From Kozakia baliensis (lineage in GTDB: Bacteria > Pseudomonadota > Alphaproteobacteria > Acetobacterales > Acetobacteraceae), in NCBI RefSeq assembly GCF_001787335.1, contig NZ_CP014674.1:1196501-1260500 (forward strand): a DNA stretch of 64,000 bases, read 5' to 3'. Every line of letters starts with the position of its first letter. Within the stretch, counting starts at the first letter, position 1. Shown one piece after another: positions 1 through 64,000 of the stretch. The notes beneath the pieces are model-generated. The model was not told the origin of the DNA and made no database searches. It saw only the letters and a list, made by a program, of their open reading frames with translations. The position numbers and the translations under genes are program-made.

Positions 1-2
1 AG

Positions 3-104
3 TTTTTCGAGGATGTCGTCGAAGGTTTAGCGCGCGCGCCGGAAGCGTTCATTGGTTTGCTAGAGGGGAGGAACCACGGAAAGCTGGTGGTTCGCGTTTC
101 GTAA
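3..104 (+). CDS. C-terminal end of an MDR-family NAD(P)H-dependent oxidoreductase
   Basis: The window opens inside a reading frame whose last 33 residues include APEAFIGLLEGRNHGKLVV and end at TAA 102-104. This closing segment is characteristic of the zinc-independent medium-chain dehydrogenase/reductase group (NADP-dependent oxidoreductases of the CurA/leukotriene B4 dehydrogenase type). The catalytic and Rossmann parts lie outside the window, so substrate cannot be inferred. It converges on the TonB receptor gene, with a hairpin terminator between them. Confidence 0.75.
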   Translation, partial: FFEDVVEGLARAPEAFIGLLEGRNHGKLVVRVS

Positions 105-117
105 AATATTCAACAGT

Positions 118-151
118 CCCCTGCATTTCATTAAGGTCTTGAATGCAGGGG
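118..151. terminator. Bidirectional intrinsic terminator
   Basis: CCCCTGCATTT and GAATGCAGGGG form a stem of about ten base pairs around a short loop, with T-rich sequence after it. It lies between two convergent genes and probably terminates both. Confidence 0.65.
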
Positions 152-161
152 TTTCTGAATT

Positions 162-2402
162 TTAGAAGCGTTGCGAGATGCCTGTCAAAATGGTGCGGCG
201 CAAACCATATTGCGGTGCACCAACCCCGATGCCTGAGCCGTCTCTTAGCATGTAAGTCTTATCGAACAGGTTGATGACATCCAGCCGCAACTGCGTGCGT
301 TTGAGGAAGGGCACCTGGAACAGATCGCGGAAGGACTGCACTAAAGAGAGATTGAAGGTGGCGTAGATAGGGATGGATCGTCCATTGGGAATATCGCTAT
401 CGGCGCGGAGACCGCTACCATAGACCATGCTGGCGGAAAGTCGCGTAGGGTGACCGGTTTTATAGAATGCCGTGTAGCTGCCACCGGCGGAAGCCGTCCA
501 ACGCTGATCGTGATCCAGATGGACCCAGTGCTGCTTGATATAGGCAAGGTCGTCGGGATCGAAATTCCATTGTGCCGTGGTGATGTCTTTGCCGATGGCG
601 CGCGACCAGGCGAAGTTTCCATAGACCGAGAACGGACCGTGTTCGTAATCCGTCGCGAATTCGTAACCGTTTACCTGGCCACGGCGGTAGTTAAAGGCCG
701 ATAGAATAATCGGTGCGCCGAACTGGCCTTCATCGATCATGTTTTTCGCGAGTTTGACGTAAGCATCGAACGAAGCATGCCAGCCAGGAAGGATTTGTTG
801 CGCGAAACCCATGTCAAAATAGTGGTCGCGCTCGGCCTTGACCATAGTATTTTGCGTAGAGGGCGGGGCATTGGACGTATTCGCGAATTTGCCGATTTGC
901 ATATCGCTGACGACTTCGAACGGCGGCGGCGTGAAATAGCGGGAGTAGCCCGCATGGAAAGTGCCGCCACGCCAGGGTTGCCAGACGATATTGATGCGCG
1001 GACTTACCTGTTTGGAATGCGTGTATTCATCGATACCATCGAAACGCAGACCATAATTGATCGTCAGATTCTTGACGGGGCGCCACTCATCCTGAGCGTA
1101 CAGTCCATACATCCAGCCCGTGCGACCATTGCCGTCATGCACATTGACCGTTGTTCCGTCGAAGGCCGGATTGCCATCTTCATCAAGGCCGGTCTGGGCA
1201 TAAGCGGTTGAATCGGTTTTAGAAATGTTGCGTTCGATGTACACTTGGTATCCGAAGCGAACGGTATGCTGAGAATTGGCATGCCATGTCACATCGCTTT
1301 GTGAGCCTGTCGAGAAGACAGAGCGTGCGGCGCGCTGTGAGAGACCATTATAAACGAGGTCGCCAAGAGCATCGGGGGAATAACGCAGCGAACTGTAGCG
1401 CGTCATGACCGAGCTTTGGAGGCTGAAATCGCCGATGTCCTTTTGCAAGGAAAGAATAGCGAAATCGGTGATTTGTTTCTGTTGTTCGTTCAAACTGGCG
1501 CTATCGATGCTGCCATAGACGTTCTGCGAAAGGCCGCTATTGAGAAACACGGGATTGGCGAATTGTCGCTGCTGGCCCGGGTTGTTGGGCAATTGATACT
1601 CGGCATTCGAAACGCCAGCCGTAAAGCTGATGCGTGTGTTTTCATCAGCCGTATAGCGTAAATGACCCAAGAAATGATATTGATTGCTTAAATCATGTAA
1701 GGCGTTGAAGCTTGGTGTTGGGTTTTCGATACCGACGCGGTCATGCACGAAATCGGCCGTTGCAAAGTAATCCCACTTTCCGTGATGGCCGCCATATTGC
1801 AGGGATGGGAGGAAATAGTCACGCGCGCCACCATAGATCGAGGCGTCGCCCCCGGCGTCGGAACTGCCGTTTTTCGTGGTGATATCGATAACCCCAGCTT
1901 GCAGAAAGCCGTACTCGCTCGGTAACGCCCCTGTCGTCAGGGACATGGAATGCGCGAAACGCGTCATGAGCGCTTGTCCGAAAACGTTCAAACCTTCTGG
2001 CAATTGGACGCCATCAAGACGAAATTGCACTTCGTTATGGTCGCCGCGGATATGCAATTGCCCGTAACTATCCTGCGCAACGCCCGGAGCTTGCAACAGA
2101 ATAGAATTGAGCGGTGCGTTATCGCCTCCCGGGATTTTTTCGATATCGCGACGGGAGAAGTTATAGACGGTGGCACCGGTTGAGGGCTGCAAGGAGGAGC
2201 GTACGTCATCCAAGTGCGCATTGACGTTGATATGTTCTTCATTGAGGGGAGTGGCTTCGACGCTGCCATCAGCTGGGGTTTTGTCGGCACCTTGCCTGTC
2301 GTTGAAAGAAGAACGCGCAGCATCATCCGCAGGACTCTGCGCATAAGCTGAGCAAGAAACAGCAAGAGCGGTGCTCGCAAGAAGGATTACGGTGCGATGC
2401 AT
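162..2402 (-). CDS. TonB-dependent outer membrane receptor
   Basis: An outer-membrane beta-barrel receptor of about 746 residues, expected to import a ligand such as a siderophore or a sugar with TonB-ExbBD energy. The chosen start (MHRTVILLAS) begins a Sec signal peptide ending near AYAQ; an in-frame ATG at 2444 would place 14 polar residues before it. A plug domain follows (TGATVYNFSRRDIEKIPGG, then LHIRGDHNEVQFRLDGV). The rest is barrel strands, ending in the terminal aromatic QRF typical for BAM recognition. No FecA-type signalling extension or adjacent sigma/anti-sigma pair is visible. The AT-rich upstream region could hold its promoter. The ligand is unknown. Confidence 0.9.
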   Translation of the reverse strand: MHRTVILLASTALAVSCSAYAQSPADDAARSSFNDRQGADKTPADGSVEATPLNEEHINVNAHLDDVRSSLQPSTGATVYNFSRRDIEKIPGGDNAPLNSILLQAPGVAQDSYGQLHIRGDHNEVQFRLDGVQLPEGLNVFGQALMTRFAHSMSLTTGALPSEYGFLQAGVIDITTKNGSSDAGGDASIYGGARDYFLPSLQYGGHHGKWDYFATADFVHDRVGIENPTPSFNALHDLSNQYHFLGHLRYTADENTRISFTAGVSNAEYQLPNNPGQQRQFANPVFLNSGLSQNVYGSIDSASLNEQQKQITDFAILSLQKDIGDFSLQSSVMTRYSSLRYSPDALGDLVYNGLSQRAARSVFSTGSQSDVTWHANSQHTVRFGYQVYIERNISKTDSTAYAQTGLDEDGNPAFDGTTVNVHDGNGRTGWMYGLYAQDEWRPVKNLTINYGLRFDGIDEYTHSKQVSPRINIVWQPWRGGTFHAGYSRYFTPPPFEVVSDMQIGKFANTSNAPPSTQNTMVKAERDHYFDMGFAQQILPGWHASFDAYVKLAKNMIDEGQFGAPIILSAFNYRRGQVNGYEFATDYEHGPFSVYGNFAWSRAIGKDITTAQWNFDPDDLAYIKQHWVHLDHDQRWTASAGGSYTAFYKTGHPTRLSASMVYGSGLRADSDIPNGRSIPIYATFNLSLVQSFRDLFQVPFLKRTQLRLDVINLFDKTYMLRDGSGIGVGAPQYGLRRTILTGISQRF

Positions 2403-2444
2403 GAAAGACAAACTTTCGTCAGAGGGCGTCAAGGTAAGCCTCAT

Positions 2445-2735
2445 TAGAATGATATGTTATAACGTATCAATCCCTTCCTGACGATATTTCTATATAATCT
2501 GCAATCCGTGTTGTTTAAGCAACGTTATGGTGCTTCGCATTTCAGTTTTTGAAAGTCGCGATCAATAATGGAAGATGCCCACGTACGAAGGCATAGATTT
2601 GACAGAAGATGAAGCATAAATGCTTCGTATCGGTGCTACGGCGTGTCGTCAGTTAAGCGCTGAGAGTATGATGTAAGGGTTGTACTTTCTGTCGTTCTGT
2701 GGTGACTGTTTTTCTGTTTTTGAAGGAAACAGACA
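2445..2735. other. Intergenic region with a small hairpin
   Basis: No gene is recognised. It contains AT-rich sequence directly upstream of the TonB receptor and a six-base-pair hairpin (GAAGCA, loop TAAA, TGCTTC) at 2611-2626. It separates the chromosomal receptor from the mobile-element zone. Confidence 0.4.
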
Positions 2736-2737
2736 GA

Positions 2738-2846
2738 TAGGGCGCTACGGTTTACGCGACGACCAGTGGGACCGGATAAAGGATCTTCTCCCTGGTCGGG
2801 ATGGCCATGTCGGCGGCACGGCTGCGGACAATCGTCTTTTCGTGAG
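2738..2846 (+). pseudogene. IS5-family transposase, N-terminal fragment
   Basis: The frame encodes RYGLRDDQWDRIKDLLPGR followed by TAADNRLFV, the typical opening of one IS5-subgroup DDE transposase. Similarity stops abruptly after DNRLFV at about 2846. The frame then enters the sequence leading to the DUF3310 gene, so the rest of the transposase is lost. It belongs to a different subgroup from the IS5 tail at 5976-6387, so the two are not halves of one element. Confidence 0.7.
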
Positions 2847-2882
2847 GCGTTCTAATGCCAGAGAAGGCGGAAGAGAAGCATA

Positions 2883-3146
2883 ATGGCATCTGCTGAACAC
2901 GACACACTGGCGGTAAGCCATGATCCTGTAAATCATCCGAAGCACTACGCTAGCCACCCTGCGCGTTGTGCTTGCGGAGCAAGTATCGAGTGCATCCAGA
3001 TTACAGAGCACGTGGGATTCAATCTTGGCAATGCCCTGAAATACGTATGGCGCGCTGATCTCAAAGGGAACGCGGATGAAGACCTGAAAAAGGCGCGCTG
3101 GTATCTGGAGCGGGAGATTGCGAAGCCGGAGACGAAACATGGTTGA
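2883..3146 (+). CDS. DUF3310 phage protein
   Basis: An 87-residue protein carrying the DUF3310 signature: DPVNHPKHYASHP, then ECIQITEHVGFNLGNALKYV and LKKARWYLERE. DUF3310 proteins are small phage-encoded proteins, sometimes annotated as nucleotide kinases, that usually sit in early or replication regions. Here the gene stands alone among insertion sequences. It is therefore a prophage remnant, though its own frame is intact with a purine-rich ribosome site (GGAAGAGAA) upstream. The next phage frame overlaps its stop codon. Confidence 0.75.
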   Translation: MASAEHDTLAVSHDPVNHPKHYASHPARCACGASIECIQITEHVGFNLGNALKYVWRADLKGNADEDLKKARWYLEREIAKPETKHG

Positions 3147-3326
3147 GCGAGTGTATGGGGTGCTGGCTTCAATGAAAAGGCTATCGCCCTTCGAGACGCA
3201 CTCGAAGATGCGGAATTTTGCCCAGTTGCTGAATACAACTTTCTCTCAGATACGTGGAAACCACGCCCATTACTTTTGGACGACGTTAAAAGGATTATAC
3301 GCGAACTAAGGCGATTAGGTGTTTAG
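3139..3326 (+). pseudogene. Truncated and frame-disrupted small phage gene
   Basis: ATG 3139 overlaps the DUF3310 stop, as in a phage operon, and starts MVERVYG. The protein-like continuation (AIALRDALEDAEFCPVAEYN, then LDDVKRIIRELRRLGV) lies in another frame from about 3162, so a small indel separates them. That second frame ends at a TAG inside the terminal repeat of the IS481 element beginning at 3320, so the insertion also removed the 3' end. Product unknown. Confidence 0.4.
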
Positions 3327-4189
3327 TCCCGGAATTTGATGGTGTGATATTTTCACGTGAGTGGAAGGAAGCATGATGGGACAGTTACGTCATGGGAGCG
3401 CCACGACCACGCACGCTGTGCGAGCAGCAATACAGCGATCGCAGGCTTCGCTCTCGGCCCTGAGCGAGGCGTTCGGGATCACCCCGAAAACAGTGGCAAA
3501 ATGGCGGAAGCGTCAGACTGTCGAAGATCAGAAAACCGGTCCCAGAGAGCCGCGATCAACGGTTCTTTTTGAGACGGATGAAGCGATGATCGTAGCCTTT
3601 CGTCGGCATACCCTGCTGCCGCTGGATGACTGCCTTTATGCGTTGCAGGCCACCATTCCGCATCTGACACGCTCGGCCCTGCATCGCTGCTTTCAGCGTC
3701 ACGGGATATCCCGGCTTCCGGACATGGAGGGAGCCAAGCCAAAACGACAGCGCTTCAAACGCTATCCCATCGGGTTCTTTCATCTCGATATCGCAGAGGT
3801 CCAGACCGCCGAGGGCAAGCTGTACCTCTTCGTTGCCATCGACCGGATAAGCAAATTCGCTGTCACACAACTGGTCGGGAAAGCCGACCGGAAAACGGCC
3901 TGGGAATTCCTCGAATTTCTTCTGAGCGTCATTCCTTACCGGATCCATACCATTTTGACCGACAACGTCCTATATCGGGAAGCATCCGGTCGATTTGGCA
4001 ACACGTCTCCATCGGCAGTTTGCACTGTCGTTGAAAAATACTGCAAGCAAAAACCAGGCGGTCTCCACCGCAAAATAAGGGCGCTCCCGGCCATAGCAAA
4101 CACAGGGTCCAGTGCGGCATGTTGGTGCCGTGGCCCTAACCGTCCTGAAGATGGGATGCGAAAACCCAGGTGGAAGACCCTAACATTAT

Positions 4190-5485
4190 CTACAGGGTCG
4201 CAGATGCGCCCTCATGGCACCAATAGAGAGGGGTTCCTCCACCTGGCACCGGCCCTTCGACGAAAGGCCGGTAATCGTCACCGCGTTTGATGATCGCGTG
4301 CACAACGCGCCCCATCTTTGCGGTGATGGCTGTGAACGCCTTGCGGCGCAGGTCCGGATCATGCCGGTCCCTGGCCACATAGCGGTCGAACTTGTCACGG
4401 AAGCTGTTCTCACGCTGGCGAATGGCGACCTGTGCCGCCATCCACAGTGTCCGTCGCAGACGCGCGTTGCCGCGTTTGGACAGCTTGGTTTTGCCGCGAT
4501 ATTGGCCTGACTGATAGGTTGACAGGTCAAGACCACAGAATTTCAGAAATTGCCGGTGATGACGAAATCGCCGCAGGTCGCCTGCCTCGGCAAGAATCGT
4601 CAGGGCATGGATTGGCCCGATCCCCGGCACCTGCTGCAAGCGTTGAAAGTCGCTGTGATCGCCGAGTAGGTCAATCGCAGCTTCCTCGATCGCATCACGT
4701 TGCGCGATCAGCCTTCGCGCCTCGCCTAGGACGACCCGGAACATCTCGATCGCTGGGGCATCCGGAGAAACAGGCAGCGCAATCGATCTATGAGCTGTTT
4801 CCCAGATATCACCCAGAAGACGAGATTTACTGACCTTGCGCCCAACAACACTCCAGGCGGCAGCAACAAACGCCTCCTTGCTGAGCGCGGTAATAGCAGC
4901 TGGAACAGGAAATTGCTCAAGGAGGGCAAAGAACCAGTCGCTGCGCGTGTTGCCCTTGAAGCGCTCAATTTCCGGAAAATAGAGAGGCAGATAGTGGGTA
5001 AGGATCCGGTGCTGGACCTCGGTTTTGGCACGGGAAATCACTTCATGGGTAACGGACAATTCCTGAATGTTGTTGATCTCGTTGGCAAGAGGATCATGAT
5101 ATGGTTTGGCTGCGCCAATCTGGAGCATGTGCAGGATGACCTGTGCATCCTTGGGGTCATTCTTGTCCCAGCCGTTGTGCAGCGCCTCTCGCGTGCGGGC
5201 CAGAGCGACCGAAGAAATCAGGCGTGCATCAAACCCGGCCTGCACGAGGCGCCAGGCCAGCGGACGATGATAATGTCCGGTCGGTTCGAAGCCAACAATG
5301 ACCGGCCGCGGTGCCAGGGCCTGCAGTTCTGCAATGAAACGGTCATGTTCTGTGCGCGTGTTGGCCACAGTCAGGCGTCGACGCCGTCGATTACCGGGCA
5401 CCTCAATCAAGACTTCATTGCGTGATTTGGCAACATCGATAGCGACGAGAACAGCTGTTGTCGGTGTAGGGTTGGGTCTGGTCAC
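4190..5485 (-). CDS. IS110-family transposase (DEDD recombinase)
   Basis: A 431-residue protein with the RuvC-like DEDD N-terminal domain (VAIDVAKSRNEVLIE, VGFEPTGHYHRPLAW, then NDPKDAQVI). The C-terminal transposase_20 domain holds the serine-bearing region (QVPGIGPIHALTILAEAGD, FCGLDLSTYQSGQYRG, RGNARLRRTLW). Length is full for the family and the frame is intact, so it may be active. It acts with an RNA encoded in the element's non-coding end to select target and donor sites. The gene lies antisense to the IS481 transposase it interrupts. Confidence 0.9.
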   Translation of the reverse strand: MTRPNPTPTTAVLVAIDVAKSRNEVLIEVPGNRRRRRLTVANTRTEHDRFIAELQALAPRPVIVGFEPTGHYHRPLAWRLVQAGFDARLISSVALARTREALHNGWDKNDPKDAQVILHMLQIGAAKPYHDPLANEINNIQELSVTHEVISRAKTEVQHRILTHYLPLYFPEIERFKGNTRSDWFFALLEQFPVPAAITALSKEAFVAAAWSVVGRKVSKSRLLGDIWETAHRSIALPVSPDAPAIEMFRVVLGEARRLIAQRDAIEEAAIDLLGDHSDFQRLQQVPGIGPIHALTILAEAGDLRRFRHHRQFLKFCGLDLSTYQSGQYRGKTKLSKRGNARLRRTLWMAAQVAIRQRENSFRDKFDRYVARDRHDPDLRRKAFTAITAKMGRVVHAIIKRGDDYRPFVEGPVPGGGTPLYWCHEGASATL

Positions 5486-5550
5486 GGCCGGTTATCTCCC
5501 CTGTGTGGCTGGACACCATCATTGTGGAGACATATCGCCCGGTCCGTGGC

Positions 5551-5580
5551 CACCTATCTGGCCTTAAGGCCAGATAGGTG
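5551..5580. repeat. Perfect 30-bp palindrome upstream of the IS110 transposase
   Basis: CACCTATCTGGCC, TTAA and GGCCAGATAGGTG make a fully self-complementary 30-mer, 66 bp upstream of the transposase start. It could be a hairpin insulating the gene from outside transcription or part of the element's RNA. Confidence 0.7.
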
Positions 5581-5975
5581 AACTCTGCAAAAGAGCTTCC
5601 CGATGTGCTATGGGATTCAGTTCGCTGACCAACCCCGTAATCGCAATACGGCCTGGTCGCGTCCCATGCGCTTCGACATGATCTGCGAAGCCCACGGGAT
5701 CGAACACCGTCTCACGAAACCAAACCATCCCTGGACGAACGGTCAGGTTGAGCGGATGAACCGGACCATCAAGGAAGCAACCGTCAAACGCTTCCATGAC
5801 GACAGCCATGAGCAGTTGAAGATCCATCTCAACGACTTCATGGCAGCGTATAATTTCGGGCGAAGGCTCAAGACCCTCAATGGGCTCACACCTTACGAAT
5901 ATGTCTGCAAAATCTGGACTTCAGAGCCAGAAAGATTCATCATTAATCCAATCCATCAAATCCCGGGACTAAACA

Positions 5976-6387
5976 GATCGGTCGCACCAAAGGTGGCATG
6001 AATACGAAGCTGCATGCCGTCACCGACCGGAACGGACGTCCGCTGAGCTTTTTCATGACTGCGGGACAGATCAGCGATTATACCGGTGCCGCTGCCCTGC
6101 TGGACAGTCTTCCTGCAGCACAATGGATGCTGGGAGATCGCGGGTATGTCGCCGACTGGTTCAGGGACGCTCTGAAAGCGAAAGGTATAAAGCCCTGCAT
6201 TCCAGGACGGAAATCTCGCGGAAAACCAGTCAAATACGACAAGAGAAAATATAAACGCCGCAACCGTATCGAGATCATGTTCGGAAGGCTCAAGGACTGG
6301 CGGCGGGTCGCAACACGCTATGACAGATCTCCGACTATCTTCTTCTCCGCCATCTGCCTCGCCGCAACCGTCTTGTTCTGGCTATGA
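5976..6387 (+). pseudogene. IS5-family transposase, C-terminal fragment
   Basis: Starting exactly at the IS481 right end, the frame reads IGRTKGGMNTKLHAVTD, then GDRGYVADWFRDALKAKGI and RRNRIEIMFGRLKDWRRVAT. These are the second aspartate region and the glutamate region of an IS5-type DDE transposase. The N-terminal half is missing. GAGTCCTGAGCC just after the stop resembles the right terminal repeat of this IS type. It is a dead remnant trapped between two IS481 elements. Confidence 0.8.
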
Positions 6388-6396
6388 GTCCTGAGC

Positions 6397-7386
6397 CTAT
6401 CTGTCAGGTTGTGAGACGTCATTGGCGTAAACCATGATACAGTCGACGTCGTTCATGATACTGACTTCTGTCATAGTTTTATAGCTTCGATTACGCAGAC
6501 GTGGTCTCTGCCTGAGGCGCTCGGCGACTTTGGCGGTAGGCGAAAGGCCGCCCAGAACCCGCTGTCGGCGCAGGTTATAGGCGTGATTGAACCCATGCAG
6601 CAGGACTTCGAGATCCGTGTGGTGTGCGACGTTGATCGGCAGAACCTCGGTTGCGATGCGACCGTTGAACCGCTCGACCATACCGTTCGTCTGAGGGGAA
6701 TACGCTCTGGTTCGCCGACGATCGACATTCTGACAGGCTTTCTCGAAGGCGTCTGCAGTGAAGCACGAGCCTCGGTCGGTCAGGATATGCGTGATCCGGA
6801 AAGGAAAGGCGGTTTTGACGGTCTTTAGAAAATCGACGGCATTGGCAGCATTCTCGGCGTCGTAGACGGCCAGATGCACGAAACGTGAGCAGCGGTCGAT
6901 CGCGACATACAGGAAGCGTTTACGGGCCTCGCCATCTTTGGTTTGCAGCTTCGGCAGATGCTTCACGTCGATATGGACATAGCCCAGGTCGTAGTCCCGG
7001 AATGTGCCGTCGCCGCGCACGGGACAAATTTTCTCCTTCGTCGGCCGTCGGTTGAGCCCTGCGTCCTTAAGAATACGCCAGACGCTATCTCTGTTGAGGT
7101 GAGGCAGGAAGTGCCGCAGCACGAACGTCAGGTCATCGAGCCCGAATTCGGTGGCGCGACGAAGATGACAGACAATCGCGCGCTCTTCCTCGGTCGTTTT
7201 CCAGGCCAGTAACCGGGGCTTACTGCTTCGATCCGTGCATCCCTCGGCTCCACGCCTGCGCCATTTGCGCACCGTCTCGTCGCTGACGCCGAAGCGTCGC
7301 GCCAACACCCCGGTCCCTTCCATCGAGTGTGCAATTTCGGCCCGGACGACAGGTGTGGTGCGGGCTTGCGGATGGATCTGATGCAT
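6397..7386 (-). CDS. IS481-family transposase
   Basis: An integrase-core DDE transposase of about 329 residues. It has an N-terminal helix-turn-helix (LARRFGVSDETVRKWRRRG), a second DNA-binding segment, then the rve core with VHIDVKHLPKLQ, HILTDRGSCFTADAF and TNGMVERFNGRIATEVL as the D, D and E motifs. ATG 7386 is preferred because GGAG lies about nine bases upstream; a TTG two codons earlier is possible. The stop codon lies in the duplicated target CCTATC just outside the element, so the reading frame is closed by host DNA. Confidence 0.9.
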   Translation of the reverse strand: MHQIHPQARTTPVVRAEIAHSMEGTGVLARRFGVSDETVRKWRRRGAEGCTDRSSKPRLLAWKTTEEERAIVCHLRRATEFGLDDLTFVLRHFLPHLNRDSVWRILKDAGLNRRPTKEKICPVRGDGTFRDYDLGYVHIDVKHLPKLQTKDGEARKRFLYVAIDRCSRFVHLAVYDAENAANAVDFLKTVKTAFPFRITHILTDRGSCFTADAFEKACQNVDRRRTRAYSPQTNGMVERFNGRIATEVLPINVAHHTDLEVLLHGFNHAYNLRRQRVLGGLSPTAKVAERLRQRPRLRNRSYKTMTEVSIMNDVDCIMVYANDVSQPDR

Positions 7387-7478
7387 TAACAATCACTCCG
7401 GCGTTCAACGTCAAACCAGGGGGCGTAAGCGGCAATAGCCCACGATACGCCGTCCCAATGACGTCTCACAACCTGACA
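6402..7478 (-). mobile_element. Intact IS481-family element with 6-bp target duplication
   Basis: Perfect 24-bp inverted repeats (TGTCAGGTTGTGAGACGTCA... at 6402-6425 and its complement at 7455-7478) bound the element. CCTATC is directly repeated immediately outside at 6396-6401 and 7479-7484. It inserted at the junction of the IS5 tail and the IS701 element, so it is younger than both. Confidence 0.9.
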
Positions 7479-7483
7479 CCTAT

Positions 7484-8914
7484 CACTACTTTGGCAGAAT
7501 GGAGTTAGGATATCTTTTGAGTGTCCATCCGCAATGAGGGCATTGTGTCGGGGATGAACGAGACATGTGGTCAAGGATGGCCTGCCGCACTGCTGGCAGA
7601 CTGGGTTGCGGTGGCGGCCCGAGGACTCTTTTTTTTTCGTCCCGCCTGAGCGAGCCTGCGGGATTGCAAAAAGGCGTAGGCCATCATCGACATCAAGGCA
7701 TGGCGGTGAAGTCCGCTCCAGGATCGTCCCTCAAAGTGATCCAGGCCCAGCTCTTCCTTGAGTTGCTGATGGGCCTGTTCGCATATCCAGCGCGCTTTGA
7801 TCGCGCCAGCCAGAACCTTGATTGGCGTGTCGGCTGGTAAGTTCGCAAGATAGTATTTGCGTTCGCCATTCGAGCGATGCTCCCCCACAAGCCAGGCTTC
7901 TTCGCCCGGCATGTGCTGGGCCCCGGCAGAGCCGATCCTCTGGGGTACGCCATCCGCGATGCGCACGCGTATGGCCGCGAACCGAGCCGTCAGACGTTCT
8001 TTCGTTCCCTTGCGCCAACTGACCTGCCGCCACTTTGCCCCTTCGAGCATGGTGTGTGCAGCCACGGACGTGACATCCGGAACGTGCCGCATCCGTGGGC
8101 GACCACGGCCCGCAACCGGGAAGATCAGTTGAGCATCGTCGGGATAGACCTTCTGGTGTCGTGGAATACCGACAGCCCAGCAAAGACCCCGTGCGGTCAG
8201 TGCCTGCCGAAACGGGGCTGACAACCCGTAACCCGCATCAGCCAGCACACAGCCAAAGCGGACACCTGCTGCGATGACGCGATCAATTTCCTCAAGCGCG
8301 ATTTCAGGCTTCGTACGGTAGTTCTGTAAGGCACGAGGTACGCCTGCCTTATCCATGCGCGCGACGTCGCCTGTCCAGCTTTCCGGCAGGAACAACCGCA
8401 GGCTCAGCATCAGGGGAACTTCACCCGAAGCCAGTGTCACAGAGACCATTGTCTGGCAGTTCGCATTCTTGCCTAGTGCGGTTGCGTATTGGGGCGCAAC
8501 GCCAACAGAGGCTTTGCCCTTCTTCGGCAAGGCAGTGTCATCGATGATCAGCCAGGATCCGTCGCCACCAACCAGGTCATCCGCCTGTTTCCACAAGGTC
8601 GCTTCCAGTGGAGCTTTGTCCCAAAGTCCGGCTCCGATGAAATGATGTAGCCGGTCATAGGGGACCGCATCCGAGCGCACGGCCATGGGCTGGATGCTCT
8701 TGCGATCTCCTGGCCCGATCAGACCTGCGATATAGGCCGGGCACATTTTACGCCGCGTCTTGTTACCAAGACCTTCCAGATACGGGACGAGCCATTGCTC
8801 AAGATCCGCTTGCCAGTCTTCTTCCAATGCCAGCCTCCGTCAAAGCTGGCTCCCCATGAATCACGCAATCAGCCCCATGGGAATCCTAAAAATCATACTT
8901 TTGCCAAAGTAGTG
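7484..8914 (-). mobile_element. IS701-family element
   Basis: Thirteen-base inverted repeats CACTACTTTGGCA (7484-7496) and TGCCAAAGTAGTG (8902-8914) bound the transposase gene. The flanking tetranucleotides are CTAT and CTAA, not an exact duplication. The right side interrupts a tyrosine integrase gene; its left half is absent from the other side, so DNA was lost or exchanged after insertion. Confidence 0.8.
7571..8827 (-). CDS. IS701-family transposase
   Basis: A 418-residue DDE transposase of the IS701 group. It has the N-terminal region (YLEGLGNKTRRKMCPAYIAG), the first aspartates in WLIIDDTALPKKGKASVGV, the second in FGCVLADAGYGLSAPFRQAL, and the C-terminal glutamate region (ICEQAHQQLKEELGLDHFEG). 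Length and frame are intact, so it may be active. Confidence 0.92.
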   Translation of the reverse strand: MEEDWQADLEQWLVPYLEGLGNKTRRKMCPAYIAGLIGPGDRKSIQPMAVRSDAVPYDRLHHFIGAGLWDKAPLEATLWKQADDLVGGDGSWLIIDDTALPKKGKASVGVAPQYATALGKNANCQTMVSVTLASGEVPLMLSLRLFLPESWTGDVARMDKAGVPRALQNYRTKPEIALEEIDRVIAAGVRFGCVLADAGYGLSAPFRQALTARGLCWAVGIPRHQKVYPDDAQLIFPVAGRGRPRMRHVPDVTSVAAHTMLEGAKWRQVSWRKGTKERLTARFAAIRVRIADGVPQRIGSAGAQHMPGEEAWLVGEHRSNGERKYYLANLPADTPIKVLAGAIKARWICEQAHQQLKEELGLDHFEGRSWSGLHRHALMSMMAYAFLQSRRLAQAGRKKKSPRAATATQSASSAAGHP

Positions 8915-9120
8915 CTAAAGCTTGCGAAAAGGCGGGGCTAACTTGGAAGCCAACGCCGCATCATCTCAAGCACTCGGTCGCGTCTTGGTTCGCGATGGAT
9001 CACGTTCCAGTGGATCAAGCATCTGATTGGCTAGGGACCGATCCGCAGACATTGCGACGGGTTTATCGAAAGTTCGACCCGTCTTATTTGCGTGGCATTG
9101 CTGATTCGTTTGAGTTATAG
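8915..9120 (+). pseudogene. Tyrosine recombinase (phage integrase), C-terminal remnant
   Basis: From the IS701 right end the frame reads AKACEKAGLTWKPTPHHLKH, then VASWFAMDHVPVDQASDWLG and LRRVYRKFDPSYL, ending TAG at 9118-9120. This is the HxxR (here HHLKH), W/H and Tyr region of a tyrosine integrase. The N-terminal two thirds are missing. The gene ends 46 bp before the left attachment repeat, the normal place for an integrase of an element that used the same tRNA site. It is probably from an older integration event. Confidence 0.75.
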
Positions 9121-9136
9121 TGGTCCACCTGGACCA
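9121..9136. repeat. Short palindrome after the integrase remnant
   Basis: TGGTCCA, CC, TGGACCA forms a perfect inverted repeat straight after the remnant's stop codon. It could be a terminator stem or a recombinase-binding site. Confidence 0.4.
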
Positions 9137-9166
9137 GATAGCTATGTGGATAACTCCACTAAGTGC

Positions 9167-9215
9167 TTGGCGTCCCATAGGGGATTCGAACCCCTGTTGC
9201 CGCCGTGAGAGGGCG
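9167..9215. repeat. Left attachment repeat (tRNA-Glu 3' fragment)
   Basis: These 49 bp are identical to 49828-49876, the 3' part of the intact tRNA-Glu gene including the CCA end, T arm and part of the anticodon arm. Identity stops at 9215, where the rest of the tRNA is absent. This is the copy left by integrase-mediated recombination at a tRNA 3' end. Confidence 0.95.
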
Positions 9216-9317
9216 ATAAGTAGTGGCTAAATGGCTGGGCTATCCCGTTTAAAGTGTTGATAACAGGGACTTTCATATCACTGACTATCACTGGATACAA
9301 CTGGATATCACATCAGG

Positions 9318-9339
9318 GTGGGCCCAAGATGGGCCCAAA
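9318..9339. promoter_or_regulatory. Putative integrase arm-type sites, left end
   Basis: TGGGCCCAA occurs twice 11 bp apart (9319-9327, 9330-9338), about 100 bp inside the left attachment repeat. The same pair with the same spacing and orientation lies inside the right end. Occurrence at both ends suggests protein-binding sites for recombination. Confidence 0.5.
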
Positions 9340-9474
9340 GAGTTACCGCCCTTTTGGATTATCTAACGACATCTCTGTGAGAGGGGCTCCATCGCTCACC
9401 ACCACGCATATATTAACAAGCGTGCCGACTGTTTTGCGGCATAATGTGACCAGTTTAATGGTTCGGAGTCTACG

Positions 9475-9717
9475 ATGCAGACCGTCAATCTGGTGGAGGC
9501 CAAAGCTCATCTCAGTCGTCTGGTCGACCTGGCAAAGGATGGAGGGTCCGTCCGTATTCTCCGTCGCGGCAAGGTGGTTGCACAACTTGTCAAGGTCGAA
9601 CCCGTGCGTAAGCGGATTGTCGTGAGCGCTCTGCGCTCACTGACTGATGCTATGACGCCGCAAAAGGAGTCTGCTGTGGACGTTATCCGCGAGATGCGTG
9701 ATGAGGCGAGATATTGA
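9475..9717 (+). CDS. Phd/YefM-type antitoxin (VapB-like)
   Basis: An 80-residue antitoxin of the Phd/YefM fold: MQTVNLVEAKAHLSRLVDLA is the N-terminal DNA-binding segment and RRGKVVAQLVKVEP follows. The C-terminal tail would bind the toxin. GGAG lies before the ATG. The downstream toxin frame starts at the stop codon overlap but is cut after about 11 codons, so this antitoxin is orphaned. It could still autoregulate or counter related toxins. Confidence 0.8.
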   Translation: MQTVNLVEAKAHLSRLVDLAKDGGSVRILRRGKVVAQLVKVEPVRKRIVVSALRSLTDAMTPQKESAVDVIREMRDEARY

Positions 9718-9746
9718 GCCTCTATATCGATACATCCGTTCTGGTC
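9714..9746 (+). pseudogene. VapC toxin, N-terminal stub
   Basis: TTG 9714 overlaps the antitoxin stop and begins SLYIDTSVLV, the PIN-domain opening with its first catalytic aspartate. Similarity ends at about 9745, where a methyltransferase fragment on the other strand begins. The toxin is therefore deleted. Confidence 0.65.
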
Positions 9747-9818
9747 GGTGAGAATGAAATCCACGCTCCCGCGCGGCATCGCCCGCATAAGGGAAACGCT
9801 GTCGCCTTGGAGGATCAC
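9744..9818 (-). pseudogene. DNA methyltransferase, N-terminal stub
   Basis: Read on the minus strand, ATG 9818 begins ILQGDSVSLMRAMPRGSVDF and ends ILTD. This is the usual start of a phage or plasmid N4/N6 adenine-type DNA methylase, just before its DPPY motif. The frame then runs into vapC sequence, so the catalytic motif is lost. Confidence 0.55.
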
Positions 9819-9965
9819 ATTGCGGAATGCCCCATGCGCGCGCCAGCGGGACGAAGCCCTGCGCCGTCGCGCGGGTCCAGCCGCTCTTAGGCGGCGTTTG
9901 GGGGAAGGGAGGCGAAGGGCCTTCCCTCCCCCTTCTTTCTGGCGTTTTCGGAAGGTGTCGAGAGA

Positions 9966-10400
9966 CTATTCGGTGCGTCGCACCATGCGGTTTCTCTGCC
10001 GCTGCCTGTTGTTGAGATAGGAGCGTGCAACCCGCGTCAACAGACCATCCGGGACGTGTCCATAAACGACCGTCGCGGGTTTGCGACCCGGGATCGGACG
10101 GAGATCGGGGCCGGGCCAGACGAAGAAATTGGCCTCGGTGGTGACGATCCATGACGGCGCATCGTCAAGACCGAGATGGCGCTTTATATCCGGGGACAGA
10201 AGAACCCCGTCCGTTTCGGTGCGGGGCGGCGAATGTGTAACAGCGAGAACGAGGATTTCGGTCAGGCCGTCTTCCTTGCGCACGGCAAGGGCCAGCACCA
10301 GCGACGGGCGGTCCTTACGCCCTTCTTCTGCACCCACAGCGCTTTCGTCCGCCCACAGATAGGAATAGCGGATGACCGCGCCACGGGTGGGAACGCTCAC
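9966..10400 (-). CDS. PemK/MazF-like toxin
   Basis: A 144-residue protein resembling alphaproteobacterial plasmid-maintenance toxins of the PemK/MazF group. It has a conserved opening (AVIRYSYLWADESAVGAEEG), KDRPSLVLAL, an ILVLAVTHSPP strand and TTEANFFVWPGPDLRP. Such toxins are ribosome-independent mRNA interferases. The upstream antitoxin overlaps it by four bases (10397-10400), the usual coupling. The basic C-terminal tail (RQRQRNRMVRR) is unusual but in frame. Confidence 0.75.
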   Translation of the reverse strand: MSVPTRGAVIRYSYLWADESAVGAEEGRKDRPSLVLALAVRKEDGLTEILVLAVTHSPPRTETDGVLLSPDIKRHLGLDDAPSWIVTTEANFFVWPGPDLRPIPGRKPATVVYGHVPDGLLTRVARSYLNNRQRQRNRMVRRTE

Positions 10401-10642
10401 GCGATGTCGCGGGCGGCCAGGGCTTCGATGTCGGCCAGAAAGCGTTCGGGCGTTTCGGCGGCGGTGACGGCCTGCTGGTCCCGGCTCCGCAGACGGTCAT
10501 ATTCCTCGACGGAGATCAGTACGTTGCGGGGACGACCATTGCGAGTGACGATCACCGGATGGGCAAGTGCGATATCGCTGTAGTGGGCGAATTTGCGGAC
10601 CAGTTCGCCCGCCGACGCCATAATGCGCTGAACCGCTGCCAT
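10397..10642 (-). CDS. Phd/YefM-family antitoxin of the PemK-like pair
   Basis: An 81-residue antitoxin: the N-terminal part (MASAGELVRKFAHYSDIALA) and VIVTRNGRPRNVLISVEEYD match the Phd/YefM DNA-binding fold, followed by an acidic helical toxin-binding tail (PERFLADIEALAARDIA). It is first in a two-gene operon and overlaps the toxin by ATGA. Upstream AT-rich sequence near 10675-10695 is a likely autoregulated promoter. Confidence 0.8.
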   Translation of the reverse strand: MAAVQRIMASAGELVRKFAHYSDIALAHPVIVTRNGRPRNVLISVEEYDRLRSRDQQAVTAAETPERFLADIEALAARDIA

Positions 10643-10935
10643 TTCCCGCCCTCCCTCTGAGCCCGGCCATTATACACAAAATATGTATTATATGGGAGTC
10701 CGATATTGGCAGTTCCGTCACGGCGACGGATCGGGATCATCACCAGCGGCGGGCTTCGTGAATAAGGCCAGAGATAAGAGCGTTTATCCTGATGCTGCGT
10801 CCCTTAAGAAACGACGTTTTCGGGACACGTTCTGAATGAATGGATTGGACCAGCAGATGGCCCCGGCTCAGGAGCATTCTTTTGCAATGAGGCCATATTC
10901 ATAATATGACTACAGTGGTTTCAATAGGGGCGATC

Positions 10936-11178
10936 ATGTACGAAATTCAGCTACGTGATGCCAAGGCGACCCTGTCTGCGGTTGTCGATCACGCCTGCGC
11001 GGGGGAGCCGGCCATCATTACGCGGCACGGCAAACCAACGGCTGTTATCCTGAGTTATGCGGAGTGGGAGAGACTTTCCCGCGTGCCCTCATTTGGCCGT
11101 TTGCTGATGAGTGCTCCCCTGGATGAAGCTGATCTCCCGGAAAGAGTTGAGAGTGGTCTCCGGGAAGTAGAATTCTGA
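10936..11178 (+). CDS. Phd/YefM-family antitoxin (VapB-type)
   Basis: An 80-residue antitoxin: YEIQLRDAKATLSAVVDHAC, then ITRHGKPTAVILSYAEWERL, the Phd/YefM signature. ATG 10936 is preferred because AGGGGCG lies directly upstream; an in-frame ATG at 10906 lacks a site. The acidic C-terminal segment (LDEADLPERVESGLREVEF) should wrap the toxin. The next gene begins at the base after its stop codon, so the pair is translationally coupled. Confidence 0.85.
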   Translation: MYEIQLRDAKATLSAVVDHACAGEPAIITRHGKPTAVILSYAEWERLSRVPSFGRLLMSAPLDEADLPERVESGLREVEF

Positions 11179-11622
11179 GTGTATCTCGTCGATACAAATG
11201 TCCTGTCTGCGGTCGCATCAACCAGGGCCCGGATAGAGACAGGTCTCGTTGAATGGATGGACGGGAACAGTGACAAGCTGTTCATTTCTGCCATGACAAT
11301 TGCGGAGATTGGGGCTGGTATTGCCAGATTACGGGACAACGGCAGCCTGAAGAAGGCACAACGACTTTCCGAATGGCTTGAGACGCTTCTCCATCTCTAT
11401 CAGCACCGCGTGCTGCCGCTGGATCTTCAGGCAGCACGCGAACTGGGGCGTATGACACAGGTGGTACGTCAGGCAGGCTGCATGCCCGAAATGGCCGACC
11501 TCTCGATCGCGGCGACAGCGATGGTGAGGGGCTATGTCGTGCTGACCCGCAACCTGCGACATTTCCAGGGAACGGGTGTCACAGCTCTCGACCCTTTTGA
11601 AAGCCTGCCATCCCGAACCTGA
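11179..11622 (+). CDS. vapC: VapC toxin (PIN-domain ribonuclease)
   Basis: A 147-residue PIN-domain protein starting with GTG immediately after the antitoxin stop. The acidic metal-binding residues are D5 (YLVDTNVLS), E43 (MTIAEIGAG), D107 (EMADLSIAATA) and N125 in the TRN..F motif. Length is typical of VapC. VapC toxins cleave tRNA or rRNA; the actual target cannot be told from sequence. Confidence 0.88.
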   Translation: MYLVDTNVLSAVASTRARIETGLVEWMDGNSDKLFISAMTIAEIGAGIARLRDNGSLKKAQRLSEWLETLLHLYQHRVLPLDLQAARELGRMTQVVRQAGCMPEMADLSIAATAMVRGYVVLTRNLRHFQGTGVTALDPFESLPSRT

Positions 11623-11729
11623 AGGGTATATGGGATCGGCACGAGGGTCGCTTCACTCAAAGCTGAGGCGAACGCGTCCGCGTTGCCTGCGCACTTGTAG
11701 CCTCTGGAAGTGTTCATCTGGCATCCTGA

Positions 11730-12977
11730 TCACAAGGCCAGTGCCTGTTTCAGATCCTTATGCTCGAATGCGCTCGCCATACGCTGGATCTCCGCTGACC
11801 GGGCGCCGACTTCCCTGGCGGTCTCCCGCCATGTCGCGGTGACCGTCGCTACCTCCCTGATGACGGCGCGGGCCTGAGGCAGCGTAAGAGCGAAGAATGC
11901 CGATGCCGCTTCAAGAAGATCGACGGAGCAGGTTCCTTCATCAAGATCAATGTTTGTCGTCAGTATGCGGGCCTTGAGATCGGCCGGAACAGGGTTGAGA
12001 TCATAGGCCGGAGAAAGCGACCATCCAGCCTTTCCCTGCCACAGGAAACCATGATTACGCAGATGATCATCGACATTCGAGATCAGAACATTGAAGACCA
12101 CGCGCCGATAGAGGGCGTGGGCGTCCGTCTTTCCCTGTGCGCCGTGTCGTGCAAGGGCGTCCACGATTTCCGGGTAACTCCCCCGTTCCCCGTCTCTGGC
12201 GCCCATCATCGCCATCGCGGACAGGAACGGAATCCGGGTGGCGCCGTCACGGTCGAAACGCTGTGAGAGAAGAACCGCTTTGCCCGCGACATGGATCAGT
12301 TTGTGCCGTGGGGTAGCAATGCCCGCCTGCCCGGCCAGTCGCAAGGCGATCTCCTCCCAGGTTTCCATACTGTAGTCGTCAGTCTCTTTGGGAAACTTGG
12401 CGATGGAGAGATGGCCGTTCTGGTCAATGACCGAGGCTTTGGGCCGTGCGCCACCGAGGGAAGAGCCGGGAGCGAAAATGAGCTGAAGGTCTTCCTCGGT
12501 CTCCTCGTCACGAAGAATGCGTTCGGTGATCTGAAGCAGGCGGCCAAGGTCAATCAGAGCAGGGACGCCACCCCGGATGGGCGCCTGAAAGACCGTGTCC
12601 CCCATCCAGCGGAAGCGGAGCGCTCCAAGCCGGGTTTCATCAGCCACTCCAAGCAGATAGTCGCTTTCCCTGAGGGTGCGAACGGCGCGACCTTCACGAT
12701 TTGCGAGGCGACGTTCAGCCCGCTGCATGAGACGGCGCCCCCAGGTGTCCGGAGCTGAGTCGCCGATGGACCCGAAAACAGACAGTCCGGCAGGCGGCGC
12801 GAAGGCCCCGCGTGTCAGCGCGAGTGCCGGTTCCAGCGAAAATCGTCCTGGGTCTTGGAGCCATGCGTCGTCATATTCGAACAGGATCGTCTCTGTGCCC
12901 CGGACGCGGTTGCTCCTTGCAACGCCGACAGGCCGTGTCTCGCCGTTCAGATCAATATGCACCTCAAAGTCAGCCAT
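11730..12977 (-). CDS. hipA: HipA-type serine/threonine kinase toxin
   Basis: About 415 residues. It has the HipA N-terminal beta domain (GSIGDSAPDTWGRRLMQRAE), the kinase phosphate-binding segment (SSLGGARPKASV), the activation-region phrase FDRDGATRIPFLSAMAMMGA, the catalytic motif ISNVDDHLRNHGFLW and the metal motif LSPAYDLNPVP. HipA toxins phosphorylate glutamyl-tRNA synthetase or related targets and arrest growth. ATG 12977 overlaps the upstream HipB-like gene by 8 bp; earlier in-frame starts lie inside that gene. The kinase residues appear complete, so it is probably active. Confidence 0.88.
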   Translation of the reverse strand: MADFEVHIDLNGETRPVGVARSNRVRGTETILFEYDDAWLQDPGRFSLEPALALTRGAFAPPAGLSVFGSIGDSAPDTWGRRLMQRAERRLANREGRAVRTLRESDYLLGVADETRLGALRFRWMGDTVFQAPIRGGVPALIDLGRLLQITERILRDEETEEDLQLIFAPGSSLGGARPKASVIDQNGHLSIAKFPKETDDYSMETWEEIALRLAGQAGIATPRHKLIHVAGKAVLLSQRFDRDGATRIPFLSAMAMMGARDGERGSYPEIVDALARHGAQGKTDAHALYRRVVFNVLISNVDDHLRNHGFLWQGKAGWSLSPAYDLNPVPADLKARILTTNIDLDEGTCSVDLLEAASAFFALTLPQARAVIREVATVTATWRETAREVGARSAEIQRMASAFEHKDLKQALAL

Positions 12978-13305
12978 CGCGTGACGGTCCAGTGCCTCGT
13001 TTGAGATGGATGTGTTTCGGCAAAGCCGCGCTGGCCAGTGCCTGTCCGACACTATCATGGCTGATGTCGGCAATCTGGCCCAGGCCGTCGAGCAAGCCGA
13101 GGGCCTGGAGGACGCTGGCATAGATGCCGATGCTGACACCGGCATCTCCGGCTTCGATCCGTTGTAGCGTCGAGCGCGAGGTAAAGGCGCGCTCTGCCAC
13201 TACGGCCATGGGCAATTTGCGGCGTCGTCGGGCGTCGTGGATATCAGCGCCCAGCTTGCGCAGGGCGCGACGGACAGAAGCGGGTGGGCTGTGCGGGGTC
13301 GGCAT
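12970..13305 (-). CDS. hipB: HipB-like XRE antitoxin
   Basis: A 111-residue helix-turn-helix protein (IHDARRRRKLPMAVVAERAF, TSRSTLQRIEAGD) that precedes and overlaps hipA. HipB neutralises HipA by complex formation and represses the operon. The upstream region (about 13305-13345) contains the near-inverted GCTACATTT and ATGTAGC, at the right place for an operator. Confidence 0.8.
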   Translation of the reverse strand: MPTPHSPPASVRRALRKLGADIHDARRRRKLPMAVVAERAFTSRSTLQRIEAGDAGVSIGIYASVLQALGLLDGLGQIADISHDSVGQALASAALPKHIHLKRGTGPSRDG

Positions 13306-13505
13306 TTGTCATCTTCGTGCTACATTTCGTGCGAATATGTAGCATGAAGATAGCGTTTTTTCAAAAAATCTCTTCATGGTTGAGGATAGTGCATAGTCTC
13401 TCAGGAATCTGCGGCCAGAGAGAATGCCTGGCGGGTTATCGGTGCGATGTCCTGAAGCGGGCACAGATACCGACAGGCATACTGACACATCTCCGCCCCA
13501 GGCGA

Positions 13506-13661
13506 TCATTTTAATGGCCGCAGCGGCTGTAATACGGCCCGGTCGTTCGACAAGAATCCAGGCTCGTCCGCAATCGCCTCCGTGACGTCCGGCACGCGAC
13601 GAATGCCTGTGACGGCGAGGCGCAGGACGGGGAGCATGAGAGACTGATAATCAGGAATAGC
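13506..13661 (-). pseudogene. Mrr-type restriction protein, N-terminal remnant
   Basis: A minus-strand frame reads IPDYQSLMLPVLRLAVTGIR, then DVTEAIADEPGFLS, and stops at 13506. This resembles the winged-helix N-terminal domain of Mrr restriction endonucleases. No start codon precedes it in frame and no catalytic domain follows, so it is a fragment. It lies just downstream of the type I restriction operon. Confidence 0.4.
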
Positions 13662-13673
13662 TATGGTGGTGAG

Positions 13674-14027
13674 TCAAACTTCGTATTCGTATTGCGATCG
13701 TGGTTGAGAGCGGTTTTTATAATCCGCTTTGGATTCATCGAAATAAATAACCGTCCAGTCCGGCAATTCCACCTTGATCGCACGGGCGATTTCCAGACCG
13801 TCTCGGGCGAAGGCTTCCATATCGAACGGTGGGCTGTTTTCCTCGGGCGGAAAATCACAGTCATCATAGCGTCGCGCCCATGCGAGAAGCCGCTCTCGCA
13901 GTCCCTCGCTGACGGGGAGTTCGTCCGCATACGCCGGGCATCCGTCACGGTGCCAGACGCCTTCACAGCTGTATTCGCCCATGATGCGGACCCACTTTTC
14001 GTCTGCGAGGCAGGGTTCCTCAGTCAT
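13674..14027 (-). CDS. Unknown 117-residue acidic protein at the end of the hsd operon
   Basis: ATG 14027 overlaps the hsdS stop by 8 bp and starts MTEEPCLADEKWVRIMGEYS. Two paired motifs stand out: EGVWHRDGCPAYADELPVSE and DDCDFPPEENSPPFD, rich in acidic residues. I do not recognise a family. Its tight coupling to hsdS suggests a role with the restriction complex, for example modulation or immunity. The acidic composition would also fit a DNA mimic, but that is inference. Confidence 0.6.
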   Translation of the reverse strand: MTEEPCLADEKWVRIMGEYSCEGVWHRDGCPAYADELPVSEGLRERLLAWARRYDDCDFPPEENSPPFDMEAFARDGLEIARAIKVELPDWTVIYFDESKADYKNRSQPRSQYEYEV

Positions 14028-15378
14028 ATTTTCCTGTCTGCCGTTTTCTCGGAAGGGGTATGTCTTGAGTGGACTGTCTGCTGCGCCCTCTTTTCGGTTT
14101 CGGAGCCGCAGCACGTTCGGTCTGGATGCGGTCGAGCAATACACTGGCTGGTTCATCGTTTGGGTCCTGCGGGACGAGTTCGCCCCGGAAGGCTTTGGCG
14201 AGAAGGGAGGCTTCGAGGCGGTTGAGGAGGTTGAGGGCGCGTTGGGCTTCTGTTTCGAGGCGATCCGCACGGGAGAAGGCTTTTACGATCCGTGAAACGA
14301 TTATTCTCTGTTTTGAACGGCTCGGTATCTTAATTTGCAGATTTTTTAGCTGTTCGCTGTTTATGTTATTGACGCCGCTCGTCGATTTTGCCGCCGCATT
14401 TATCACGCTTCTAGCTTGAGGCGATCGCAGCCAATAATGAACAAAATAAGGAGTAATATCCTTATTTTTAAGGCGAATTCGTATTAAGTATCCAGCAAAA
14501 AGAAAGCCTGACACTTGTGTATCTGCAACGGCGGATTGACCAACCAGATCAACGCTTCCGTTGGATCTGACGATAAGCAAATCTCCATTACACAAAGATA
14601 GTTTTTTTATTTCTTTTTCGGTGAATGTTGAATGTTTCAAATCGGAAGTATCGATGTTGCCGCTGGCAATATTAGGAATTCTCAAGACCGGCGTAAGAGC
14701 TGGATTATAATCGCATTTTTGTGCTGTGCCGTAGCGGACATCTTCGGCTAGTTCACCCAATTTCAGCAACTCGCCATCACATGAAAATTCAGAATCGAGA
14801 AATTTAGAAAGCAATTGTTTCTGAAGTCTCTTCGCACGCTCCAACTCTGCCCGGGCGCGGGCGATGCGGGCGGTCAGGCTGTCCAGTTTGGCGACGATGC
14901 GGCGTTGTTCGGCGAGAGGGGGAAGTGGAACAACAAGGTGCGCTAATTTTGTCCCATTGAAATTCGGTTGCCCCGTGCCTTCTGCTCCGTCATTTATTTG
15001 CGTCCAGTATTGAGGTGACTGGAAGAACCATTTTGCATATGTAGGACACAAGAATTTTTCATTACACCTCACGCGTATTAAATAGGATGCAAATACGCTC
15101 CTGTATGGCAGAGTATCGAATAAATGCGACTTTCCAACAGTAGCGCCGGTTCTTGCGAAAACCAAATCTCCTTTATTTAATTCGTATTTCTCTATATCTT
15201 TAGGTAGTGTCACTAAATAAGGAACATTGTTCCATTCGACATCATTATCTTGGATGTCTGTTATTCTTATATACCTGATATCGCCCCGTTTTGCGTCCGA
15301 GGTAGATGTGCATCCATAATTAATAGAATGGCAGATGGCCTCTAATTGCGTCTCAACCCATCTCTGCGGCAACATCAC
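14020..15378 (-). CDS. hsdS: Type I restriction specificity subunit HsdS
   Basis: A 452-residue subunit with two target-recognition domains, each followed by a conserved helical spacer. The first TRD (residues about 5-160) ends in PPLAEQRRIVAKLDSLTARI; the second (about 200-370) ends in KQRIIVSRIVKAFSRADRLE. The tail after that (KAFRGELVPQDPNDEPA) is standard for HsdS. ATG overlaps the hsdM stop by four bases. The two TRDs are more AT-rich than the flanking subunits, as often seen where specificity domains are exchanged. Confidence 0.9.
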   Translation of the reverse strand: MMLPQRWVETQLEAICHSINYGCTSTSDAKRGDIRYIRITDIQDNDVEWNNVPYLVTLPKDIEKYELNKGDLVFARTGATVGKSHLFDTLPYRSVFASYLIRVRCNEKFLCPTYAKWFFQSPQYWTQINDGAEGTGQPNFNGTKLAHLVVPLPPLAEQRRIVAKLDSLTARIARARAELERAKRLQKQLLSKFLDSEFSCDGELLKLGELAEDVRYGTAQKCDYNPALTPVLRIPNIASGNIDTSDLKHSTFTEKEIKKLSLCNGDLLIVRSNGSVDLVGQSAVADTQVSGFLFAGYLIRIRLKNKDITPYFVHYWLRSPQARSVINAAAKSTSGVNNINSEQLKNLQIKIPSRSKQRIIVSRIVKAFSRADRLETEAQRALNLLNRLEASLLAKAFRGELVPQDPNDEPASVLLDRIQTERAAAPKPKRGRSRQSTQDIPLPRKRQTGKYD

Positions 15379-16856
15379 TCTGCTGCCTCCGCGCCAGTAT
15401 CTACCGCATCCCTCTCAAGCTCCGCCATCAGCGCCGCGATTTCTTCCAGAGCCGATTTTAGATGCCCCTCGATAGCCGCAGCGATATCCTCCGGCGTTTC
15501 CAGCCCGTCTTCGGCCTGATCGGTCGTGTCTTTCAGCCAGGTGATATCGAGGTTGTCGCCTCTTGTTGCGATGTCCTCGCGTGTGAAGCGACGGAAGCGG
15601 CCTTCCTCGCCCTGATCCTTGCGTTTTGCACGTCCATTACGGTCCGAGCCGAAGGCTTTGACGAAGTCATCCAGATCGCTGATGCGGAACGGGTTGGTCT
15701 TGCCGTAGGAGGGCGCGCCGGAGCGGGCATCGTAGATCCAGACGGCTTTCGTGGCGTCCTGAACCGGCGCCTCGTCTTCCGAACGGGTGAAGAACAGCAC
15801 GTTTGTTTTCACGCCCTGCGCGTAGAAGATGCCGACGGGCAGGCGCAAAATCGTGTGCAGGTCGCACCAGTTCATCAGCATTTTGCGCAGAGCCTTGCCG
15901 CGCCCGTCATCGAACAACACGTTATCCGGGATAATAACGGCGGCGCGGCCGCCCGGCTTCAGGGCGCGAATGCAGTGTTCCACGAAGGGAAGCTGGTAGG
16001 AGGACACGGCTGAGGTGATCGTCAGATCGTCGCGCGTCGGCGGCCCACCTGCGGGGCCGAACGGCGGATTGGTCAGGATCAGATCGACGTTTTTGAACTG
16101 CTGGCGCGCACCGGTCGGACTGAGCGTGTCGCCCAGCACGATATTGTTCGGGTCGATGCTGTGCAGATAAAGGTTCATCAGCAGCAGGCGATAGGTGTCA
16201 GGGACATTTTCGATGCCGCGTAAGGCCTCTTTGATCTGAAATTCCTTTTCTTTGTCCGTCTCCAGATCAAAGTAATCGTCAGTCTCGGCTTTCATGTGCA
16301 GATTGGCGGCGATCAGGAAGCCGCCGGTGCCGCAGGCCGGGTCTTCGATGATTTCGCCCGCTTCCGGCTGCATCAGACGGACCATGACGTCGATCAGGGC
16401 GCGGGGGGTGAAATACTGACCGGCGCCACGTTTCGTCTCTTCCGCCATACGCTGGAGCAGACCTTCATAGGCATCGCCGAAGGAATCACGCTCTTCCGTA
16501 AACCAGTGCAGTTCATCAATCGCGTTGATCAGTTTTCGCAGGTTCGCCGGATCGCGCACGATTGTCGCGGCGTTCTGGAAGATGGAGACGATGGCGCGGT
16601 CAGAAACCTTTTCTCCGTCCCCAAGGTCGATCAGGGCCTGCCGGTAGAGTTTGAGAACCTCGGTTTCATTGGCGCTTTTCAGGACTTTCCAGCGGTATTG
16701 CGCAGGAATACGCGTCTCGTCCTTTTGCTCGGACGCCATTTTCAGAAAGAGCAGATAGGTCAGTTCCGTGACGTATTGCTGGTAGGTGACGCCATCCTTG
16801 CGGAGCAGGGCGCAAAGGCGCCAGAGCTTGTTCACCAGATCGGCAGCGGGATTCAT
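15375..16856 (-). CDS. hsdM: Type I restriction-modification methyltransferase HsdM
   Basis: A 493-residue N6-adenine methyltransferase. HsdM N-terminal helical domain, then the SAM motif DPACGTGGF at residues 172-180 and the catalytic NPPF at 263-266. It modifies the site defined by HsdS and also forms part of the restriction complex. It lies 17 bp downstream of hsdR and overlaps hsdS. Motifs are intact. Confidence 0.93.
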   Translation of the reverse strand: MNPAADLVNKLWRLCALLRKDGVTYQQYVTELTYLLFLKMASEQKDETRIPAQYRWKVLKSANETEVLKLYRQALIDLGDGEKVSDRAIVSIFQNAATIVRDPANLRKLINAIDELHWFTEERDSFGDAYEGLLQRMAEETKRGAGQYFTPRALIDVMVRLMQPEAGEIIEDPACGTGGFLIAANLHMKAETDDYFDLETDKEKEFQIKEALRGIENVPDTYRLLLMNLYLHSIDPNNIVLGDTLSPTGARQQFKNVDLILTNPPFGPAGGPPTRDDLTITSAVSSYQLPFVEHCIRALKPGGRAAVIIPDNVLFDDGRGKALRKMLMNWCDLHTILRLPVGIFYAQGVKTNVLFFTRSEDEAPVQDATKAVWIYDARSGAPSYGKTNPFRISDLDDFVKAFGSDRNGRAKRKDQGEEGRFRRFTREDIATRGDNLDITWLKDTTDQAEDGLETPEDIAAAIEGHLKSALEEIAALMAELERDAVDTGAEAAE

Positions 16857-16873
16857 ACGTCAGACACTTCCTG

Positions 16874-19800
16874 TTACGCGGCTCGGCCTCCTTCTGATCC
16901 GTCGGACCAGATAGCGGCATTGAGATCCTTCAATACATCACCAAGGCCAGAATCAAAGGTCTGGTTGATCACGTCAAATCCGCCCTGCTGTGCAAACAGA
17001 GGATCGGACAGCAGAGCCGGGTCGCCCACGGGCTGGTCTTTCAGGGCACGACCGATACGGTTCAGCCATTGTGCCTGTCTGGGTGTCCAGTTCCGGGAGG
17101 CAAGGATCTTCTGCACGCCGTTTTCCACGCGGGTCGCGTAAGGCACCAATGGATCGCCAAGAGCTGCCTGCCGCACGAATCCGAGGATGTGGGCGGCGAT
17201 GTCGGCATTGCGTGCGGTGCCGTAGGCGCGGCGGAGACTGGCTTCGGAGAACCCATGTTCATCCAGTGCGGTGGCGAGGTCCTTGAGATCCTGCCGCGTG
17301 AGGTCGCGGGGCTTCTGTGTTGCCGCGATCAGGGAGGGAAGCGCGTTCATGTTGGCGCGGATCCAGGCCTCGAAACTTTCGATATAATCGGCGGGGCTGG
17401 CCTGTCTCCCGAAGGTATCGGTGATGGAGACGAGTTCGTCTTCATGCTCCGAGATATAGACGCCGCTCGGACGCGGGCGGTTCCCCGCGTGGTCGAGGAT
17501 GGTCGCGAGGGATGGATGCCGGGCGAACAGGTCCGCCGTCGCCGATGGTGGTGCGTCACGGAGCTGGTCTGGCAGGGCGGTCAGGGGGCCGAGCACGGCT
17601 TCAAGCGGTGCAGCGTATTCGGGGTCGATGTGACGGACGCGCTGACGCAGTTTGACGACAATCTGATCGCGGACCCAGGCACGGTCTTCATCCGCGGTGG
17701 CGCGGTTCAGATCCCCAAGAAGGGTCGCGAAACTAAGTGAGGGATTGACCACTACCGGCTTCATGTCGGTGACGGTCTGCAGGTTGGCGTAAATATCGAC
17801 CGCGTCGAAAATGCGGAAATATTCCTTGCCGATCTCGTCGCAGCGGCGTGTGGCGCGACCGATCATCTGGTCATACAGGATACGGCTGTTGACGCGGCGC
17901 ACAAAGACGAGATTGACGATAGAGGGGATGTCGATCCCCGTGGTCAGCAGATCGACGGTGACGACGTATTTCGGTCGGGGGTCACTGCGGAACACCTTGA
18001 TCCGTTCGTTCGGGCGATCGACCTCACCGGTGATTTTTTCGACCATGTCATGCGGCTGGGGACCATATTCTTCGGTTAACGCCTGACGCAGCGCCTTGAC
18101 CAGAATATCGGCGTGCGTATCGCGGGCCGCAAAGATAAGGGTCTTGCCGGGTTTGTCCGGCGGGCATTCCAGCGCGACGGCGGTGGCCACCGCGCGGTTA
18201 AAGGCTTCCGTGTGGACTTTTTTGTTGAACTCGGCGACCTCGAAATCGACTTCGTCTTCAAGATCGAAGAGATCGACCTGATTGGTTCGGGAGTCCACGA
18301 CGGCGACTTCCTCGCCTGCGTCAAAGTGAATGCCTGTCTGGCTCAGAGCGGTCGTGATGCGACGTGGCGGGCGATGGTCGATAAGATGCCCCGCGATAAC
18401 GGCCTGACGATAGCTGTAATGAAAGACCGGCGCGCCGAAAATCTCTCTTGTATGCAGGGCTGGCGTTGCCGTCAGGGCGATCTGGGTGGCGTCGAAATAA
18501 TCGAGGACGCGGCGATAGGCGGAGAGGTAATCGTCCAGATTGCGGAAACCCAGATCGTCATCCCGCAATTCGGCATCCAGCAGATAACCGCGATGCGCCT
18601 CATCGACGATGATGAGATCGTAGCTGCCCGGTGTCGGATGCTGGCCGTCCGGGTTGTCGAAAAGGCGACGGATCATGGCCTGTACGGTGGAAACCTGAAC
18701 CCGGTCCTCAAGGTCCGGGATCGCCTTGTCCATTCCGGCAATCGGAAAGATCTTATCGAATTTGAGCAGGCTGGCGGTTTCGGTATTGCTCATGGAATCC
18801 AGCGTCTGGATACCGAGGGCTTTCCGGTCGACCAGAAACAGGATGCGCCGGAACCGCTGGGCGCGGAGAAGCTCGTACATCAGCGCGATGGCAAGGCGGG
18901 TTTTGCCGGTTCCGGTCGCCATAGCGATGAGAAGGCGACGCTGCCCATTGGAGATGGCCGCCTCGACGGCATGAACCGCTTCAATCTGGTAATCACGCAA
19001 TCCCGTCACGCCGAGCTGGCGGTCCGTCTTCGCCAGAGCGGCGGGATCGAGTTTCTGTTCCAGCCGTGCAGTCAGATCACGCGGAGAAAACCAGTCCATC
19101 AGGGCGCGTGGTGGTTCGCCGGTGCGTGCGTCCCAGAACCAGATGCCGGAGAGGGTCTCCAGTCTCTTGAAATAGGGACGGCCGTTGGTCACGAATACGA
19201 ACGGAACACGAAACGCCGTGGCATCGTCTGATGGGGTGAAAGTCAGTTTTTGTTCGGGCGTCAGGATGATATCCTGACCGTAGCGTTTGGATTGTCCAAG
19301 GCGTCCAGCTACGTTCCTGATGGCGCGCTTGGCCTCAATGACGCCGACGGCCTGACCGTCAATAAAGAGCGCATAATCGACGCGACCGCTTTCGGTCGGC
19401 CATTCCGCAATAGCGATCGCCCGGCCCGCTTCGGGACGCGTGCCTCTGGCGTGGCGGAGGGTCCTGCTGTCCGCTTCCCAGCCTGCGGCACGAAGCTGCG
19501 CGTCGATGAGCACGCGCGTGGTGGCCTCGTCGATCTCCAGTTCCTGCGCTTTCTGATCGGCCATCTGCGCCAGATCCGAAAGTTCTGCCACAGGCGAGGC
19601 GACGGCCTGAGCCTGCACCTGGGCCAGAGTGCGTTCGGCTGTCTGACGTTCCCGGTCCGCCTCGGCGGCATAATTTTCCCAGAATGCGCGGTCTTCGGCT
19701 TCCCTGGCCGCGCATTCCTGGAGGGTTGCCTGCGCTGCGATGGCTTCCTGCGCGGCCATACGGGCCTTGGCTTCGGCGTCCGCGCTGTCGGAGACGGCCT

Positions 19801-20281
19801 TGCGCAGGGCTTCGATTTCCTCACGCAGCGCCGGTGTGGCGTCTTCCGGAAGCTGTGGCGGGACGAAAGGTCCGGCGCGGAAATTGGGGGCCTGATTGTA
19901 AACCTGATGGAACCAGATACCGATCAGCCGGGCCATTTTAAGCGCTTCAAGCGCTTCAGAGCGTGTACCTTCGTTTTCATGGACGGCTGTATTGCCGACG
20001 CGCGTGATATGAAAAAACAGGTCGGCAATCTGACGCTGCAGTAATCCGCGTCTCTGAAGGGCTCGAAGGACGTCGTCAAAGGTAGCGCGCGTATCGGGCA
20101 GTTCACCATGCCTGGCGGCGATATCTTTGGCCATCAGTTCCGCGAACTGCCGGGTCTTGATGAGAGATGTCGGCGGGTCAACAAGGAAGAAATGTTCGGC
20201 GAGTTGACCCAGTTTGGTCAGTTCTGGTGCGTCTTTTGCCAGAAAGGCAAAATTACCGGTCTGTTCCGCCAACTCCTTCAT
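16874..20281 (-). CDS. hsdR: Type I restriction endonuclease HsdR
   Basis: A 1135-residue motor subunit. Residues about 20-140 form a DUF4145-like N-terminal domain and 150-250 an Ala/Glu-rich coiled coil. The nuclease core has D302 (VDYALFIDG) and E316-A-K318. The SF2 helicase follows: Walker A ATGTGKT at 455-461, DEAH at 560-563, then TATPA and the motif VI region (DQMIGRATRR). It cleaves unmodified DNA after translocation. It is first in the hsdR-hsdM-hsdS-unknown operon. All key residues seen are intact. Confidence 0.93.
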   Translation of the reverse strand: MKELAEQTGNFAFLAKDAPELTKLGQLAEHFFLVDPPTSLIKTRQFAELMAKDIAARHGELPDTRATFDDVLRALQRRGLLQRQIADLFFHITRVGNTAVHENEGTRSEALEALKMARLIGIWFHQVYNQAPNFRAGPFVPPQLPEDATPALREEIEALRKAVSDSADAEAKARMAAQEAIAAQATLQECAAREAEDRAFWENYAAEADRERQTAERTLAQVQAQAVASPVAELSDLAQMADQKAQELEIDEATTRVLIDAQLRAAGWEADSRTLRHARGTRPEAGRAIAIAEWPTESGRVDYALFIDGQAVGVIEAKRAIRNVAGRLGQSKRYGQDIILTPEQKLTFTPSDDATAFRVPFVFVTNGRPYFKRLETLSGIWFWDARTGEPPRALMDWFSPRDLTARLEQKLDPAALAKTDRQLGVTGLRDYQIEAVHAVEAAISNGQRRLLIAMATGTGKTRLAIALMYELLRAQRFRRILFLVDRKALGIQTLDSMSNTETASLLKFDKIFPIAGMDKAIPDLEDRVQVSTVQAMIRRLFDNPDGQHPTPGSYDLIIVDEAHRGYLLDAELRDDDLGFRNLDDYLSAYRRVLDYFDATQIALTATPALHTREIFGAPVFHYSYRQAVIAGHLIDHRPPRRITTALSQTGIHFDAGEEVAVVDSRTNQVDLFDLEDEVDFEVAEFNKKVHTEAFNRAVATAVALECPPDKPGKTLIFAARDTHADILVKALRQALTEEYGPQPHDMVEKITGEVDRPNERIKVFRSDPRPKYVVTVDLLTTGIDIPSIVNLVFVRRVNSRILYDQMIGRATRRCDEIGKEYFRIFDAVDIYANLQTVTDMKPVVVNPSLSFATLLGDLNRATADEDRAWVRDQIVVKLRQRVRHIDPEYAAPLEAVLGPLTALPDQLRDAPPSATADLFARHPSLATILDHAGNRPRPSGVYISEHEDELVSITDTFGRQASPADYIESFEAWIRANMNALPSLIAATQKPRDLTRQDLKDLATALDEHGFSEASLRRAYGTARNADIAAHILGFVRQAALGDPLVPYATRVENGVQKILASRNWTPRQAQWLNRIGRALKDQPVGDPALLSDPLFAQQGGFDVINQTFDSGLGDVLKDLNAAIWSDGSEGGRAA

Positions 20282-20634
20282 CCGTCAGACCTTTGCCGCG
20301 ACCCCATCTGCAAAAATAATCTCTGTCATAACGTGGATATAGTCAAACCAGGCATTGGATGATGGTGACTGCATAATCCGACATGTTGCCGTCCTCGGAG
20401 AGGAAAGGCACCTGTTCACTCAGTGCCCGCACCATCAGAGATGATCAAAGGGAGTCACGGTGATGTATGGGCAGGCCCATCAGGGCTTTCAGGTGCTCTG
20501 CAGAAGGGTAAAACCTTCCACAGAAATGGCGACCGTGATCTCGTTGGGATCAGTATCCAGAGTGCCGATCTGACTCTTGATAGCAATCTCTTAGAAAGAG
20601 ACAACACTGAACAGGCAACTGTGTTTACGCGACG
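20282..20634. other. Intergenic region upstream of hsdR
   Basis: About 350 bp with no recognised gene. The part nearest 20282 presumably carries the hsd promoter. I see no strong hairpin or repeat. Confidence 0.3.
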
Positions 20635-21042
20635 CTTTCTGGCCGATCGCTTTTAGCCCCATTCCGACGAGTTGCTGCCGTCTTTGCCGGGCTGGCGGAT
20701 GATCTGCCTATGCGTCCCATCTGTGCCACCATCCAGCTTCGGGAACCAATAGATGTCGCGGATCAGACCTTCGACCAGAACATCGGCATCAAAGCGGGGC
20801 CAGTGACGGCCATTAGCCAGCGGAGTGATTTCAATCTCAGCCAGATCATTCAGAGAAGTGCCGTGCAAATCCCGTAACAGATCCACGGGCAAACTCATCT
20901 CAACGCCATTGGAAAGCGGTGATTGAAATTGGCAAAGCCCACCTGATACGAGCAGGCGGCTCGTAAGGCAGGCGCGTTCCATAGAGCAACGGTTCCTCAT
21001 GCGGTGTCTGCAAGGTTTATCCGCGTTCGTCGCTTCCTTCAT
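20635..21042 (-). pseudogene. DUF2442 protein, frameshifted
   Basis: ATG 21042 starts MKEATNADKP. The DUF2442 core follows (GGLCQFQSPLSNGVEMSLPV, then DLAEIEITPLANGRHWPRFD, ADVLVEGLI). Near 20755 the open frame switches to an unrelated tail ending at 20653. The expected family tail (GSRSWMVAQMGRIGRSSASP, AKTAATRRNGAKSDRP) is in the next frame, running to a stop at 20635. A single indel has therefore disabled or altered the C-terminus. DUF2442 proteins are often paired with DUF4160, as here; their function is not established. Confidence 0.65.
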
Positions 21043-21043
21043 G

Positions 21044-21145
21044 TCACACTTCCCCATCCGGGCTTATGACGTGAACGTGCATCGGTAAATGATCTGCCGT
21101 GTAAATCATGACACGAAATCCATTAATGCGCAGAAGTGTTGGCAT
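21044..21145 (-). pseudogene. DUF4160 protein, truncated to 33 residues
   Basis: MPTLLRINGFRVMIYTADHL then PMHVHVISPDGEV matches the start of DUF4160 proteins, including the HVHV segment. These are normally about 80 residues. A TGA follows DGEV and the DUF2442 gene begins two bases beyond, so the C-terminal half is gone. The pair looks like a decayed toxin-antitoxin-like unit. Confidence 0.6.
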
Positions 21146-21317
21146 GATTTACTATATCATTGTCGCTTGTTTTTTAATCAGAACCGTGCAGCCGAAAATG
21201 AGGAGGCCCGTCTTTTGCTTTCGATCCGTAATCGCCACCAGGCTCGCCAGACAAAGATCAAAAACAGCCAGAAACCGCTCACCATTCAGACACACGCAAA
21301 AAACCTCCCACGCTCTG

Positions 21318-21865
21318 AAACTACGTCCCAACAGCGAATCATCATCTGAAATCCCAAAACCGCTCAGGCACGTTCGACACCGCGTTCGATTTCTGCCGAC
21401 GTTCGCCATCATCGTAAAAACTGCACGCCGCTAAGAACCTACGGCTCAATCGCGAATCATCATGTGAAATCCCGAAACCTCTCAGGGACGTACAACATCA
21501 CGTCAGAAACCTGCTGTGTTCCTGAACGCGAGCCCTGAAAATTCGGACGCGTCGAATCTACGGCTCAATCGCGAATCATCATGTGAAATTCAAAAAACGC
21601 TCAGGGACGTACAACATCACGCCGAAAACCTGACGTGTTCCTGAACGCTACCCCCCAAAACTTCGCACGCGTCGAATCTACGGCCCGATCGCGAATCATC
21701 ATGTAAAATCCAAAAAATGCTCAGTCACGTTCAACATCACGCCAAAAACCTGCTGTGTTCCTGAACGTAGGGCCAGAAACTTCGGACGCGTTGAATCTAC
21801 GGTCAAATCCCGAATCATCATGTGAAATCCCGAAAATGCTCAGTCACGTTCAACATCGCGCCGGG
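21318..21865. repeat. Tandem repeat array, about 119-bp unit, four full or near-full copies plus a partial one
   Basis: Units begin near 21318 (diverged), 21436, 21555, 21675 and 21794 (partial), giving lengths of about 118, 119, 120 and 119 bp. Shared blocks are CGAATCATCATGTGAAAT, a CTCAGGGACGTACAACATCA/CTCAGTCACGTTCAACATCA block, CCTGCTGTGTTCCTGAACG, and TTCGGACGCGTCGAATCTAC, which contains the palindrome GACGCGTC. The period is not a multiple of three and no long frame crosses the array, so it is non-coding. Copies differ by substitutions rather than being recent duplicates. The unit is too long for CRISPR. Possible roles are partition/origin iterons, protein-binding arrays or structured RNAs. 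Confidence 0.85.
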
Positions 21866-22223
21866 AATTCGAATCCCATCAGAAACAGACAGAAAACCGC
21901 CCTACATTCTGAAAAGCACCAGAAACCGCTATATTCCTGAACGTGTGACAGGTTTCTACGGAAAACCCATCAGACCCGATTCCGGGATAACCACCCCGCA
22001 GAAAACCGCCATATTTCAGGCCCAGAAGCCGTCTGGCCCAACCGCCTGACAGAGACCGCAAGAGGGCCCGGAGATGCCTCACACGGGCCGTAAAAACCGC
22101 AGAAAACCGACACTCCCAGTCATAATAATAGGTCTGGATGAACGAGGATCAGAAGCCAGACCACTAAGACACGTTCAAAAGCTTCACGTTATGAGTGGGA
22201 AACTATCAAAAAGGCACGATACT
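21866..22223. repeat. Degenerate continuation of the repeat array
   Basis: No gene is recognised. A shorter motif, CAGAAAACCGC or CAGAAACCGCT, recurs near 21888, 21921, 22000 and 22098; one more copy lies before the array near 21270. TTCCTGAACGTG near 21934 echoes the array unit. The stretch links the regular array to the hairpin at 22224 and appears to be non-coding. Confidence 0.5.
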
Positions 22224-22252
22224 GGGTTTTTGCCGCAAAGCAGCAAAAACCC
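22224..22252 (+). terminator. Strong stem-loop after the repeat array
   Basis: GGGTTTTTGC and GCAAAAACCC form a perfect 10-bp stem around a 9-nt loop. It could end a transcript reading through the array; there is no clear T tract after it. Confidence 0.5.
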
Positions 22253-22360
22253 TTTCAAAACAGTCCCTTAAAACCGTTTCATTTTCGTGCCCGGCCGGGG
22301 GCGTCCGCATCACGCTGTGACGCGTCATCTGAACCGGCACGCGCCCCCGTTCCGGGGTCG

Positions 22361-22527
22361 CGCCGCCCTGAGGGCGGCGGTGCAGAACTCAACCTCTCTC
22401 GCTCTCTCATGATGAAAAATGATCAGAAGGGTTCTGTCGTTTTTTTGGCTTTGCAAGGGAGGGCCGGGCTGGTCCTCACCCCAGAGGGCTCACGCAGAGC
22501 GTGAGCTGGAATGGTCGCCGTGCGACC
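22361..22527 (+). promoter_or_regulatory. Structured leader of the four-gene cassette
   Basis: Three perfect hairpins lie in series: CGCCGCCC/GGGCGGCG (22361-22379), GCTCACGC/GCGTGAGC (22488-22506) and GGTCGC/GCGACC (22513-22527). Pyrimidine repeats made of CTCTCTCG/CTCTCTC flank them (about 22393-22407 and 22540-22562). The arrangement resembles an attenuator or a structured 5' leader just before the first cassette gene. Confidence 0.5.
22409..22504 (+). CDS. Possible 31-residue leader peptide
   Basis: ATG 22409 opens MMKNDQKGSVVFLALQGRAG and ends at TGA 22502-22504, inside the second hairpin of the leader. The composition (hydrophobic centre, basic end) is protein-like. There is no clear ribosome site, only the pyrimidine repeat, so translation is uncertain. 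Confidence 0.25.
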   Translation: MMKNDQKGSVVFLALQGRAGLVLTPEGSRRA

Positions 22528-22591
22528 AGAGCGAGGGTTATCTCTCTCGTTCTCTCTCTCTGGGGCTTCTTTCTTTCTGGAGCCTTCCGCA

Positions 22592-22798
22592 ATGACCAGA
22601 TTAGTCACCGAACTCGACACGCTTTTTGACACCCACGCCGTCCTGGCAGGCGTTGTTCTTCCCACCCTGCGCGATGTGATCGCACAGCCGGGAGCCTTTC
22701 CCAGCGACACGCGGCTTGAGGGTACGCTCATCGTTCTGGCGCAGACGGTCCGTTCCCTGAACCGAGAACTGACGGACCGCGTAGGAGACCGGACATGA
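22592..22798 (+). CDS. Cassette gene 1, 68-residue unknown protein
   Basis: Starts TRLVTELDTLFDTHAVLAGV and looks fully helical, with a mixed hydrophobic first half and a charged C-terminus (LNRELTDRVGDRT). ATG 22592 has GGAG about ten bases upstream; an in-frame ATG at 22511 would add 27 residues encoded by leader hairpin sequence. Its TGA overlaps the next start (ATGA), so it is coupled to gene 2. I do not recognise a family. The size would fit a small subunit or an antitoxin-like partner, but this is inference. Confidence 0.65.
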   Translation: MTRLVTELDTLFDTHAVLAGVVLPTLRDVIAQPGAFPSDTRLEGTLIVLAQTVRSLNRELTDRVGDRT

Positions 22799-23388
22799 CG
22801 TCCTTCCGGCGCACGGACCTTGCTGTCCGCCTGATGGGCCTCGTCTCCTCCCGTGATCGCCCGGATGCTCCGGTCCGGCCCACCGGGAGCGCCGTCTGTC
22901 TGTACGATCTTGTTCTGTCCCAGGCTGAACCCTTCGTCGTAGCCGAGCGGCTCGGCCTGTGGTTTCCCTGTCTGTCGGCCGATCAGGACCCGGCAAACAG
23001 ACGGGCCCTGTGGGACCAGATCCTGCGGCAGCCCATGCCGGATTTAACGGGTGCAGGAGAGGACGATACAGACAGCATCCTCTCTTCTCCTGCCCTTCTT
23101 CTTCCGGATATCGTTCTGCTTCTTGGGGAACGGGAGACGGCCTGGCTCGGTCCATGCTTAACGAAAACAGCGCAGGTCATGACCCTGGACGATCTCATGC
23201 GCCGGCTTGCGCCAGAACTGGTGGGAACTGGGAACACGACCGAAGCCCTTCTGGCCCGGTTTGCAGCGGAAGACCGGTCGGGTGTTCACCCGGCTTCCGA
23301 CCTCGTCCGCATCCATGCAGCAGCCCGGCTGATCGAAGCGCTCTGGACCGCTCAGGTCCCTGGGAGCGGCCTCACGTATCGCCTGTAA
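22795..23388 (+). CDS. Cassette gene 2, 197-residue unknown protein
   Basis: Begins TSFRRTDLAVRLMGLVSSRD and has a GSAVCLYDLVLSQAEPFVVA segment, an acidic linker (GAGEDDTDS) and a helical C-terminal half (LDDLMRRLAPELVG, then DLVRIHAAARLIEALWTAQV). No known motif was recognised. Gene 4 ends its core in a similar way (LRLHCAAALLETLLEWE), so genes 2 and 4 may be distantly related. It overlaps gene 1 by four bases and sits 67 bp before gene 3. Confidence 0.7.
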   Translation: MTSFRRTDLAVRLMGLVSSRDRPDAPVRPTGSAVCLYDLVLSQAEPFVVAERLGLWFPCLSADQDPANRRALWDQILRQPMPDLTGAGEDDTDSILSSPALLLPDIVLLLGERETAWLGPCLTKTAQVMTLDDLMRRLAPELVGTGNTTEALLARFAAEDRSGVHPASDLVRIHAAARLIEALWTAQVPGSGLTYRL

Positions 23389-23455
23389 TACCTGACACCG
23401 ACAGGCCAGACGGCGTCGGCCTTTCATTTTCTCCCCACAAAAATCTGGATGCTTC

Positions 23456-24103
23456 ATGCTTCTCACAAAATCCCCGGTCGCTGCGGCAACCGTGTCCCGT
23501 CACGCGCGCTCATTTTTCGAGCCCACGGACGACGATCTCGATCTATATCGCGACATCAGTTTCAGACTGAAGGCACAGCCGCCCTCAAGTCTGTTCCGCT
23601 ACCTCCAGCCGGCGGGACGGCATCTCATGCAACTCGGCGATGAAGGACCCGGCGTCTGGGCCTGTCTTCTGCGCAAGGTCGAGCAGCGTTGGCCGGATCT
23701 GCCCAGCCATGGCTCCGTTGCCTCTGACGGAACCCGGCTGAATTCAGCCCCGGAGCGGATTGCCTACGAGGCCGTCAAACCCATCGTTCCGCAGGATGTT
23801 GCGCTGGATCTGGAAATTGCTCTCGACCCGTCTCAGAAGCCACGGTTCTATTCAGATTTCGCCATCCGTTTCGGGTCACGTGTGATGCATATCGAGATCG
23901 TAGGTGCCTGCGGTGCGGACCGTGTGACGCGCAATGACTGGGAAGCGCGTCTGCTGGCGCAGTTCGACCGGCGTCTGGAGGTCTACCGGCAGAAGTGCCT
24001 TACGCCCGAGATCTGGTATCTCAACGATCTTCTTGAACCCGCGCAGTTACAGAAGCGTTTCCTCGCCCTTGTGGCGCAGCTGCGCTCGGGAGGCAGATCA
24101 TGA
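23456..24103 (+). CDS. Cassette gene 3, nuclease-fold-like protein of 215 residues
   Basis: The C-terminal two thirds resemble a PD-(D/E)XK arrangement: a helix with glutamates (APERIAYEAVKPI), then FYSDFAIRFGSRVMHIEIVG, giving D in a strand and E-x-I in the next. After that come a helical WEARLLAQFDRRLEVYRQK segment and a final strand (TPEIWYLND). The lysine of the canonical ExK is replaced, so it is either a diverged active site or a non-catalytic fold. Stop overlaps the gene 4 start by ATGA. Assignment is pattern-based inference, not a recognised family. Confidence 0.65.
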   Translation: MLLTKSPVAAATVSRHARSFFEPTDDDLDLYRDISFRLKAQPPSSLFRYLQPAGRHLMQLGDEGPGVWACLLRKVEQRWPDLPSHGSVASDGTRLNSAPERIAYEAVKPIVPQDVALDLEIALDPSQKPRFYSDFAIRFGSRVMHIEIVGACGADRVTRNDWEARLLAQFDRRLEVYRQKCLTPEIWYLNDLLEPAQLQKRFLALVAQLRSGGRS

Positions 24104-24747
24104 CCCAAGGTCCGATCCGGCTGCCGCGTTGCCCTATCACGCGCCTGAAACTGCTCGATATTACGCCGGATCAGAAAGGAGCGCCCTATGCGGGCGCTCC
24201 CGTCACGCTGCTGCAGAGGGACGGCTTTGTCGAAGGGCGCAGCCTTCTCTGGCTGGGCGACCCCCGGCGCTCCTCGGGTCGCCTGGAGGAAAGTCTCGAC
24301 GAGCACGGGCAGCCTGCCCTGAGCATCAGTGATCCCCTGTTCCGGGCCCTGATGCCAGTGGATGCCCCGCGGCCTTTTGTTCTGGCGGGATTTCACATGT
24401 CCTTTCTGCGCCACGTGCTGGGTGGGCCGCAGGATCGGCCGCCCCATGATCTCTGCCTGTACCGGCTTGCGCGACAGCGGGCGTCCTGGTTGCGACCGTG
24501 TGGTTTGCAAGAAACCGCTATCGAACTGCGGACAGACCTGATAGCGGAACTGACACTGGACGGGCCTTTTCTGCGCCTGCACTGCGCAGCCGCGCTGCTT
24601 GAGACACTGCTGGAATGGGAGCCGCTCAACCGGCTGCTCGTATTGTCAGGAAATGTTGTTTCTCCACCGTCTGGCGAGGAGGAACCTTTCGGTCAGGCCG
24701 CAGAGTGGAGCTGTCTGCCGCAAGGTCCTGCCATGCTGGAAGACTGA
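24100..24747 (+). CDS. Cassette gene 4, 215-residue unknown protein
   Basis: Starts TQGPIRLPRCPITRLKLLDI. Notable segments are APVTLLQRDGFVEGRSLLWL, FVLAGFHMSFLRHVLGG and a helical DLIAELTLDGPFLRLHCAAA. There are no obvious membrane spans or catalytic motifs. It is translationally coupled to gene 3, so the two probably work together. The helical segment resembles the C-terminal helix of gene 2, suggesting duplicated building blocks. Confidence 0.7.
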   Translation: MTQGPIRLPRCPITRLKLLDITPDQKGAPYAGAPVTLLQRDGFVEGRSLLWLGDPRRSSGRLEESLDEHGQPALSISDPLFRALMPVDAPRPFVLAGFHMSFLRHVLGGPQDRPPHDLCLYRLARQRASWLRPCGLQETAIELRTDLIAELTLDGPFLRLHCAAALLETLLEWEPLNRLLVLSGNVVSPPSGEEEPFGQAAEWSCLPQGPAMLED

Positions 24748-25171
24748 GTGACCAGCGGATGCGTCGACCGTGGCGGAGGGCTTCCAGATGCCCTCGGACC
24801 GGTCGATGTCTCCAGGTCCTTTCCGTGCCACGATGGACCTAATGTCTTGAGTGAGGGCGGGAGCGGAATATCCGCTCAGGGCGTTGCAATCAGATAGGCT
24901 GCTTCCGCCTCATGTCGGTCATTCGATTGGCATGATCATCCTCCGCATACCGGAAATGATCAGCGTAGCTCCTCATCGCCTCATTGGGTTGATAGCGGCC
25001 CCTCGACTTGGAGGACTGCCGCCAAACCAACCAACGGGATCTATGTAAGTACTTGATCCAAGGTTCAGGGAGCGTATATATTTTCGATTTTAACCAGCTT
25101 GCAGGCTGTAGTTTTAGAGCAACGCGTTAGGTCACTGGTCCTCTCTTGAGGGATGTTATCTTTGATGGACG
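24748..25171. other. Gap between the four-gene cassette and the protease gene
   Basis: About 420 bp in which I recognise no gene, repeat or strong hairpin. GC content falls towards 25171, where the protease promoter must lie. Confidence 0.3.
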
Positions 25172-25180
25172 GTGTTACGA

Positions 25181-26170
25181 ATGCCACGCTTTAGCCCTCG
25201 GATGCAATCGACAGTCGTGTTCCTCTTCGGGGATAATCCTCAAATAGACGGTGCGCGCGAGGTTTTGGGTAGCGGCGTTCTCATTGGGACCAACCATCCC
25301 TGCTTTGATCCGCAACAGCAGTTCACCCGTGACACCTACGTTGTCACAGCTGCCCATGTTGTTAAGAGCGGCGGCTCTATAATTCGCCTAAATACTAAAG
25401 ATGGTGGAAGTCGCTACATCGAATTGGACCCGGCTGAGTGGGTCATTAGTGAAGTGGATGATGTCGCTGTTGTCGATATAACTGAGATGCTCAACGATGA
25501 TGACGAGATCGTTGTCATACATGACAGCTGGCTTGCTGATAAACAGATTATCGACCATTACCAAATCGGCATGGGTGAGGATGGACTTGCACTCGGCTTG
25601 TTCTCCAATCTCCCCGGGACGAGACGCAATGTCATCACGGGACGCTTCGGCAATGTGAGTCTGATGGCCGATACCGAGGCGCAAATTGAGTATGCTGGAA
25701 GACTACGACCAGCGCACCTGTTCGATATGAAGTCCCGGCCCGGTCTCTCAGGGTCCCCAATTTTCGTTTACAGGACGCCATCCAGCGACTTACGGCTGGT
25801 CGATCAAGGGCCACGTCATCCCACCGATGACAATGAGTATCTGCGAACTCAGACCTATTGGCGGCATCGGGAAAACACATTTGTCAAATTGCTTGGCATT
25901 CACTCGGCTCAATACACAGACTCTGTTCAGGTAATGCGTGACCGCGAACTGGTACATGAGGTGAACGGGCCTATTCGAGACGGAGACTGCCTCCGTATCC
26001 CGAACAGCATGTCGGTCGTAGTTCCGGCAGATTCAGTGAAGGCGCTACTTAGTAATCGATCGCTCGCTGCTGTCAGAGAAAAGCGAGATGTAGATAACGA
26101 GTCCTATTCAGAGCACGTTCTAATGGAGCGCACTATCTATTCTGGATGGCTCTTTAATCGAGGGTATTAG
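25181..26170 (+). CDS. Trypsin-like serine protease, cytoplasmic type
   Basis: About 329 residues with a chymotrypsin-fold triad: H59 in YVVTAAHVV, D94 in SEVDDVAVVDI and S190 in RPGLSGSPIF. No signal peptide or membrane span precedes the domain, so it should act in the cytoplasm. ATG 25181 is used; a GTG three codons upstream is possible. Standalone cytoplasmic trypsin-like proteins are often effectors or partners in bacterial defence loci, and this one sits in a defence-rich island with no obvious chaperone or PDZ domain. Substrate unknown. Confidence 0.75.
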   Translation: MPRFSPRMQSTVVFLFGDNPQIDGAREVLGSGVLIGTNHPCFDPQQQFTRDTYVVTAAHVVKSGGSIIRLNTKDGGSRYIELDPAEWVISEVDDVAVVDITEMLNDDDEIVVIHDSWLADKQIIDHYQIGMGEDGLALGLFSNLPGTRRNVITGRFGNVSLMADTEAQIEYAGRLRPAHLFDMKSRPGLSGSPIFVYRTPSSDLRLVDQGPRHPTDDNEYLRTQTYWRHRENTFVKLLGIHSAQYTDSVQVMRDRELVHEVNGPIRDGDCLRIPNSMSVVVPADSVKALLSNRSLAAVREKRDVDNESYSEHVLMERTIYSGWLFNRGY

Positions 26171-26339
26171 GTGCTTCTAAGCGCTCTGGAATGACACCGC
26201 AACCATCCGAATCTGCTGCGCCATCTGCATGGCCGCAACAGAACGAACAGTTGTCATGCAAGCCGACGGCACGAGTGCCAGCTTGTCTGATCTCTTTGCA
26301 TAAGATCCGACATTCCACTTCCTCCGCAAAACTGGCTGT

Positions 26340-27130
26340 CGGCTCAACGGAAATGGAGTGGATAGGCGACAGTCGCCTCATATCGGGGATTCACGCGGTT
26401 GGGACAGTTTTCCGAAAGCCGACCTTCATCAGGCACACGTGAATCGCCCGAGTTTAGGATAAAGCCGTCAATCCCGATCACAGCCTTGCGTGTCCAATTT
26501 CAGAGGCATCGGACATCCGCATGTGTGCGGCTGCGCCCCGTGGATATAATCCTGGCAGGGCATTATAACATCGCTTCGTTCGCGGGAGCCGTTTGGATGT
26601 TTTCGACCGAGTTTTCGTAGCGCTGACGGAGCAGGCGGGTCGTTCAAAGCGCCTGATGATCGGCGACACATCTTAAGGCCACCGCACAGCAGCCTCCCTG
26701 CTCATAAAAAGAAGTGCTTCCCTACCATATCGAACACACGAAAGCGGGCTGAATACAAAGCTTTATGTCGTCTGCGACGGTCATGGCCGCCCTATCTGTC
26801 TTCACCTGAGTGCAGGTCTGTGGCTTCAAAGGAGCGGATATTCTGGTGGAGGAGCTTGCCAATGAAACGGAAGAAATCATCGGCTACTGGTGTTTCGACA
26901 GCGACATGATCGGGCAGTCTTTCACAGATGGGAATATCACCACCTACTATCTCGCCAAAGAAGATCCGAAAATCAAAGCCAGCTTACGACTGATACCTTT
27001 GTAAAAAAGTGCTATCTGACCGAAATTATGTTCGCAAAACTCCAAGACTGCCAACGCATTCCGCCAGATATTCTCATACATTCATGTCCGCAATCCTGAT
27101 CGCAGCAGGCTTTATCTTCTACCTCAAGGA
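26340..27130 (+). pseudogene. Degenerate IS5-family transposase
   Basis: Pieces in shifting frames match an IS5-type transposase in order: EWIGDSRLISGIHAVG, AHRTAASLL near a stop codon, GLNTKLYVVCDGHGRPICLH, FKGADILVEELANETEEIIG, and the closing SAILIAAGFIFYLKERILS. Several stops and frameshifts interrupt it. It is an old dead insertion between the protease and the GNAT-methyltransferase gene. Confidence 0.65.
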
Positions 27131-27143
27131 ACGCATCCTGAGC

Positions 27144-28688
27144 TTAGACTAATTCTTTCTTAGCCAGGACGAGTATTTCTTTTGTCGCTTCTTCAACGCT
27201 ATCGTTAATCATTTGAAAGGCGCCAGCACGGATATAGCCGATGGCTAGCACGGTCAGACCAGCAGATTTGCACATTTTACGTAAATCGTTAAAAGTATAG
27301 CGGCGGTCGCGCACAATCTCCTCCATCCTGAAATTTTTCTCATTGTCAAAAATTTCACGGCGGTAAACCACCTTGTTTCGTGTATCGAGCAAAATGTAAT
27401 CTGGATTAAATATCTCTCCGCTTTCTTGCATGATATTACTCGCCTTAATACTGTTGAGTTTTTCTCTTACATTGCCGTTTCCAACTTTATTTGTTGCCCG
27501 ATTTTCTATGTAATCATAGCTCATAACCGAAAAGGCCAAAGGAGCGCCGGGCTTGAGCTGCTGTGTCAAATTATTGAGGATACGTTGATTAGATGCATCG
27601 TCGGAAAACGATCCAATAACATCGTAAAGGCAAATTCCTGCATCAAATTTTCGTTCGAGTTTTACGTCTCGGCAGTCGCCTTGAAGAAATTCCGTGTTGC
27701 CGGTTGCTTCTGATTTGGCTCGTCTGATCGCCGACGGAGAAAAATCAATCCCCGTTATTTGATAACCTAGCGCAGCTAGGGCATTGGCATGGCGACCCGA
27801 GCCGCAACCAAAATCGACAATAGAGCAGCCAGCAGGCAATGGCATCGCCTCAGCAAGAAAAGTCACCTCTGTTTTTGCTTTTTCTGGGCTTGCCCACGGA
27901 TGATTCTGCTGGGGATTTTGCTCCGACATACGATCGTACGCTTGCTGCACGATGTTACTTGCCATCTTTGTGAAGGCCTCGAATTCTTTGTCTGTCCACT
28001 CTATTTGTGACTGATTATTGAAAGTAATTGCGAGCCATTCTTCACCCTTGGAGATGTTTCCCATTGTCCATATATTATTCTTCGCGGCTATTTCCTTTTT
28101 CGATTCTACTTGGCTGAGATCTTGGTCAAATTTTGTGTCGACGGTGCTTCTGAATTGATCCAAGTGTCTCTCCATGCCATCCAAGTATGGAATTTTACTG
28201 ACGATAGCGTTTATCGCAGTGGGATGCTTGAGCATGTGAGTCGGGGAGCAACGCCGCCGGGTCGCCTTTTCAAGCGCGCGGATTGCAAACGGATTAGCCG
28301 ACGCTATACCCCAAGCGAAATCTTGTGAATCGCCCCAAATCGACTTCAGAATCTGTGAGCCAACAAGCTGATTCTGATAATTTTTATGTACTACAAATTG
28401 GGTTACCCAGCTGACTCCGCCGGCAGAAAGGTTGATCCGCACTGCGATCGCATAACCGATCAGCTCATCCGATACCCTTGCGGTCGCGAGCCAGCCGTCG
28501 CCACCAGCGAAATAGCTGTTGATCTTCTCAGGACTGAGTTTGATCGGCTGATTGCGCAAATGCGCCGGCTCTGCTGTTGCGGACCAATAGCCGTATTGAT
28601 CAGAGAAAAGCTGACTGCATTCCTGCAATTGGGCTGGCGTAACATCAACGTGCTGGATACGTTGAAACTCGATCTCTCTGTCCGCCAC
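27144..28688 (-). CDS. GNAT acetyltransferase-SAM methyltransferase fusion
   Basis: A 514-residue two-domain protein. Residues 1-190 are GNAT-like, with the beta4-alpha3 acetyl-CoA segment TQFVVHKNYQNQLVGSQILK. Residues about 285-420 are a class I methyltransferase with SAM motif SIVDFGCGSGRHANAL (around D292), GIDFSPSAI and a motif IV-like ICLYDVIGS. The GTG start follows AAGGAT. Low GC compared with neighbours suggests separate acquisition. It could modify a small molecule or a tRNA; the substrate cannot be inferred. It stands alone between two mobile-element remnants. Confidence 0.8.
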   Translation of the reverse strand: MADREIEFQRIQHVDVTPAQLQECSQLFSDQYGYWSATAEPAHLRNQPIKLSPEKINSYFAGGDGWLATARVSDELIGYAIAVRINLSAGGVSWVTQFVVHKNYQNQLVGSQILKSIWGDSQDFAWGIASANPFAIRALEKATRRRCSPTHMLKHPTAINAIVSKIPYLDGMERHLDQFRSTVDTKFDQDLSQVESKKEIAAKNNIWTMGNISKGEEWLAITFNNQSQIEWTDKEFEAFTKMASNIVQQAYDRMSEQNPQQNHPWASPEKAKTEVTFLAEAMPLPAGCSIVDFGCGSGRHANALAALGYQITGIDFSPSAIRRAKSEATGNTEFLQGDCRDVKLERKFDAGICLYDVIGSFSDDASNQRILNNLTQQLKPGAPLAFSVMSYDYIENRATNKVGNGNVREKLNSIKASNIMQESGEIFNPDYILLDTRNKVVYRREIFDNEKNFRMEEIVRDRRYTFNDLRKMCKSAGLTVLAIGYIRAGAFQMINDSVEEATKEILVLAKKELV

Positions 28689-28773
28689 TCACCGTAATCC
28701 TTCTCGCCAAACGCTAGAGTCATATACTTAGTCGCCGCCTCGGCACAGTCCTATTCCGTTGTTAAAGGACTAG

Positions 28774-29620
28774 GTTCTGTTGACAAAAGACGGTAGTCAC
28801 AGTTTTACGGCTGCGAGGTTAAGAAAGGCGAGAAACGATTTTCTTGTCTTGTCATAGCGTGTGGCGATACGTCGGAACTGCTTCAGCTTGTTGAACATCC
28901 GCTCGATACGATTGCGATCTCGGTAACTTCGGAAATCGCAGGGAATATCCTCTGTGCGGTTTGAACGCGGCGGGATTACGGGAAGAATGCCTCGAAAAAG
29001 CAGGTTCTCCCGTATCCTGTCACTATCATATCCCTTGTCGGCCAGAAATCGGCGCGGTGTCGCGACCGACAGGTCCATCAGGGCATCAGCGCCGGAATAA
29101 TCAGAAACTTCACCACCCGTCAGGTTGAAGCCAAGAGGGCGTCCCTGACCGTCAGCACGGGCGTGGATCTTGCTCGTAAAGCCGCCGCGGCTTCGACCAA
29201 AGCCTTCCTTATGAGTCCCCCTTTTGCACCAGCCGCCTGGCTGTGACCCCGAACGACCGTGCTGTCGATCATGTGCTGCCAGTCATCGGTCAGACCAAGT
29301 TCGACCAGCGTTTCCAGCAGAGCGTCCCAGACACCCTGCTCTGCCCATCGACGGAACCGCACATAGACCGAATTCCATTTTCCATAACGTTCATGCATGT
29401 CCCGCCACGGACAACCAACTCGCAGGACATAAAGCATTCCGTTGAGAAACAGACGGTTATCCTGCGCAGGTCGCGACCAACGGCCACGTTCAGGCGGCAG
29501 TAGGCCGCCAATGATCGCCCATTCCTCGTCTGTCAGGTCGCCACGCATCCACAGGTCTCCGTAAAGACCAGCGTTGAATCACGTCCAAGCCAGTCTGAGA
29601 AGACCTTTTGTCAACAGAAC
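28774..29620 (-). mobile_element. IS5-family element A with CTAG target duplication
   Basis: Perfect 16-bp inverted repeats (GTTCTGTTGACAAAAG at 28774-28789 and its complement at 29605-29620). CTAG is repeated directly outside at 28770-28773 and 29621-29624. It inserted at the boundary of element B, using the TA duplication of B. Confidence 0.9.
28797..29548 (-). CDS. IS5-family transposase A, two overlapping frames
   Basis: The first frame (29548 to 29120) starts MRGDLTDEEWAIIGGLLPPE and holds the first catalytic aspartate region (HMIDSTVVRGHSQAAGAKGG). The second frame continues with GFGRSRGGFTSKIHARADGQ, LADKGYDSDRIREN and the glutamate segment RIERMFNKLKQFRRIATRYD, ending at 28797. Fusion by a frameshift within the Lys/Arg-rich overlap is usual for this IS427-like group. 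Both frames look intact. Confidence 0.85.
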
Positions 29621-29623
29621 CTA

Positions 29624-30466
29624 GGGCCTGTTAGGCCTTGATATAGTTTGCTGTAGCAGCGACGAGGATGACAGAGAGGAAGGATGCCGCGGTTTTCTCA
29701 TATCGGGTCGCGACAGCCCGCCATTCCTTGAGCCTTGCCCACAGGTTTTCGACCAAGTACCGGTGTCTGTAAGCCCATTTGGGACAGGCGACTTCTGGAT
29801 CATTTTTCCTTGACGGAATGACAGGGCGGGATCCCCGGTCCCAGAGATATTCACGGAATTTATGCGAGGCATATCCGCGATCACAGACGACATAGGTCGG
29901 TGGGTGTGGCAGGTCGTCGAGCAGGGCATAAGCGGATGGCAGTTCATGTGCCTGTCCGGGCGACAGTGTGAAGGACAATGCCCGGCCATGTCCATCCGCA
30001 GCTACGCAGACCTTGGTGCCAAAGCCTCCACGTGAGCGGCCAAGCGCCTCACGACCTCTGCGGCGTTCACTGTATCCCCTTTTTTGGCGGCCCCTGCCGC
30101 CTTGTGATGAGCACGGATCGTCGTGCCATCAAGAAAGACCATGCCCAATTCCGGGTCCGCGCCTCTGACCTTTTCAAAGAGGCGCTGCCACACTCCAAGC
30201 TTCGACCAGCGAATGAACAACTGTGCGGCAATCCAACTGGGACCAAACTCAGATGGTAGGGCGCGCCACTTCGCGCCGTTCTGATGGCGCCAGAAAATCG
30301 CGGAGATCGTCCGTCGAAGGTTTTTCGGCGAGGTTTTCCCCTGCGGACGCACTTCCTCGATTAAAGGCTCCCATACGGACCATGCGGTATCGGAAAAGAC
30401 AGACTGCATCATGCTCATCATAAACAGCTATGCAGTCCGCTCTGTCATTCAAGACCTAACAGGCTC
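29624..30466 (-). mobile_element. IS5-family element B
   Basis: Imperfect 18-bp terminal repeats: GGGCCTGTTAGGCCTTGA at 29624 and the complement of GAGCCTGTTAGGTCTTGA ending at 30466. TA is duplicated outside (29622-29623 and 30467-30468). It is older than element A, which inserted at its left edge. Confidence 0.8.
29631..30421 (-). CDS. IS5-family transposase B, two frames
   Basis: The upstream frame (30421 to 30002) begins MMSMMQSVFSDTAWSVWEPL and includes FLDGTTIRAHHKAAGAAKKG, the first aspartate region. The downstream frame (to 29631) carries RGYASHKFREYLWDRG and YLVENLWARLKEWRAVATRY with the glutamate. A frameshift joins them, as in element A. No internal stops beyond the frame change were seen. 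Confidence 0.85.
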
Positions 30467-31172
30467 TAATCTTCACCGGACGGCGCGAGGTGTCTGGTTT
30501 TCACTTACACACGCTGATAGCGGTCGGTCTTCTCTCCCCCCATAACTGTCGGAATAATGCGAGGCGGGTACAGTCATGCGAGATATCAATGATCTCGTGA
30601 TACGCGATATTCTGGTTGGGGAGGGTACGGGAGTAAGAAGCAGCGGCTACATGCTGTTTTTCCCCTGAATCGTGAGCCACGGATTTGCACTCAATGCTTT
30701 TGGTGTCTTCTGGATCGCGGGAAAGGCAATCCATAGTCTCTGACATAGTAACAGACTGGCCGTAGGGCAGGGGGCACCCAGTTCTTTCGGAGCAAGGGTG
30801 ATAAAGGATCAAACAAAAGTAGAGAAAAATATTTTATTTTTTCAGTTAGTTAAATGTGCTCACAACCGTTCAACGAAGCCGCTGACAAGCAGCAGTTTTC
30901 TTTGGTTGTGTGCCCCCGTAACCAAGCGTAAGTCCTTGATCGGACACGATAAACCCGCCCTAAACAGGCGGGTTTTTTGTTGCCTAAAATTCCCCGCAGG
31001 AAACACATAGGAAACAGACGAAAAGGTACCGGGGCGCATTTTTGTCCACTTTCACAAATGCGTGATTGAAGAGTGAGGCACCCTGTCGCCTGTTTTGGGG
31101 TATCATTCTAGGCTTGTCGAGTCAGGACAGTCTGCCCCTCTGCTGTCCGTATCAGGAGACGCAGGAGCAGCC
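30467..31172. other. Gap between IS5 element B and the 456-residue gene
   Basis: No gene is recognised. It contains the tract TCTCTCCCCCC then ATAACTG at about 30531-30547, which recurs near other cargo borders, and the terminator at 30951-30978. A minus-strand frame at 30501-30812 has no recognisable features. Confidence 0.35.
30951..30978 (+). terminator. Intrinsic terminator
   Basis: AAACCCGCC and GGCGGGTTT pair as a nine-base stem around CTAAACA, followed by a run of T. It isolates the downstream 456-residue gene from upstream transcription. Confidence 0.85.
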
Positions 31173-32543
31173 ATGGCCGCAGACGAACTCACGGGACTGA
31201 TCCGTTATCTCGGTCAGGAGGACTGGCAGGAGTGTTTTGGCGAAGTGCTCGGCGATCACATCGGTCCGGCGCTGGAAGCGGGCGACATCACGTTCGAGGA
31301 TCTGGCGGAGATGATCGGTCCCGACGTCGCCATGACGCTATGGGGCTGCGCCTTCGAGGATTTTCTCGGGCAGGACTGGGACGATAGCCGGAACTTCGTG
31401 GACGTTTACCTCAAGCGTCGGGGCTGGAAGGAAGGGCCGCGTAACAGCGCCTATATGCGTGCCCTCAAGGCTTCGGTCATGAGCCTGTATGAAGTCTCGG
31501 ACATCAAACCCGGCCAGAGCCTGATGGCGCGTGACCTGCTGCGGGGTGGTGATCCGGTTCTGGTGCATGAAGGCACGGCAACCCGGACACTGGAACAGTG
31601 GGACCGGATTGCAGCACGTCTCGTGCTGTCCGATGGAAAGACCATTCTGGCAGGCGGGCTGCTCGCCTATTCACGGGGTGCCTGCGAAGATCTGGCGACG
31701 CACCTTTACAAGGTGCTTCGGAAGCGCCGGGGCAAGGCCGAGTTTCCGAAAGTCGATACGCAGACCCTGCGTGAGCTTGCGCCGATGTTCACGCTGACCT
31801 GGCTGTTCCGGACACTGGAGGACATGGCCCGGCAGATGGAGGGGCCAGCTTTGTTCAATGGGGACGGAGAGGATCTGGTCTTCCATGAAGTGTGTTTTCC
31901 GCTGGCAAAGGGCGTGACGCAGAAGACAGTGGCGGACGTGCTTGACGGGATCATGGCCTTGCGACCGGAAAACCGGTCATTCTGGAACTGGCTGAAAGAG
32001 CCGATGAGCGATCCCGTGCGCAAGGCTGGACGAGATGAAAACGGGCGGTTCCTGCGCACGGAGATGGATGATGGTGCGATCGTGCTGGGCACGCTGGATC
32101 TGAAGGGGCGGCAGTTGCGGCTGCAGGTGAACTCGAAAGAGCGTGCCGAACGTGGTCGTGCCATGCTGCAGGTTGGTCTGGGAGATCTCGTGCACGCTCC
32201 GTTCACGCAGATCATGACGCCGGCGCAGGCGATGGAAGACCGGGGGACGCATGGACGGGAGGTCTCGCCAGAACTGCAGATCCCGCCCGAGGAGGAAGCC
32301 CGGATTATCGGGCAGATGCTGGAGCGGCACTATCGGCAGGTGCTTGATGAGCCAGTCCCGGCCCTGGGGGATTTGACGCCGCGCCAGGCCGTCCAGACAG
32401 CCTCAGGACGTAAAAAGGTGGCCATCTGGTTGAAGGATATCGAAAACACTACGGTCCGCGCCCAAGGGAGTGGCGGTGCCATGGCTGCCTACGATTTTGG
32501 GTGGATGTGGCACGAACTCGGAATCATCAGGCTTAGGAAATAG
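31173..32543 (+). CDS. Unknown 456-residue protein with a DUF2384-like C-terminus
   Basis: ATG 31173 follows CAGGAGCAG; the longer frame from 31095 lacks a site. The N-terminal half is acidic and helical (ADELTGLIRYLGQEDWQECF). The C-terminal segment HYRQVLDEPVPALGDLTPRQ, then AVQTASGRKKVAIWLKDIEN and YDFGWMWHELGI, resembles the Xre/MbcA/ParS toxin-binding (DUF2384) type region also seen at the end of some SEC-C-associated proteins. No catalytic motif is visible. It is a single-gene unit with a terminator upstream. Function unknown; a defence or toxin-control role is only inferred from context. Confidence 0.7.
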   Translation: MAADELTGLIRYLGQEDWQECFGEVLGDHIGPALEAGDITFEDLAEMIGPDVAMTLWGCAFEDFLGQDWDDSRNFVDVYLKRRGWKEGPRNSAYMRALKASVMSLYEVSDIKPGQSLMARDLLRGGDPVLVHEGTATRTLEQWDRIAARLVLSDGKTILAGGLLAYSRGACEDLATHLYKVLRKRRGKAEFPKVDTQTLRELAPMFTLTWLFRTLEDMARQMEGPALFNGDGEDLVFHEVCFPLAKGVTQKTVADVLDGIMALRPENRSFWNWLKEPMSDPVRKAGRDENGRFLRTEMDDGAIVLGTLDLKGRQLRLQVNSKERAERGRAMLQVGLGDLVHAPFTQIMTPAQAMEDRGTHGREVSPELQIPPEEEARIIGQMLERHYRQVLDEPVPALGDLTPRQAVQTASGRKKVAIWLKDIENTTVRAQGSGGAMAAYDFGWMWHELGIIRLRK

Positions 32544-32792
32544 TCCGCTCACGCCCTCATCTCAGGCATAGGACGGAACGATCTGCATTGCTGATAGCAG
32601 ACATCATTGGTATAAAGCCCATCAACTGGCTCGAACCTCAAATAGGCCTGCTAATCTTGGATTAAAGAGGGGAGTAAGAGGAAAGTGTTACGCATTCGGC
32701 CTAACATGGCGCTTCCATTCCCAATAGACCATTATTCTAAAAGCCGTTTATAAAATTCAGATACAGTCGGGCAGAGCGTTGACGGAATAAAG

Positions 32793-33314
32793 ATGATAAC
32801 TCAACAGCATACTCAGGAGAGTCTAAGTAGATCTTATATTCACGCAATAGCAGGTTCTGCTGGTGTAAATCTCCACGTTGGCCGGGAATTCGATTATGGA
32901 TTTGATGGAACCTTCCGTCCCGTAATAATTCGCGGCAAACGAAGGGTAGAGTCAGGCTTTCCAATAGATTTTCAGCTCAAATGCACGAAAAACTGGAGCC
33001 ATGAAGCGGATCAGGTGGCCTACAGCATAGAAACCAAGACTTATAACGATTTAGTTACCCGCGATCCTGAAGGAATTGGCGCTGTTCTGATTTTGCTCTG
33101 TGTTCCAGATAATCCGGCCGAATGGGTCGAAGTTTCTGAAGACTACATCAGGATGCGACGTTGCTGCTATTACAGTGTCCTGTCCGGAGATCCTGTCGCC
33201 AACGAAGGATCGACTAAAAAAATTCTGATCGCCCGTAAGAATGTCCTTACACCCGAGGCCCTAATTAGATTGTTGACTACCGAACGTGAGCGGAAACTGG
33301 GGGCAGCGTCATGA
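32793..33314 (+). CDS. DUF4365 nuclease-like protein
   Basis: A 173-residue DUF4365 protein: TQESLSRSYIHAIAGSAG, EFDYGFDGTF (D38), then SGFPIDFQLKCTKNW (Q61-x-K63), TYNDLV and VLILLCVPDNPAEWVE. The D...QxK layout is a PD-(D/E)XK nuclease variant. DUF4365 proteins are found in many defence islands, usually next to a partner. Here ATGA couples it to a 377-residue unknown. GGAATAAAG precedes the ATG. Confidence 0.85.
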   Translation: MITQQHTQESLSRSYIHAIAGSAGVNLHVGREFDYGFDGTFRPVIIRGKRRVESGFPIDFQLKCTKNWSHEADQVAYSIETKTYNDLVTRDPEGIGAVLILLCVPDNPAEWVEVSEDYIRMRRCCYYSVLSGDPVANEGSTKKILIARKNVLTPEALIRLLTTERERKLGAAS

Positions 33315-34444
33315 CTGATATTGATGATCCTCAATTCGACATCGAACCTCGGTTGATCATGCGCTATCTTCAGCATGTGGGGTGGAGCGCCGGGGACTTC
33401 GGCCGCAAGTTCAGTAGAGTGTTCTTTGAAGACGATGCGCCTGACGCTATAGAAATATTTTTTGAGAAGAAGGCAAATGAGGAAGTAAAAAGAAAAGAGG
33501 TTTTTTTTGCTCTAAAAACTATTTCTGAATTTTACGACCGCGAGATTGTTGAGATTAGCAACGATATAAAGTCGCTGTCGTATGATCAAATTACCAGTAA
33601 AATCCCGAATGAGTACGTTTTAAATGACACGATCCAATTAAGGATTGCGTCGCAATATATCAATCAAATGCGGGGATTCCTTGCGTCCTCCGCCACCACA
33701 GAATTGACCGGGGAGCGGCATTCCAAACGGACTCGAAAAGAGGCCGTGGAGTATGCTGAACAATGCCGGTTCGGGCACACGTTCAGAGGAAGTTTTGGAT
33801 TTCTGATTGAGTCATTCGTTGGCCTAAATGAAACGCCAACACTAGATATTGTCAGTGACAATTTGCCCCTGAGCCGGCGTGTCGTTGAGCGCATTACAGT
33901 AGGTCTTGCGACCTATGATGAAGCAGTTGAGACACAAAACCCCGGTATCATTGCAGAATGTCACGACGGTTTTAGTGCCAACATGTGCGATGCGATGGCA
34001 GATATGCTCGAGGAAACCGACGTTTCAAAAATGATCATTGGAATAAAGCTTTCGCCGGAGTGGCGGTCGAAGAGTATTACGTCTAAGTCGATATTTTCTA
34101 TCGAGCATAAGAACATTGAGCTTCTGCGGGTAGCGGCCAAGTCCATGCGTGTCGATGAAAAGCCGCGTCCTGTGCAGATTTTTGGTCGTGTCCGAAGAGT
34201 AGAAACAGACGGCAATCCTGCCGACCTGTCGGAAGATACTGCGCCAAAAGAAATAGAAATCAATTGGGTGAACGACGACAATACGCTGCTGCATGTAAAG
34301 GTCACGCTTCCAAACGCTGACTATGCTGAGGCCGTCGAAGCTCACAGGTCCGGAAAGCCAGTGTCCGCATCGGGGATGCTGGTTCGTGTTGGTCGTTCGT
34401 GGCGTCTTGATCAGGTTGGAAATTTCAAAGTCATTACCTTTTAG
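33311..34444 (+). CDS. Unknown 377-residue partner of the DUF4365 protein
   Basis: Overlaps the DUF4365 gene by ATGA. The N-terminal two thirds appear helical with a Lys/Glu-rich stretch (FFEKKANEEVKRKEVFFALK); a central segment contains GSFGFLIESFVGL and DNLPLSRRVVERITVGLATY. The C-terminal 100 residues are beta-rich (PVQIFGRVRRVETDG, IEINWVNDDNTLLHVKVTLP, VSASGMLVRVGRSWRLDQVG), reminiscent of an OB- or barrel-like binding domain. No known family is recognised. The coupling implies that it senses or delivers the nuclease. Confidence 0.75.
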   Translation: MTDIDDPQFDIEPRLIMRYLQHVGWSAGDFGRKFSRVFFEDDAPDAIEIFFEKKANEEVKRKEVFFALKTISEFYDREIVEISNDIKSLSYDQITSKIPNEYVLNDTIQLRIASQYINQMRGFLASSATTELTGERHSKRTRKEAVEYAEQCRFGHTFRGSFGFLIESFVGLNETPTLDIVSDNLPLSRRVVERITVGLATYDEAVETQNPGIIAECHDGFSANMCDAMADMLEETDVSKMIIGIKLSPEWRSKSITSKSIFSIEHKNIELLRVAAKSMRVDEKPRPVQIFGRVRRVETDGNPADLSEDTAPKEIEINWVNDDNTLLHVKVTLPNADYAEAVEAHRSGKPVSASGMLVRVGRSWRLDQVGNFKVITF

Positions 34445-34528
34445 GTGCGCTGTGCGCTCGAGCATCCCGTATGCAGATGTCAGCTTTCAAATTATACCAC
34501 CCGAAGAGGACCTTCGATTTTCTCTTAA

Positions 34529-34566
34529 CTGCCTGTCTGCTTCACCTTGGTTAAGTAAACAGGCAG
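34529..34566. repeat. Hairpin repeat, copy 1
   Basis: CTGCCTGT and ACAGGCAG pair across 22 nt, downstream of the DUF4365 pair and at the 3' side of the DUF4238 gene. The same arms occur at 35644-35681 on the other side of DUF4238. Confidence 0.6.
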
Positions 34567-34629
34567 TGACTGCCTTCGACAGCATCGCAAGACGTGGAGT
34601 CGGGTTGGTCCGGAATGCGGACGTTTAAC

Positions 34630-35526
34630 TTATAGCTTATGCACCCAAGCTCCGGGACCGCATATCAACTGCTGAGCCCTTGATCTTACCTCTGCGTTGA
34701 TCTGATCAACCTCATCTGGGGTTGCCTGTCGTGAGTAGGTCGTGCCGTCCATCACGGGGACTGCAGGTTTGTTAAGTTTTAAAGCGTAAGACGCGCTGAG
34801 CCCAATCGAAAAGCTATATTCGATTGTTGAGGGGACGGGGCGATCGGACAAAATGAAGCCCGGGGTAGGTGAATGCAGCAAGGTCCACTCCAGGCCCAAT
34901 AGGTGATTGGCAACCCGATCAGCTGCAGCAATTACGAGCTTGGGATTGAAGTGAGCCTCGTATCCATGCGCTGTGAGGATACTCTCCAGTTCAGTCGACA
35001 GTTGGCTCTCCTGCGCAGTCTGCAAACGGACAAATTCTTCCTGAGTTATTCTGGCGCCCGACAGGATTCCGTTCGTTTGCAGCGCGCGGTTGAGCGCAAC
35101 CGCGTCCGGGCAGCTTTTATAATCCGTCAGCCCGATCGCCAAATACTTACCGAGGTCCAAGCGGCTCTGGAAGTTTTCGGGATATCGGCATGCCTGAACA
35201 GCCATTAGCATGGCAACGTCAACACGGGCGTCACCATCCAGCTCGCCCGTAGCTATGCAGCGATCCAATCCAGCGACCATCTTAGTTTCCAATGTCCCAA
35301 GGTGGTCCTCGAGGGCGTCGCTTGGCCTGAAAAAATCATCGAACTCTATGTTGGCGTACTCCTCAGACATTTTATTGCCGGGTCCCTGAGGGGGGAGCCG
35401 CTCCCCAGTTTTCACGTTCAGATAGTAAGGGCCAGGATCGCCAGGTGCCTTGAAGCGCTTCTGCCAAAGTACTGGCACGATGTGATGATGTTTTTTTACA
35501 AACTTAGGTGTTGGGGGAAGATTCAT
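34630..35526 (-). CDS. DUF4238 protein
   Basis: A 298-residue protein with the family-defining motif KKHHHIVPVLWQKRF at residues 11-25, followed by YYLNVKTGE and later a GFILSDRPVPSTIEYSFSIG segment. DUF4238 proteins are widespread single genes in bacterial islands; the histidine-rich start suggests metal binding. Biochemical function is not established. GAGG precedes the ATG. It is flanked by matching hairpins, as if moved as a unit. Confidence 0.85.
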   Translation of the reverse strand: MNLPPTPKFVKKHHHIVPVLWQKRFKAPGDPGPYYLNVKTGERLPPQGPGNKMSEEYANIEFDDFFRPSDALEDHLGTLETKMVAGLDRCIATGELDGDARVDVAMLMAVQACRYPENFQSRLDLGKYLAIGLTDYKSCPDAVALNRALQTNGILSGARITQEEFVRLQTAQESQLSTELESILTAHGYEAHFNPKLVIAAADRVANHLLGLEWTLLHSPTPGFILSDRPVPSTIEYSFSIGLSASYALKLNKPAVPVMDGTTYSRQATPDEVDQINAEVRSRAQQLICGPGAWVHKL

Positions 35527-35643
35527 TGCGACCTCATATCAGTTGTTTTGACAGCTGGCCAACAGTAAGGAGGCTTTCACATCTTGTCCGCTTCTGGGCG
35601 TTTACGCCAGGTAGCGAACAATCTCCTTCTCTCCCCCTCTGAA

Positions 35644-35681
35644 CTGCCTGTCTGTTCTAAGATGTGGAATCAGACAGGCAG
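35644..35681. repeat. Hairpin repeat, copy 2
   Basis: CTGCCTGTCTG and CAGACAGGCAG form a perfect 11-bp stem with a 16-nt loop, upstream of the DUF4238 gene. Its arms match the hairpin at 34529-34566. Confidence 0.65.
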
Positions 35682-35926
35682 CAGTCGTCCTCATCGCGGG
35701 CATACAACCTCCCAGATCGCTTTCCGAATGGCGGACATGACCAGCGCAAACTCCCGCTGCCATTTTTGGCCGGAAGCGGACGGTCTGCTTTTGGAAAGAA
35801 ATATGAGAAAGCCGACACTTAATCTTAGATTCTCGTGTGTTCTAATCCATAGGTGTCTTGGAAAAATCAACTAAATTGATGCGAAAACCCAATAATAAAA
35901 CGCCACTTTGAGTATGATCGAGAAGA

Positions 35927-37138
35927 TTATTTTTCCAACATAATTTCACGAAGTTTACGTGCAAGGCTTGGCCTGCCAGCTCGCTCCACACCGCCAATAA
36001 CGTGTTTGAGCAAGTTGCCTTTGGAAATTACGTAATCGATGTGGGAACCATACGTTTCAATATCAAACCGTGCTTTTGTATATTGCAACGCAGTATCATA
36101 TTGTTCTCCAAATTTTAAATCTCGCCCAAGATAATAAAGAGCACAAAGGTCGGAAAACTCATCCAGCGTTACCGAAGACAATATGAACTCATTTAAATCC
36201 TGCTTCTTTTTATGATACTCCTTAACCTGATTAAGGTCAGGCCACTCAAATCGGTCGCCCTTTAAGTTCTTCCGCTGAGATGAGCTAAATTCGCTCCACC
36301 TTTGAAGGATCGTAGCCGTTTTATCATCACTAAGATGCGCCAGATTTTGCTCTATGCCAATCCGTGCGCTCAACTCGCGAGACGATCTAATCTTATCGAT
36401 TGCTTTTGATAATTGCCGTCCGCTTAAACAAAAGCGCTTGCGTGCTTCGTTTTTCCGTTCTGTAAAGCTCTCGTCGCCCCATGTTGCGTGTTTTCCCAAA
36501 ATATCGACCATATCTAGCAAGTCTCTGCGTGAACATTCTCGCGTAAATGTCTCGGTGCCCCTCTCATGCACGTACTCTTCTACGCGATCCCGAAGGCGTG
36601 CAAGAGTTTTACGCAGCACCAAGAGATTCTCTTTCACAAGAAGAAGATCAATGGTCGCGATACATTCTAAGCTAACTTTACCATCAAGAGTTTTCGCATA
36701 GCGTAACTGCTGCCCATCGTTATCGATAGCGGAGAGGCTCTCGACGAAAGGGCGAAGAGCGCCAATGACACTTTGAATTGTCTTATCTCCGACGCTCGCG
36801 TCGTGCAGATGCTTCCAATAGGCAAAGATATCATGATCAGTCTTTGGTCGGTCGGCAATCGCCCCGATTTCACCCAATCGAGCAATGACAAATTTTAAAG
36901 ATAACTCAAGAGCATGCCTTCCATTGAAAAGAATCGGCATGGCAAGAGTATCGCAACTTTCGGGATGATTATTGTCGACCACCGCAGAAACTAGAGTAAT
37001 CGCGGCTTCTATATACCCATCGACATAAGCCTCTTCGCTACCTTGTGACCCAACGCACGCGTTCCACTCACCGTCCGGTGCCAGCTCAAAAAAAGGATCA
37101 ATCATGTGCGTGCGCCGAAGTATCTGTGCACTGATCAT
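35927..37138 (-). CDS. Unknown 403-residue protein, possibly HEPN-like
   Basis: ATG 37138 follows AGGA; an internal ATG at 37105 lacks a site. All-helical character is predicted by eye. The segment AMPILFNGRHALELSLKFVI followed by KTDHDIFAYWKHLHDA resembles the four-helix HEPN arrangement of some abortive-infection proteins, though a clear R-x4-6-H motif is not present. The C-terminal half is Lys/Arg-rich and helical. No partner gene is adjacent. Lower GC than its neighbours suggests acquisition as cargo. Confidence 0.65.
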   Translation of the reverse strand: MISAQILRRTHMIDPFFELAPDGEWNACVGSQGSEEAYVDGYIEAAITLVSAVVDNNHPESCDTLAMPILFNGRHALELSLKFVIARLGEIGAIADRPKTDHDIFAYWKHLHDASVGDKTIQSVIGALRPFVESLSAIDNDGQQLRYAKTLDGKVSLECIATIDLLLVKENLLVLRKTLARLRDRVEEYVHERGTETFTRECSRRDLLDMVDILGKHATWGDESFTERKNEARKRFCLSGRQLSKAIDKIRSSRELSARIGIEQNLAHLSDDKTATILQRWSEFSSSQRKNLKGDRFEWPDLNQVKEYHKKKQDLNEFILSSVTLDEFSDLCALYYLGRDLKFGEQYDTALQYTKARFDIETYGSHIDYVISKGNLLKHVIGGVERAGRPSLARKLREIMLEK

Positions 37139-37429
37139 TACATCCTAGAGAAGAGATTGAAGGGTCCGGAACCAATCTATAAAATTACCGTACTGCAGAA
37201 AAGAGAATCCGCCAAGGCCGAGAGTCAACCGTGGGTTTCAAAGGCATGTCGGCTTTAACGGCGTATTTGAGCCCCTAGTGGCTTCTGGGTTGGGCGCGCA
37301 GCGGTCATCACACATAGCTGAACGAGCGGTAGAAAATATTGTCTGGGCGCTCCAAATCGGACCGGCCGCTCTCCCCCCGTAGCTGACAAACTTCTCCTGC
37401 TCATGGAAGGCTACTGACTGGTATCTTTA
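37139..37429. other. Intergenic region with a recurrent C-tract
   Basis: No gene seen. CTCTCCCCCCGTAGCTGAC at about 37370-37388 resembles the tracts near 30531 and 35629, all at borders of cargo genes. Confidence 0.3.
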
Positions 37430-40400
37430 TTATCCGGCTTGCCGCTTCTCGATATTGTTCCCGAGTGCTCTTGCAAGGGTCTCGGCCACAACTGCCTGAT
37501 CGTGGCGTTCGCGAATGAAGCGTCGCCCCGCATGGTCCATTCTGGCGTGCGTCGTCGAGTCATCGTGCAAACTGACGATCAGCGCAGCCAGCGCTTCGGC
37601 TGTGTCACCGGTCGCATCTGCGAGAGCGGCAGGCAGTTCCATTCCTTCGGTCGCGACATGCGTTGTTACACACGGGACGCCAGCGGCCAGACTGTCCAGA
37701 ACCTTGCCTTTGATGCCGGCCCCAAAGCGGAGCGGGGCAATGCTGAGACGGACTTTGTCGAACAGAGCCCCGCAGTCACGAACATGGCCGACTGCCTCGA
37801 CCCCAGGCGCTGCGAGCCGACGAACCCGTTCCGGCATGTCCGCCCCCGCGATAACACACCCGATGTCCGGTCGCTGCCGCCGGACGAGCGGCATGATCTC
37901 TTCAGTGAGCCAGATCGCGGCGTCGATGTTTGGCGCGTGAGAGAAATTACCAAGGAACAGAACTCCGCTCCGTTTTTCAAATGACGGTACCTGTTTCCGG
38001 ACCGCGACAGCCCAGGGAACGACGTGGACTTCCACGCCCGGCACATCGCGCCGGAGGATCGCGGCCTCCTCGGTTGAGTGCGTCAGAACGACGTCAGCCT
38101 GACGGGCGGCGGCGTATTCTGCATCCCGGACCTGCCGGGCCTTCGCCATCAGTTCCGGCCGTTCCTCGACTGCTTCCTGTCGCGCAATTCTCATATGGTG
38201 CAGGTCGGCGACGGCATAGATCGTTCGCGCTTTGGACTGATACTGCCGGACGAGCGGCAGATAGCGCATCGCAATGTTCTGGCGGTGCAGGTAGACCAGA
38301 TCGAAACTCTGGGCCTGTCGCCGCAGAAGATCTTCGACCGAGTTGTAAAAAGGTAATGCGCAGACATCGATATCGTCCATGACCTGAGCTGATGCGCTAC
38401 CCATTTCATCAGCGGCGACGAACGACACGTCATAGCCGAGCGTCTGAAGGGCAAACATATGCGACAGAATGGCGCACGAGCCGGCGTCACGCCGGGCGTC
38501 CGGCATGCGGGCATCAACGACCAGTGCTCTCAAAGCACGGCGCGCCGGAAGCACCAGACCCCGACGGGAGCGCTCACGCTGTGTCGTGTTCCGGATGCGT
38601 CCCGACTGATGGTCAGCATGGCTCTGTTTCAGGCGCTCCATCTGTGCGGCCAGAAAAGACAGGACCCGATCGTAACCTTTCGCGTCCTGAACGGAGCTGG
38701 TTGCCCTGCGAACAGCCTCTTCAAAATCCGGATCAAACTGGTCGGCCGCCTCCACAATAACTGGCTGGCCCAGCAGGGCTCCGGTGCGCTCGTTCCGCAC
38801 TTCAATGATCTGGCGCGTCAGAGGTGAGAGGGGTGGGACAAAGAGAAGATCGAACCCACACCGTTCCGGCCCGGCTCCTGCATCGGCCACATCCGGGCGG
38901 CGGCCGTTGGCAACGCTCCGTTCTGCAATCGTCCCGTTCACCACGACCTGTATGGCGACTGACTCTTCGGGCCGCGCAGGATCAGAAATCCAGCCACAGA
39001 TCCGGTCGCGGGAGGCTCTGTCGATATAGCCGCGCATCGTGGCTGACGATGCTGGCACGGCTGACTGTGTAATGAGCCGCTCACCAGCGGCCTGCTGGTC
39101 CAGAATCCATGGCGTGTGGCCAAGAAAGTTCCGTGACATGCCGGGATCATCTGCCTGCGCGATTTCGATGACATGCCTCATGTGTGGGGTGAAACCACCC
39201 GGCACGACGAAACAGAAACCGCAGTCGGGGCCGACATCCGGACGCGGGCAATCGGCCACGATTTCGGCAATGGCGATTCCATTATCAAACAGGGACAGAC
39301 GCACCGGTTCCGGAGAGTGCGGGTTTCTGGCCCAGCCCCTGATGACGGTACGCGTCACCTCATCGAGATAGCCTTCGATAGATCTTGCTGACATGGAAAC
39401 TGGCGCCATTCCGGCTTCAGCATTCAGGCGCGTCCGGATGGCTTCAAGAACGGGCCCTTCCTCGATCCGGGGTGCACAATAGACTGCCGGAAGTGGCGCT
39501 GCATCCGGATAGAGTTTTTTGAACTCGGCAGCATTGTGAAACATGTTCCGGCTGTCATCATCTACGAAGCTCTCCGAAGGTGCCCCTTCAGCCAGAAGGA
39601 TATCGTGCGTCTTCAGTTCAATGTGGAAATAGGTGATTTCGTCGATCCGCTCAGCCTGAAGAATGCTGACCCCGTTGATAAGGCAGACCGCTGGTATGAG
39701 CACGCCCTCCAGAGCCATCGCGTGCAACGGGGAAACGGACAGGTCACGTCGCGGCAGGCCGTCACCCAGCGCTCCCGCCCGGATGACGATCGGCAGGACG
39801 TTCTGGTTGCCCCTGACAAAAGGTCCGGAATACGAGCGGTGTCCGATCCAGCGGATGGGGCGCAGCGAGCCCGAGGCCGTCCGTACCCGATCGCCGATGG
39901 CGAGATCTTCCACAGCGATCTCGCCCCGTTCGGTCGCGATCAACGTGCCGCGGCAGAAGCAGGGCGTGCCGTCGTCGACCGTCAGCAGAACCTGACTGCC
40001 TTCTCCGTCCGAAGGCGCGAGGCCGTATGTGACGGTATCTCCGGCCAGTTCAGACAGAAGGCTGTCATAGGTGGTCTGACCGTAATAGTCTGAGTCGACG
40101 CCGCTCTCTGCCAGACCTTCCAGTTTTGCGAGGCCCGCAGGGTCCAGAACATAGGTGCCCTCGTCGGAGGCGTCATATTCTGCGTCGGAAAGCTCGATCT
40201 GTGCGCCGCCGGAAACCTGCAGATTCTGGATATCAGCCCGGACTGGAACTTCCAGCATCGCAGCCGACTGGGCGATGACGGTCTGCGCGGCATCCACATC
40301 CGCAGAAGCGCCGGCTTCAAGCGTCACTGTGCCAGCCGAGCCGTAAATGCCTAGCCGGCCGCCGGACTGCACATCGACTTCTGTGGCGTACGAACCGCCT

Positions 40401-40498
40401 TCGACGAGGGCATAGCCACCGTTTTCGACGATCACCTGTGAATATGGATCCTCGCTGTCCAGCATCACGCTCTGGCCAGAGCTCACGACAACAGTCAT
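37430..40498 (-). CDS. Hint-domain protein fused to a glycosyltransferase
   Basis: About 1022 residues; ATG 40498 follows GGAAG. Residues 1-100 form repeat-rich beta structure (GGYALVEGGSYATEVDVQSG) like the repeats that precede Hint domains in acetobacterial surface proteins. A Hint domain begins at C180 (PCFCRGTLIATERGEIAVED). The middle section is two related beta segments (SIEGYLDEVTRTVIRGWARN and TMRGYIDRASRDRICGWISD). Residues about 670-1020 are a GT4-like glycosyltransferase (GVLFLGNFSHAPNIDAAIWL, APLRFGAGIKGKVLDSLAAG). The pairing of self-processing Hint and glycosyltransferase implies a modified surface or secreted product. Confidence 0.8.
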   Translation of the reverse strand: MTVVVSSGQSVMLDSEDPYSQVIVENGGYALVEGGSYATEVDVQSGGRLGIYGSAGTVTLEAGASADVDAAQTVIAQSAAMLEVPVRADIQNLQVSGGAQIELSDAEYDASDEGTYVLDPAGLAKLEGLAESGVDSDYYGQTTYDSLLSELAGDTVTYGLAPSDGEGSQVLLTVDDGTPCFCRGTLIATERGEIAVEDLAIGDRVRTASGSLRPIRWIGHRSYSGPFVRGNQNVLPIVIRAGALGDGLPRRDLSVSPLHAMALEGVLIPAVCLINGVSILQAERIDEITYFHIELKTHDILLAEGAPSESFVDDDSRNMFHNAAEFKKLYPDAAPLPAVYCAPRIEEGPVLEAIRTRLNAEAGMAPVSMSARSIEGYLDEVTRTVIRGWARNPHSPEPVRLSLFDNGIAIAEIVADCPRPDVGPDCGFCFVVPGGFTPHMRHVIEIAQADDPGMSRNFLGHTPWILDQQAAGERLITQSAVPASSATMRGYIDRASRDRICGWISDPARPEESVAIQVVVNGTIAERSVANGRRPDVADAGAGPERCGFDLLFVPPLSPLTRQIIEVRNERTGALLGQPVIVEAADQFDPDFEEAVRRATSSVQDAKGYDRVLSFLAAQMERLKQSHADHQSGRIRNTTQRERSRRGLVLPARRALRALVVDARMPDARRDAGSCAILSHMFALQTLGYDVSFVAADEMGSASAQVMDDIDVCALPFYNSVEDLLRRQAQSFDLVYLHRQNIAMRYLPLVRQYQSKARTIYAVADLHHMRIARQEAVEERPELMAKARQVRDAEYAAARQADVVLTHSTEEAAILRRDVPGVEVHVVPWAVAVRKQVPSFEKRSGVLFLGNFSHAPNIDAAIWLTEEIMPLVRRQRPDIGCVIAGADMPERVRRLAAPGVEAVGHVRDCGALFDKVRLSIAPLRFGAGIKGKVLDSLAAGVPCVTTHVATEGMELPAALADATGDTAEALAALIVSLHDDSTTHARMDHAGRRFIRERHDQAVVAETLARALGNNIEKRQAG

Positions 40499-40538
40499 TT
40501 TTCTTCCTGATCGGCGGGAGTGAAATTCGGGGGATTTC

Positions 40539-40793
40539 CTAAAGTCGTCCAACGTCGCGGCACAGCGCGAGAAGCTGAGCCAGCCTCTGGTCGACGAGAG
40601 AGCCAAGCGCCACCAGTCCCTCGAGCGTGCGACCCTCTTCGCTGTCGCCTGGCACGATACTGAGCTGCTGACGCAGAATTCGATGTTCCAGTGTGAGAAC
40701 CCGTGAAAGACCGAGAAGGCCTGCATAGATTTCTTCGACGCCCGGAGCGGGTGTGTCGGAACTGATGATCGCCTTGCTCTCGTCCATCTTCAT
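40539..40793 (-). CDS. Small helical protein upstream of the Hint gene
   Basis: About 84 residues (KMDESKAIISSDTPAPGVEE, IYAGLLGLSRVLTLEHRILR). Likely helical, no motif recognised. It lies 40 bp upstream of the Hint-glycosyltransferase gene on the same strand, so the two may form an operon. The exact start (40793 or 40796, or further upstream) is uncertain. Confidence 0.55.
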   Translation of the reverse strand: MKMDESKAIISSDTPAPGVEEIYAGLLGLSRVLTLEHRILRQQLSIVPGDSEEGRTLEGLVALGSLVDQRLAQLLALCRDVGRL

Positions 40794-40958
40794 CATCGCT
40801 CCGTCGACAAATCCACGAGGGTATGCGACGCTTCTGGCACGGTTGATTGCGGCGCAAAGTATCACATCGTCACAATATGATGGAAATAACAAGGTTGCTA
40901 CAAGCGAAAAAGACTCTATCGCTCATCTTTTCGTGCACTTCGCGCGAAAGGAGTCGTC

Positions 40959-41708
40959 ATGCGTCGTTTTCAACGCTTGCAAAAAAACGGTCCTGCACGT
41001 CCCCGCCGCAGGGGGCGACGCATGTCTGAGGCGGAAAAGCAGGCGATGCGGGAGCGGGGCGAGCGTCTGCGTCAGGCGGCTCAGACCGTGGGCATTACGC
41101 ATGCCGCGAAGGCGGCCGGTCTCGCCTATACGACGCTCCGGGATTACATGAACGGCCAGGAAATGAAGTTTTCCGCGGCGATTACGCTCGCCCGGGTGTG
41201 CGGCGTGTCTCTTGAGTGGCTGGCTTACGGGACGGGTGAACCACAGACGTCTGCGACGTCTTCTTTGCGCGAGGCCGGAAATGACGATGCTCTGGTCAAA
41301 GCCCCTGCGCGGGGAGGGTATCAGACTGTCATTCCGTGGCACGAGGCCGCAGGCATTAGTGAAGATGGGCTTCGGATCAGCAAACACTGGCTCGATTCAA
41401 CGCTTCCGCGTGATCCCGCGCCCCTGCGGCTGCTGACGGCTGCCGGAGACGCGATGAGTCCAACGCTGAAAGACGGCGATCTGCTCATCGTCGATACGGC
41501 CGCAACAACCGTATCCGGCGGGGCTCTCTACGCCCTGAGGCTGGCCGGAGAAACGGTCATCCGGCGCCTCGACCTGCGATTTGACGGCGGCCTTCGCATT
41601 CTTGCGGACAATGACCGGTATCCGCCCCAGGATATTGCTCCGGAAGCCGCTGCAACTCTCGGCATTCTCGGCGAAATCGTCTGGTCGGGCGGGGTGCAGC
41701 ACGACTGA
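40959..41708 (+). CDS. S24/LexA-fold phage-type repressor
   Basis: A 249-residue repressor: XRE-like N-terminal helix-turn-helix (AAQTVGITHAAKAAGLAYTT) and a C-terminal S24 domain with AAGDAMSPTLKDGDLLIVDT (Ser 167). The usual catalytic lysine position reads GETVIRRL, with Arg 202 instead of Lys, so self-cleavage may be lost. ATG 40959 has a strong AAAGGAG; the 21-residue basic extension (MRRFQRLQKNGPARPRRRGR) is therefore real or at least translated. Divergent from the Hint operon, with an AT-rich region between that could hold its operators. Confidence 0.8.
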   Translation: MRRFQRLQKNGPARPRRRGRRMSEAEKQAMRERGERLRQAAQTVGITHAAKAAGLAYTTLRDYMNGQEMKFSAAITLARVCGVSLEWLAYGTGEPQTSATSSLREAGNDDALVKAPARGGYQTVIPWHEAAGISEDGLRISKHWLDSTLPRDPAPLRLLTAAGDAMSPTLKDGDLLIVDTAATTVSGGALYALRLAGETVIRRLDLRFDGGLRILADNDRYPPQDIAPEAAATLGILGEIVWSGGVQHD

Positions 41709-41836
41709 GGGTGTTTTTACAAGGTTGGAATGTTCATATTTCCGATTGTATATAATGTCATCTGACCCTATAGGATAGGGCACGTTCCCGATGATTCTGC
41801 CGGGTCGCTGCGCAGGCGGGAACAGTGGAGACCCGC

Positions 41837-42448
41837 ATGTCCCGTCCTGCCTTTCCATTTTCTACCTCGCTGTGTCGTAATACGACTCTGGCCGTTGCGC
41901 TTCTGGCTGTTGTCGGCCTGTGTCCCGCGCGTGCTGCGGATGCCATCCCCGCGGCCGGGTGGCAGAGGACCACGCTGTCTTCCCTGCGGCTCTATCCTTC
42001 CGCAAAACCAGACACCGTCACCCCCGAAGTCATTCCGGCGTCGGTAGCGGACACTCTGCGGAAAACCGGCCTGCTCGGCCCGGGGCATACCGGCACGACG
42101 CTCGTGCAGTATGCCATCTTCGACACCTCGCCCTCGGAGAAGGTGATCGTTTTCACAGACGATGATGCCTGTCCGGCGGAGAATGGCGCGTCCGACCTGT
42201 CGCCGACAATCGACTGCCCCGTACATATTGTCACGGTGCATGCGCATGGGAGCGTGTCGAAAGCTACGATACCGAACGGATGTTCGGATCTCACCATCTA
42301 CCCCGATGAGAACCGGCCTCCACTGGCGCCAGCACAAAACGGCACGTATTATCGGTATGATGAAGCATCCCGCACGATCAGTGCGAAGTCGCTTTATCTC
42401 GGACGTTCGTATCCGGACTGTCAGTTCACGGCCAAAGTGCCGGGCTGA
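41837..42448 (+). CDS. Secreted protein of unknown function (envelope operon gene 1)
   Basis: About 203 residues. ATG 41837 follows GGAG. A Sec signal peptide (TLAVALLAVVGLCPARAADA) is followed by a mature domain with four cysteines (ACPAENG, IDCPVHIV, NGCSDLTI, YPDCQFTA) that could form two disulphides. No family recognised. A TATAAT box at about 41750 lies in a likely promoter. First gene of a coupled three-gene operon. Confidence 0.65.
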   Translation: MSRPAFPFSTSLCRNTTLAVALLAVVGLCPARAADAIPAAGWQRTTLSSLRLYPSAKPDTVTPEVIPASVADTLRKTGLLGPGHTGTTLVQYAIFDTSPSEKVIVFTDDDACPAENGASDLSPTIDCPVHIVTVHAHGSVSKATIPNGCSDLTIYPDENRPPLAPAQNGTYYRYDEASRTISAKSLYLGRSYPDCQFTAKVPG

Positions 42449-42450
42449 TC

Positions 42451-43407
42451 ATGTCGTTCCCGGATCTGTGGGTAAGGCTTCGGACCCGTTTCCTCGCCCT
42501 GCCTCCTAAAATCAGGCTGATCCTGTGCGGCGTTACCGGAGCAGGCGCTGTCTGGTGGGTTCTCACGCCGGGGCTCGACAGCCGGCTGCTGAAGCTTGAG
42601 CGGGCGCACTATCCAAACGGGCGCCGGTTCGTGATCGGGCATAATAATGTCACCGATTTCTCGGGCTGTCTGCATGGCAGCATCCATTATCCTGGCGTCG
42701 ATGGATGGCGGGAACCGTTCAGCAATCCGTATGAAGTCGACTGGTTTCCGGACAGCGGTCTGACTGCATCAACCGGCCATGCTTTTGTGTTCTCGGCGTG
42801 GCCGGAGAGGCAGGCAGTTCCGGAACTTGAGCAATCTCTTTTAGATTACGGGATTCTTTCCCGCACTTCCGTACCGATTACACGCGATACCAGAGACGAG
42901 GCCGGGCATCGCGTCATTCGCCATGAGACGATGACGTTCTTTCTCGCAAAAGCATGGGACCCGCGTCTGGCGTTCTGCACGAATTATGCGGTCGGTGGCT
43001 ACCGTCCTCCCCTGGGCAGTGGAGGAATTGAACGGAATGGAAAATACATTCCTTCCCGATTGAGTGATCAGCCGATCCCGGAAGACCCGAAAGTCACCGT
43101 TCCCCGGCAGGGGCAATGGGCGACAAGCCAGGTTTCGGGTTTTGTCGTGACCGATACTCCTGTCCGGGTGGACAATGCGGTCCGGCGTGTGCGGGAGGAT
43201 GGCGAAGTTTTCTATACAGCCACGGTTTATATGCGCCGCGAGATTCCGAAATGGATGCAGACGCCAGCGTTCCGGAGCGCCTATCACGGATCCGCCGCGA
43301 TTGACCCGGACCGGCTGCATCCGGTCGAGACGGCCTTCCATACCGTCGATGGCAAGCTTCAGTGGGTTGATGAACGGCCCCGGATGACACCGGGAGACCC
43401 GGAATGA
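42451..43407 (+). CDS. Membrane-anchored protein of unknown function (envelope operon gene 2)
   Basis: A 318-residue protein with an N-terminal anchor (IRLILCGVTGAGAVWWVLT) and a large extracytoplasmic domain (HNNVTDFSGCLHGSIHYPGV, TFFLAKAWDPRLAFCTNYAV, SGFVVTDTPVRVDNAVRRVR). Starts two bases after gene 1 and overlaps gene 3 by ATGA. No recognised domain. Shares the single-pass topology and general style of gene 3. Confidence 0.65.
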   Translation: MSFPDLWVRLRTRFLALPPKIRLILCGVTGAGAVWWVLTPGLDSRLLKLERAHYPNGRRFVIGHNNVTDFSGCLHGSIHYPGVDGWREPFSNPYEVDWFPDSGLTASTGHAFVFSAWPERQAVPELEQSLLDYGILSRTSVPITRDTRDEAGHRVIRHETMTFFLAKAWDPRLAFCTNYAVGGYRPPLGSGGIERNGKYIPSRLSDQPIPEDPKVTVPRQGQWATSQVSGFVVTDTPVRVDNAVRRVREDGEVFYTATVYMRREIPKWMQTPAFRSAYHGSAAIDPDRLHPVETAFHTVDGKLQWVDERPRMTPGDPE

Positions 43408-44294
43408 AAAACAGTCGACTGCTTCTCGGGGGAGGCGCGGCATTGCTGGCTGCGTTCTGGCTTGGTCATCGGGTGCTCTCGCCCGGGAACGACGACAGGG
43501 TCATCGCAGGCGATATTCTTGCCGCCGTAAACGCGCCCCCGGATCCGGCGACGCATGGCAACGCATTCGTCATGAACGCCTGTCTGCGTGCGCCGATTGA
43601 TCATCCGATGTTTCATGATGAAATGCCCGACACAATGCCGGGCGACCAGAGCTGGGTTCTTGTCAAACCGACCGGTGATTTCGGCATGATGACGCAGGCG
43701 GTCTATTTCGGGAGTGTTCATCGCGACAAAGCGCCGGGCACGCCGTTTCTGGCCGGCCTTCTGGAGGGGGGCGCTATTCACCGCGTGCCGGTGGAATGGC
43801 TGCGTTTTATCCGCGGGACCGAACGCGCCGGCATCGCGGATCAGCTGAGCGGTATGGCAGGCGATATTCTTCTCGGAACGCCCCCGGATGGCTTCACCTT
43901 CCTGACGGAAAAGGTCGAAATGGGCGCGGGCAGGACGCCGGCGATCATCACGGGTCCATCTCCAGAGGAGCCGCGTCCGCAGACGCCACCCGGGATCCGG
44001 GCGATCAGCGGGATCTGCTGGCGTCTCAAAGCCGAACGGGTGCTGGAGATCAGCGATGTGCTCCATGAAAGTTCAGGCAGCCGCACTGTCGTCGCAGCGA
44101 TCATGCGCCGGCCCCGGAATCTGCCGTCCTGGCTGACAGACCCGCGTGTCGCGGGTGCTGGTTATGTGGGGCAGGTTCTGACAACTGACGTGCAGCTTTA
44201 TCAGTTTCATGACTACGGTGCCGGATGGAAGCTGGATCCGATGCTCTACACCAGTAATCTCGCCGATCTCTCCATGCATCCGGTCGGACCGTGA
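43404..44294 (+). CDS. Membrane-anchored protein of unknown function (envelope operon gene 3)
   Basis: A 296-residue protein with an N-terminal hydrophobic anchor (LLLGGGAALLAAFWLGHRVL) and a periplasmic domain (GNAFVMNACLRAPIDHPMFH, GDFGMMTQAVYFGSVHRDKA, WKLDPMLYTSNLADLSMHPV). Together with genes 1 and 2 it suggests an envelope complex. No known family or enzyme motif is visible. A hairpin lies at its stop codon. Confidence 0.65.
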   Translation: MKNSRLLLGGGAALLAAFWLGHRVLSPGNDDRVIAGDILAAVNAPPDPATHGNAFVMNACLRAPIDHPMFHDEMPDTMPGDQSWVLVKPTGDFGMMTQAVYFGSVHRDKAPGTPFLAGLLEGGAIHRVPVEWLRFIRGTERAGIADQLSGMAGDILLGTPPDGFTFLTEKVEMGAGRTPAIITGPSPEEPRPQTPPGIRAISGICWRLKAERVLEISDVLHESSGSRTVVAAIMRRPRNLPSWLTDPRVAGAGYVGQVLTTDVQLYQFHDYGAGWKLDPMLYTSNLADLSMHPVGP

Positions 44295-44318
44295 GCGTCT
44301 GCGGGATCCGGACGCTCA
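44292..44318 (+). terminator. Stem-loop at the end of the envelope operon
   Basis: TGAGCGTC and GACGCTCA pair as a perfect 8-bp stem starting at the stop codon of gene 3. No T tract follows, so it may be a 3' end stabiliser rather than an efficient terminator. Confidence 0.5.
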
Positions 44319-44440
44319 GACCGGTATCTCCCCAGGGACATGGCGATCATCAGAGGCGTTAATGCTCTGCATGTGTTTTTTGTTTGTCAGTGAAAGTTAC
44401 GGGATTTCACGATTATTGGGGGATCAGAATTTTCCATCAG

Positions 44441-45049
44441 GTCGGCTGGCCCGGCGAGATCGCGGCTGTGCGGTACTGGTATGAACCGCATCTGGAGCGA
44501 CTGCATGAGGACGCCTCCACCCGTCTGGCCGATCTGGTGCAGCTGGAGCAGATCGCCGGCGGTTATTCCTCACGAGAGAAGTTCCTGACCGAACTGACGC
44601 TGGACCCGCCGGATGCCACGTCCGATCAGGCCGGCGTGCCGTTGCTGGACGAGGATTATCTGATCCTCTCGACCATTCATTCCGCCAAGGGGCAGGAATG
44701 GCAGAATGTCTTTGTCATGAACGCCGTCGACGGCTGCATTCCGTCCGATCTCGCGACGGGCGAGCAGGACGACATCGAGGAGGAACGCCGGCTGCTCTAT
44801 GTGGCCATGACGCGGGCGAAGGACAGTCTCGATGTCATGGTACCGCAGCGTTTCTATGTGCATGGCCAGCACAGTCGGGGCGACCGGCATGTCTATGCCT
44901 CACGCACGCGCTTCATCGACCGGGACATGCTGCCTTTGTTCGAAGCCGTGTCATGGCCCGTTGTGAAACCGGAAGAGCAGGCCCGGCAGGAGGCGGTGCA
45001 GTCCGTGCGGATCGACATGGCTGTCCGCCTGCGCGGCATGTGGTCGTAA
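44441..45049 (+). pseudogene. UvrD/Rep-type helicase, C-terminal fragment
   Basis: From about 44441 the frame carries the end of an SF1 helicase: motif V region STIHSAKGQEWQNVFVMNAV and motif VI EERRLLYVAMTRAKDSLDVM, to a normal C-terminus. The Walker A half is missing; the first 19 residues of the open frame are unrelated. It could not hydrolyse ATP alone. It precedes the SRAP gene by 12 bp and may have been transcribed with it. Confidence 0.75.
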
Positions 45050-45061
45050 GGGAGCAGGCGG

Positions 45062-45709
45062 ATGTGCAATCTCTATTCCATGCTGTCAGGTCCGCAGGCC
45101 ATTCGTGAGATTGCGAAAGTCCTTGAGGATCGCACGGGTAATCTTCAGCCACAGCCTGAGATTTACCCGAACACGATGGCGCCGGTCGTGCGGAACGGAG
45201 ACAACGGCCGTGAACTGGTCATGACGCGCTGGGGCATGCCGACACCGCCCGGTTATCTCAGGGGACACAAGGTGGATCGCGGCGTCACCAACATCCGCAA
45301 TCCGACCTCGACATGGTGGAAGCGATGGGAAGGCGTGGCGCATCGCTGTCTGGTGCCGCTGACCGCGTTCTCCGAACCGGAGCGTCTGCCTAATGGGAAA
45401 TCGCGGCCGGTGTGGTTTGCACGGAATGATGGAGAGCCGCTGGCTTTCTTTGCCGGGATCTGGTGTCGATGGACCTCGGTGCGCAAGCTGGCTGACGGCG
45501 AGACAACGGATGATCTGTTCGGGTTTCTGACCACAGAGGCCAACCGGGAAGTGGGGGCAATCCATCCGAGGGCCATGCCGGTGATCCTTACGCAACCGGA
45601 TGAGCTGGATATGTGGATGAATGCCCCGGCAGAGGAGGCGCTGCAGCTTCAGAGGCCTTTAGCGGGTGGGCTTCTGGTCCGTATGGAAGCGCTGAATTCG
45701 TCGACATGA
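45062..45709 (+). CDS. SRAP-domain protein (HMCES/YedK type)
   Basis: A 215-residue SOS-response-associated peptidase family member. C2 is exposed after removal of Met1 and would crosslink abasic sites in single-stranded DNA. N77 and N80 (NIRN), E105 (FSEP) and H168 (IHPRAMPVIL) match the active site. GGGAGCAGGCGG precedes the ATG. It often lies beside helicase or polymerase genes in mobile DNA. The 3' end overlaps the convergent replicase gene by about 60 bp. Confidence 0.9.
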   Translation: MCNLYSMLSGPQAIREIAKVLEDRTGNLQPQPEIYPNTMAPVVRNGDNGRELVMTRWGMPTPPGYLRGHKVDRGVTNIRNPTSTWWKRWEGVAHRCLVPLTAFSEPERLPNGKSRPVWFARNDGEPLAFFAGIWCRWTSVRKLADGETTDDLFGFLTTEANREVGAIHPRAMPVILTQPDELDMWMNAPAEEALQLQRPLAGGLLVRMEALNSST

Positions 45710-47472
45710 CAGTTGCTGTCGGATTCCTTATCTGGTCGGTCAGAAACGCACATTTCTGAAAACCTCAGAGATATCCCCTCGTCATATGCTCGCTTTATGG
45801 ATTTGCGGGATGAAATCCGACCGAAGAACAGCTTTTCCTTAATGTGGGGTTTCCACTTTTCTTTTTCAGCACGCAACATGAGTTCGGCAAACTGCTGTTC
45901 AATTCGGTCTGTTTCTTCGGAACGGATTGAGATGGCATTGTTTTTTCCAGCCTCTCTGAGTCTGTGTCGACGCTCGCATCGTTTTTTACTTTTTTGCCTT
46001 CTGTCCTGTCGACTGAATGCGTTTTCAGTAGCTTCCTCCGCGTGACGATATCCCCACGCCACTTCTGGATTCAGCCAGTCTTCAGGCGTTTCGGGCCAGC
46101 AAGGCTCCGCACCGCGTCTGCGCTGTGCCGCGATATGATCCTCGTAATATGTGAGCCGCAGACAGTCCTTTTCGAACGCATCTGCCAGATCCTTCAGCGT
46201 CCGCAACTGACGAAGCGGATGCGCAGAACGGGCAAGGTTTCCCTCACTACCTGATATGATGACCGAAAGTCCGGTTGGCCAGTCCACATGCCAGTACCGA
46301 CCGACGGTCCGGACACTCAGGTCCGTCCGTAATGCAAGCGCAGCCTGAGTCAGCGCCATTCCCCTAGGCCAGGCTTTCAGCGCATTCTCAATGCGGGCGT
46401 AAGATTTCTGTTGTTTGATCGTTGATGTGCGGTGTGCTGACTCGGCCTGCTTTTGCGCTGTGGTCAGGTTTTCGGCGCTGAACGACATAGAAAATCGCTT
46501 TATGCCGTAAGCAGGGCAGTAACGGGAGTTCATAAACTTGCAAATGCTGCGGGCTGTTGCTTCGACTTCGCTGCCAGGCAAGGGCGCGGGAAATGTTCTG
46601 TTGATCTGATGCGCGTAAGCAGAAATTTCCAGCAGATCTTTTACAAGACCTGAGTAACACCACCATCTGACCTGATCGAAAAGAGAACAGTTCCGGCCCA
46701 CTGAGGAAGGTTCCCGCTCAGCATATCGCAGCCAGATTTTGGCAGGTTTTTGTATTTTATCCTGCCAGACCGGCATGAGTAATGACACAACATCGCGCAG
46801 TTCACTGGGACCAGCCCCGGGCTCTGTTCTCCAGAGAAGTTTCAGGCCCCCAGGCCCTAGGGTATCGGGTAAAGCAGCTCGATTGTTTTGTGAAGGCTCT
46901 CTGGGCACGAGGCTTCCGATCAGGTTCTCCGCAACGGCCCAGGGAGATTTTATGAGACTTTTGTACGGTAGCGGGGTGGCATCAAGCGCAGCAGCCATGA
47001 GTTGATGGGCAAGCCACAGTAGTTTTTTGGGTTTTTGACGGGCTTTAGGTCCAATATAGACAGGACTGCGTAGCAATAAAAAAGCATGGGCACGCCCCGA
47101 TCCTGGATCTTCAACAAGTGTGGGACGAATTTCTTCCGGGATATTCGCAAGATATTCACGAGCGCGGGTGTGATCTATGTCGAAAGCAAGAATATTTACA
47201 AAATCATTAGTGTTCAGACAGATCCATGGCATAAGGATACCGTCCTGCAGGCGCATCTGGGAAGAAGATTTCTGCAGGGCCGTGCTTCGTATCGTCTGCG
47301 ATGCCAGAACATATCTTGGACACCGGCACAGAATTTGTGAACTGAATGTTGCGAACTCAGGACAGAATGCCGAGGCGTGCAGATGCTCGCTGATGGCGCG
47401 TGCCGCCCAGAGATTCTCGGGGACGTTATCATGACATGCCAGCGTATCGGCGACGTTAGAATAATGATTCAT
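45649..47472 (-). CDS. ColE2-type replicase (archaeo-eukaryotic primase-like Rep)
   Basis: A 607-residue replication protein. The N-terminal half has the Rep primase-like core with an aspartate pair (FVNILAFDIDHTRAREYLAN) and GSGRAHAFLLL, then a PriCT-like region (VPREPSQNNRAALPD). The C-terminal part includes a helix-turn-helix-like segment (LTQAALALRTDLSVRTVGRY) and a basic tail (RQDRRQKSKKRCERRHRLRE). Such Rep proteins start plasmid or ICE replication, so the excised island may replicate. The start codon lies inside a 29-bp palindrome. Confidence 0.7.
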   Translation of the reverse strand: MNHYSNVADTLACHDNVPENLWAARAISEHLHASAFCPEFATFSSQILCRCPRYVLASQTIRSTALQKSSSQMRLQDGILMPWICLNTNDFVNILAFDIDHTRAREYLANIPEEIRPTLVEDPGSGRAHAFLLLRSPVYIGPKARQKPKKLLWLAHQLMAAALDATPLPYKSLIKSPWAVAENLIGSLVPREPSQNNRAALPDTLGPGGLKLLWRTEPGAGPSELRDVVSLLMPVWQDKIQKPAKIWLRYAEREPSSVGRNCSLFDQVRWWCYSGLVKDLLEISAYAHQINRTFPAPLPGSEVEATARSICKFMNSRYCPAYGIKRFSMSFSAENLTTAQKQAESAHRTSTIKQQKSYARIENALKAWPRGMALTQAALALRTDLSVRTVGRYWHVDWPTGLSVIISGSEGNLARSAHPLRQLRTLKDLADAFEKDCLRLTYYEDHIAAQRRRGAEPCWPETPEDWLNPEVAWGYRHAEEATENAFSRQDRRQKSKKRCERRHRLREAGKNNAISIRSEETDRIEQQFAELMLRAEKEKWKPHIKEKLFFGRISSRKSIKRAYDEGISLRFSEMCVSDRPDKESDSNCHVDEFSASIRTRSPPAKGL

Positions 47473-47487
47473 AATGAATCATTATTC
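47459..47487. promoter_or_regulatory. Palindromic operator overlapping the replicase start codon
   Basis: GAATAATGATTCA and TGAATCATTATTC are perfect 13-bp inverted arms around TAA. The replicase ATG (47472-47470) lies inside. A related site is at 48101-48117. Binding here would block transcription and translation start of the replicase. Confidence 0.7.
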
Positions 47488-47495
47488 GCTTCAAA

Positions 47496-48038
47496 TCAGC
47501 TTATGTCACCTTTTTTCTGCGTGGTCGGCGAATACGAAATCTCAGCGATCACGCCATAGTCCGGGTCCGCTCGGGACTGAACATCAAAAACTACTCCTTT
47601 ATCTCCGTTTTTTGCATAGGAGGGAACATGTTGTCCGTGCCCGGGCTTGGCGGCCATTGCGATGATCACGCTGCGGGTCTGATTGACACATACAAGTGCG
47701 CTATCGGCGCCCTCCATCACGGATATTTCATCACCCGCCACGGTCTGATCTGCATTCTTCCCTAGTAAAACAAGCCACGATGCATTGTCGATCAAGCTGC
47801 GCCTGCCGTTTTTCGTCGTCTCGAAAATGATACCTGCTTCTTCGAACGCCTTGCGTAATTTGCGTAAAACCCGCTCGGTCGGTACGCCGGATTCTGACTC
47901 AAACCGCATGATCGTGGCGCGGCCAATTTGGGCTCGTTGCGCGAGGTCGTCCTGACTCCAGCCTCTGAGGCTCCGCGCTGCCCGGCAATCACGGCTGAAT
48001 AGCGGAAGATCTGAAAATGACTGAGGTGATTTGCGCAT
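47496..48038 (-). CDS. XRE-family transcriptional regulator
   Basis: About 180 residues; ATG 48038 is preceded by GGAG. The helix-turn-helix is RGWSQDDLAQRAQIGRATIM, followed by FESESGVPTERVLRKLRKAF. The C-terminal part is a variable regulatory domain (LVLLGKNADQTVAGDEISVM). It is upstream of and in line with the replicase gene, with an operator-like palindrome before it, so it probably represses both. Acts as island copy or excision control (inference). Confidence 0.75.
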   Translation of the reverse strand: MRKSPQSFSDLPLFSRDCRAARSLRGWSQDDLAQRAQIGRATIMRFESESGVPTERVLRKLRKAFEEAGIIFETTKNGRRSLIDNASWLVLLGKNADQTVAGDEISVMEGADSALVCVNQTRSVIIAMAAKPGHGQHVPSYAKNGDKGVVFDVQSRADPDYGVIAEISYSPTTQKKGDIS

Positions 48039-48100
48039 AATGTCTCCAGGGGTCTTTTTATGTACCATCATAGCATATTTTCTTGATAAAAAGAACACAA

Positions 48101-48117
48101 CGATTCATAATTAATCA
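48101..48117. promoter_or_regulatory. Second copy of the operator, upstream of the XRE gene
   Basis: CGATTCATAATTAATCA matches the centre of the replicase palindrome (TGATTCATAATGAATCA) at 15 of 17 positions. It lies 63 bp upstream of the XRE start, fitting autoregulation. Confidence 0.55.
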
Positions 48118-48230
48118 ACATCAAGGGGCAGGCAGCATTATCTCAATCGGTTGATCTGCCGGTTAAACGTCGATGCAGGGGCTCATTCTTTCGGCCCCGC
48201 AGGCTAATGATAAAAGCAGGGGCAGGAACG

Positions 48231-48599
48231 ATGGTGAGTGACCGGAAAGGATCACGTCTGACACTGGAAAGTCGCGGGTTGCTTCGCTACCCGGCCGCCG
48301 CGGAATATATTGGTCTTGCCGAGGGAACTCTCCGTAATCAGGTCGATAAGCTGGGGATACGCTCTGTCAAAATCGGTCGGGCCCGATGTTTTCGTATTGT
48401 GGACCTCGACGATTTTATCGAGCGGAAACTCTGCGAGACTGAACTGCAGCTTCAGAGAAGAAGGAGGCGCAGTCGGGGGGAGTACCTGCTGCCGGATCGC
48501 AGTCCGGATATCAGGCCCGTGATTACCGGCCTGATCGCTCTTTTCCGGCTCAGGCTCCCCCGGGCAGCGGGTTCCTTCATTTTTTACCCGGTCCGTTAA
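48231..48599 (+). CDS. Excisionase-like helix-turn-helix protein
   Basis: About 122 residues; ATG 48231 follows CAGGAA. A MerR/Xis-type winged HTH (LLRYPAAAEYIGLAEGTLRN, then SVKIGRARCFRIVDLDDFIE) is followed by an Arg-rich stretch (LQRRRRRSRGEYLL). Excisionases direct integrase to excision. It converges with the integrase and its 3' end overlaps the integrase 3' end by about 23 bp. Confidence 0.7.
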   Translation: MVSDRKGSRLTLESRGLLRYPAAAEYIGLAEGTLRNQVDKLGIRSVKIGRARCFRIVDLDDFIERKLCETELQLQRRRRRSRGEYLLPDRSPDIRPVITGLIALFRLRLPRAAGSFIFYPVR

Positions 48600-49686
48600 T
48601 CGCCTCATAGGCCAGCGCCATGGCGGCGAGGTCTTCCGTGTGGGGCTGATAGTAACGATCAAGGGATCTGATATCCTTATGGCCCGTTACGCGGCGGAGT
48701 TCGAGCGGGTTCGTATAGATCCGTGCGAGACGGCTTGTTGCTTCGTGACGCAGATCATGAAACGTGAGGTCCCGAAGGCCAGCTTTCTTCGTCATCCGCC
48801 CGAACCGAACGGAGAAAGCATCTTTGCTACCAATATCAAAGACGAGATCTCCGGGTCGCGCCGATGTGCGTTGTGCCTGAAGGGTCCGAAGCAGGCGGGC
48901 GGCGCCGGGTGTCAGGGGGCGGATTTCCGGGCCGCGCTCGGCAGCGCGATGCATTGTTTTCGTCCTGGCAAAGGAGAGGGAGTGCCGGTCGAAATCGACG
49001 TCGCGCCAACGCAGCGTCAGGGCTTCTTCCCGTCGCGTTCCCTGTTCGATGGCGAAACGCACGAACGCGACATCATCGGGCCAGGGTGACTTAGCCATGA
49101 CCTCCAGAAGACGTTTGTATTCGTCGCCAACGAGGCGGCGGTTGCGTTTTTTATCCGCGCCTGCAGGGCGTTTGACCGCCGTGGCGGCGGCCGGGTTCTT
49201 CGCAAAAGGCACATCCCATTCCGCGATGGCGTGCTGACAGATCGCGGCGAGCAGGTTGAGGCGTTTGACGACTGTAGCGCCGCTGTATTTCCCGGCCTGC
49301 CGGTCCCGGAAGCCTCGGACTGCTGTCGCGGTCAGATCGACCAGTGCCAGCTGCGCGATCTCGTCCTGTAGGATGGCGGGGATGTGACCCTTGCGGTCAT
49401 TGTCCCGCGCCTGCATCTCCTCACGCACATAGCGGTCGACCAGTTCATGGACGGTCTGGCGTTCCAGCGGACGCGTATCCTGAAACTGGCCGAGTTCGAG
49501 TTTGGCAGATGTCGTGTCCAGCCACCGTCGGGCCAGTCTGGCTGACGAAAAGGTCTGATGGATTCTTTCGCCGCCTGCGATTCGCTTGCGGGCCCGATAC
49601 TGGCCCTTGCCGCGATACTCCACGCCTGCAGGAAGAGCGCGGCCTGTCGCAGGATCGATTTTGGCAGAAGTGATTCGGTCTTTCAT
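48577..49686 (-). CDS. int: Island tyrosine integrase
   Basis: About 369 residues. The catalytic residues are seen in GTRREEALTLRWRDVD (Arg), TFHDLRHEATSRLARI (His-x-x-Arg) and VTGHKDIRSLDRYYQPH (His and the nucleophilic Tyr). An N-terminal core-binding SAM-like domain (VHELVDRYVREEMQARDN) precedes. ATG 49686 is preferred; earlier in-frame starts would read through the GGGCCC sites. Its start faces the tRNA-Glu attachment site 142 bp away. Intact and presumably functional. Confidence 0.92.
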   Translation of the reverse strand: MKDRITSAKIDPATGRALPAGVEYRGKGQYRARKRIAGGERIHQTFSSARLARRWLDTTSAKLELGQFQDTRPLERQTVHELVDRYVREEMQARDNDRKGHIPAILQDEIAQLALVDLTATAVRGFRDRQAGKYSGATVVKRLNLLAAICQHAIAEWDVPFAKNPAAATAVKRPAGADKKRNRRLVGDEYKRLLEVMAKSPWPDDVAFVRFAIEQGTRREEALTLRWRDVDFDRHSLSFARTKTMHRAAERGPEIRPLTPGAARLLRTLQAQRTSARPGDLVFDIGSKDAFSVRFGRMTKKAGLRDLTFHDLRHEATSRLARIYTNPLELRRVTGHKDIRSLDRYYQPHTEDLAAMALAYEAINGPGKK

Positions 49687-49698
49687 GGTGAGCCTCGT

Positions 49699-49781
49699 CT
49701 GGGCCCGGCATAGCCTTTTCATGGGCCCATTGGACCATGTGCTTATCGTCTTTTTTGGCAGTGGGCCCAGGGTGGGCCCAA
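49699..49781. promoter_or_regulatory. Putative integrase arm-type sites, right end
   Basis: TGGGCCCA occurs at 49722-49729, 49762-49769 and 49773-49780, plus TGGGCCCG near 49700. The pair at 49762/49773 has the same 11-bp spacing and orientation as the pair at 9319/9330. The sites lie between the attachment repeat and the integrase start. Confidence 0.55.
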
Positions 49782-49827
49782 AAACGGTCAATCGTTTCGC
49801 TCTATGACTGCTAAGTCACTGGAAAGA

Positions 49828-49876
49828 TTGGCGTCCCATAGGGGATTCGAACCCCTGTTGCCGCCGTGAGAGGGCG
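49828..49876. repeat. Right attachment repeat
   Basis: Identical over 49 bp to 9167-9215. It lies within the intact tRNA-Glu gene, from the CCA end to the anticodon stem, and regenerates the gene after integration. Confidence 0.95.
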
Positions 49877-49904
49877 GTGTCCTAGGCCTCTAGACGAATG
49901 GGAC
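49829..49904 (-). tRNA. tRNA-Glu(CTC)
   Basis: Acceptor stem GTCCCAT/ATGGGAC, D arm, anticodon loop CTCTCAC with anticodon CTC, T arm AGGGGTTCGAATCCCCT, discriminator G and an encoded CCA. Fully intact. It is the insertion site of the island and its 3' end points into the island. Confidence 0.95.
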
Positions 49905-49952
49905 AGAAGCGAAGCGGTTGATAGAAGATTGCTTTGCTTCTGACAAGAGGAG

Positions 49953-50336
49953 TTATGCGCTTTTTTGCAATAACCGCCCAAGCGGTGCGCCGGCGCAAAG
50001 ATGCACGTGATAATGCGGCACTTCCTGACCGGCGTTCAGACCTGAATTGCTGATAACGCGATAACCGCTTTCTTCAACGCCGAGTTGCCGAGCAACCTTT
50101 CCGACAGCGCGCGTGAAGCCTGCGATTTCCGTTTCGGAAGCTTGCGCGCTGAAGTCGGCAAAAGACACATAACGGCCTTTGGGAATAATCAAAACATGAA
50201 CAGGAACTTGCGGAGCAATATCGGGGAAGGCGAATGCATAATCGTCTTCGTAAATGACTTCTACGGGAATTTCCTTGCGTAGAATTTTTGCGAAAATATT
50301 ACCGTCATCATATGCGTCAAGACCGTTTACCGGCAT
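49953..50336 (-). CDS. HIT-family hydrolase (HinT-like)
   Basis: A 127-residue HIT protein with the triad PHYHVHLCAG (HxHxH) near the C-terminus, and IFAKILRKEIPVEVIYEDDY and APQVPVHVLIIPKGRY typical of purine nucleoside phosphoramidases. Last gene of the his operon, 13 bp after hisE, which is a common arrangement in alphaproteobacteria. Confidence 0.9.
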   Translation of the reverse strand: MPVNGLDAYDDGNIFAKILRKEIPVEVIYEDDYAFAFPDIAPQVPVHVLIIPKGRYVSFADFSAQASETEIAGFTRAVGKVARQLGVEESGYRVISNSGLNAGQEVPHYHVHLCAGAPLGRLLQKSA

Positions 50337-50349
50337 GAAATAATTCCTT

Positions 50350-50841
50350 TTAGCTCAACTCTGAATGAGGACGAGATGCTTTTTCGGCAATTCCGCTTGT
50401 GCCTTCGCGGCGGCGTAATTCGGCCCAGACTTCATCCGGTTTGACGCCAGCATCGACCCACATGACAATCAAATGGTAAAGCACGTCCGCGCTTTCGCTG
50501 ATCAATTCGTGAGCATTGCCCGCCACGGCCTCGATCAAACATTCGACTGCTTCTTCGCCGAATTTCTGGGCAATCTTCCTACGCCCACGCGCTAGGAGAC
50601 GGGCGGAATGGCTCAGAGTTGGGTCGGTGCCGCGCCGAGCCAGCACGGTATCGAACAGACGATCAAGCACTTGAGCACTGACGGCACCATGTTCGGCATG
50701 AGGCAGGGTAGGGGAGGTTGTTTTCTTGGTATCGGCTTTTTTGCTGACGGTTTTCTTATCGCTCGCCTTCTTAGCACTTCCTTTTTTCGAAGCGAGGCGG
50801 TCTTCCTCACGGGTGCTTGCTTTAACAGATTTGGCCATCAA
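50350..50841 (-). CDS. hisE: Phosphoribosyl-ATP pyrophosphohydrolase
   Basis: Catalyses the second step of histidine synthesis. The C-terminal 105 residues carry the MazG-like HisE fold ([20 protein letters not shown], then [17 protein letters not shown]) with the EE..E and ExxD metal ligands. The first 45 residues are an unusual Lys/Ser-rich extension ([26 protein letters not shown]). Start at 50841 or the next codon. In the his operon between hisF and the HIT gene. Confidence 0.9.
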
Positions 50842-50883
50842 TGCTCTCCTCGGCGAAAATTCAATAAAAATGCGATATGAAAA

Positions 50884-51645
50884 TCAATTATGTAGGCGAA
50901 CCGGAAGTCCTGCCTCATCCAACGCAGCTTTTACATTATCGATGCCAAAAGTACCGAAATGAAACACGCTGGCAGCCAACAAACCGCTGGCGCCAGCTTT
51001 CGCACCTTCCACGAAGTGCTCGACCACACCAACACCGCCAGATGCAACGACAGGAATATTGACTGTGCTGCATACGGCACGAAGCAGATCGAGATCGAAA
51101 CCTTCTCCCGTTCCGTCCCGATCCATGCTGGTCAAAAGAATTTCGCCAGCGCCACGTTCCTGCATTTGTCGTGCCCAAGCAACCGCATCGATACCGGTCG
51201 GATGACGCCCTCCCTTTGTATAGACCTCCCAGCCACCATGGCCATCCGAACGCGCGTCAATCGCAACGACGACGCATTGGCTTCCAAAGCGTATCGCTGC
51301 CTCATTGATAAGTTCAGGACGTGCAACCGCCGCTGAATTGACAGCACATTTATCGGCACCTGCCAAAAGCAATTTACGCATGTCGTCAGGCGTTCGAACA
51401 CCGCCGCCCACCGTCAATGGCAGAAACACACGCGAAGCCGTTCGACTGACGACATCGAGAATAGTGTCCCGATTTTCGACGCTGGCGGTGATATCCAGAA
51501 AAGTTAGTTCGTCCGCGCCGGCAGCATCATAAACCGCAGCTTGCTCTACTGGATCGCCTGCGTCCCGGAGAGAGACGAAATTCACGCCTTTAACGACACG
51601 TCCGTCTTTAACGTCCAAACAGGGAATGACCCGCAATTTCAGCAT
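50884..51645 (-). CDS. hisF: Imidazole glycerol phosphate synthase, cyclase subunit
   Basis: A 253-residue TIM barrel that forms imidazole-glycerol phosphate and AICAR from PRFAR and ammonia supplied by HisH. The opening [20 protein letters not shown] carries the catalytic D11; D130-type aspartate in [11 protein letters not shown], and [10 protein letters not shown] binds phosphate. Start overlaps the hisA stop. Length is normal. Confidence 0.96.
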
Positions 51646-52985
51646 CAGGCTGCGTCCAACACCTTGAGGGCTTCCGGCAAAGAGATACGTCCATCATAAA
51701 GCGCACGCCCAACGATAACGCCGCCGATGCCTGGCACGTCATCCGCGATACGACGCAAGGCGCGCAGATGTTCGATATTGCCCACACCGCCGCTGGCGAT
51801 GACGGGTATGGAGAGCGTTTCAGCCAGTGATGCCGTCTGCTCAAGATCGAGACCGCTTAACATACCGTCTCGGCTGATTTCCGTAAAAATCACGGCCGCC
51901 ACGCCAGCATCTTGCATCCGCAATGCAAGCTCGGGCGCTTTCATTTCGGAAATCTCCGCCCAGCCTTCCGTGGCCACGCGCCCTTGTCTCGCATCTATTC
52001 CCGCCACGATGCGCCCCGGATAAGCGCGCGCCGCTTGCCGGACCAAGTCGGGGTCTTGCACCGCGACCGACCCTAGGATAACCCGGGAGACACCAGCTTC
52101 CAGCCAACGCGCGATCGCCGCCATATCGCGGATTCCGCCGCCAAGCTGAACCGGAAGATCGACGGCTCTCACAATGGCTTCGATGGCTTCGGTATTAGCT
52201 GAACGCCCCGCGAATGCGCCGTTGAGATCCACCACATGCAAATGGTCGCAGCCTGCATCAGCGAAGCTGCGTGCCTGCGCCGCCGGATTGTCCGAGTAAT
52301 GCGTCGCATCGTCCATCTCGCCTCGACGCAAACGAACGCAGGCGCCATCTTTCAGATCGATCGCTGGATAGAGAGTAAGTTTGCGACCCGATGTGTGAAA
52401 AGGCTGGCTCATTATTTCTTCTTTCTTTGTCTCGGCAGAGGCTTTCCAACGCTCGTTTTCGGTTTCATCCGCCAAAAGCTTGACCAGGAATAAGCCACGA
52501 ATGGTGTGTCCATTGCTTCGGGCATAATAGGGATGCGTTCCCCAATGCTCAAAGCCTAGAGAGCGAAACATGGCGATGGCGCCCTTTTGGGTTTCGCGCA
52601 CATCGCAGTTCAAAACCCTCAGCCCCATAGTGCGGGCAGCTTCAATCACAGCCTGCGCCAAGGCATGACCCAATCCGCGCCCACGCATATAGGGGGCGAC
52701 ATAATAACCGCGCATTTGCCCCGTCATAGCCTGGGCTTCGTTGCTGCGGGGAGGGCGCACGAGTTGGGCAGAGCCTTGAATGACCCCATGTTCATCTCGA
52801 ACCACAAAAAGACTATGTTCGGGAACCAGCAGAAGCCCTTGGAAGTAGCGCTCCAACACGGTCATGTTCGGCGGGTTCAACCAGCCAAAACCACCGCCGT
52901 CTAAAATCGCGGCGGTCGTGGCTTCGCAAAGCGCCGCCAGATCGTCAGCACTGATCTTAGATAGTTTTTCCGCTACGAATTTCAC
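51645..52985 (-). CDS. hisA: GNAT acetyltransferase fused in frame to HisA
   Basis: One open frame. It starts at GTG 52985, overlapping the hisH stop by four bases. The first 190 residues are a GNAT acetyltransferase ([40 protein letters not shown]). HisA begins at an internal ATG 52412 ([20 protein letters not shown]) and includes [36 protein letters not shown] and [13 protein letters not shown]. HisA isomerises ProFAR to PRFAR. No stop separates them. A purine-rich AAAGAAAGAAGAA just before ATG 52412 may allow separate HisA translation. Confidence 0.85.
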
Positions 52986-53623
52986 GGCTGCCAACGTAGG
53001 AAATTCGCCATGATCTGTAAGCCGGTGCGCTGGCTTTTCTCGACGTGAAATTGCGTGCCGCAGCGGTTTCGCTTTGCAACGATGGCGGGCACCGTCGTGC
53101 CGTAATCGGCGCTTGCTACAAGATCATCCGGGTTCCAACGATGCAAAGCGTAGGAATGGACGAAATATCCGTGCGCATCCGGCTCAAGCCCTGCCGTGAG
53201 AGGGTGTGCGCCCGGCACGAAATTTAGATTGTTCCACCCCATATGCGGCAATCGCAAATGCTGGCTGGCCGCTTCGTCCATCGGCGCGATTTCACCCTCG
53301 ATCCATCCGAATCCCGGCGTGCGGCCATGCTCGAGCCCCCATTCGGCCATAAGCTGCATGCCCACGCAAATGCCGAGGAACGGGGTGCCTTTCTCGGTTG
53401 TCTCCTCCAAAGCGGCACGCAGGCCACTGCTCAGGCCTTCCGCACAATGGGCGAAAGCGCCTTGGCCTGGAAGGATGACGCGATCGGCTTGTTTGACTGT
53501 TGCCGGATCTCCGCTGATGACGACTTCGGCATTCAGGCCGAGGTCGGAGACCACACGTCGCGCCGTTTGCGCTGCGGAGGCGAGATTACCGCCATTATAA
53601 TCAACGACGACGATCTGTTTCAT
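52982..53623 (-). CDS. hisH: Imidazole glycerol phosphate synthase, glutaminase subunit
   Basis: A 213-residue class I glutamine amidotransferase. Catalytic Cys in TPFLGICVGMQLMAEWG; His and Glu in CGTQFHVEKSQRTG. It supplies ammonia to HisF. Overlaps the gene before it (ATGA) and the GNAT-hisA frame after it. Confidence 0.96.
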   Translation of the reverse strand: MKQIVVVDYNGGNLASAAQTARRVVSDLGLNAEVVISGDPATVKQADRVILPGQGAFAHCAEGLSSGLRAALEETTEKGTPFLGICVGMQLMAEWGLEHGRTPGFGWIEGEIAPMDEAASQHLRLPHMGWNNLNFVPGAHPLTAGLEPDAHGYFVHSYALHRWNPDDLVASADYGTTVPAIVAKRNRCGTQFHVEKSQRTGLQIMANFLRWQP

Positions 53624-53967
53624 GACATTGCCTCCGCATGATGATCCAGCCAGCGAAGCAACGCGGCATCGCGATTGTAAGCAGGTACGATTGACGTCAA
53701 AATCGCACCATGCAGTTTAAGTTCCCAAGTGCGCAGTTCGGTCGTGAAAGTGGCAAGCACCACATGCAGCAAAATGACGATCGGCCACGTGACGAAGGGC
53801 AGGAGGCCGAGCAGGAGACTCACCGCGCCTGCGATAAGCCCACAAATCCAGGCGCCATGAAGTAAAAGCCCGATCCAGCCGAGGAACAGGACACGCCAAG
53901 ATAGCCCTTCCTGCACCAGAACCGGCTGTTTCCTACGCACAGTCAAAAAGGCACGATATAGCTTCAC
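53620..53967 (-). CDS. DUF2628-like membrane protein
   Basis: A 115-residue protein with two hydrophobic helices (VLFLGWIGLLLHGAWICGLI and LLGLLPFVTWPIVILLHVVL) followed by a soluble tail. Matches the small DUF2628 proteins commonly placed between hisB and hisH in alphaproteobacteria. Function unknown. GTG start overlaps the hisB stop. Confidence 0.75.
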   Translation of the reverse strand: MKLYRAFLTVRRKQPVLVQEGLSWRVLFLGWIGLLLHGAWICGLIAGAVSLLLGLLPFVTWPIVILLHVVLATFTTELRTWELKLHGAILTSIVPAYNRDAALLRWLDHHAEAMS

Positions 53968-54560
53968 AGCACGCCTTTTGTGGAAGGGATGGTGTTCAGA
54001 GAACGCGGGTCGATCATAACCGCCATTCTTAGCGCGCGCGCAAACGCCTTGAAGCCACTTTCAGCGATATGATGGGCGTTTCTTCCGGCCTTGCACGTCA
54101 TATGCACCGCCATGGAGGCGGACATGGCGAAAGCCCGATAGAATTCCTCAAACAGATCCGTGTCCATTTCGCCGATGCGCTCGCGTTGAAACACGACGTT
54201 CCATGCCAAGTAGGGACGTCCCGAAATATCCACTACGGCCTCGCTGAGCGCTTCGTCCAACGGCACGAGCGCATGCCCGAAACGGGTAATTCCGCGTTTA
54301 TCGCCGATCGCTTGGGAGAAAGCTTTTCCAAGCGCGATACCGATATCCTCGACGGTATGATGGCCATCGATATGCAGGTCGCCTTGGCAACGCACTTCAA
54401 GATCGAAGCCGCCATGTTTCGCCAGCGCCGTCAGCATATGGTCGAAGAAGCCGATTCCGCTATCCACATCGGCCCGGCCATGCCCGTCGAGATCAATGGC
54501 CACGGCAATTTGAGTTTCGCTTGTGTCCCGCTGAATCCGGGCTTGTCTGGAGGCTGTCAT
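53964..54560 (-). CDS. hisB: Imidazoleglycerol-phosphate dehydratase
   Basis: A 198-residue monofunctional HisB. Manganese-binding motifs GIGFFDHMLTALAKH, DLHIDGHHTVEDIGIALGKA, TCKAGRNAHHIAESGFKAFA are complete. ATG 54560 has AAGGA upstream; a start four codons earlier is less likely. First gene of the his operon seen here. Confidence 0.95.
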   Translation of the reverse strand: MTASRQARIQRDTSETQIAVAIDLDGHGRADVDSGIGFFDHMLTALAKHGGFDLEVRCQGDLHIDGHHTVEDIGIALGKAFSQAIGDKRGITRFGHALVPLDEALSEAVVDISGRPYLAWNVVFQRERIGEMDTDLFEEFYRAFAMSASMAVHMTCKAGRNAHHIAESGFKAFARALRMAVMIDPRSLNTIPSTKGVL

Positions 54561-54639
54561 GGAGTCCTTCATAACCGATCATACGTTGATACGCGATGCC
54601 CTCTTGGCGGAACGCTCGGATATTGCCATTTTCCTTAGT

Positions 54640-55251
54640 ATGACAAGCACAGCTTCCTCCCATTCCGCCGAACTCGATTTCTTACTTTCACGCGCTTCGA
54701 CCGACCATTTGGTGGCGCCGGCGCCAAGCAAGGAAAAAATTGCCGAAATTCTGGCGGCGGGATTGAGGGCGCCGGATCACGGTAAGATGCGACCGTGGCG
54801 ATATGTGGTGATTAAAGGCAAGCATCGAAGCGAGTTCGCTGAACTGGTCGTGAAGGCTATGCTGGCGGCCGATCCCGATGTTCCCGCCAAGAAAATCGAA
54901 AAACGTCGGCAGCGTTTCTCCGATATGCCGATGGTGATCGCATTGGGCATGCATCTGGAGTTGGACGGAAAAATTCCCGTGATCGAGCAGGAAATGTCAG
55001 CCGCCGCCGGCGCGATGAACGTGCTGAACGCCTTGAATGCCGAAGGTTTCGGCGGTTTTTGGGTAACCGGAGAATTTTCCGACCAACCGGATTTCCTCGC
55101 AGCATTGGGCTTCGACGCGCCGCATCGTCTGGCCGGGTTCCTGTTCGTCGGCACGCCGGAGAAGGGAAAACCTCATGCCAAGCGCCCGGATGTCGAGAAT
55201 TACATGGCCTTCTGGAAAGGCGAACCGGTCACATTCGGAGCCGATAAATGA
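54640..55251 (+). CDS. Nitroreductase-family flavoprotein (YdjA-like)
   Basis: About 203 residues. Nitroreductase fold with LRAPDHGKMRPWRYVVIKGK (FMN binding), then AAAGAMNVLNALNAEGFGGF and FLFVGTPEKGKPHAKRPDVE. It probably reduces nitro or enone compounds with NAD(P)H. Divergent from hisB; its ATGA overlaps the ubiH-like gene. Confidence 0.88.
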   Translation: MTSTASSHSAELDFLLSRASTDHLVAPAPSKEKIAEILAAGLRAPDHGKMRPWRYVVIKGKHRSEFAELVVKAMLAADPDVPAKKIEKRRQRFSDMPMVIALGMHLELDGKIPVIEQEMSAAAGAMNVLNALNAEGFGGFWVTGEFSDQPDFLAALGFDAPHRLAGFLFVGTPEKGKPHAKRPDVENYMAFWKGEPVTFGADK

Positions 55252-56456
55252 GCTTGAGTTACGATGTGATCGTCGCTGGTGGCGGGCCGGTCGGACTAGC
55301 CTGCGCCATTTCCTTGGCTAAAGACGGGCGGCGGGTGGCCGTGGTCGAACGCGTTCCCGAACCGATCCTAGCGCGACCGCCTTTCGATGGCCGCGAGATT
55401 GCCCTGACGCACCATGCATCGTCATGGCTGAAGCAAGCGGGGGCGTGGCAGCATATCCCGTCCGAAGCGATTTCGCCGTTGCGCAACGCCCGGATCGAGA
55501 GTGGGCACGATCTACAAAACGCCACCCGCCGCGCATTGCTGTTTCGCGCGCCGGAACACGGACCGGACGCGCTCGGCCATCTGGTGGCCAATCATCTGAT
55601 TCGCGGTGCGCTCTATCAGGCGGCGAAAGGACAGCCTCGTCTGACGCTCCTGACCGGGAAGGGCATTGCGCAAACGAGCGGCCATCGTCATGAAGCGGCA
55701 CTGACGCTTGATGACGGAACGCGGCTTTCCTCGGAGCTCATCGTCGCTGCCGATGGTCGTTTCTCTCAGATCCGGTCGGCGCGGGGGATCGGGGCAATTG
55801 TTCACGATTTCCATCGTAGCATTTTGGTCTGCCGGATGCGGCATCCGCTGCCGCATGAGCAAGTCGCTCTGCAATGGTTCGATGAAGGGCAGACTATCGC
55901 CCTGCTTCCCGTGGCGCCGGACGATCTTCCGGGCGACCGTTCATCGCTGGTTCTGACATTGCCGCCGGACGATATCGCCCGGTTGAAAAACCTCGATGAG
56001 GATGCGTTTAACAAGGACATCACGGAACGCACCCAGGGTCGCTTGGGCGATATGACGCTCGAAAGCGCGCGGTGCGTCTATCCGTTGAAGGCCGTCTATG
56101 CGCATCGTTTCGAAGCGGAGCGGCTGGCTTTGATTGGAGATGCCGCCGTGGGCATGCACCCTATCACGGCGCATGGCTTCAATCTCGGCCTCAAAGGCCA
56201 GGAGACGCTTACCCAAGCGATCGCGGATGGTCCGGGAGACGCTGGAGCTTCTTCGGTTCTACGCCGCTACGAATGGAAGCATCGCCTCGCAACAGCACCG
56301 CTTTTTGCCGCAACCAATGGCATCGCCACCGTTTATACACACGATGCGATGCCTATTTTGGCGCTTCGGCAGGCGGGGCTACGCTTCGCTGAGAACCTCG
56401 CGCCCTTCAAGAACTTCGTCAGTGGCCTTCTGATGGACCGTAATCGGGCCGCTTGA
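55248..56456 (+). CDS. UbiH/UbiF-family FAD-dependent hydroxylase
   Basis: A 402-residue monooxygenase: Rossmann opening SYDVIVAGGGPVGLACAISL, a DG motif (LSSELIVAADGRFSQIRSAR) and the second FAD motif LALIGDAAVGMHPITAHGFN. It probably hydroxylates a ubiquinone precursor ring. Overlaps the nitroreductase by four bases. The last 26 codons overlap the convergent Rieske gene. Confidence 0.92.
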   Translation: MSLSYDVIVAGGGPVGLACAISLAKDGRRVAVVERVPEPILARPPFDGREIALTHHASSWLKQAGAWQHIPSEAISPLRNARIESGHDLQNATRRALLFRAPEHGPDALGHLVANHLIRGALYQAAKGQPRLTLLTGKGIAQTSGHRHEAALTLDDGTRLSSELIVAADGRFSQIRSARGIGAIVHDFHRSILVCRMRHPLPHEQVALQWFDEGQTIALLPVAPDDLPGDRSSLVLTLPPDDIARLKNLDEDAFNKDITERTQGRLGDMTLESARCVYPLKAVYAHRFEAERLALIGDAAVGMHPITAHGFNLGLKGQETLTQAIADGPGDAGASSVLRRYEWKHRLATAPLFAATNGIATVYTHDAMPILALRQAGLRFAENLAPFKNFVSGLLMDRNRAA

Positions 56457-57539
56457 ATCAGTCCCGCCGCCTGCTGGCACGCCACAACGTGCCAGCAGAG
56501 CGCGCAGTTTGCGAACGACGGGAAAGACCTCGACATTCCTGTCACCGCCCAGTTCGTTCCAGGCCTGCTGCTCCATCTCCATGATTTCGCGGTCTTCTTC
56601 GAAGATGCGATGCGTGAATATGCCCAGCGCCGGCCAGATCAAATCGATCAGGAAGGGCGTTTTAGGACGCAATACCGAAAGCAGTCCGAAATTCTGGCTG
56701 CTTTTTCCATCGGCGCTATTCGGCACATAAACGGCGAAAAGCTGCATGATCAAATCGCCATCTTTATCGTGGATATGCAGGCTTTGATATGGATAGGTCG
56801 TGCGGATGGTCACGACTTCCTCAACCGGTTGCACGCGGTTGGGGTCATCATGATGTTTGCCGAAAATCAGCCGCTCGGCCAAGGGTTGCTGGTTGCCGCT
56901 ACGGGCAAAACTATAACGCGCTTCGATGAAGTTTTCGCCTTCATCCTGACCAAGAAAACGTGCGCGAATTTGGCCCATCTGCCGCCGGTGCAGGAACTGA
57001 TGGTTCATGTCCATCAGATTTTCGTGCATGAACGTGTAGTGGCATTTGACTTCAGGGCTGAAACGCCGCGTTTTGAATGCCGGATTATCGACTTGCGCCA
57101 GTTCCGGCAGAGGTGTCGTCTTCGCCTTGGCGGGATCGCCAGGAAAAATGAAAATTAGCCCGCCGCTTTCGATGCAAGGATATGTGCGAACGCCGTTCGG
57201 TAGCTTGCCCTTGCCGAGATAAGGGACATCGATACACCGTCCCGAACGACCGTAAGCCCAGCCATGATAACAACATTGCACGGCCTCGCCCTCGACACGC
57301 CCTTTGCTGAGAGGCACCTGCCGATGCGCGCAACGATCCTCCAACGCGAACACGGTGCCCTCCAATGGGCGCACCAACGCAATAGGTTGTTTGCCGAAAC
57401 GGCGGCCGATCGTCTTGCCGCGCTTGAGATCGTGCGACCATGCGAGCGGGTACCAGAAATCAGGATTGATATCGATGCGACGTAGGTCGGATTTGTCGTT
57501 CGTTGAAGGGGAGGCAGCGATTGTCGTCACGGTCTTCAT
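56379..57539 (-). CDS. Rieske-type ring-hydroxylating oxygenase
   Basis: About 386 residues; ATG 57539 has AGGAG upstream. Rieske ligands in DRCAHRQVPLSKGRVEGEAV and CCYHGW (CxH, CxxH). The catalytic iron site is HENLMDMNHQFLHRR. VanA/phthalate dioxygenase-like. The substrate is unknown. The C-terminal 25 codons overlap the ubiH-like gene in antisense. Confidence 0.88.
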   Translation of the reverse strand: MKTVTTIAASPSTNDKSDLRRIDINPDFWYPLAWSHDLKRGKTIGRRFGKQPIALVRPLEGTVFALEDRCAHRQVPLSKGRVEGEAVQCCYHGWAYGRSGRCIDVPYLGKGKLPNGVRTYPCIESGGLIFIFPGDPAKAKTTPLPELAQVDNPAFKTRRFSPEVKCHYTFMHENLMDMNHQFLHRRQMGQIRARFLGQDEGENFIEARYSFARSGNQQPLAERLIFGKHHDDPNRVQPVEEVVTIRTTYPYQSLHIHDKDGDLIMQLFAVYVPNSADGKSSQNFGLLSVLRPKTPFLIDLIWPALGIFTHRIFEEDREIMEMEQQAWNELGGDRNVEVFPVVRKLRALLARCGVPAGGGTDSSGPITVHQKATDEVLEGREVLSEA

Positions 57540-57776
57540 CCGGCTCCTATGAACAGATCTACAAAAGCCGATAAGCTCATACGCAGATGCCGTTCGATAA
57601 AATACAATCAGAACATGCGAATGAGAAATTGGCGTGTTCTGACGACCTCCGGGCTCGTTCCGCAAAACGGAAAACCCGATTTTGTCATATTCTGAAACAC
57701 CCAAAAAAGCCGGACGCGAAGCCTTTGGGGCTTCACGATTTTGTGACATGCCAGTTCAGAGAATGTATGAGGCGCT

Positions 57777-58241
57777 CTAATCCAAATGCGTTTTCAATAG
57801 CGGACTTACCGAAACGCACAGCATGATCAATCCGAACAAAGCCATCGCTTTGAGCAAAAAATAGACGGCATGCTCGATTATATCGCCTCTCGTCGCCATC
57901 ACCATGAACGGGTCGATCGGCAGGCTTTGCTTTTGCGATGCGGCAATGGTGATGGCGCTATGACGCGCGCCAGCTGAAAGAGAACGTCGGCGCGCCATTT
58001 CCGCCATGGAGATATCCGCCTGCTCGTAAAGCCGGGCGATATAACGATCTAGATCTTCGATTTTATAGCTGTCTTGCGTCGTATGCGCAGGGCCGGTGCC
58101 CAACAGGCGTAGCAATCGTAATCTCGCCGGGGATATTCCCAAATGGATCGCGGCGCCCCGAAGGTTCAGGCGTTGCGATCTGACAGGCAGATGAAAAAGA
58201 TTGTTAGGTCCACCAGATGTGGGACCGGTAGATGGAGACAT
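57777..58241 (-). CDS. Unknown membrane-anchored protein
   Basis: A 154-residue protein with an HTH-like N-terminal stretch (LRGAAIHLGISPARLRLLRL) and a C-terminal transmembrane segment (LLKAMALFGLIMLCVSVSPL). No family recognised. It lies alone between the Rieske gene and the mechanosensitive channel gene. Confidence 0.6.
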   Translation of the reverse strand: MSPSTGPTSGGPNNLFHLPVRSQRLNLRGAAIHLGISPARLRLLRLLGTGPAHTTQDSYKIEDLDRYIARLYEQADISMAEMARRRSLSAGARHSAITIAASQKQSLPIDPFMVMATRGDIIEHAVYFLLKAMALFGLIMLCVSVSPLLKTHLD

Positions 58242-58350
58242 CGCCAGAACCGTCGATCAGAGGGAGCGGTAAGAGAGGTAGCCGGAACGACCACCTCTCA
58301 TGGTTTTCTCATCTAGCCGAAATAGGTGCGAGGGTCGAGAAAAACCGAAA

Positions 58351-60759
58351 TCATGCTGGTTTTCCCAGCGGAATATCCGCCTCGCGCAGTGTCCGATAGG
58401 CATCTTCCATCATGGCGTTCGTCACGCCACCCACATCGCGTGCCGAGGGAACCTTAGCGGAAAGCGCCAAAGTGACGCCCGTATCGGTGATGGCCGAAAT
58501 GGCGACGCCAGGGCCGGGGCTTTTCAGAATATCGCTACGCTCCTCCATCATTTTCATCAGCAACTGCTGAGCGCTCATGGCGTCCGCCCGCGGCGATATC
58601 GTAACGCTGACCGATACCGCACTCAAAGCGCCGCTCAGTGTCGCGTTGCGGACCGGAGAGGTGATAAATTGCGAGTTCGGCACGATCATCGTCGAACCAT
58701 CTCCCAGCCCGATTTCGGTCGAGCGCACGCTGATGCGTTTTACGTCACCTGTTGTGCCACCGATCTGCACCATATCGCCCACGCGGATCGGGCGTTCGGC
58801 AATCAGAATGATGCCCGAGACGAAATTCTGCACGATAGATTGCAGGCCGAAACCGATACCGACAGAAAGCGCGCTCACCACCCAGGTTAGGTTCTTCATC
58901 GTCAACCCAGCTTCCGACAATGTCAGCAGGAAGATGGCGATCCACGCCACATAAGTGATGACATTTAGGATCGAACTCTGCGCGCCGATATCCAGTCGGG
59001 TCGTCGGGAAGAGCTTATGCTCCAACCAGCGACGAACCTGACGGATGCCGTAATAAGCAGCGATCAGGATAAAAATGCAGGTGACGACCGTTCCCAATGA
59101 AAAGTGAACGCCGTTGATGCTCTGCCCGACGAAAAGCGTGCGTAGACGGTCCGCAATGGTAGCGATATCGAAATTACCGTCGGACATGGCGATGGCCACG
59201 AGCACGACCATCAATATCAGATTTCCAGCGCCTGAGATCAGCACACCCAATTGTGCAACGCGGTTGGAACCGACCCCAAGCGGCGCAAGGCGTGCGGCCA
59301 GCAATGTTCCCGGCGCCAGCAAGCGCGTAGTGAGTTCGCGCAAGCAAAGTGCCAGTAGGCCTAAAATCGCAAGTCCCACGCCAAGCGAAACGAACCAGGA
59401 CACCATCGTGAAGGCGAAGGAGAAATAGCCGAGCGCCACGGCACCCCACGCTACGATCATGACCAGGAACGACACGCCACGCACTGGGGGAGCAAGCCGG
59501 ATATGCTGCGCTTCCGAGTCATGGCTCAATCGACGGCACACCATCGCGAATATCGTCGAGACGACGATGGCGTATATTCCTTCCAGAAACCGCTGGCTGG
59601 TCAAGCCGAAGGTATTTTCTTTGCTCAACAAAAGCAGAATATTCTGGAACAAAACGATCAGAGCCAGACTCCAATCAGCGCCTCTCAAAGCGCGCGGAGC
59701 ATCGGGCGTCAGTCCATCCGCAGCCGTGGCGTGGCTGAGGATAGGCAAGCCAGCACCGATGATGAAGCCGCAAATTGGCAACGCTCCGGCCAAACCGGAG
59801 ATGAAGGCGTTTCCTTCATCCGAAGCGAAACCGAGAATATGCGCCAGCAACTCCCAGACGATGACGGACATAACCGCGCAGACGAAGCCGTTCAGAGCAA
59901 CCGGGAGAAAGGATATGCTACTTGTGTCCGCCTCCTGGCGATGCCCGAAACGACGCATAATGGAGACTTGAACGCGCCGCAGGAGCGAAAGAGATGGACG
60001 GCCCGCGAGAACCAACACGGCGAGTGTGCCGCCTAAGGCGATAAGAAAATACGGCCATCGGTAAAGCGGACCTGTATAGCCATCGTCGGAAGGCCGAGCG
60101 AAAACCTGGCGATCATCGGGATAGTCGCTGATCAGATTGTGCCAGAAACCTGGCGTGAGGGGCGATTCAAGTTGTTCGGATAAAAGTGCTTGATGCATGC
60201 GCACATTGCGGCGCTGGATATCCGCCTGCAGTTGTTTGGCTTGCAGTTCATACAGCTTGCTTTGCGTCCGCGCTGATTTGATATCCTGAAGCCCAGTTTG
60301 CAAACGTTTGCGTTGTGCCGCGATGTTCGGGCTTTCGCCCTCTACCGGTTTCGCGCCGATAACGTCGACATAGCTTTCGTAAATCGACTGATACGATGCG
60401 ATCTGCGTTTGGAGACTCTGCGCATTGTTCAGAGCGTTCTCAGCCTGCTGGCCCATATGAACCAGCGCATCCGTACCGATCGGAACGTCCGTTCGGTTAA
60501 GCTGGTTGAAGATGCGCTTCAGCGTTGTCTGTATAGAGGCAAGCTGTCGGTTCACGTTGGCGGAAATACTATTCCAGCCAATCCCTTCGGAAGAAGTGGC
60601 TCCCGGCTCCGCTGCGCCTGGAGCAGGCTTAGCCGTTTGAGCCGAAGTGCCGTCGGATGGTGCGGCGAAGCTTGGCACGGCGGAGAGAAACATCAGGCCG
60701 AGAAAAGACCAGATTAGTAAAAACCGCCCAAGCATTCGGTTTCCTTCGCGCGCGCTCAT
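58351..60759 (-). CDS. DUF3772/MscS-family mechanosensitive channel
   Basis: An 802-residue protein. A signal sequence (MLGRFLLIWSFLGLMFLSAV) precedes a periplasmic DUF3772 helical domain (about 60-230). Then come about ten membrane spans and the C-terminal MscS pore and beta domain (GIGFGLQSIVQNFVSGIILI, RPIRVGDMVQIGGTTGDVKR, STMIVPNSQFITSPVRN). Protects against osmotic downshock. GGAGGT precedes the start. Confidence 0.92.
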   Translation of the reverse strand: MSAREGNRMLGRFLLIWSFLGLMFLSAVPSFAAPSDGTSAQTAKPAPGAAEPGATSSEGIGWNSISANVNRQLASIQTTLKRIFNQLNRTDVPIGTDALVHMGQQAENALNNAQSLQTQIASYQSIYESYVDVIGAKPVEGESPNIAAQRKRLQTGLQDIKSARTQSKLYELQAKQLQADIQRRNVRMHQALLSEQLESPLTPGFWHNLISDYPDDRQVFARPSDDGYTGPLYRWPYFLIALGGTLAVLVLAGRPSLSLLRRVQVSIMRRFGHRQEADTSSISFLPVALNGFVCAVMSVIVWELLAHILGFASDEGNAFISGLAGALPICGFIIGAGLPILSHATAADGLTPDAPRALRGADWSLALIVLFQNILLLLSKENTFGLTSQRFLEGIYAIVVSTIFAMVCRRLSHDSEAQHIRLAPPVRGVSFLVMIVAWGAVALGYFSFAFTMVSWFVSLGVGLAILGLLALCLRELTTRLLAPGTLLAARLAPLGVGSNRVAQLGVLISGAGNLILMVVLVAIAMSDGNFDIATIADRLRTLFVGQSINGVHFSLGTVVTCIFILIAAYYGIRQVRRWLEHKLFPTTRLDIGAQSSILNVITYVAWIAIFLLTLSEAGLTMKNLTWVVSALSVGIGFGLQSIVQNFVSGIILIAERPIRVGDMVQIGGTTGDVKRISVRSTEIGLGDGSTMIVPNSQFITSPVRNATLSGALSAVSVSVTISPRADAMSAQQLLMKMMEERSDILKSPGPGVAISAITDTGVTLALSAKVPSARDVGGVTNAMMEDAYRTLREADIPLGKPA

Positions 60760-60826
60760 CGCACCTCCTTACGGCATATGAAGAGAGGGAAACGAAATGA
60801 TACGCTTGAAGTTCAGCTTGCCGCGA

Positions 60827-61903
60827 TCAGACTTTTCGCCCCAGTTTAATATCTTGCACGCTTTCGAACCCATCCTCCCGCATGGCGGTCAACAATTCTT
60901 TTTTCAGGCGAGCGATAATACCCGGCCCTTGTAGAACGAAAGACGTGTAGATTTGAACCAGATCCGCTCCGGCACGCAGGCGCTCGACAATATCGCGTCC
61001 CGTTTCGATGCCGCCGCAGGAGATCAGGGTCAGGCGATTATCGGCAAGCGGGGCGACGCGTTCCAGCAATGCTTTCGACAGCGCCGCAACGGGACGACCG
61101 GACAAACCACCGCTTTCGCTTGCATAAGGTGAGCGCAGATCGGCAGGGCGTGAAATGGTCGTGTTGGTCAAAATCAGCCCATTCGCGCCACCTTCGATGG
61201 CCGCCGCGACGATGTCGGGAACAGCGGCATGATCCAGATCGGGCGCGAGTTTGACCAGTAGGGGCGGCCGAGATGGATTGCGCGTGGCGATGGCAGCCAG
61301 AATATCGCGCAATGTCGTAGCGCTTTGCAGGTCGCGCAACCCCGGCGTATTCGGCGAAGAAAGGTTGATGGTAATGTAATTCACATAAGGCGACACGCGC
61401 GCAACAAGTTCGGGATAATCCTTCAGCGGTTCAGCGCCGACCTTGTTGATGCCAAGATTGGCCCCGATCGGCGCCTGCGTGCCGCGCGGGCGACCATCGG
61501 GGAAGGGGCGGTGCAGCCGGGCGAGGCGTTTGCAGAATAAATCGATTCCGCAGCCATTGAAGCCCATGCGGTTGATGATCGCACCATCCTCGGGGAGGCG
61601 AAAAAGGCGTGGCGTCGGATTGCCGGGCTGTGGGCGCGGCGTCACGGTGCCGCACTCCACGAAGCCGAAGCCAAGTCGCGTCAATGCCCGAACGGCGCGT
61701 GCGTCTTTATCGAAGCCTGCCGCAAGGCCGATCGGATTGGGAAAGCGCATACCCAAGGTGCGCACGCTCAACGCGGGAACATCTCGCGGTGCGGCGGCAC
61801 CCAGGCCTAGCGTGAGGCTTTGGATCGCGATTTCATGCGCTGTCTCCGGTTCGAAGCGTTGCAGAAGCGACGTAGCGATCGGCGCAAGGAGAGGCACGGT
61901 CAT
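60827..61903 (-). CDS. pyrD: Dihydroorotate dehydrogenase (quinone), class 2
   Basis: A 358-residue enzyme of pyrimidine synthesis. FMN-binding barrel with FPNPIGLAAGFDKDARAVRA, GFGFVECGTVTPRPQPGNPT, INLSSPNTPGLRDLQS (catalytic Ser), LILTNTTISRP and GLSGRPVAALSKALLERVAP. The N-terminal helix (LLQRFEPETAHEIAIQSLTL) anchors it to the membrane quinone pool. Confidence 0.95.
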   Translation of the reverse strand: MTVPLLAPIATSLLQRFEPETAHEIAIQSLTLGLGAAAPRDVPALSVRTLGMRFPNPIGLAAGFDKDARAVRALTRLGFGFVECGTVTPRPQPGNPTPRLFRLPEDGAIINRMGFNGCGIDLFCKRLARLHRPFPDGRPRGTQAPIGANLGINKVGAEPLKDYPELVARVSPYVNYITINLSSPNTPGLRDLQSATTLRDILAAIATRNPSRPPLLVKLAPDLDHAAVPDIVAAAIEGGANGLILTNTTISRPADLRSPYASESGGLSGRPVAALSKALLERVAPLADNRLTLISCGGIETGRDIVERLRAGADLVQIYTSFVLQGPGIIARLKKELLTAMREDGFESVQDIKLGRKV

Positions 61904-62025
61904 GAGCGATCTCGTTCAAAACATTCAAAGGTGCGTTGTCATAACGCCTCATTCCCCGAACTGGGAGGGGGAAGAGGAAAAAGAAGCGCTCCCTTTTCTG
62001 TGCAAGATGCGCTAAAGACGCGCTC

Positions 62026-62271
62026 ATGTGGGACGAACCCTATCTCGAAACTTGCTGTCGCTCGACGCTTCATCGCCTGCTTTTGTGCGAAGATGTGGGG
62101 CGTCCGCAGAATCTGCGCGACCAGCCTTGTCTGGAGCGGCTATGCGGTATGGGGTTCGCACGCCTGCGCCAGGATGGGCGCTTTGAGATCACCCCTGCCG
62201 GTCAGGTGCGGCACGATCGGGAAATCGGCAGATTGGTGCCGATGGCGGCCAGATTCCGTCTCCGAGCCTGA
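62026..62271 (+). CDS. Small unknown protein, winged-helix-like
   Basis: An 81-residue protein (WDEPYLETCCRSTLHRLLLC, LERLCGMGFARLRQDGRFEI, TPAGQVRHDREIG). The GF.R...DGRFEITPAG pattern resembles a winged-helix wing. Divergent from pyrD by about 120 bp. Function unknown. Confidence 0.6.
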   Translation: MWDEPYLETCCRSTLHRLLLCEDVGRPQNLRDQPCLERLCGMGFARLRQDGRFEITPAGQVRHDREIGRLVPMAARFRLRA

Positions 62272-62373
62272 AGCGGGCTTATTGTATCCTCACATTCCTG
62301 CGAGAGATGCCGAGGCGCCTGCGCATCGTCAACGATAGCGTTGACAAACCATCAGGAAATCCCGAATGTGACG

Positions 62374-62506
62374 TCCACCAGGGGGTGCCTCGTCAAGAGG
62401 CTGAGATGTCGCTGGCGGATCGCAAAATCCGCAGCGCGACGACCCTTCCGACCGCTGCTTGCGGTTGGGGAACCTGATCCGGTTCGTACCGGCGTAGGGA
62501 TTGGTA
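62374..62506 (+). promoter_or_regulatory. TPP riboswitch
   Basis: The conserved THI elements are seen in order: AGGGGGTGCC, GGCTGAGATG, GACCCTTCCGA, GAACCTGATCCGG, and GGCGTAGGGA. It lies about 90 bp upstream of thiC. Binding of thiamin pyrophosphate normally sequesters the ribosome site or causes termination. Confidence 0.93.
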
Positions 62507-62509
62507 TGA

Positions 62510-64000
<1,491 letters not shown>

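Follow-up and report, generated by a model that had tools for sequence, protein, structure and literature searches.

In the window, the whole 64,000-nucleotide stretch of the Kozakia baliensis genome that was analysed, a tandem array, a spacer and a hairpin were found as a grouped unit with four genes, g1 to g4, inside a tRNA-Glu island. The unit appears to be an undescribed exchangeable module and is perhaps a defence or toxin system, and its hosts are acetic acid bacteria (vinegar and fruit bacteria) of several genera. We put it slightly short of an even chance that the array, spacer and hairpin work with g3 and the small g1 as one compact, horizontally exchanged module, to which g2 and g4 are added in some subtypes. 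Comparisons were made across 68 g3 loci, 987,506 bp in total, and the features in the window are as follows.

14020..20281 (-): type I restriction-modification genes HsdS, HsdM and HsdR; context, outside the module
21232..22386 (+): non-coding block that can be exchanged, comprising the array, the spacer, the hairpin and the start of the leader, from its 91.3% identity to L094
21296..21862 (+): tandem array of about 119-bp units, five in-register copies starting at 21296, 21414, 21533, 21653 and 21772
21863..22212 (+): spacer from array to hairpin, 350 bp, A/C-rich on this strand
22213..22252 (+): hairpin element, core GGCACGATA at 22213-22221 and stem-loop at 22224-22252, from alignment, covariation and folding
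22253..22591 (+): conserved leader from hairpin to g1, 84-90% identity
22592..22798 (+): g1, 68 aa, helical as judged by eye only
22795..23388 (+): g2, 197 aa, of no known family
23456..24103 (+): g3, 215 aa, modelled with a Vsr/EDxHD-like PD-(D/E)XK fold
24100..24747 (+): g4, 215 aa, predicted RNase H-like / DEDDh-exonuclease-like fold
48577..49791 (-): island integrase, bounding the island together with tRNA-Glu and a 49-bp repeat
49829-49904: tRNA-Glu, island boundary

The layout described in the original prediction, an array upstream of four genes in an island setting, was borne out, and the four genes are where it had placed them. The mobile island that it proposed is bounded by the tRNA-Glu, by a 49-bp exact direct repeat (9167-9215 and 49828-49876, at the end of tRNA-Glu) and by the adjoining integrase, with HsdR, HsdS and HsdM inside; the restriction-modification neighbourhood at 15457-20350 recurs as a 92% identical stretch beside the L073 cassette. 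The four genes are as tightly coupled as had been claimed, with overlaps of 4 bp between g1 and g2 and between g3 and g4 and a gap of 67 bp between g2 and g3. Across the 68 loci, g3, the hairpin and a small protein resembling g1 are kept most consistently, and g2 and g4 are confined to some subtypes.

The repeat run of about 119 bp was likewise recovered, its five in-register copies being spaced 118-120 bp apart; Tandem Repeats Finder (TRF) reported it at 21435-21862 (period 119, 3.6 copies, 85% matches) with a score of 569, the top of the 14 TRF rows in the window. TRF arrays are present in 10 of the 68 g3 loci, the window included, and all ten precede the conserved hairpin of a g3 cassette, which upholds the claim that the array belongs with these genes. 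Each array lies within 1.3 kb before the hairpin, a region amounting to 5.6% of all the sequence covered (p 3e-13 in a binomial test, or 3e-8 when counted as six unit families, for loci that are related and a spacing test framed after the pattern had been noticed), and each ends at a fixed spacing of 268-377 bp before it. TRF detected no array elsewhere in the 68 loci, and one in control sequence that totalled 400 kb and was drawn from six genomes. The repeat units of ToxIN are tens of bases, whereas the units here measure 58-145 bp and fall into six families without real mutual similarity. Close loci can have unequal copy numbers (L084 has 4 and L108 has 7; L082 has 5 and L095 has 1). Read along the coding strand, 10/10 arrays and 9/10 of the spacers of these loci have negative GC skew, and AT skew is positive in 8/10 arrays and 10/10 spacers. 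An array homologous to the window's is found at the same place in L094, and a diverged version in L073, overturning a view drawn from the first 23 other loci and 299 family genomes that the array was unique to this genome; a DNA search of the 299 genomes had returned, among the matches listed, only the window's own array, and G177 and G210, the genomes with array relatives, are absent from the family sample as listed.

On two points the evidence goes against the original prediction. Homologues lacking an array, which it had named beforehand as refuting, were found: TRF finds no array in 58 of the 68 loci, and the array is therefore an optional or variable part. Six close relatives (L018, L031, L033, L034, L035 and L070) are without a TRF array yet have the hairpin and all four genes, g2 being interrupted in L035. 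Selection on RNA structure had also been proposed; three units of the window's array show no more stable folding than their shuffled versions (z -0.6, 0.9 and 0.3), which gives no support there for a structured repeat unit, and the structure signal is instead carried by the hairpin. With the units from other loci (L084, z -3.1; the L083 type, -1.7; L073, 0.6; L082, 1.5), only L084 among seven folded units clearly beats its shuffles. Overall, the earlier interpretation is thus partly supported, in that the array-gene association and the nuclease fold of gene 3 hold, whereas most homologous loci have no TRF array and RNA structure in the window's units is not supported.

Where a hairpin-rich leader had been described, the structured part is the stem-loop at 22224-22252, which folds better than shuffles (z -3.3), and the leader itself is conserved in five close relatives (84-90% identical in L018, L031, L033, L034 and L035, from 22213 or 22206 onward). 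The hairpin occurs in two versions, an ATA type and a CTA type, preceded by a core with the consensus GGCACG(A/C)TA, part of which was demanded by the search pattern; as letters, the core had no match in the literature searched. Covariation was analysed on the hairpin stem, one partial hairpin copy (L114, + strand) having been left out of one alignment, and both types exceed shuffles in cells changed on both sides. For the ATA type, 17 cells are changed on both sides, against 5.7 in shuffles, with 0/500 shuffles reaching 17, and the pairs with both-sided change number 3, against 3.0 in shuffles. The CTA type has 13 such cells, a single pair supplying 10 of them, against 4.5 in shuffles, with 0/500 reaching 13. 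Within the window's own group, conservation of the hairpin is not above that of its surroundings.

Under a relaxed rule, the hairpin is present in 46 of the 68 g3 loci and was not found in 22, some of them on short contigs; the loci adjoining a MobF-type relaxase gene (L017, L020, L068, L069, L071 and L072) are among the 22. Conversely, the hairpin is nearly restricted to g3 loci: patterns for both versions, built from the same g3 loci at which sites were counted, matched 45 sites in 289 genomes, 7 of them away from g3 (by version, 24 sites with 3 away and 21 sites with 4 away). A reversed-pattern control gave 0 sites, and in an earlier family sample the hairpin was at g3 loci in 4/4 cases. 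Hairpin and g3 stay together in differing surroundings. A run of five to eight T follows the CTA-type hairpins, as it does in intrinsic terminators, and TRF finds no array at those CTA loci whose hairpins most resemble terminators; no clear T-run follows the hairpin of the window.

The non-coding block at 21232..22386 is 91.3% identical over 1166 bp to L094, which belongs to another genus, whereas the g3 proteins of the same pair are 59.1% identical, and from this difference between genera we conclude that array and genes have been exchanged separately. The pair L083 and L082 shares g3 at 79% and does not share the array. Between spacers of different types, little beyond the hairpin aligns in most pairs, so the distance from array to hairpin is kept without its sequence.

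The four genes had been assigned to no recognised family, and searches agree: no credible family was retrieved for g1-g4 from Pfam (best E 0.02, g2), PHROGs (best E 0.056, g2) or PADLOC (none). Pfam scans of all members yielded nothing convincing (best E 0.01 for g1, 0.022 for g3 and 0.16 for g4), the best NCBIfam match for g3 across 21 members was at E 0.17, and a profile search of the PDB gave a best E of 0.95 for g3 and nothing up to E 10 for g4. g1 is 85-92% identical among close relatives, with a likeness of 14-37% between subtypes (judged by eye and aligned), and weak profile matches to it stand at the same place in CTA loci.

The earlier reading of gene 3 as nuclease-like is backed by its structural model (pLDDT 88.4), according to which g3 is a protein of the Vsr/EDxHD-like nuclease core fold. 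The model matched the endonucleases I-Bth0305I (3r3p; Z 10.0, rmsd 3.2, 98 aligned) and NGO0050 (Z 9.5, rmsd 2.7, 92 aligned) as well as a mitoribosomal protein (Z 9.3, rmsd 3.4, 105 aligned); Foldseek alone was weak (best E 0.086). Residues E100, D134 and E147 are invariant in 21 aligned members, and the PD-(D/E)XK lysine is missing, V149 taking its place in E147-x-V149. In contrast to the Vsr/EDxHD endonucleases, of which EDxHD is treated as a family in the available part of PMC3943268, g3 has a conserved E, D and E but no such lysine, has no sequence similarity to them that we found, and has an N-terminal helical part of its own. The fold is also common to Vsr-like RNA-binding proteins such as FASTKD4, which an excerpt of PMC11879112 sets beside Vsr and I-Bth0305I and whose authors suggest that it is without nuclease activity.

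The model of g4 (confidence only 72.5) resembles ExoX (Z 11.4, rmsd 3.2, 139 aligned), and g4 would share its fold with the DEDDh exonucleases ExoX, ExoI, 3'hExo and TREX1. That family is marked by the motifs DxE and HNxxFD. In g4, LDITP and HMSFL occupy their positions; D20 is kept in 16 of 21 rows and, by eye, the remainder of the two motifs was not seen. The full set of four catalytic acids of the exonucleases is not found in g4, and these acids appear from its sequence to have been lost.

A phage or virus origin was considered and rejected. Searched at E 0.01, 50,697 phage records contained no match to g3; there was also no phage match to the array and leader, and no viral contig with the g3 peptide patterns or the CTA hairpin pattern; a loose ATA hairpin pattern matched eight viral contigs, none with g3 in the stretch examined. 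Plasmids had no DNA match to the locus, and a protein search placed g3 in two plasmid records, one nearly full length; one copy is carried by a plasmid whose typing was mobilizable, MOBF.

Among described systems, the layout is most readily set beside type III toxin-antitoxin loci (ToxIN, CptIN and TenpIN). In the portion of PMC8860590 available, these are recognised by tandem repeats upstream of a toxin gene, a hairpin terminator between the two, a promoter upstream of the repeats, and a toxin of the ToxN/AbiQ, CptN or TenpN family that is neutralised by the repeat RNA. As far as that portion goes, a tandem non-coding array, an intervening hairpin and a downstream nuclease-fold protein are alike here, and repeats lie upstream of the putative toxin gene in the window and 9 other loci of the 68. 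The terminator is matched unevenly, T-run hairpins occurring in CTA loci without TRF arrays and the window's hairpin being without a clear T-run. No sigma-70-like promoter was detected in 20600-22800 (shuffles mean 1.2), and the promoters of the host group may differ from that type. Finally, g3 has no ToxN-type match in Pfam, NCBIfam or PADLOC and a Vsr-like fold instead, and the loci here differ further in their extra proteins, the conserved core before the hairpin and the optional array. VIPR, in the accessible part of PMC13142463, likewise combines a tandem-repeat RNA locus and structured constant tail with few genes, some types having nucleases in defence islands; to that extent the tandem-repeat locus with its tail, the few genes and the nuclease-fold protein are shared. 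VIPR was nevertheless ruled out by repeat code and layout: its code is a YNNGG tandem of 9-16 repeats (PMC13142463), whereas the longest GGYNN run in the 10 array loci, both strands, is 3. VIPR also has a RAMP (RRM) protein; the models of g3 and g4, the two folded, are not RAMP-like among the matches listed. CRISPR-Cas was also ruled out, as whole 118-120-bp units repeat in the window and there are no short repeats with unique spacers. No such system is described in the literature surveyed, at the level of listings and abstract openings.

The array and hairpin might instead act as DNA, an array of protein-binding sites with a terminator or operator through which the cassette is silenced and regulates its own expression, and any RNA would then be inert. 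We regard this as rather unlikely, with evidence on both sides. By eye, short palindromic sites cluster before the hairpin at several of the loci that have no long array (Gluconobacter loci have TGACGCGTCA/ATGCGTCAT, and many of the CTA loci have GTCATGAC), and the unstructured window units and terminator-like CTA hairpins suit such control; however, operators belonging to a single regulator family seldom have dissimilar units of 58-145 bp, and the compositional strand bias is not expected from binding sites.

It is improbable, in our view, that the array is a functionless, slippage-prone sequence that expands wherever the island can tolerate this, the hairpin distance reflecting descent and only the hairpin and genes mattering. 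The 58 loci without TRF arrays and the unequal copy numbers of close loci would fit, but the hairpin distance is similar across six unit families, is kept without spacer sequence, and goes with an absence of arrays from the rest of the 987,506 bp. A very improbable explanation is that hairpin and repeats form a transfer or replication origin or recombination site of the islands, with g1-g4 as passengers or accessory transfer genes. Integrase-like genes just upstream in several Gluconobacter loci and, next to one subtype, the gene for a MobF-type relaxase (by-eye identifications in both cases), together with the MOBF-typed plasmid copy, point that way; against it, the relaxase-linked loci are those where the hairpin was not found, and the hairpin-g3 pairing persists in differing surroundings.

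Our best reading, by analogy, is that a small nuclease module is coupled to an RNA (or DNA) element, the whole having the layout of a type III toxin-antitoxin locus and unrelated parts. The array would be transcribed towards the genes, and the RNA would end at or near the hairpin. Cassette proteins may bind the GGCACG(A/C)TA flank and the stem as a handle, the repeat part restraining or directing g3, whose nuclease activity would be released when the RNA is lost or a matching invader enters. Such logic would be that of repeat RNA, hairpin and nuclease gene in a type III toxin-antitoxin locus, and we infer the transcription, RNA binding, catalysis and defence role that it involves. It is a bolder and doubtful proposition that the loci represent a novel class of immunity or toxin system whose nuclease is RNA-coupled or RNA-guided, in which a swappable repeat RNA is loaded via a conserved 3' hairpin handle by the Vsr-fold protein and g1 (and an inactivated exonuclease-fold protein in larger versions), with array type setting specificity and exchanged independently of the proteins.

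If array RNA does control or direct the nuclease, this would be an RNA-coupled system that combines a Vsr fold, an exonuclease fold that appears inactivated and an RNA module that is naturally exchanged. The repeat-RNA logic known from type III toxin-antitoxin loci would then have a second design, unrelated to the first. With the hairpin as handle, the array as variable part and hairpin, g1 and g3 as smallest version, it is small enough for direct testing. Should the elements act as DNA, the hairpin would still be of use: it marks one gene family in several genera, which helps in locating and dating these islands in industrial acetic acid bacteria.

Five in-register copies of the repeat were found at 21296-21862, spaced 118-120 bp apart (Tandem Repeats Finder, TRF: period 119, score 569), which bears out the array described in the original prediction. 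The layout it proposed was likewise recovered. Between the array and the four tightly packed genes (here g1 to g4) lie, in this order, a spacer of 350 bp, a hairpin and a leader that is conserved. Array and cassette lie inside an island of the 3.5-Mb genome (window G000:C1:1196501-1260500), with an integrase adjoining tRNA-Glu at the island border and HsdR, HsdS and HsdM directly upstream of the unit.

Features of the window
9167-9215, island end, 49-bp attachment repeat, an exact copy of the end of tRNA-Glu
21296-21862, repeat array
22213-22252, hairpin
22592-24747, g1 to g4 (68, 197, 215 and 215 aa)
49828-49876, island end, the same 49-bp repeat

The island also carries a primase-like replicase, SRAP, DUF4365, DUF4238 and a HipA-like gene. 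The large protein encoded at 37430-40726 combines a Hint domain with a glycosyltransferase domain, and Hint-domain proteins likewise occur near L140, a g3 locus carried by a plasmid of Gluconobacter oxydans whose assigned type is mobilizable, MOBF. The genome has another g2-g3-g4 copy, diverged from that of the window (L017, G000:C1:2600395-2601036), which has no recognised hairpin and neighbours genes named by eye as a MobF-type relaxase and a serine recombinase.

Protein searches matched g3 in 6 of 150 family genomes. A profile search of the order sample yielded 33 of 299 genomes, every one of them listed under that family, and as many as seven places per genome; among 279 genomes of the class sample the window's own was the only match. 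Two genus searches gave 12/26 and 19/49 genomes, and a scan of named genomes, by a method that detects no more than close relatives, returned nine loci, each from Gluconobacter or Acetobacter. The comparison set of 68 g3 loci excludes five duplicates (L032, L036-L039), the places in genomes G417, G421 and G189, and the small fragments G029:C6, G029:C14 and G166:C1:1829777; it retains the near-identical L071 and L072, L085 and L106 (two copies within one genome), and L030 and L115, where g3 is only partial. Within 8 kb of the loci there were 188 neighbouring protein clusters (95 listed, 74 representatives scanned), and the matches listed include type I restriction-modification proteins, four proteins with a MADS-type match and six integrase-family proteins. 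This content agrees with defence islands, which is no proof of function.

In the close relatives L018, L031, L033, L034 and L035, nucleotide similarity to the window runs from the hairpin core (22213; 22206 for L035) through g4; no array was found, and an integrase-like gene (by eye) lies directly upstream. At first sight these relatives appeared to refute the array. L073, from another genus, has a 120-bp array in the same place, about 71-76% like that of the window, and the window's array recurs at 95.6% in L094, which belongs to a third genus; arrays of more distant loci resemble these units in short local matches alone.

Array unit lengths at other g3 loci
L021, 58 bp
L082, 59 bp
L083, 73/145 bp
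L099, 71-134 bp
L097, 90/120 bp
L084 and L108, 130 bp

A TRF survey of the 68 loci (period at least 40; 987,506 bp) found 10 arrays, all within 1.3 kb before a hairpin and ending 268-377 bp from it. These 1.3-kb zones make up 55,025 bp, or 5.6% of the sequence searched (binomial p 3e-13, or 3e-8 counting six unit families, for a test made on related loci after the pattern was noticed), and 400 kb of control segments from six genomes held one array. The predicted tie between array and genes holds for the placement of every array found, but 58 of the 68 loci have none by TRF. By BLAST, a single unit or a few units of the respective type persist in L064, L080, L095 and L096; contig ends truncate L064 and L096. 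Before the hairpin, L018, L031, L033, L034, L035 and L070 have TGACGCGTCA / ATGCGTCAT motifs and no long array, with the integrase-like gene adjoining (by eye), and many loci with the CTA hairpin type show GTCATGAC motifs (by eye).

Window positions 21232-22386 match L094 at 91.3% identity over 1166 bp, and the g3 proteins are only 59.1% identical; L083 and L082 share 78.6% in g3 and no common array. The g3 genes of L036-L038 are chimeric, the first half like the paralogue L017 and the second like the window, which shows recombination inside genes as well as exchange of the non-coding block.

Seventeen distinct hairpin sequences of the ATA type have GGCACGATA in common, followed by a stem-loop, although only GGC is an independently invariant part of this core, since the search pattern demanded ACGATA and part of the stem. 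A looser scan allowing one mismatch found the exact core in 25 loci and, as its main variant, GGCACGCTA (CTA type), whose stem is longer and has five to eight T directly behind it. Under a relaxed rule ([GA]GCACG[AC]TA and a folding energy below -10 kcal/mol, no more than 5.2 kb upstream), a hairpin is present in 46 of the 68 loci, in a few perhaps by chance; the 22 without one include short contigs and the loci beside a MobF-type relaxase gene. In the ATA alignment, 83.7% of cells are paired despite bulged sequences that lose register along the outer stem, and both-sided changes occur in 17 cells against 5.7 in shuffles (score 0.244 versus 0.089), while pairs with such a change number 3 against 3.0. 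The CTA type gave 13 cells against 4.5, a score of 0.092 versus 0.024 and 4 pairs against 1.6, with 10 of the 13 changed cells coming from one pair adjoining the loop. For cell counts and scores of both types, the observed value was reached in 0 of 500 shuffles. In the CTA and L084 groups the hairpin is where column conservation is highest, and no such peak appears in the window's group.

Because the hairpin patterns were derived from g3 loci, the informative figure is the number of sites elsewhere: across 289 genomes, 3 of 24 ATA sites and 4 of 21 CTA sites lie away from g3, and the reversed patterns gave none. G233 is the only genome with a site and no g3 match in the searches made. On inspection of the seven sites away from g3, L186 leads to g1 close to a contig end, and neither g1 nor g3 was recognised downstream of L189-L192. 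L187 and L188 resemble Gluconobacter leaders in decay, the former accompanied by a g3 fragment on the opposite strand. The hairpin lies about 3 kb from g1 in L094 (hairpin -4037, g1 -936) and L186, compared with 0.4 kb in the window, and the gap in L186 contains an 840-codon open frame.

A g1 profile, derived for the most part from the loci it scored, gave E-values of 3e-10 or lower in 23 of 25 ATA loci, 0.15 in L097 and no match in L021. Beyond these 25, L115 and L116 scored 4e-7 and 9e-4, and nothing was found directly upstream in the relaxase-linked chromosomal loci. An ORF at about -200 in 27 further loci scored weakly (E 0.055-2.0). The place of g1 varies, being upstream of g2 (window type), downstream of g4 (L083 type) or between g4 and g3 (L084 type). 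Judged by eye, the small g1-like proteins would form one family, at 14-37% identity across subtypes. g4 is present in ATA loci, relaxase-linked loci, L022 and L081, had no match in CTA loci, and is more widely distributed than g2. From these distributions, the smallest form consists of hairpin, g1-like ORF and g3. L107, L108 and L109 each have two different g1-like proteins, one before and one after g3. L097 has a Cas3-like helicase gene (by eye) after the cassette, 1963-4678 bases from the g3 start, and in L101, a locus of the minimal form, a 1122-residue frame judged NACHT-like by eye lies 935-4301 bases beyond the start of g3.

The g4 model (pLDDT 72.5) resembles DEDDh exonucleases (ExoX: Z 11.4, rmsd 3.2, 139 aligned; best Foldseek E 0.016), but most of the catalytic acids of that family appear to be absent. 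The g3 model (pLDDT 88.4) resembles Vsr-like nucleases, namely I-Bth0305I (Z 10.0, rmsd 3.2, 98 aligned) and NGO0050 (Z 9.5, rmsd 2.7, 92 aligned), with weak Foldseek E-values (best 0.086). E100, D134 and E147 are invariant among 21 members, and V149 occupies the usual lysine position. Vsr-like folds are found in RNA-binding proteins too: a study compares FASTKD4 with Vsr and I-Bth0305I, and its authors suggest no nuclease activity in FASTKD4 (PMC11879112).

The array and hairpin could possibly play a role at the DNA level, and it is also possible that the array is functionless. Type III toxin-antitoxin loci have a like arrangement, a repeat transcript and then a nuclease-fold gene, going by the criteria in PMC8860590; as the toxin-family test was negative, we do not class the locus as a member. 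A transcript that would run through the array and end near the hairpin, ahead of the nuclease-fold gene, is a reading that agrees with the fixed layout, with the strand bias and with the resemblance of CTA hairpins to terminators.
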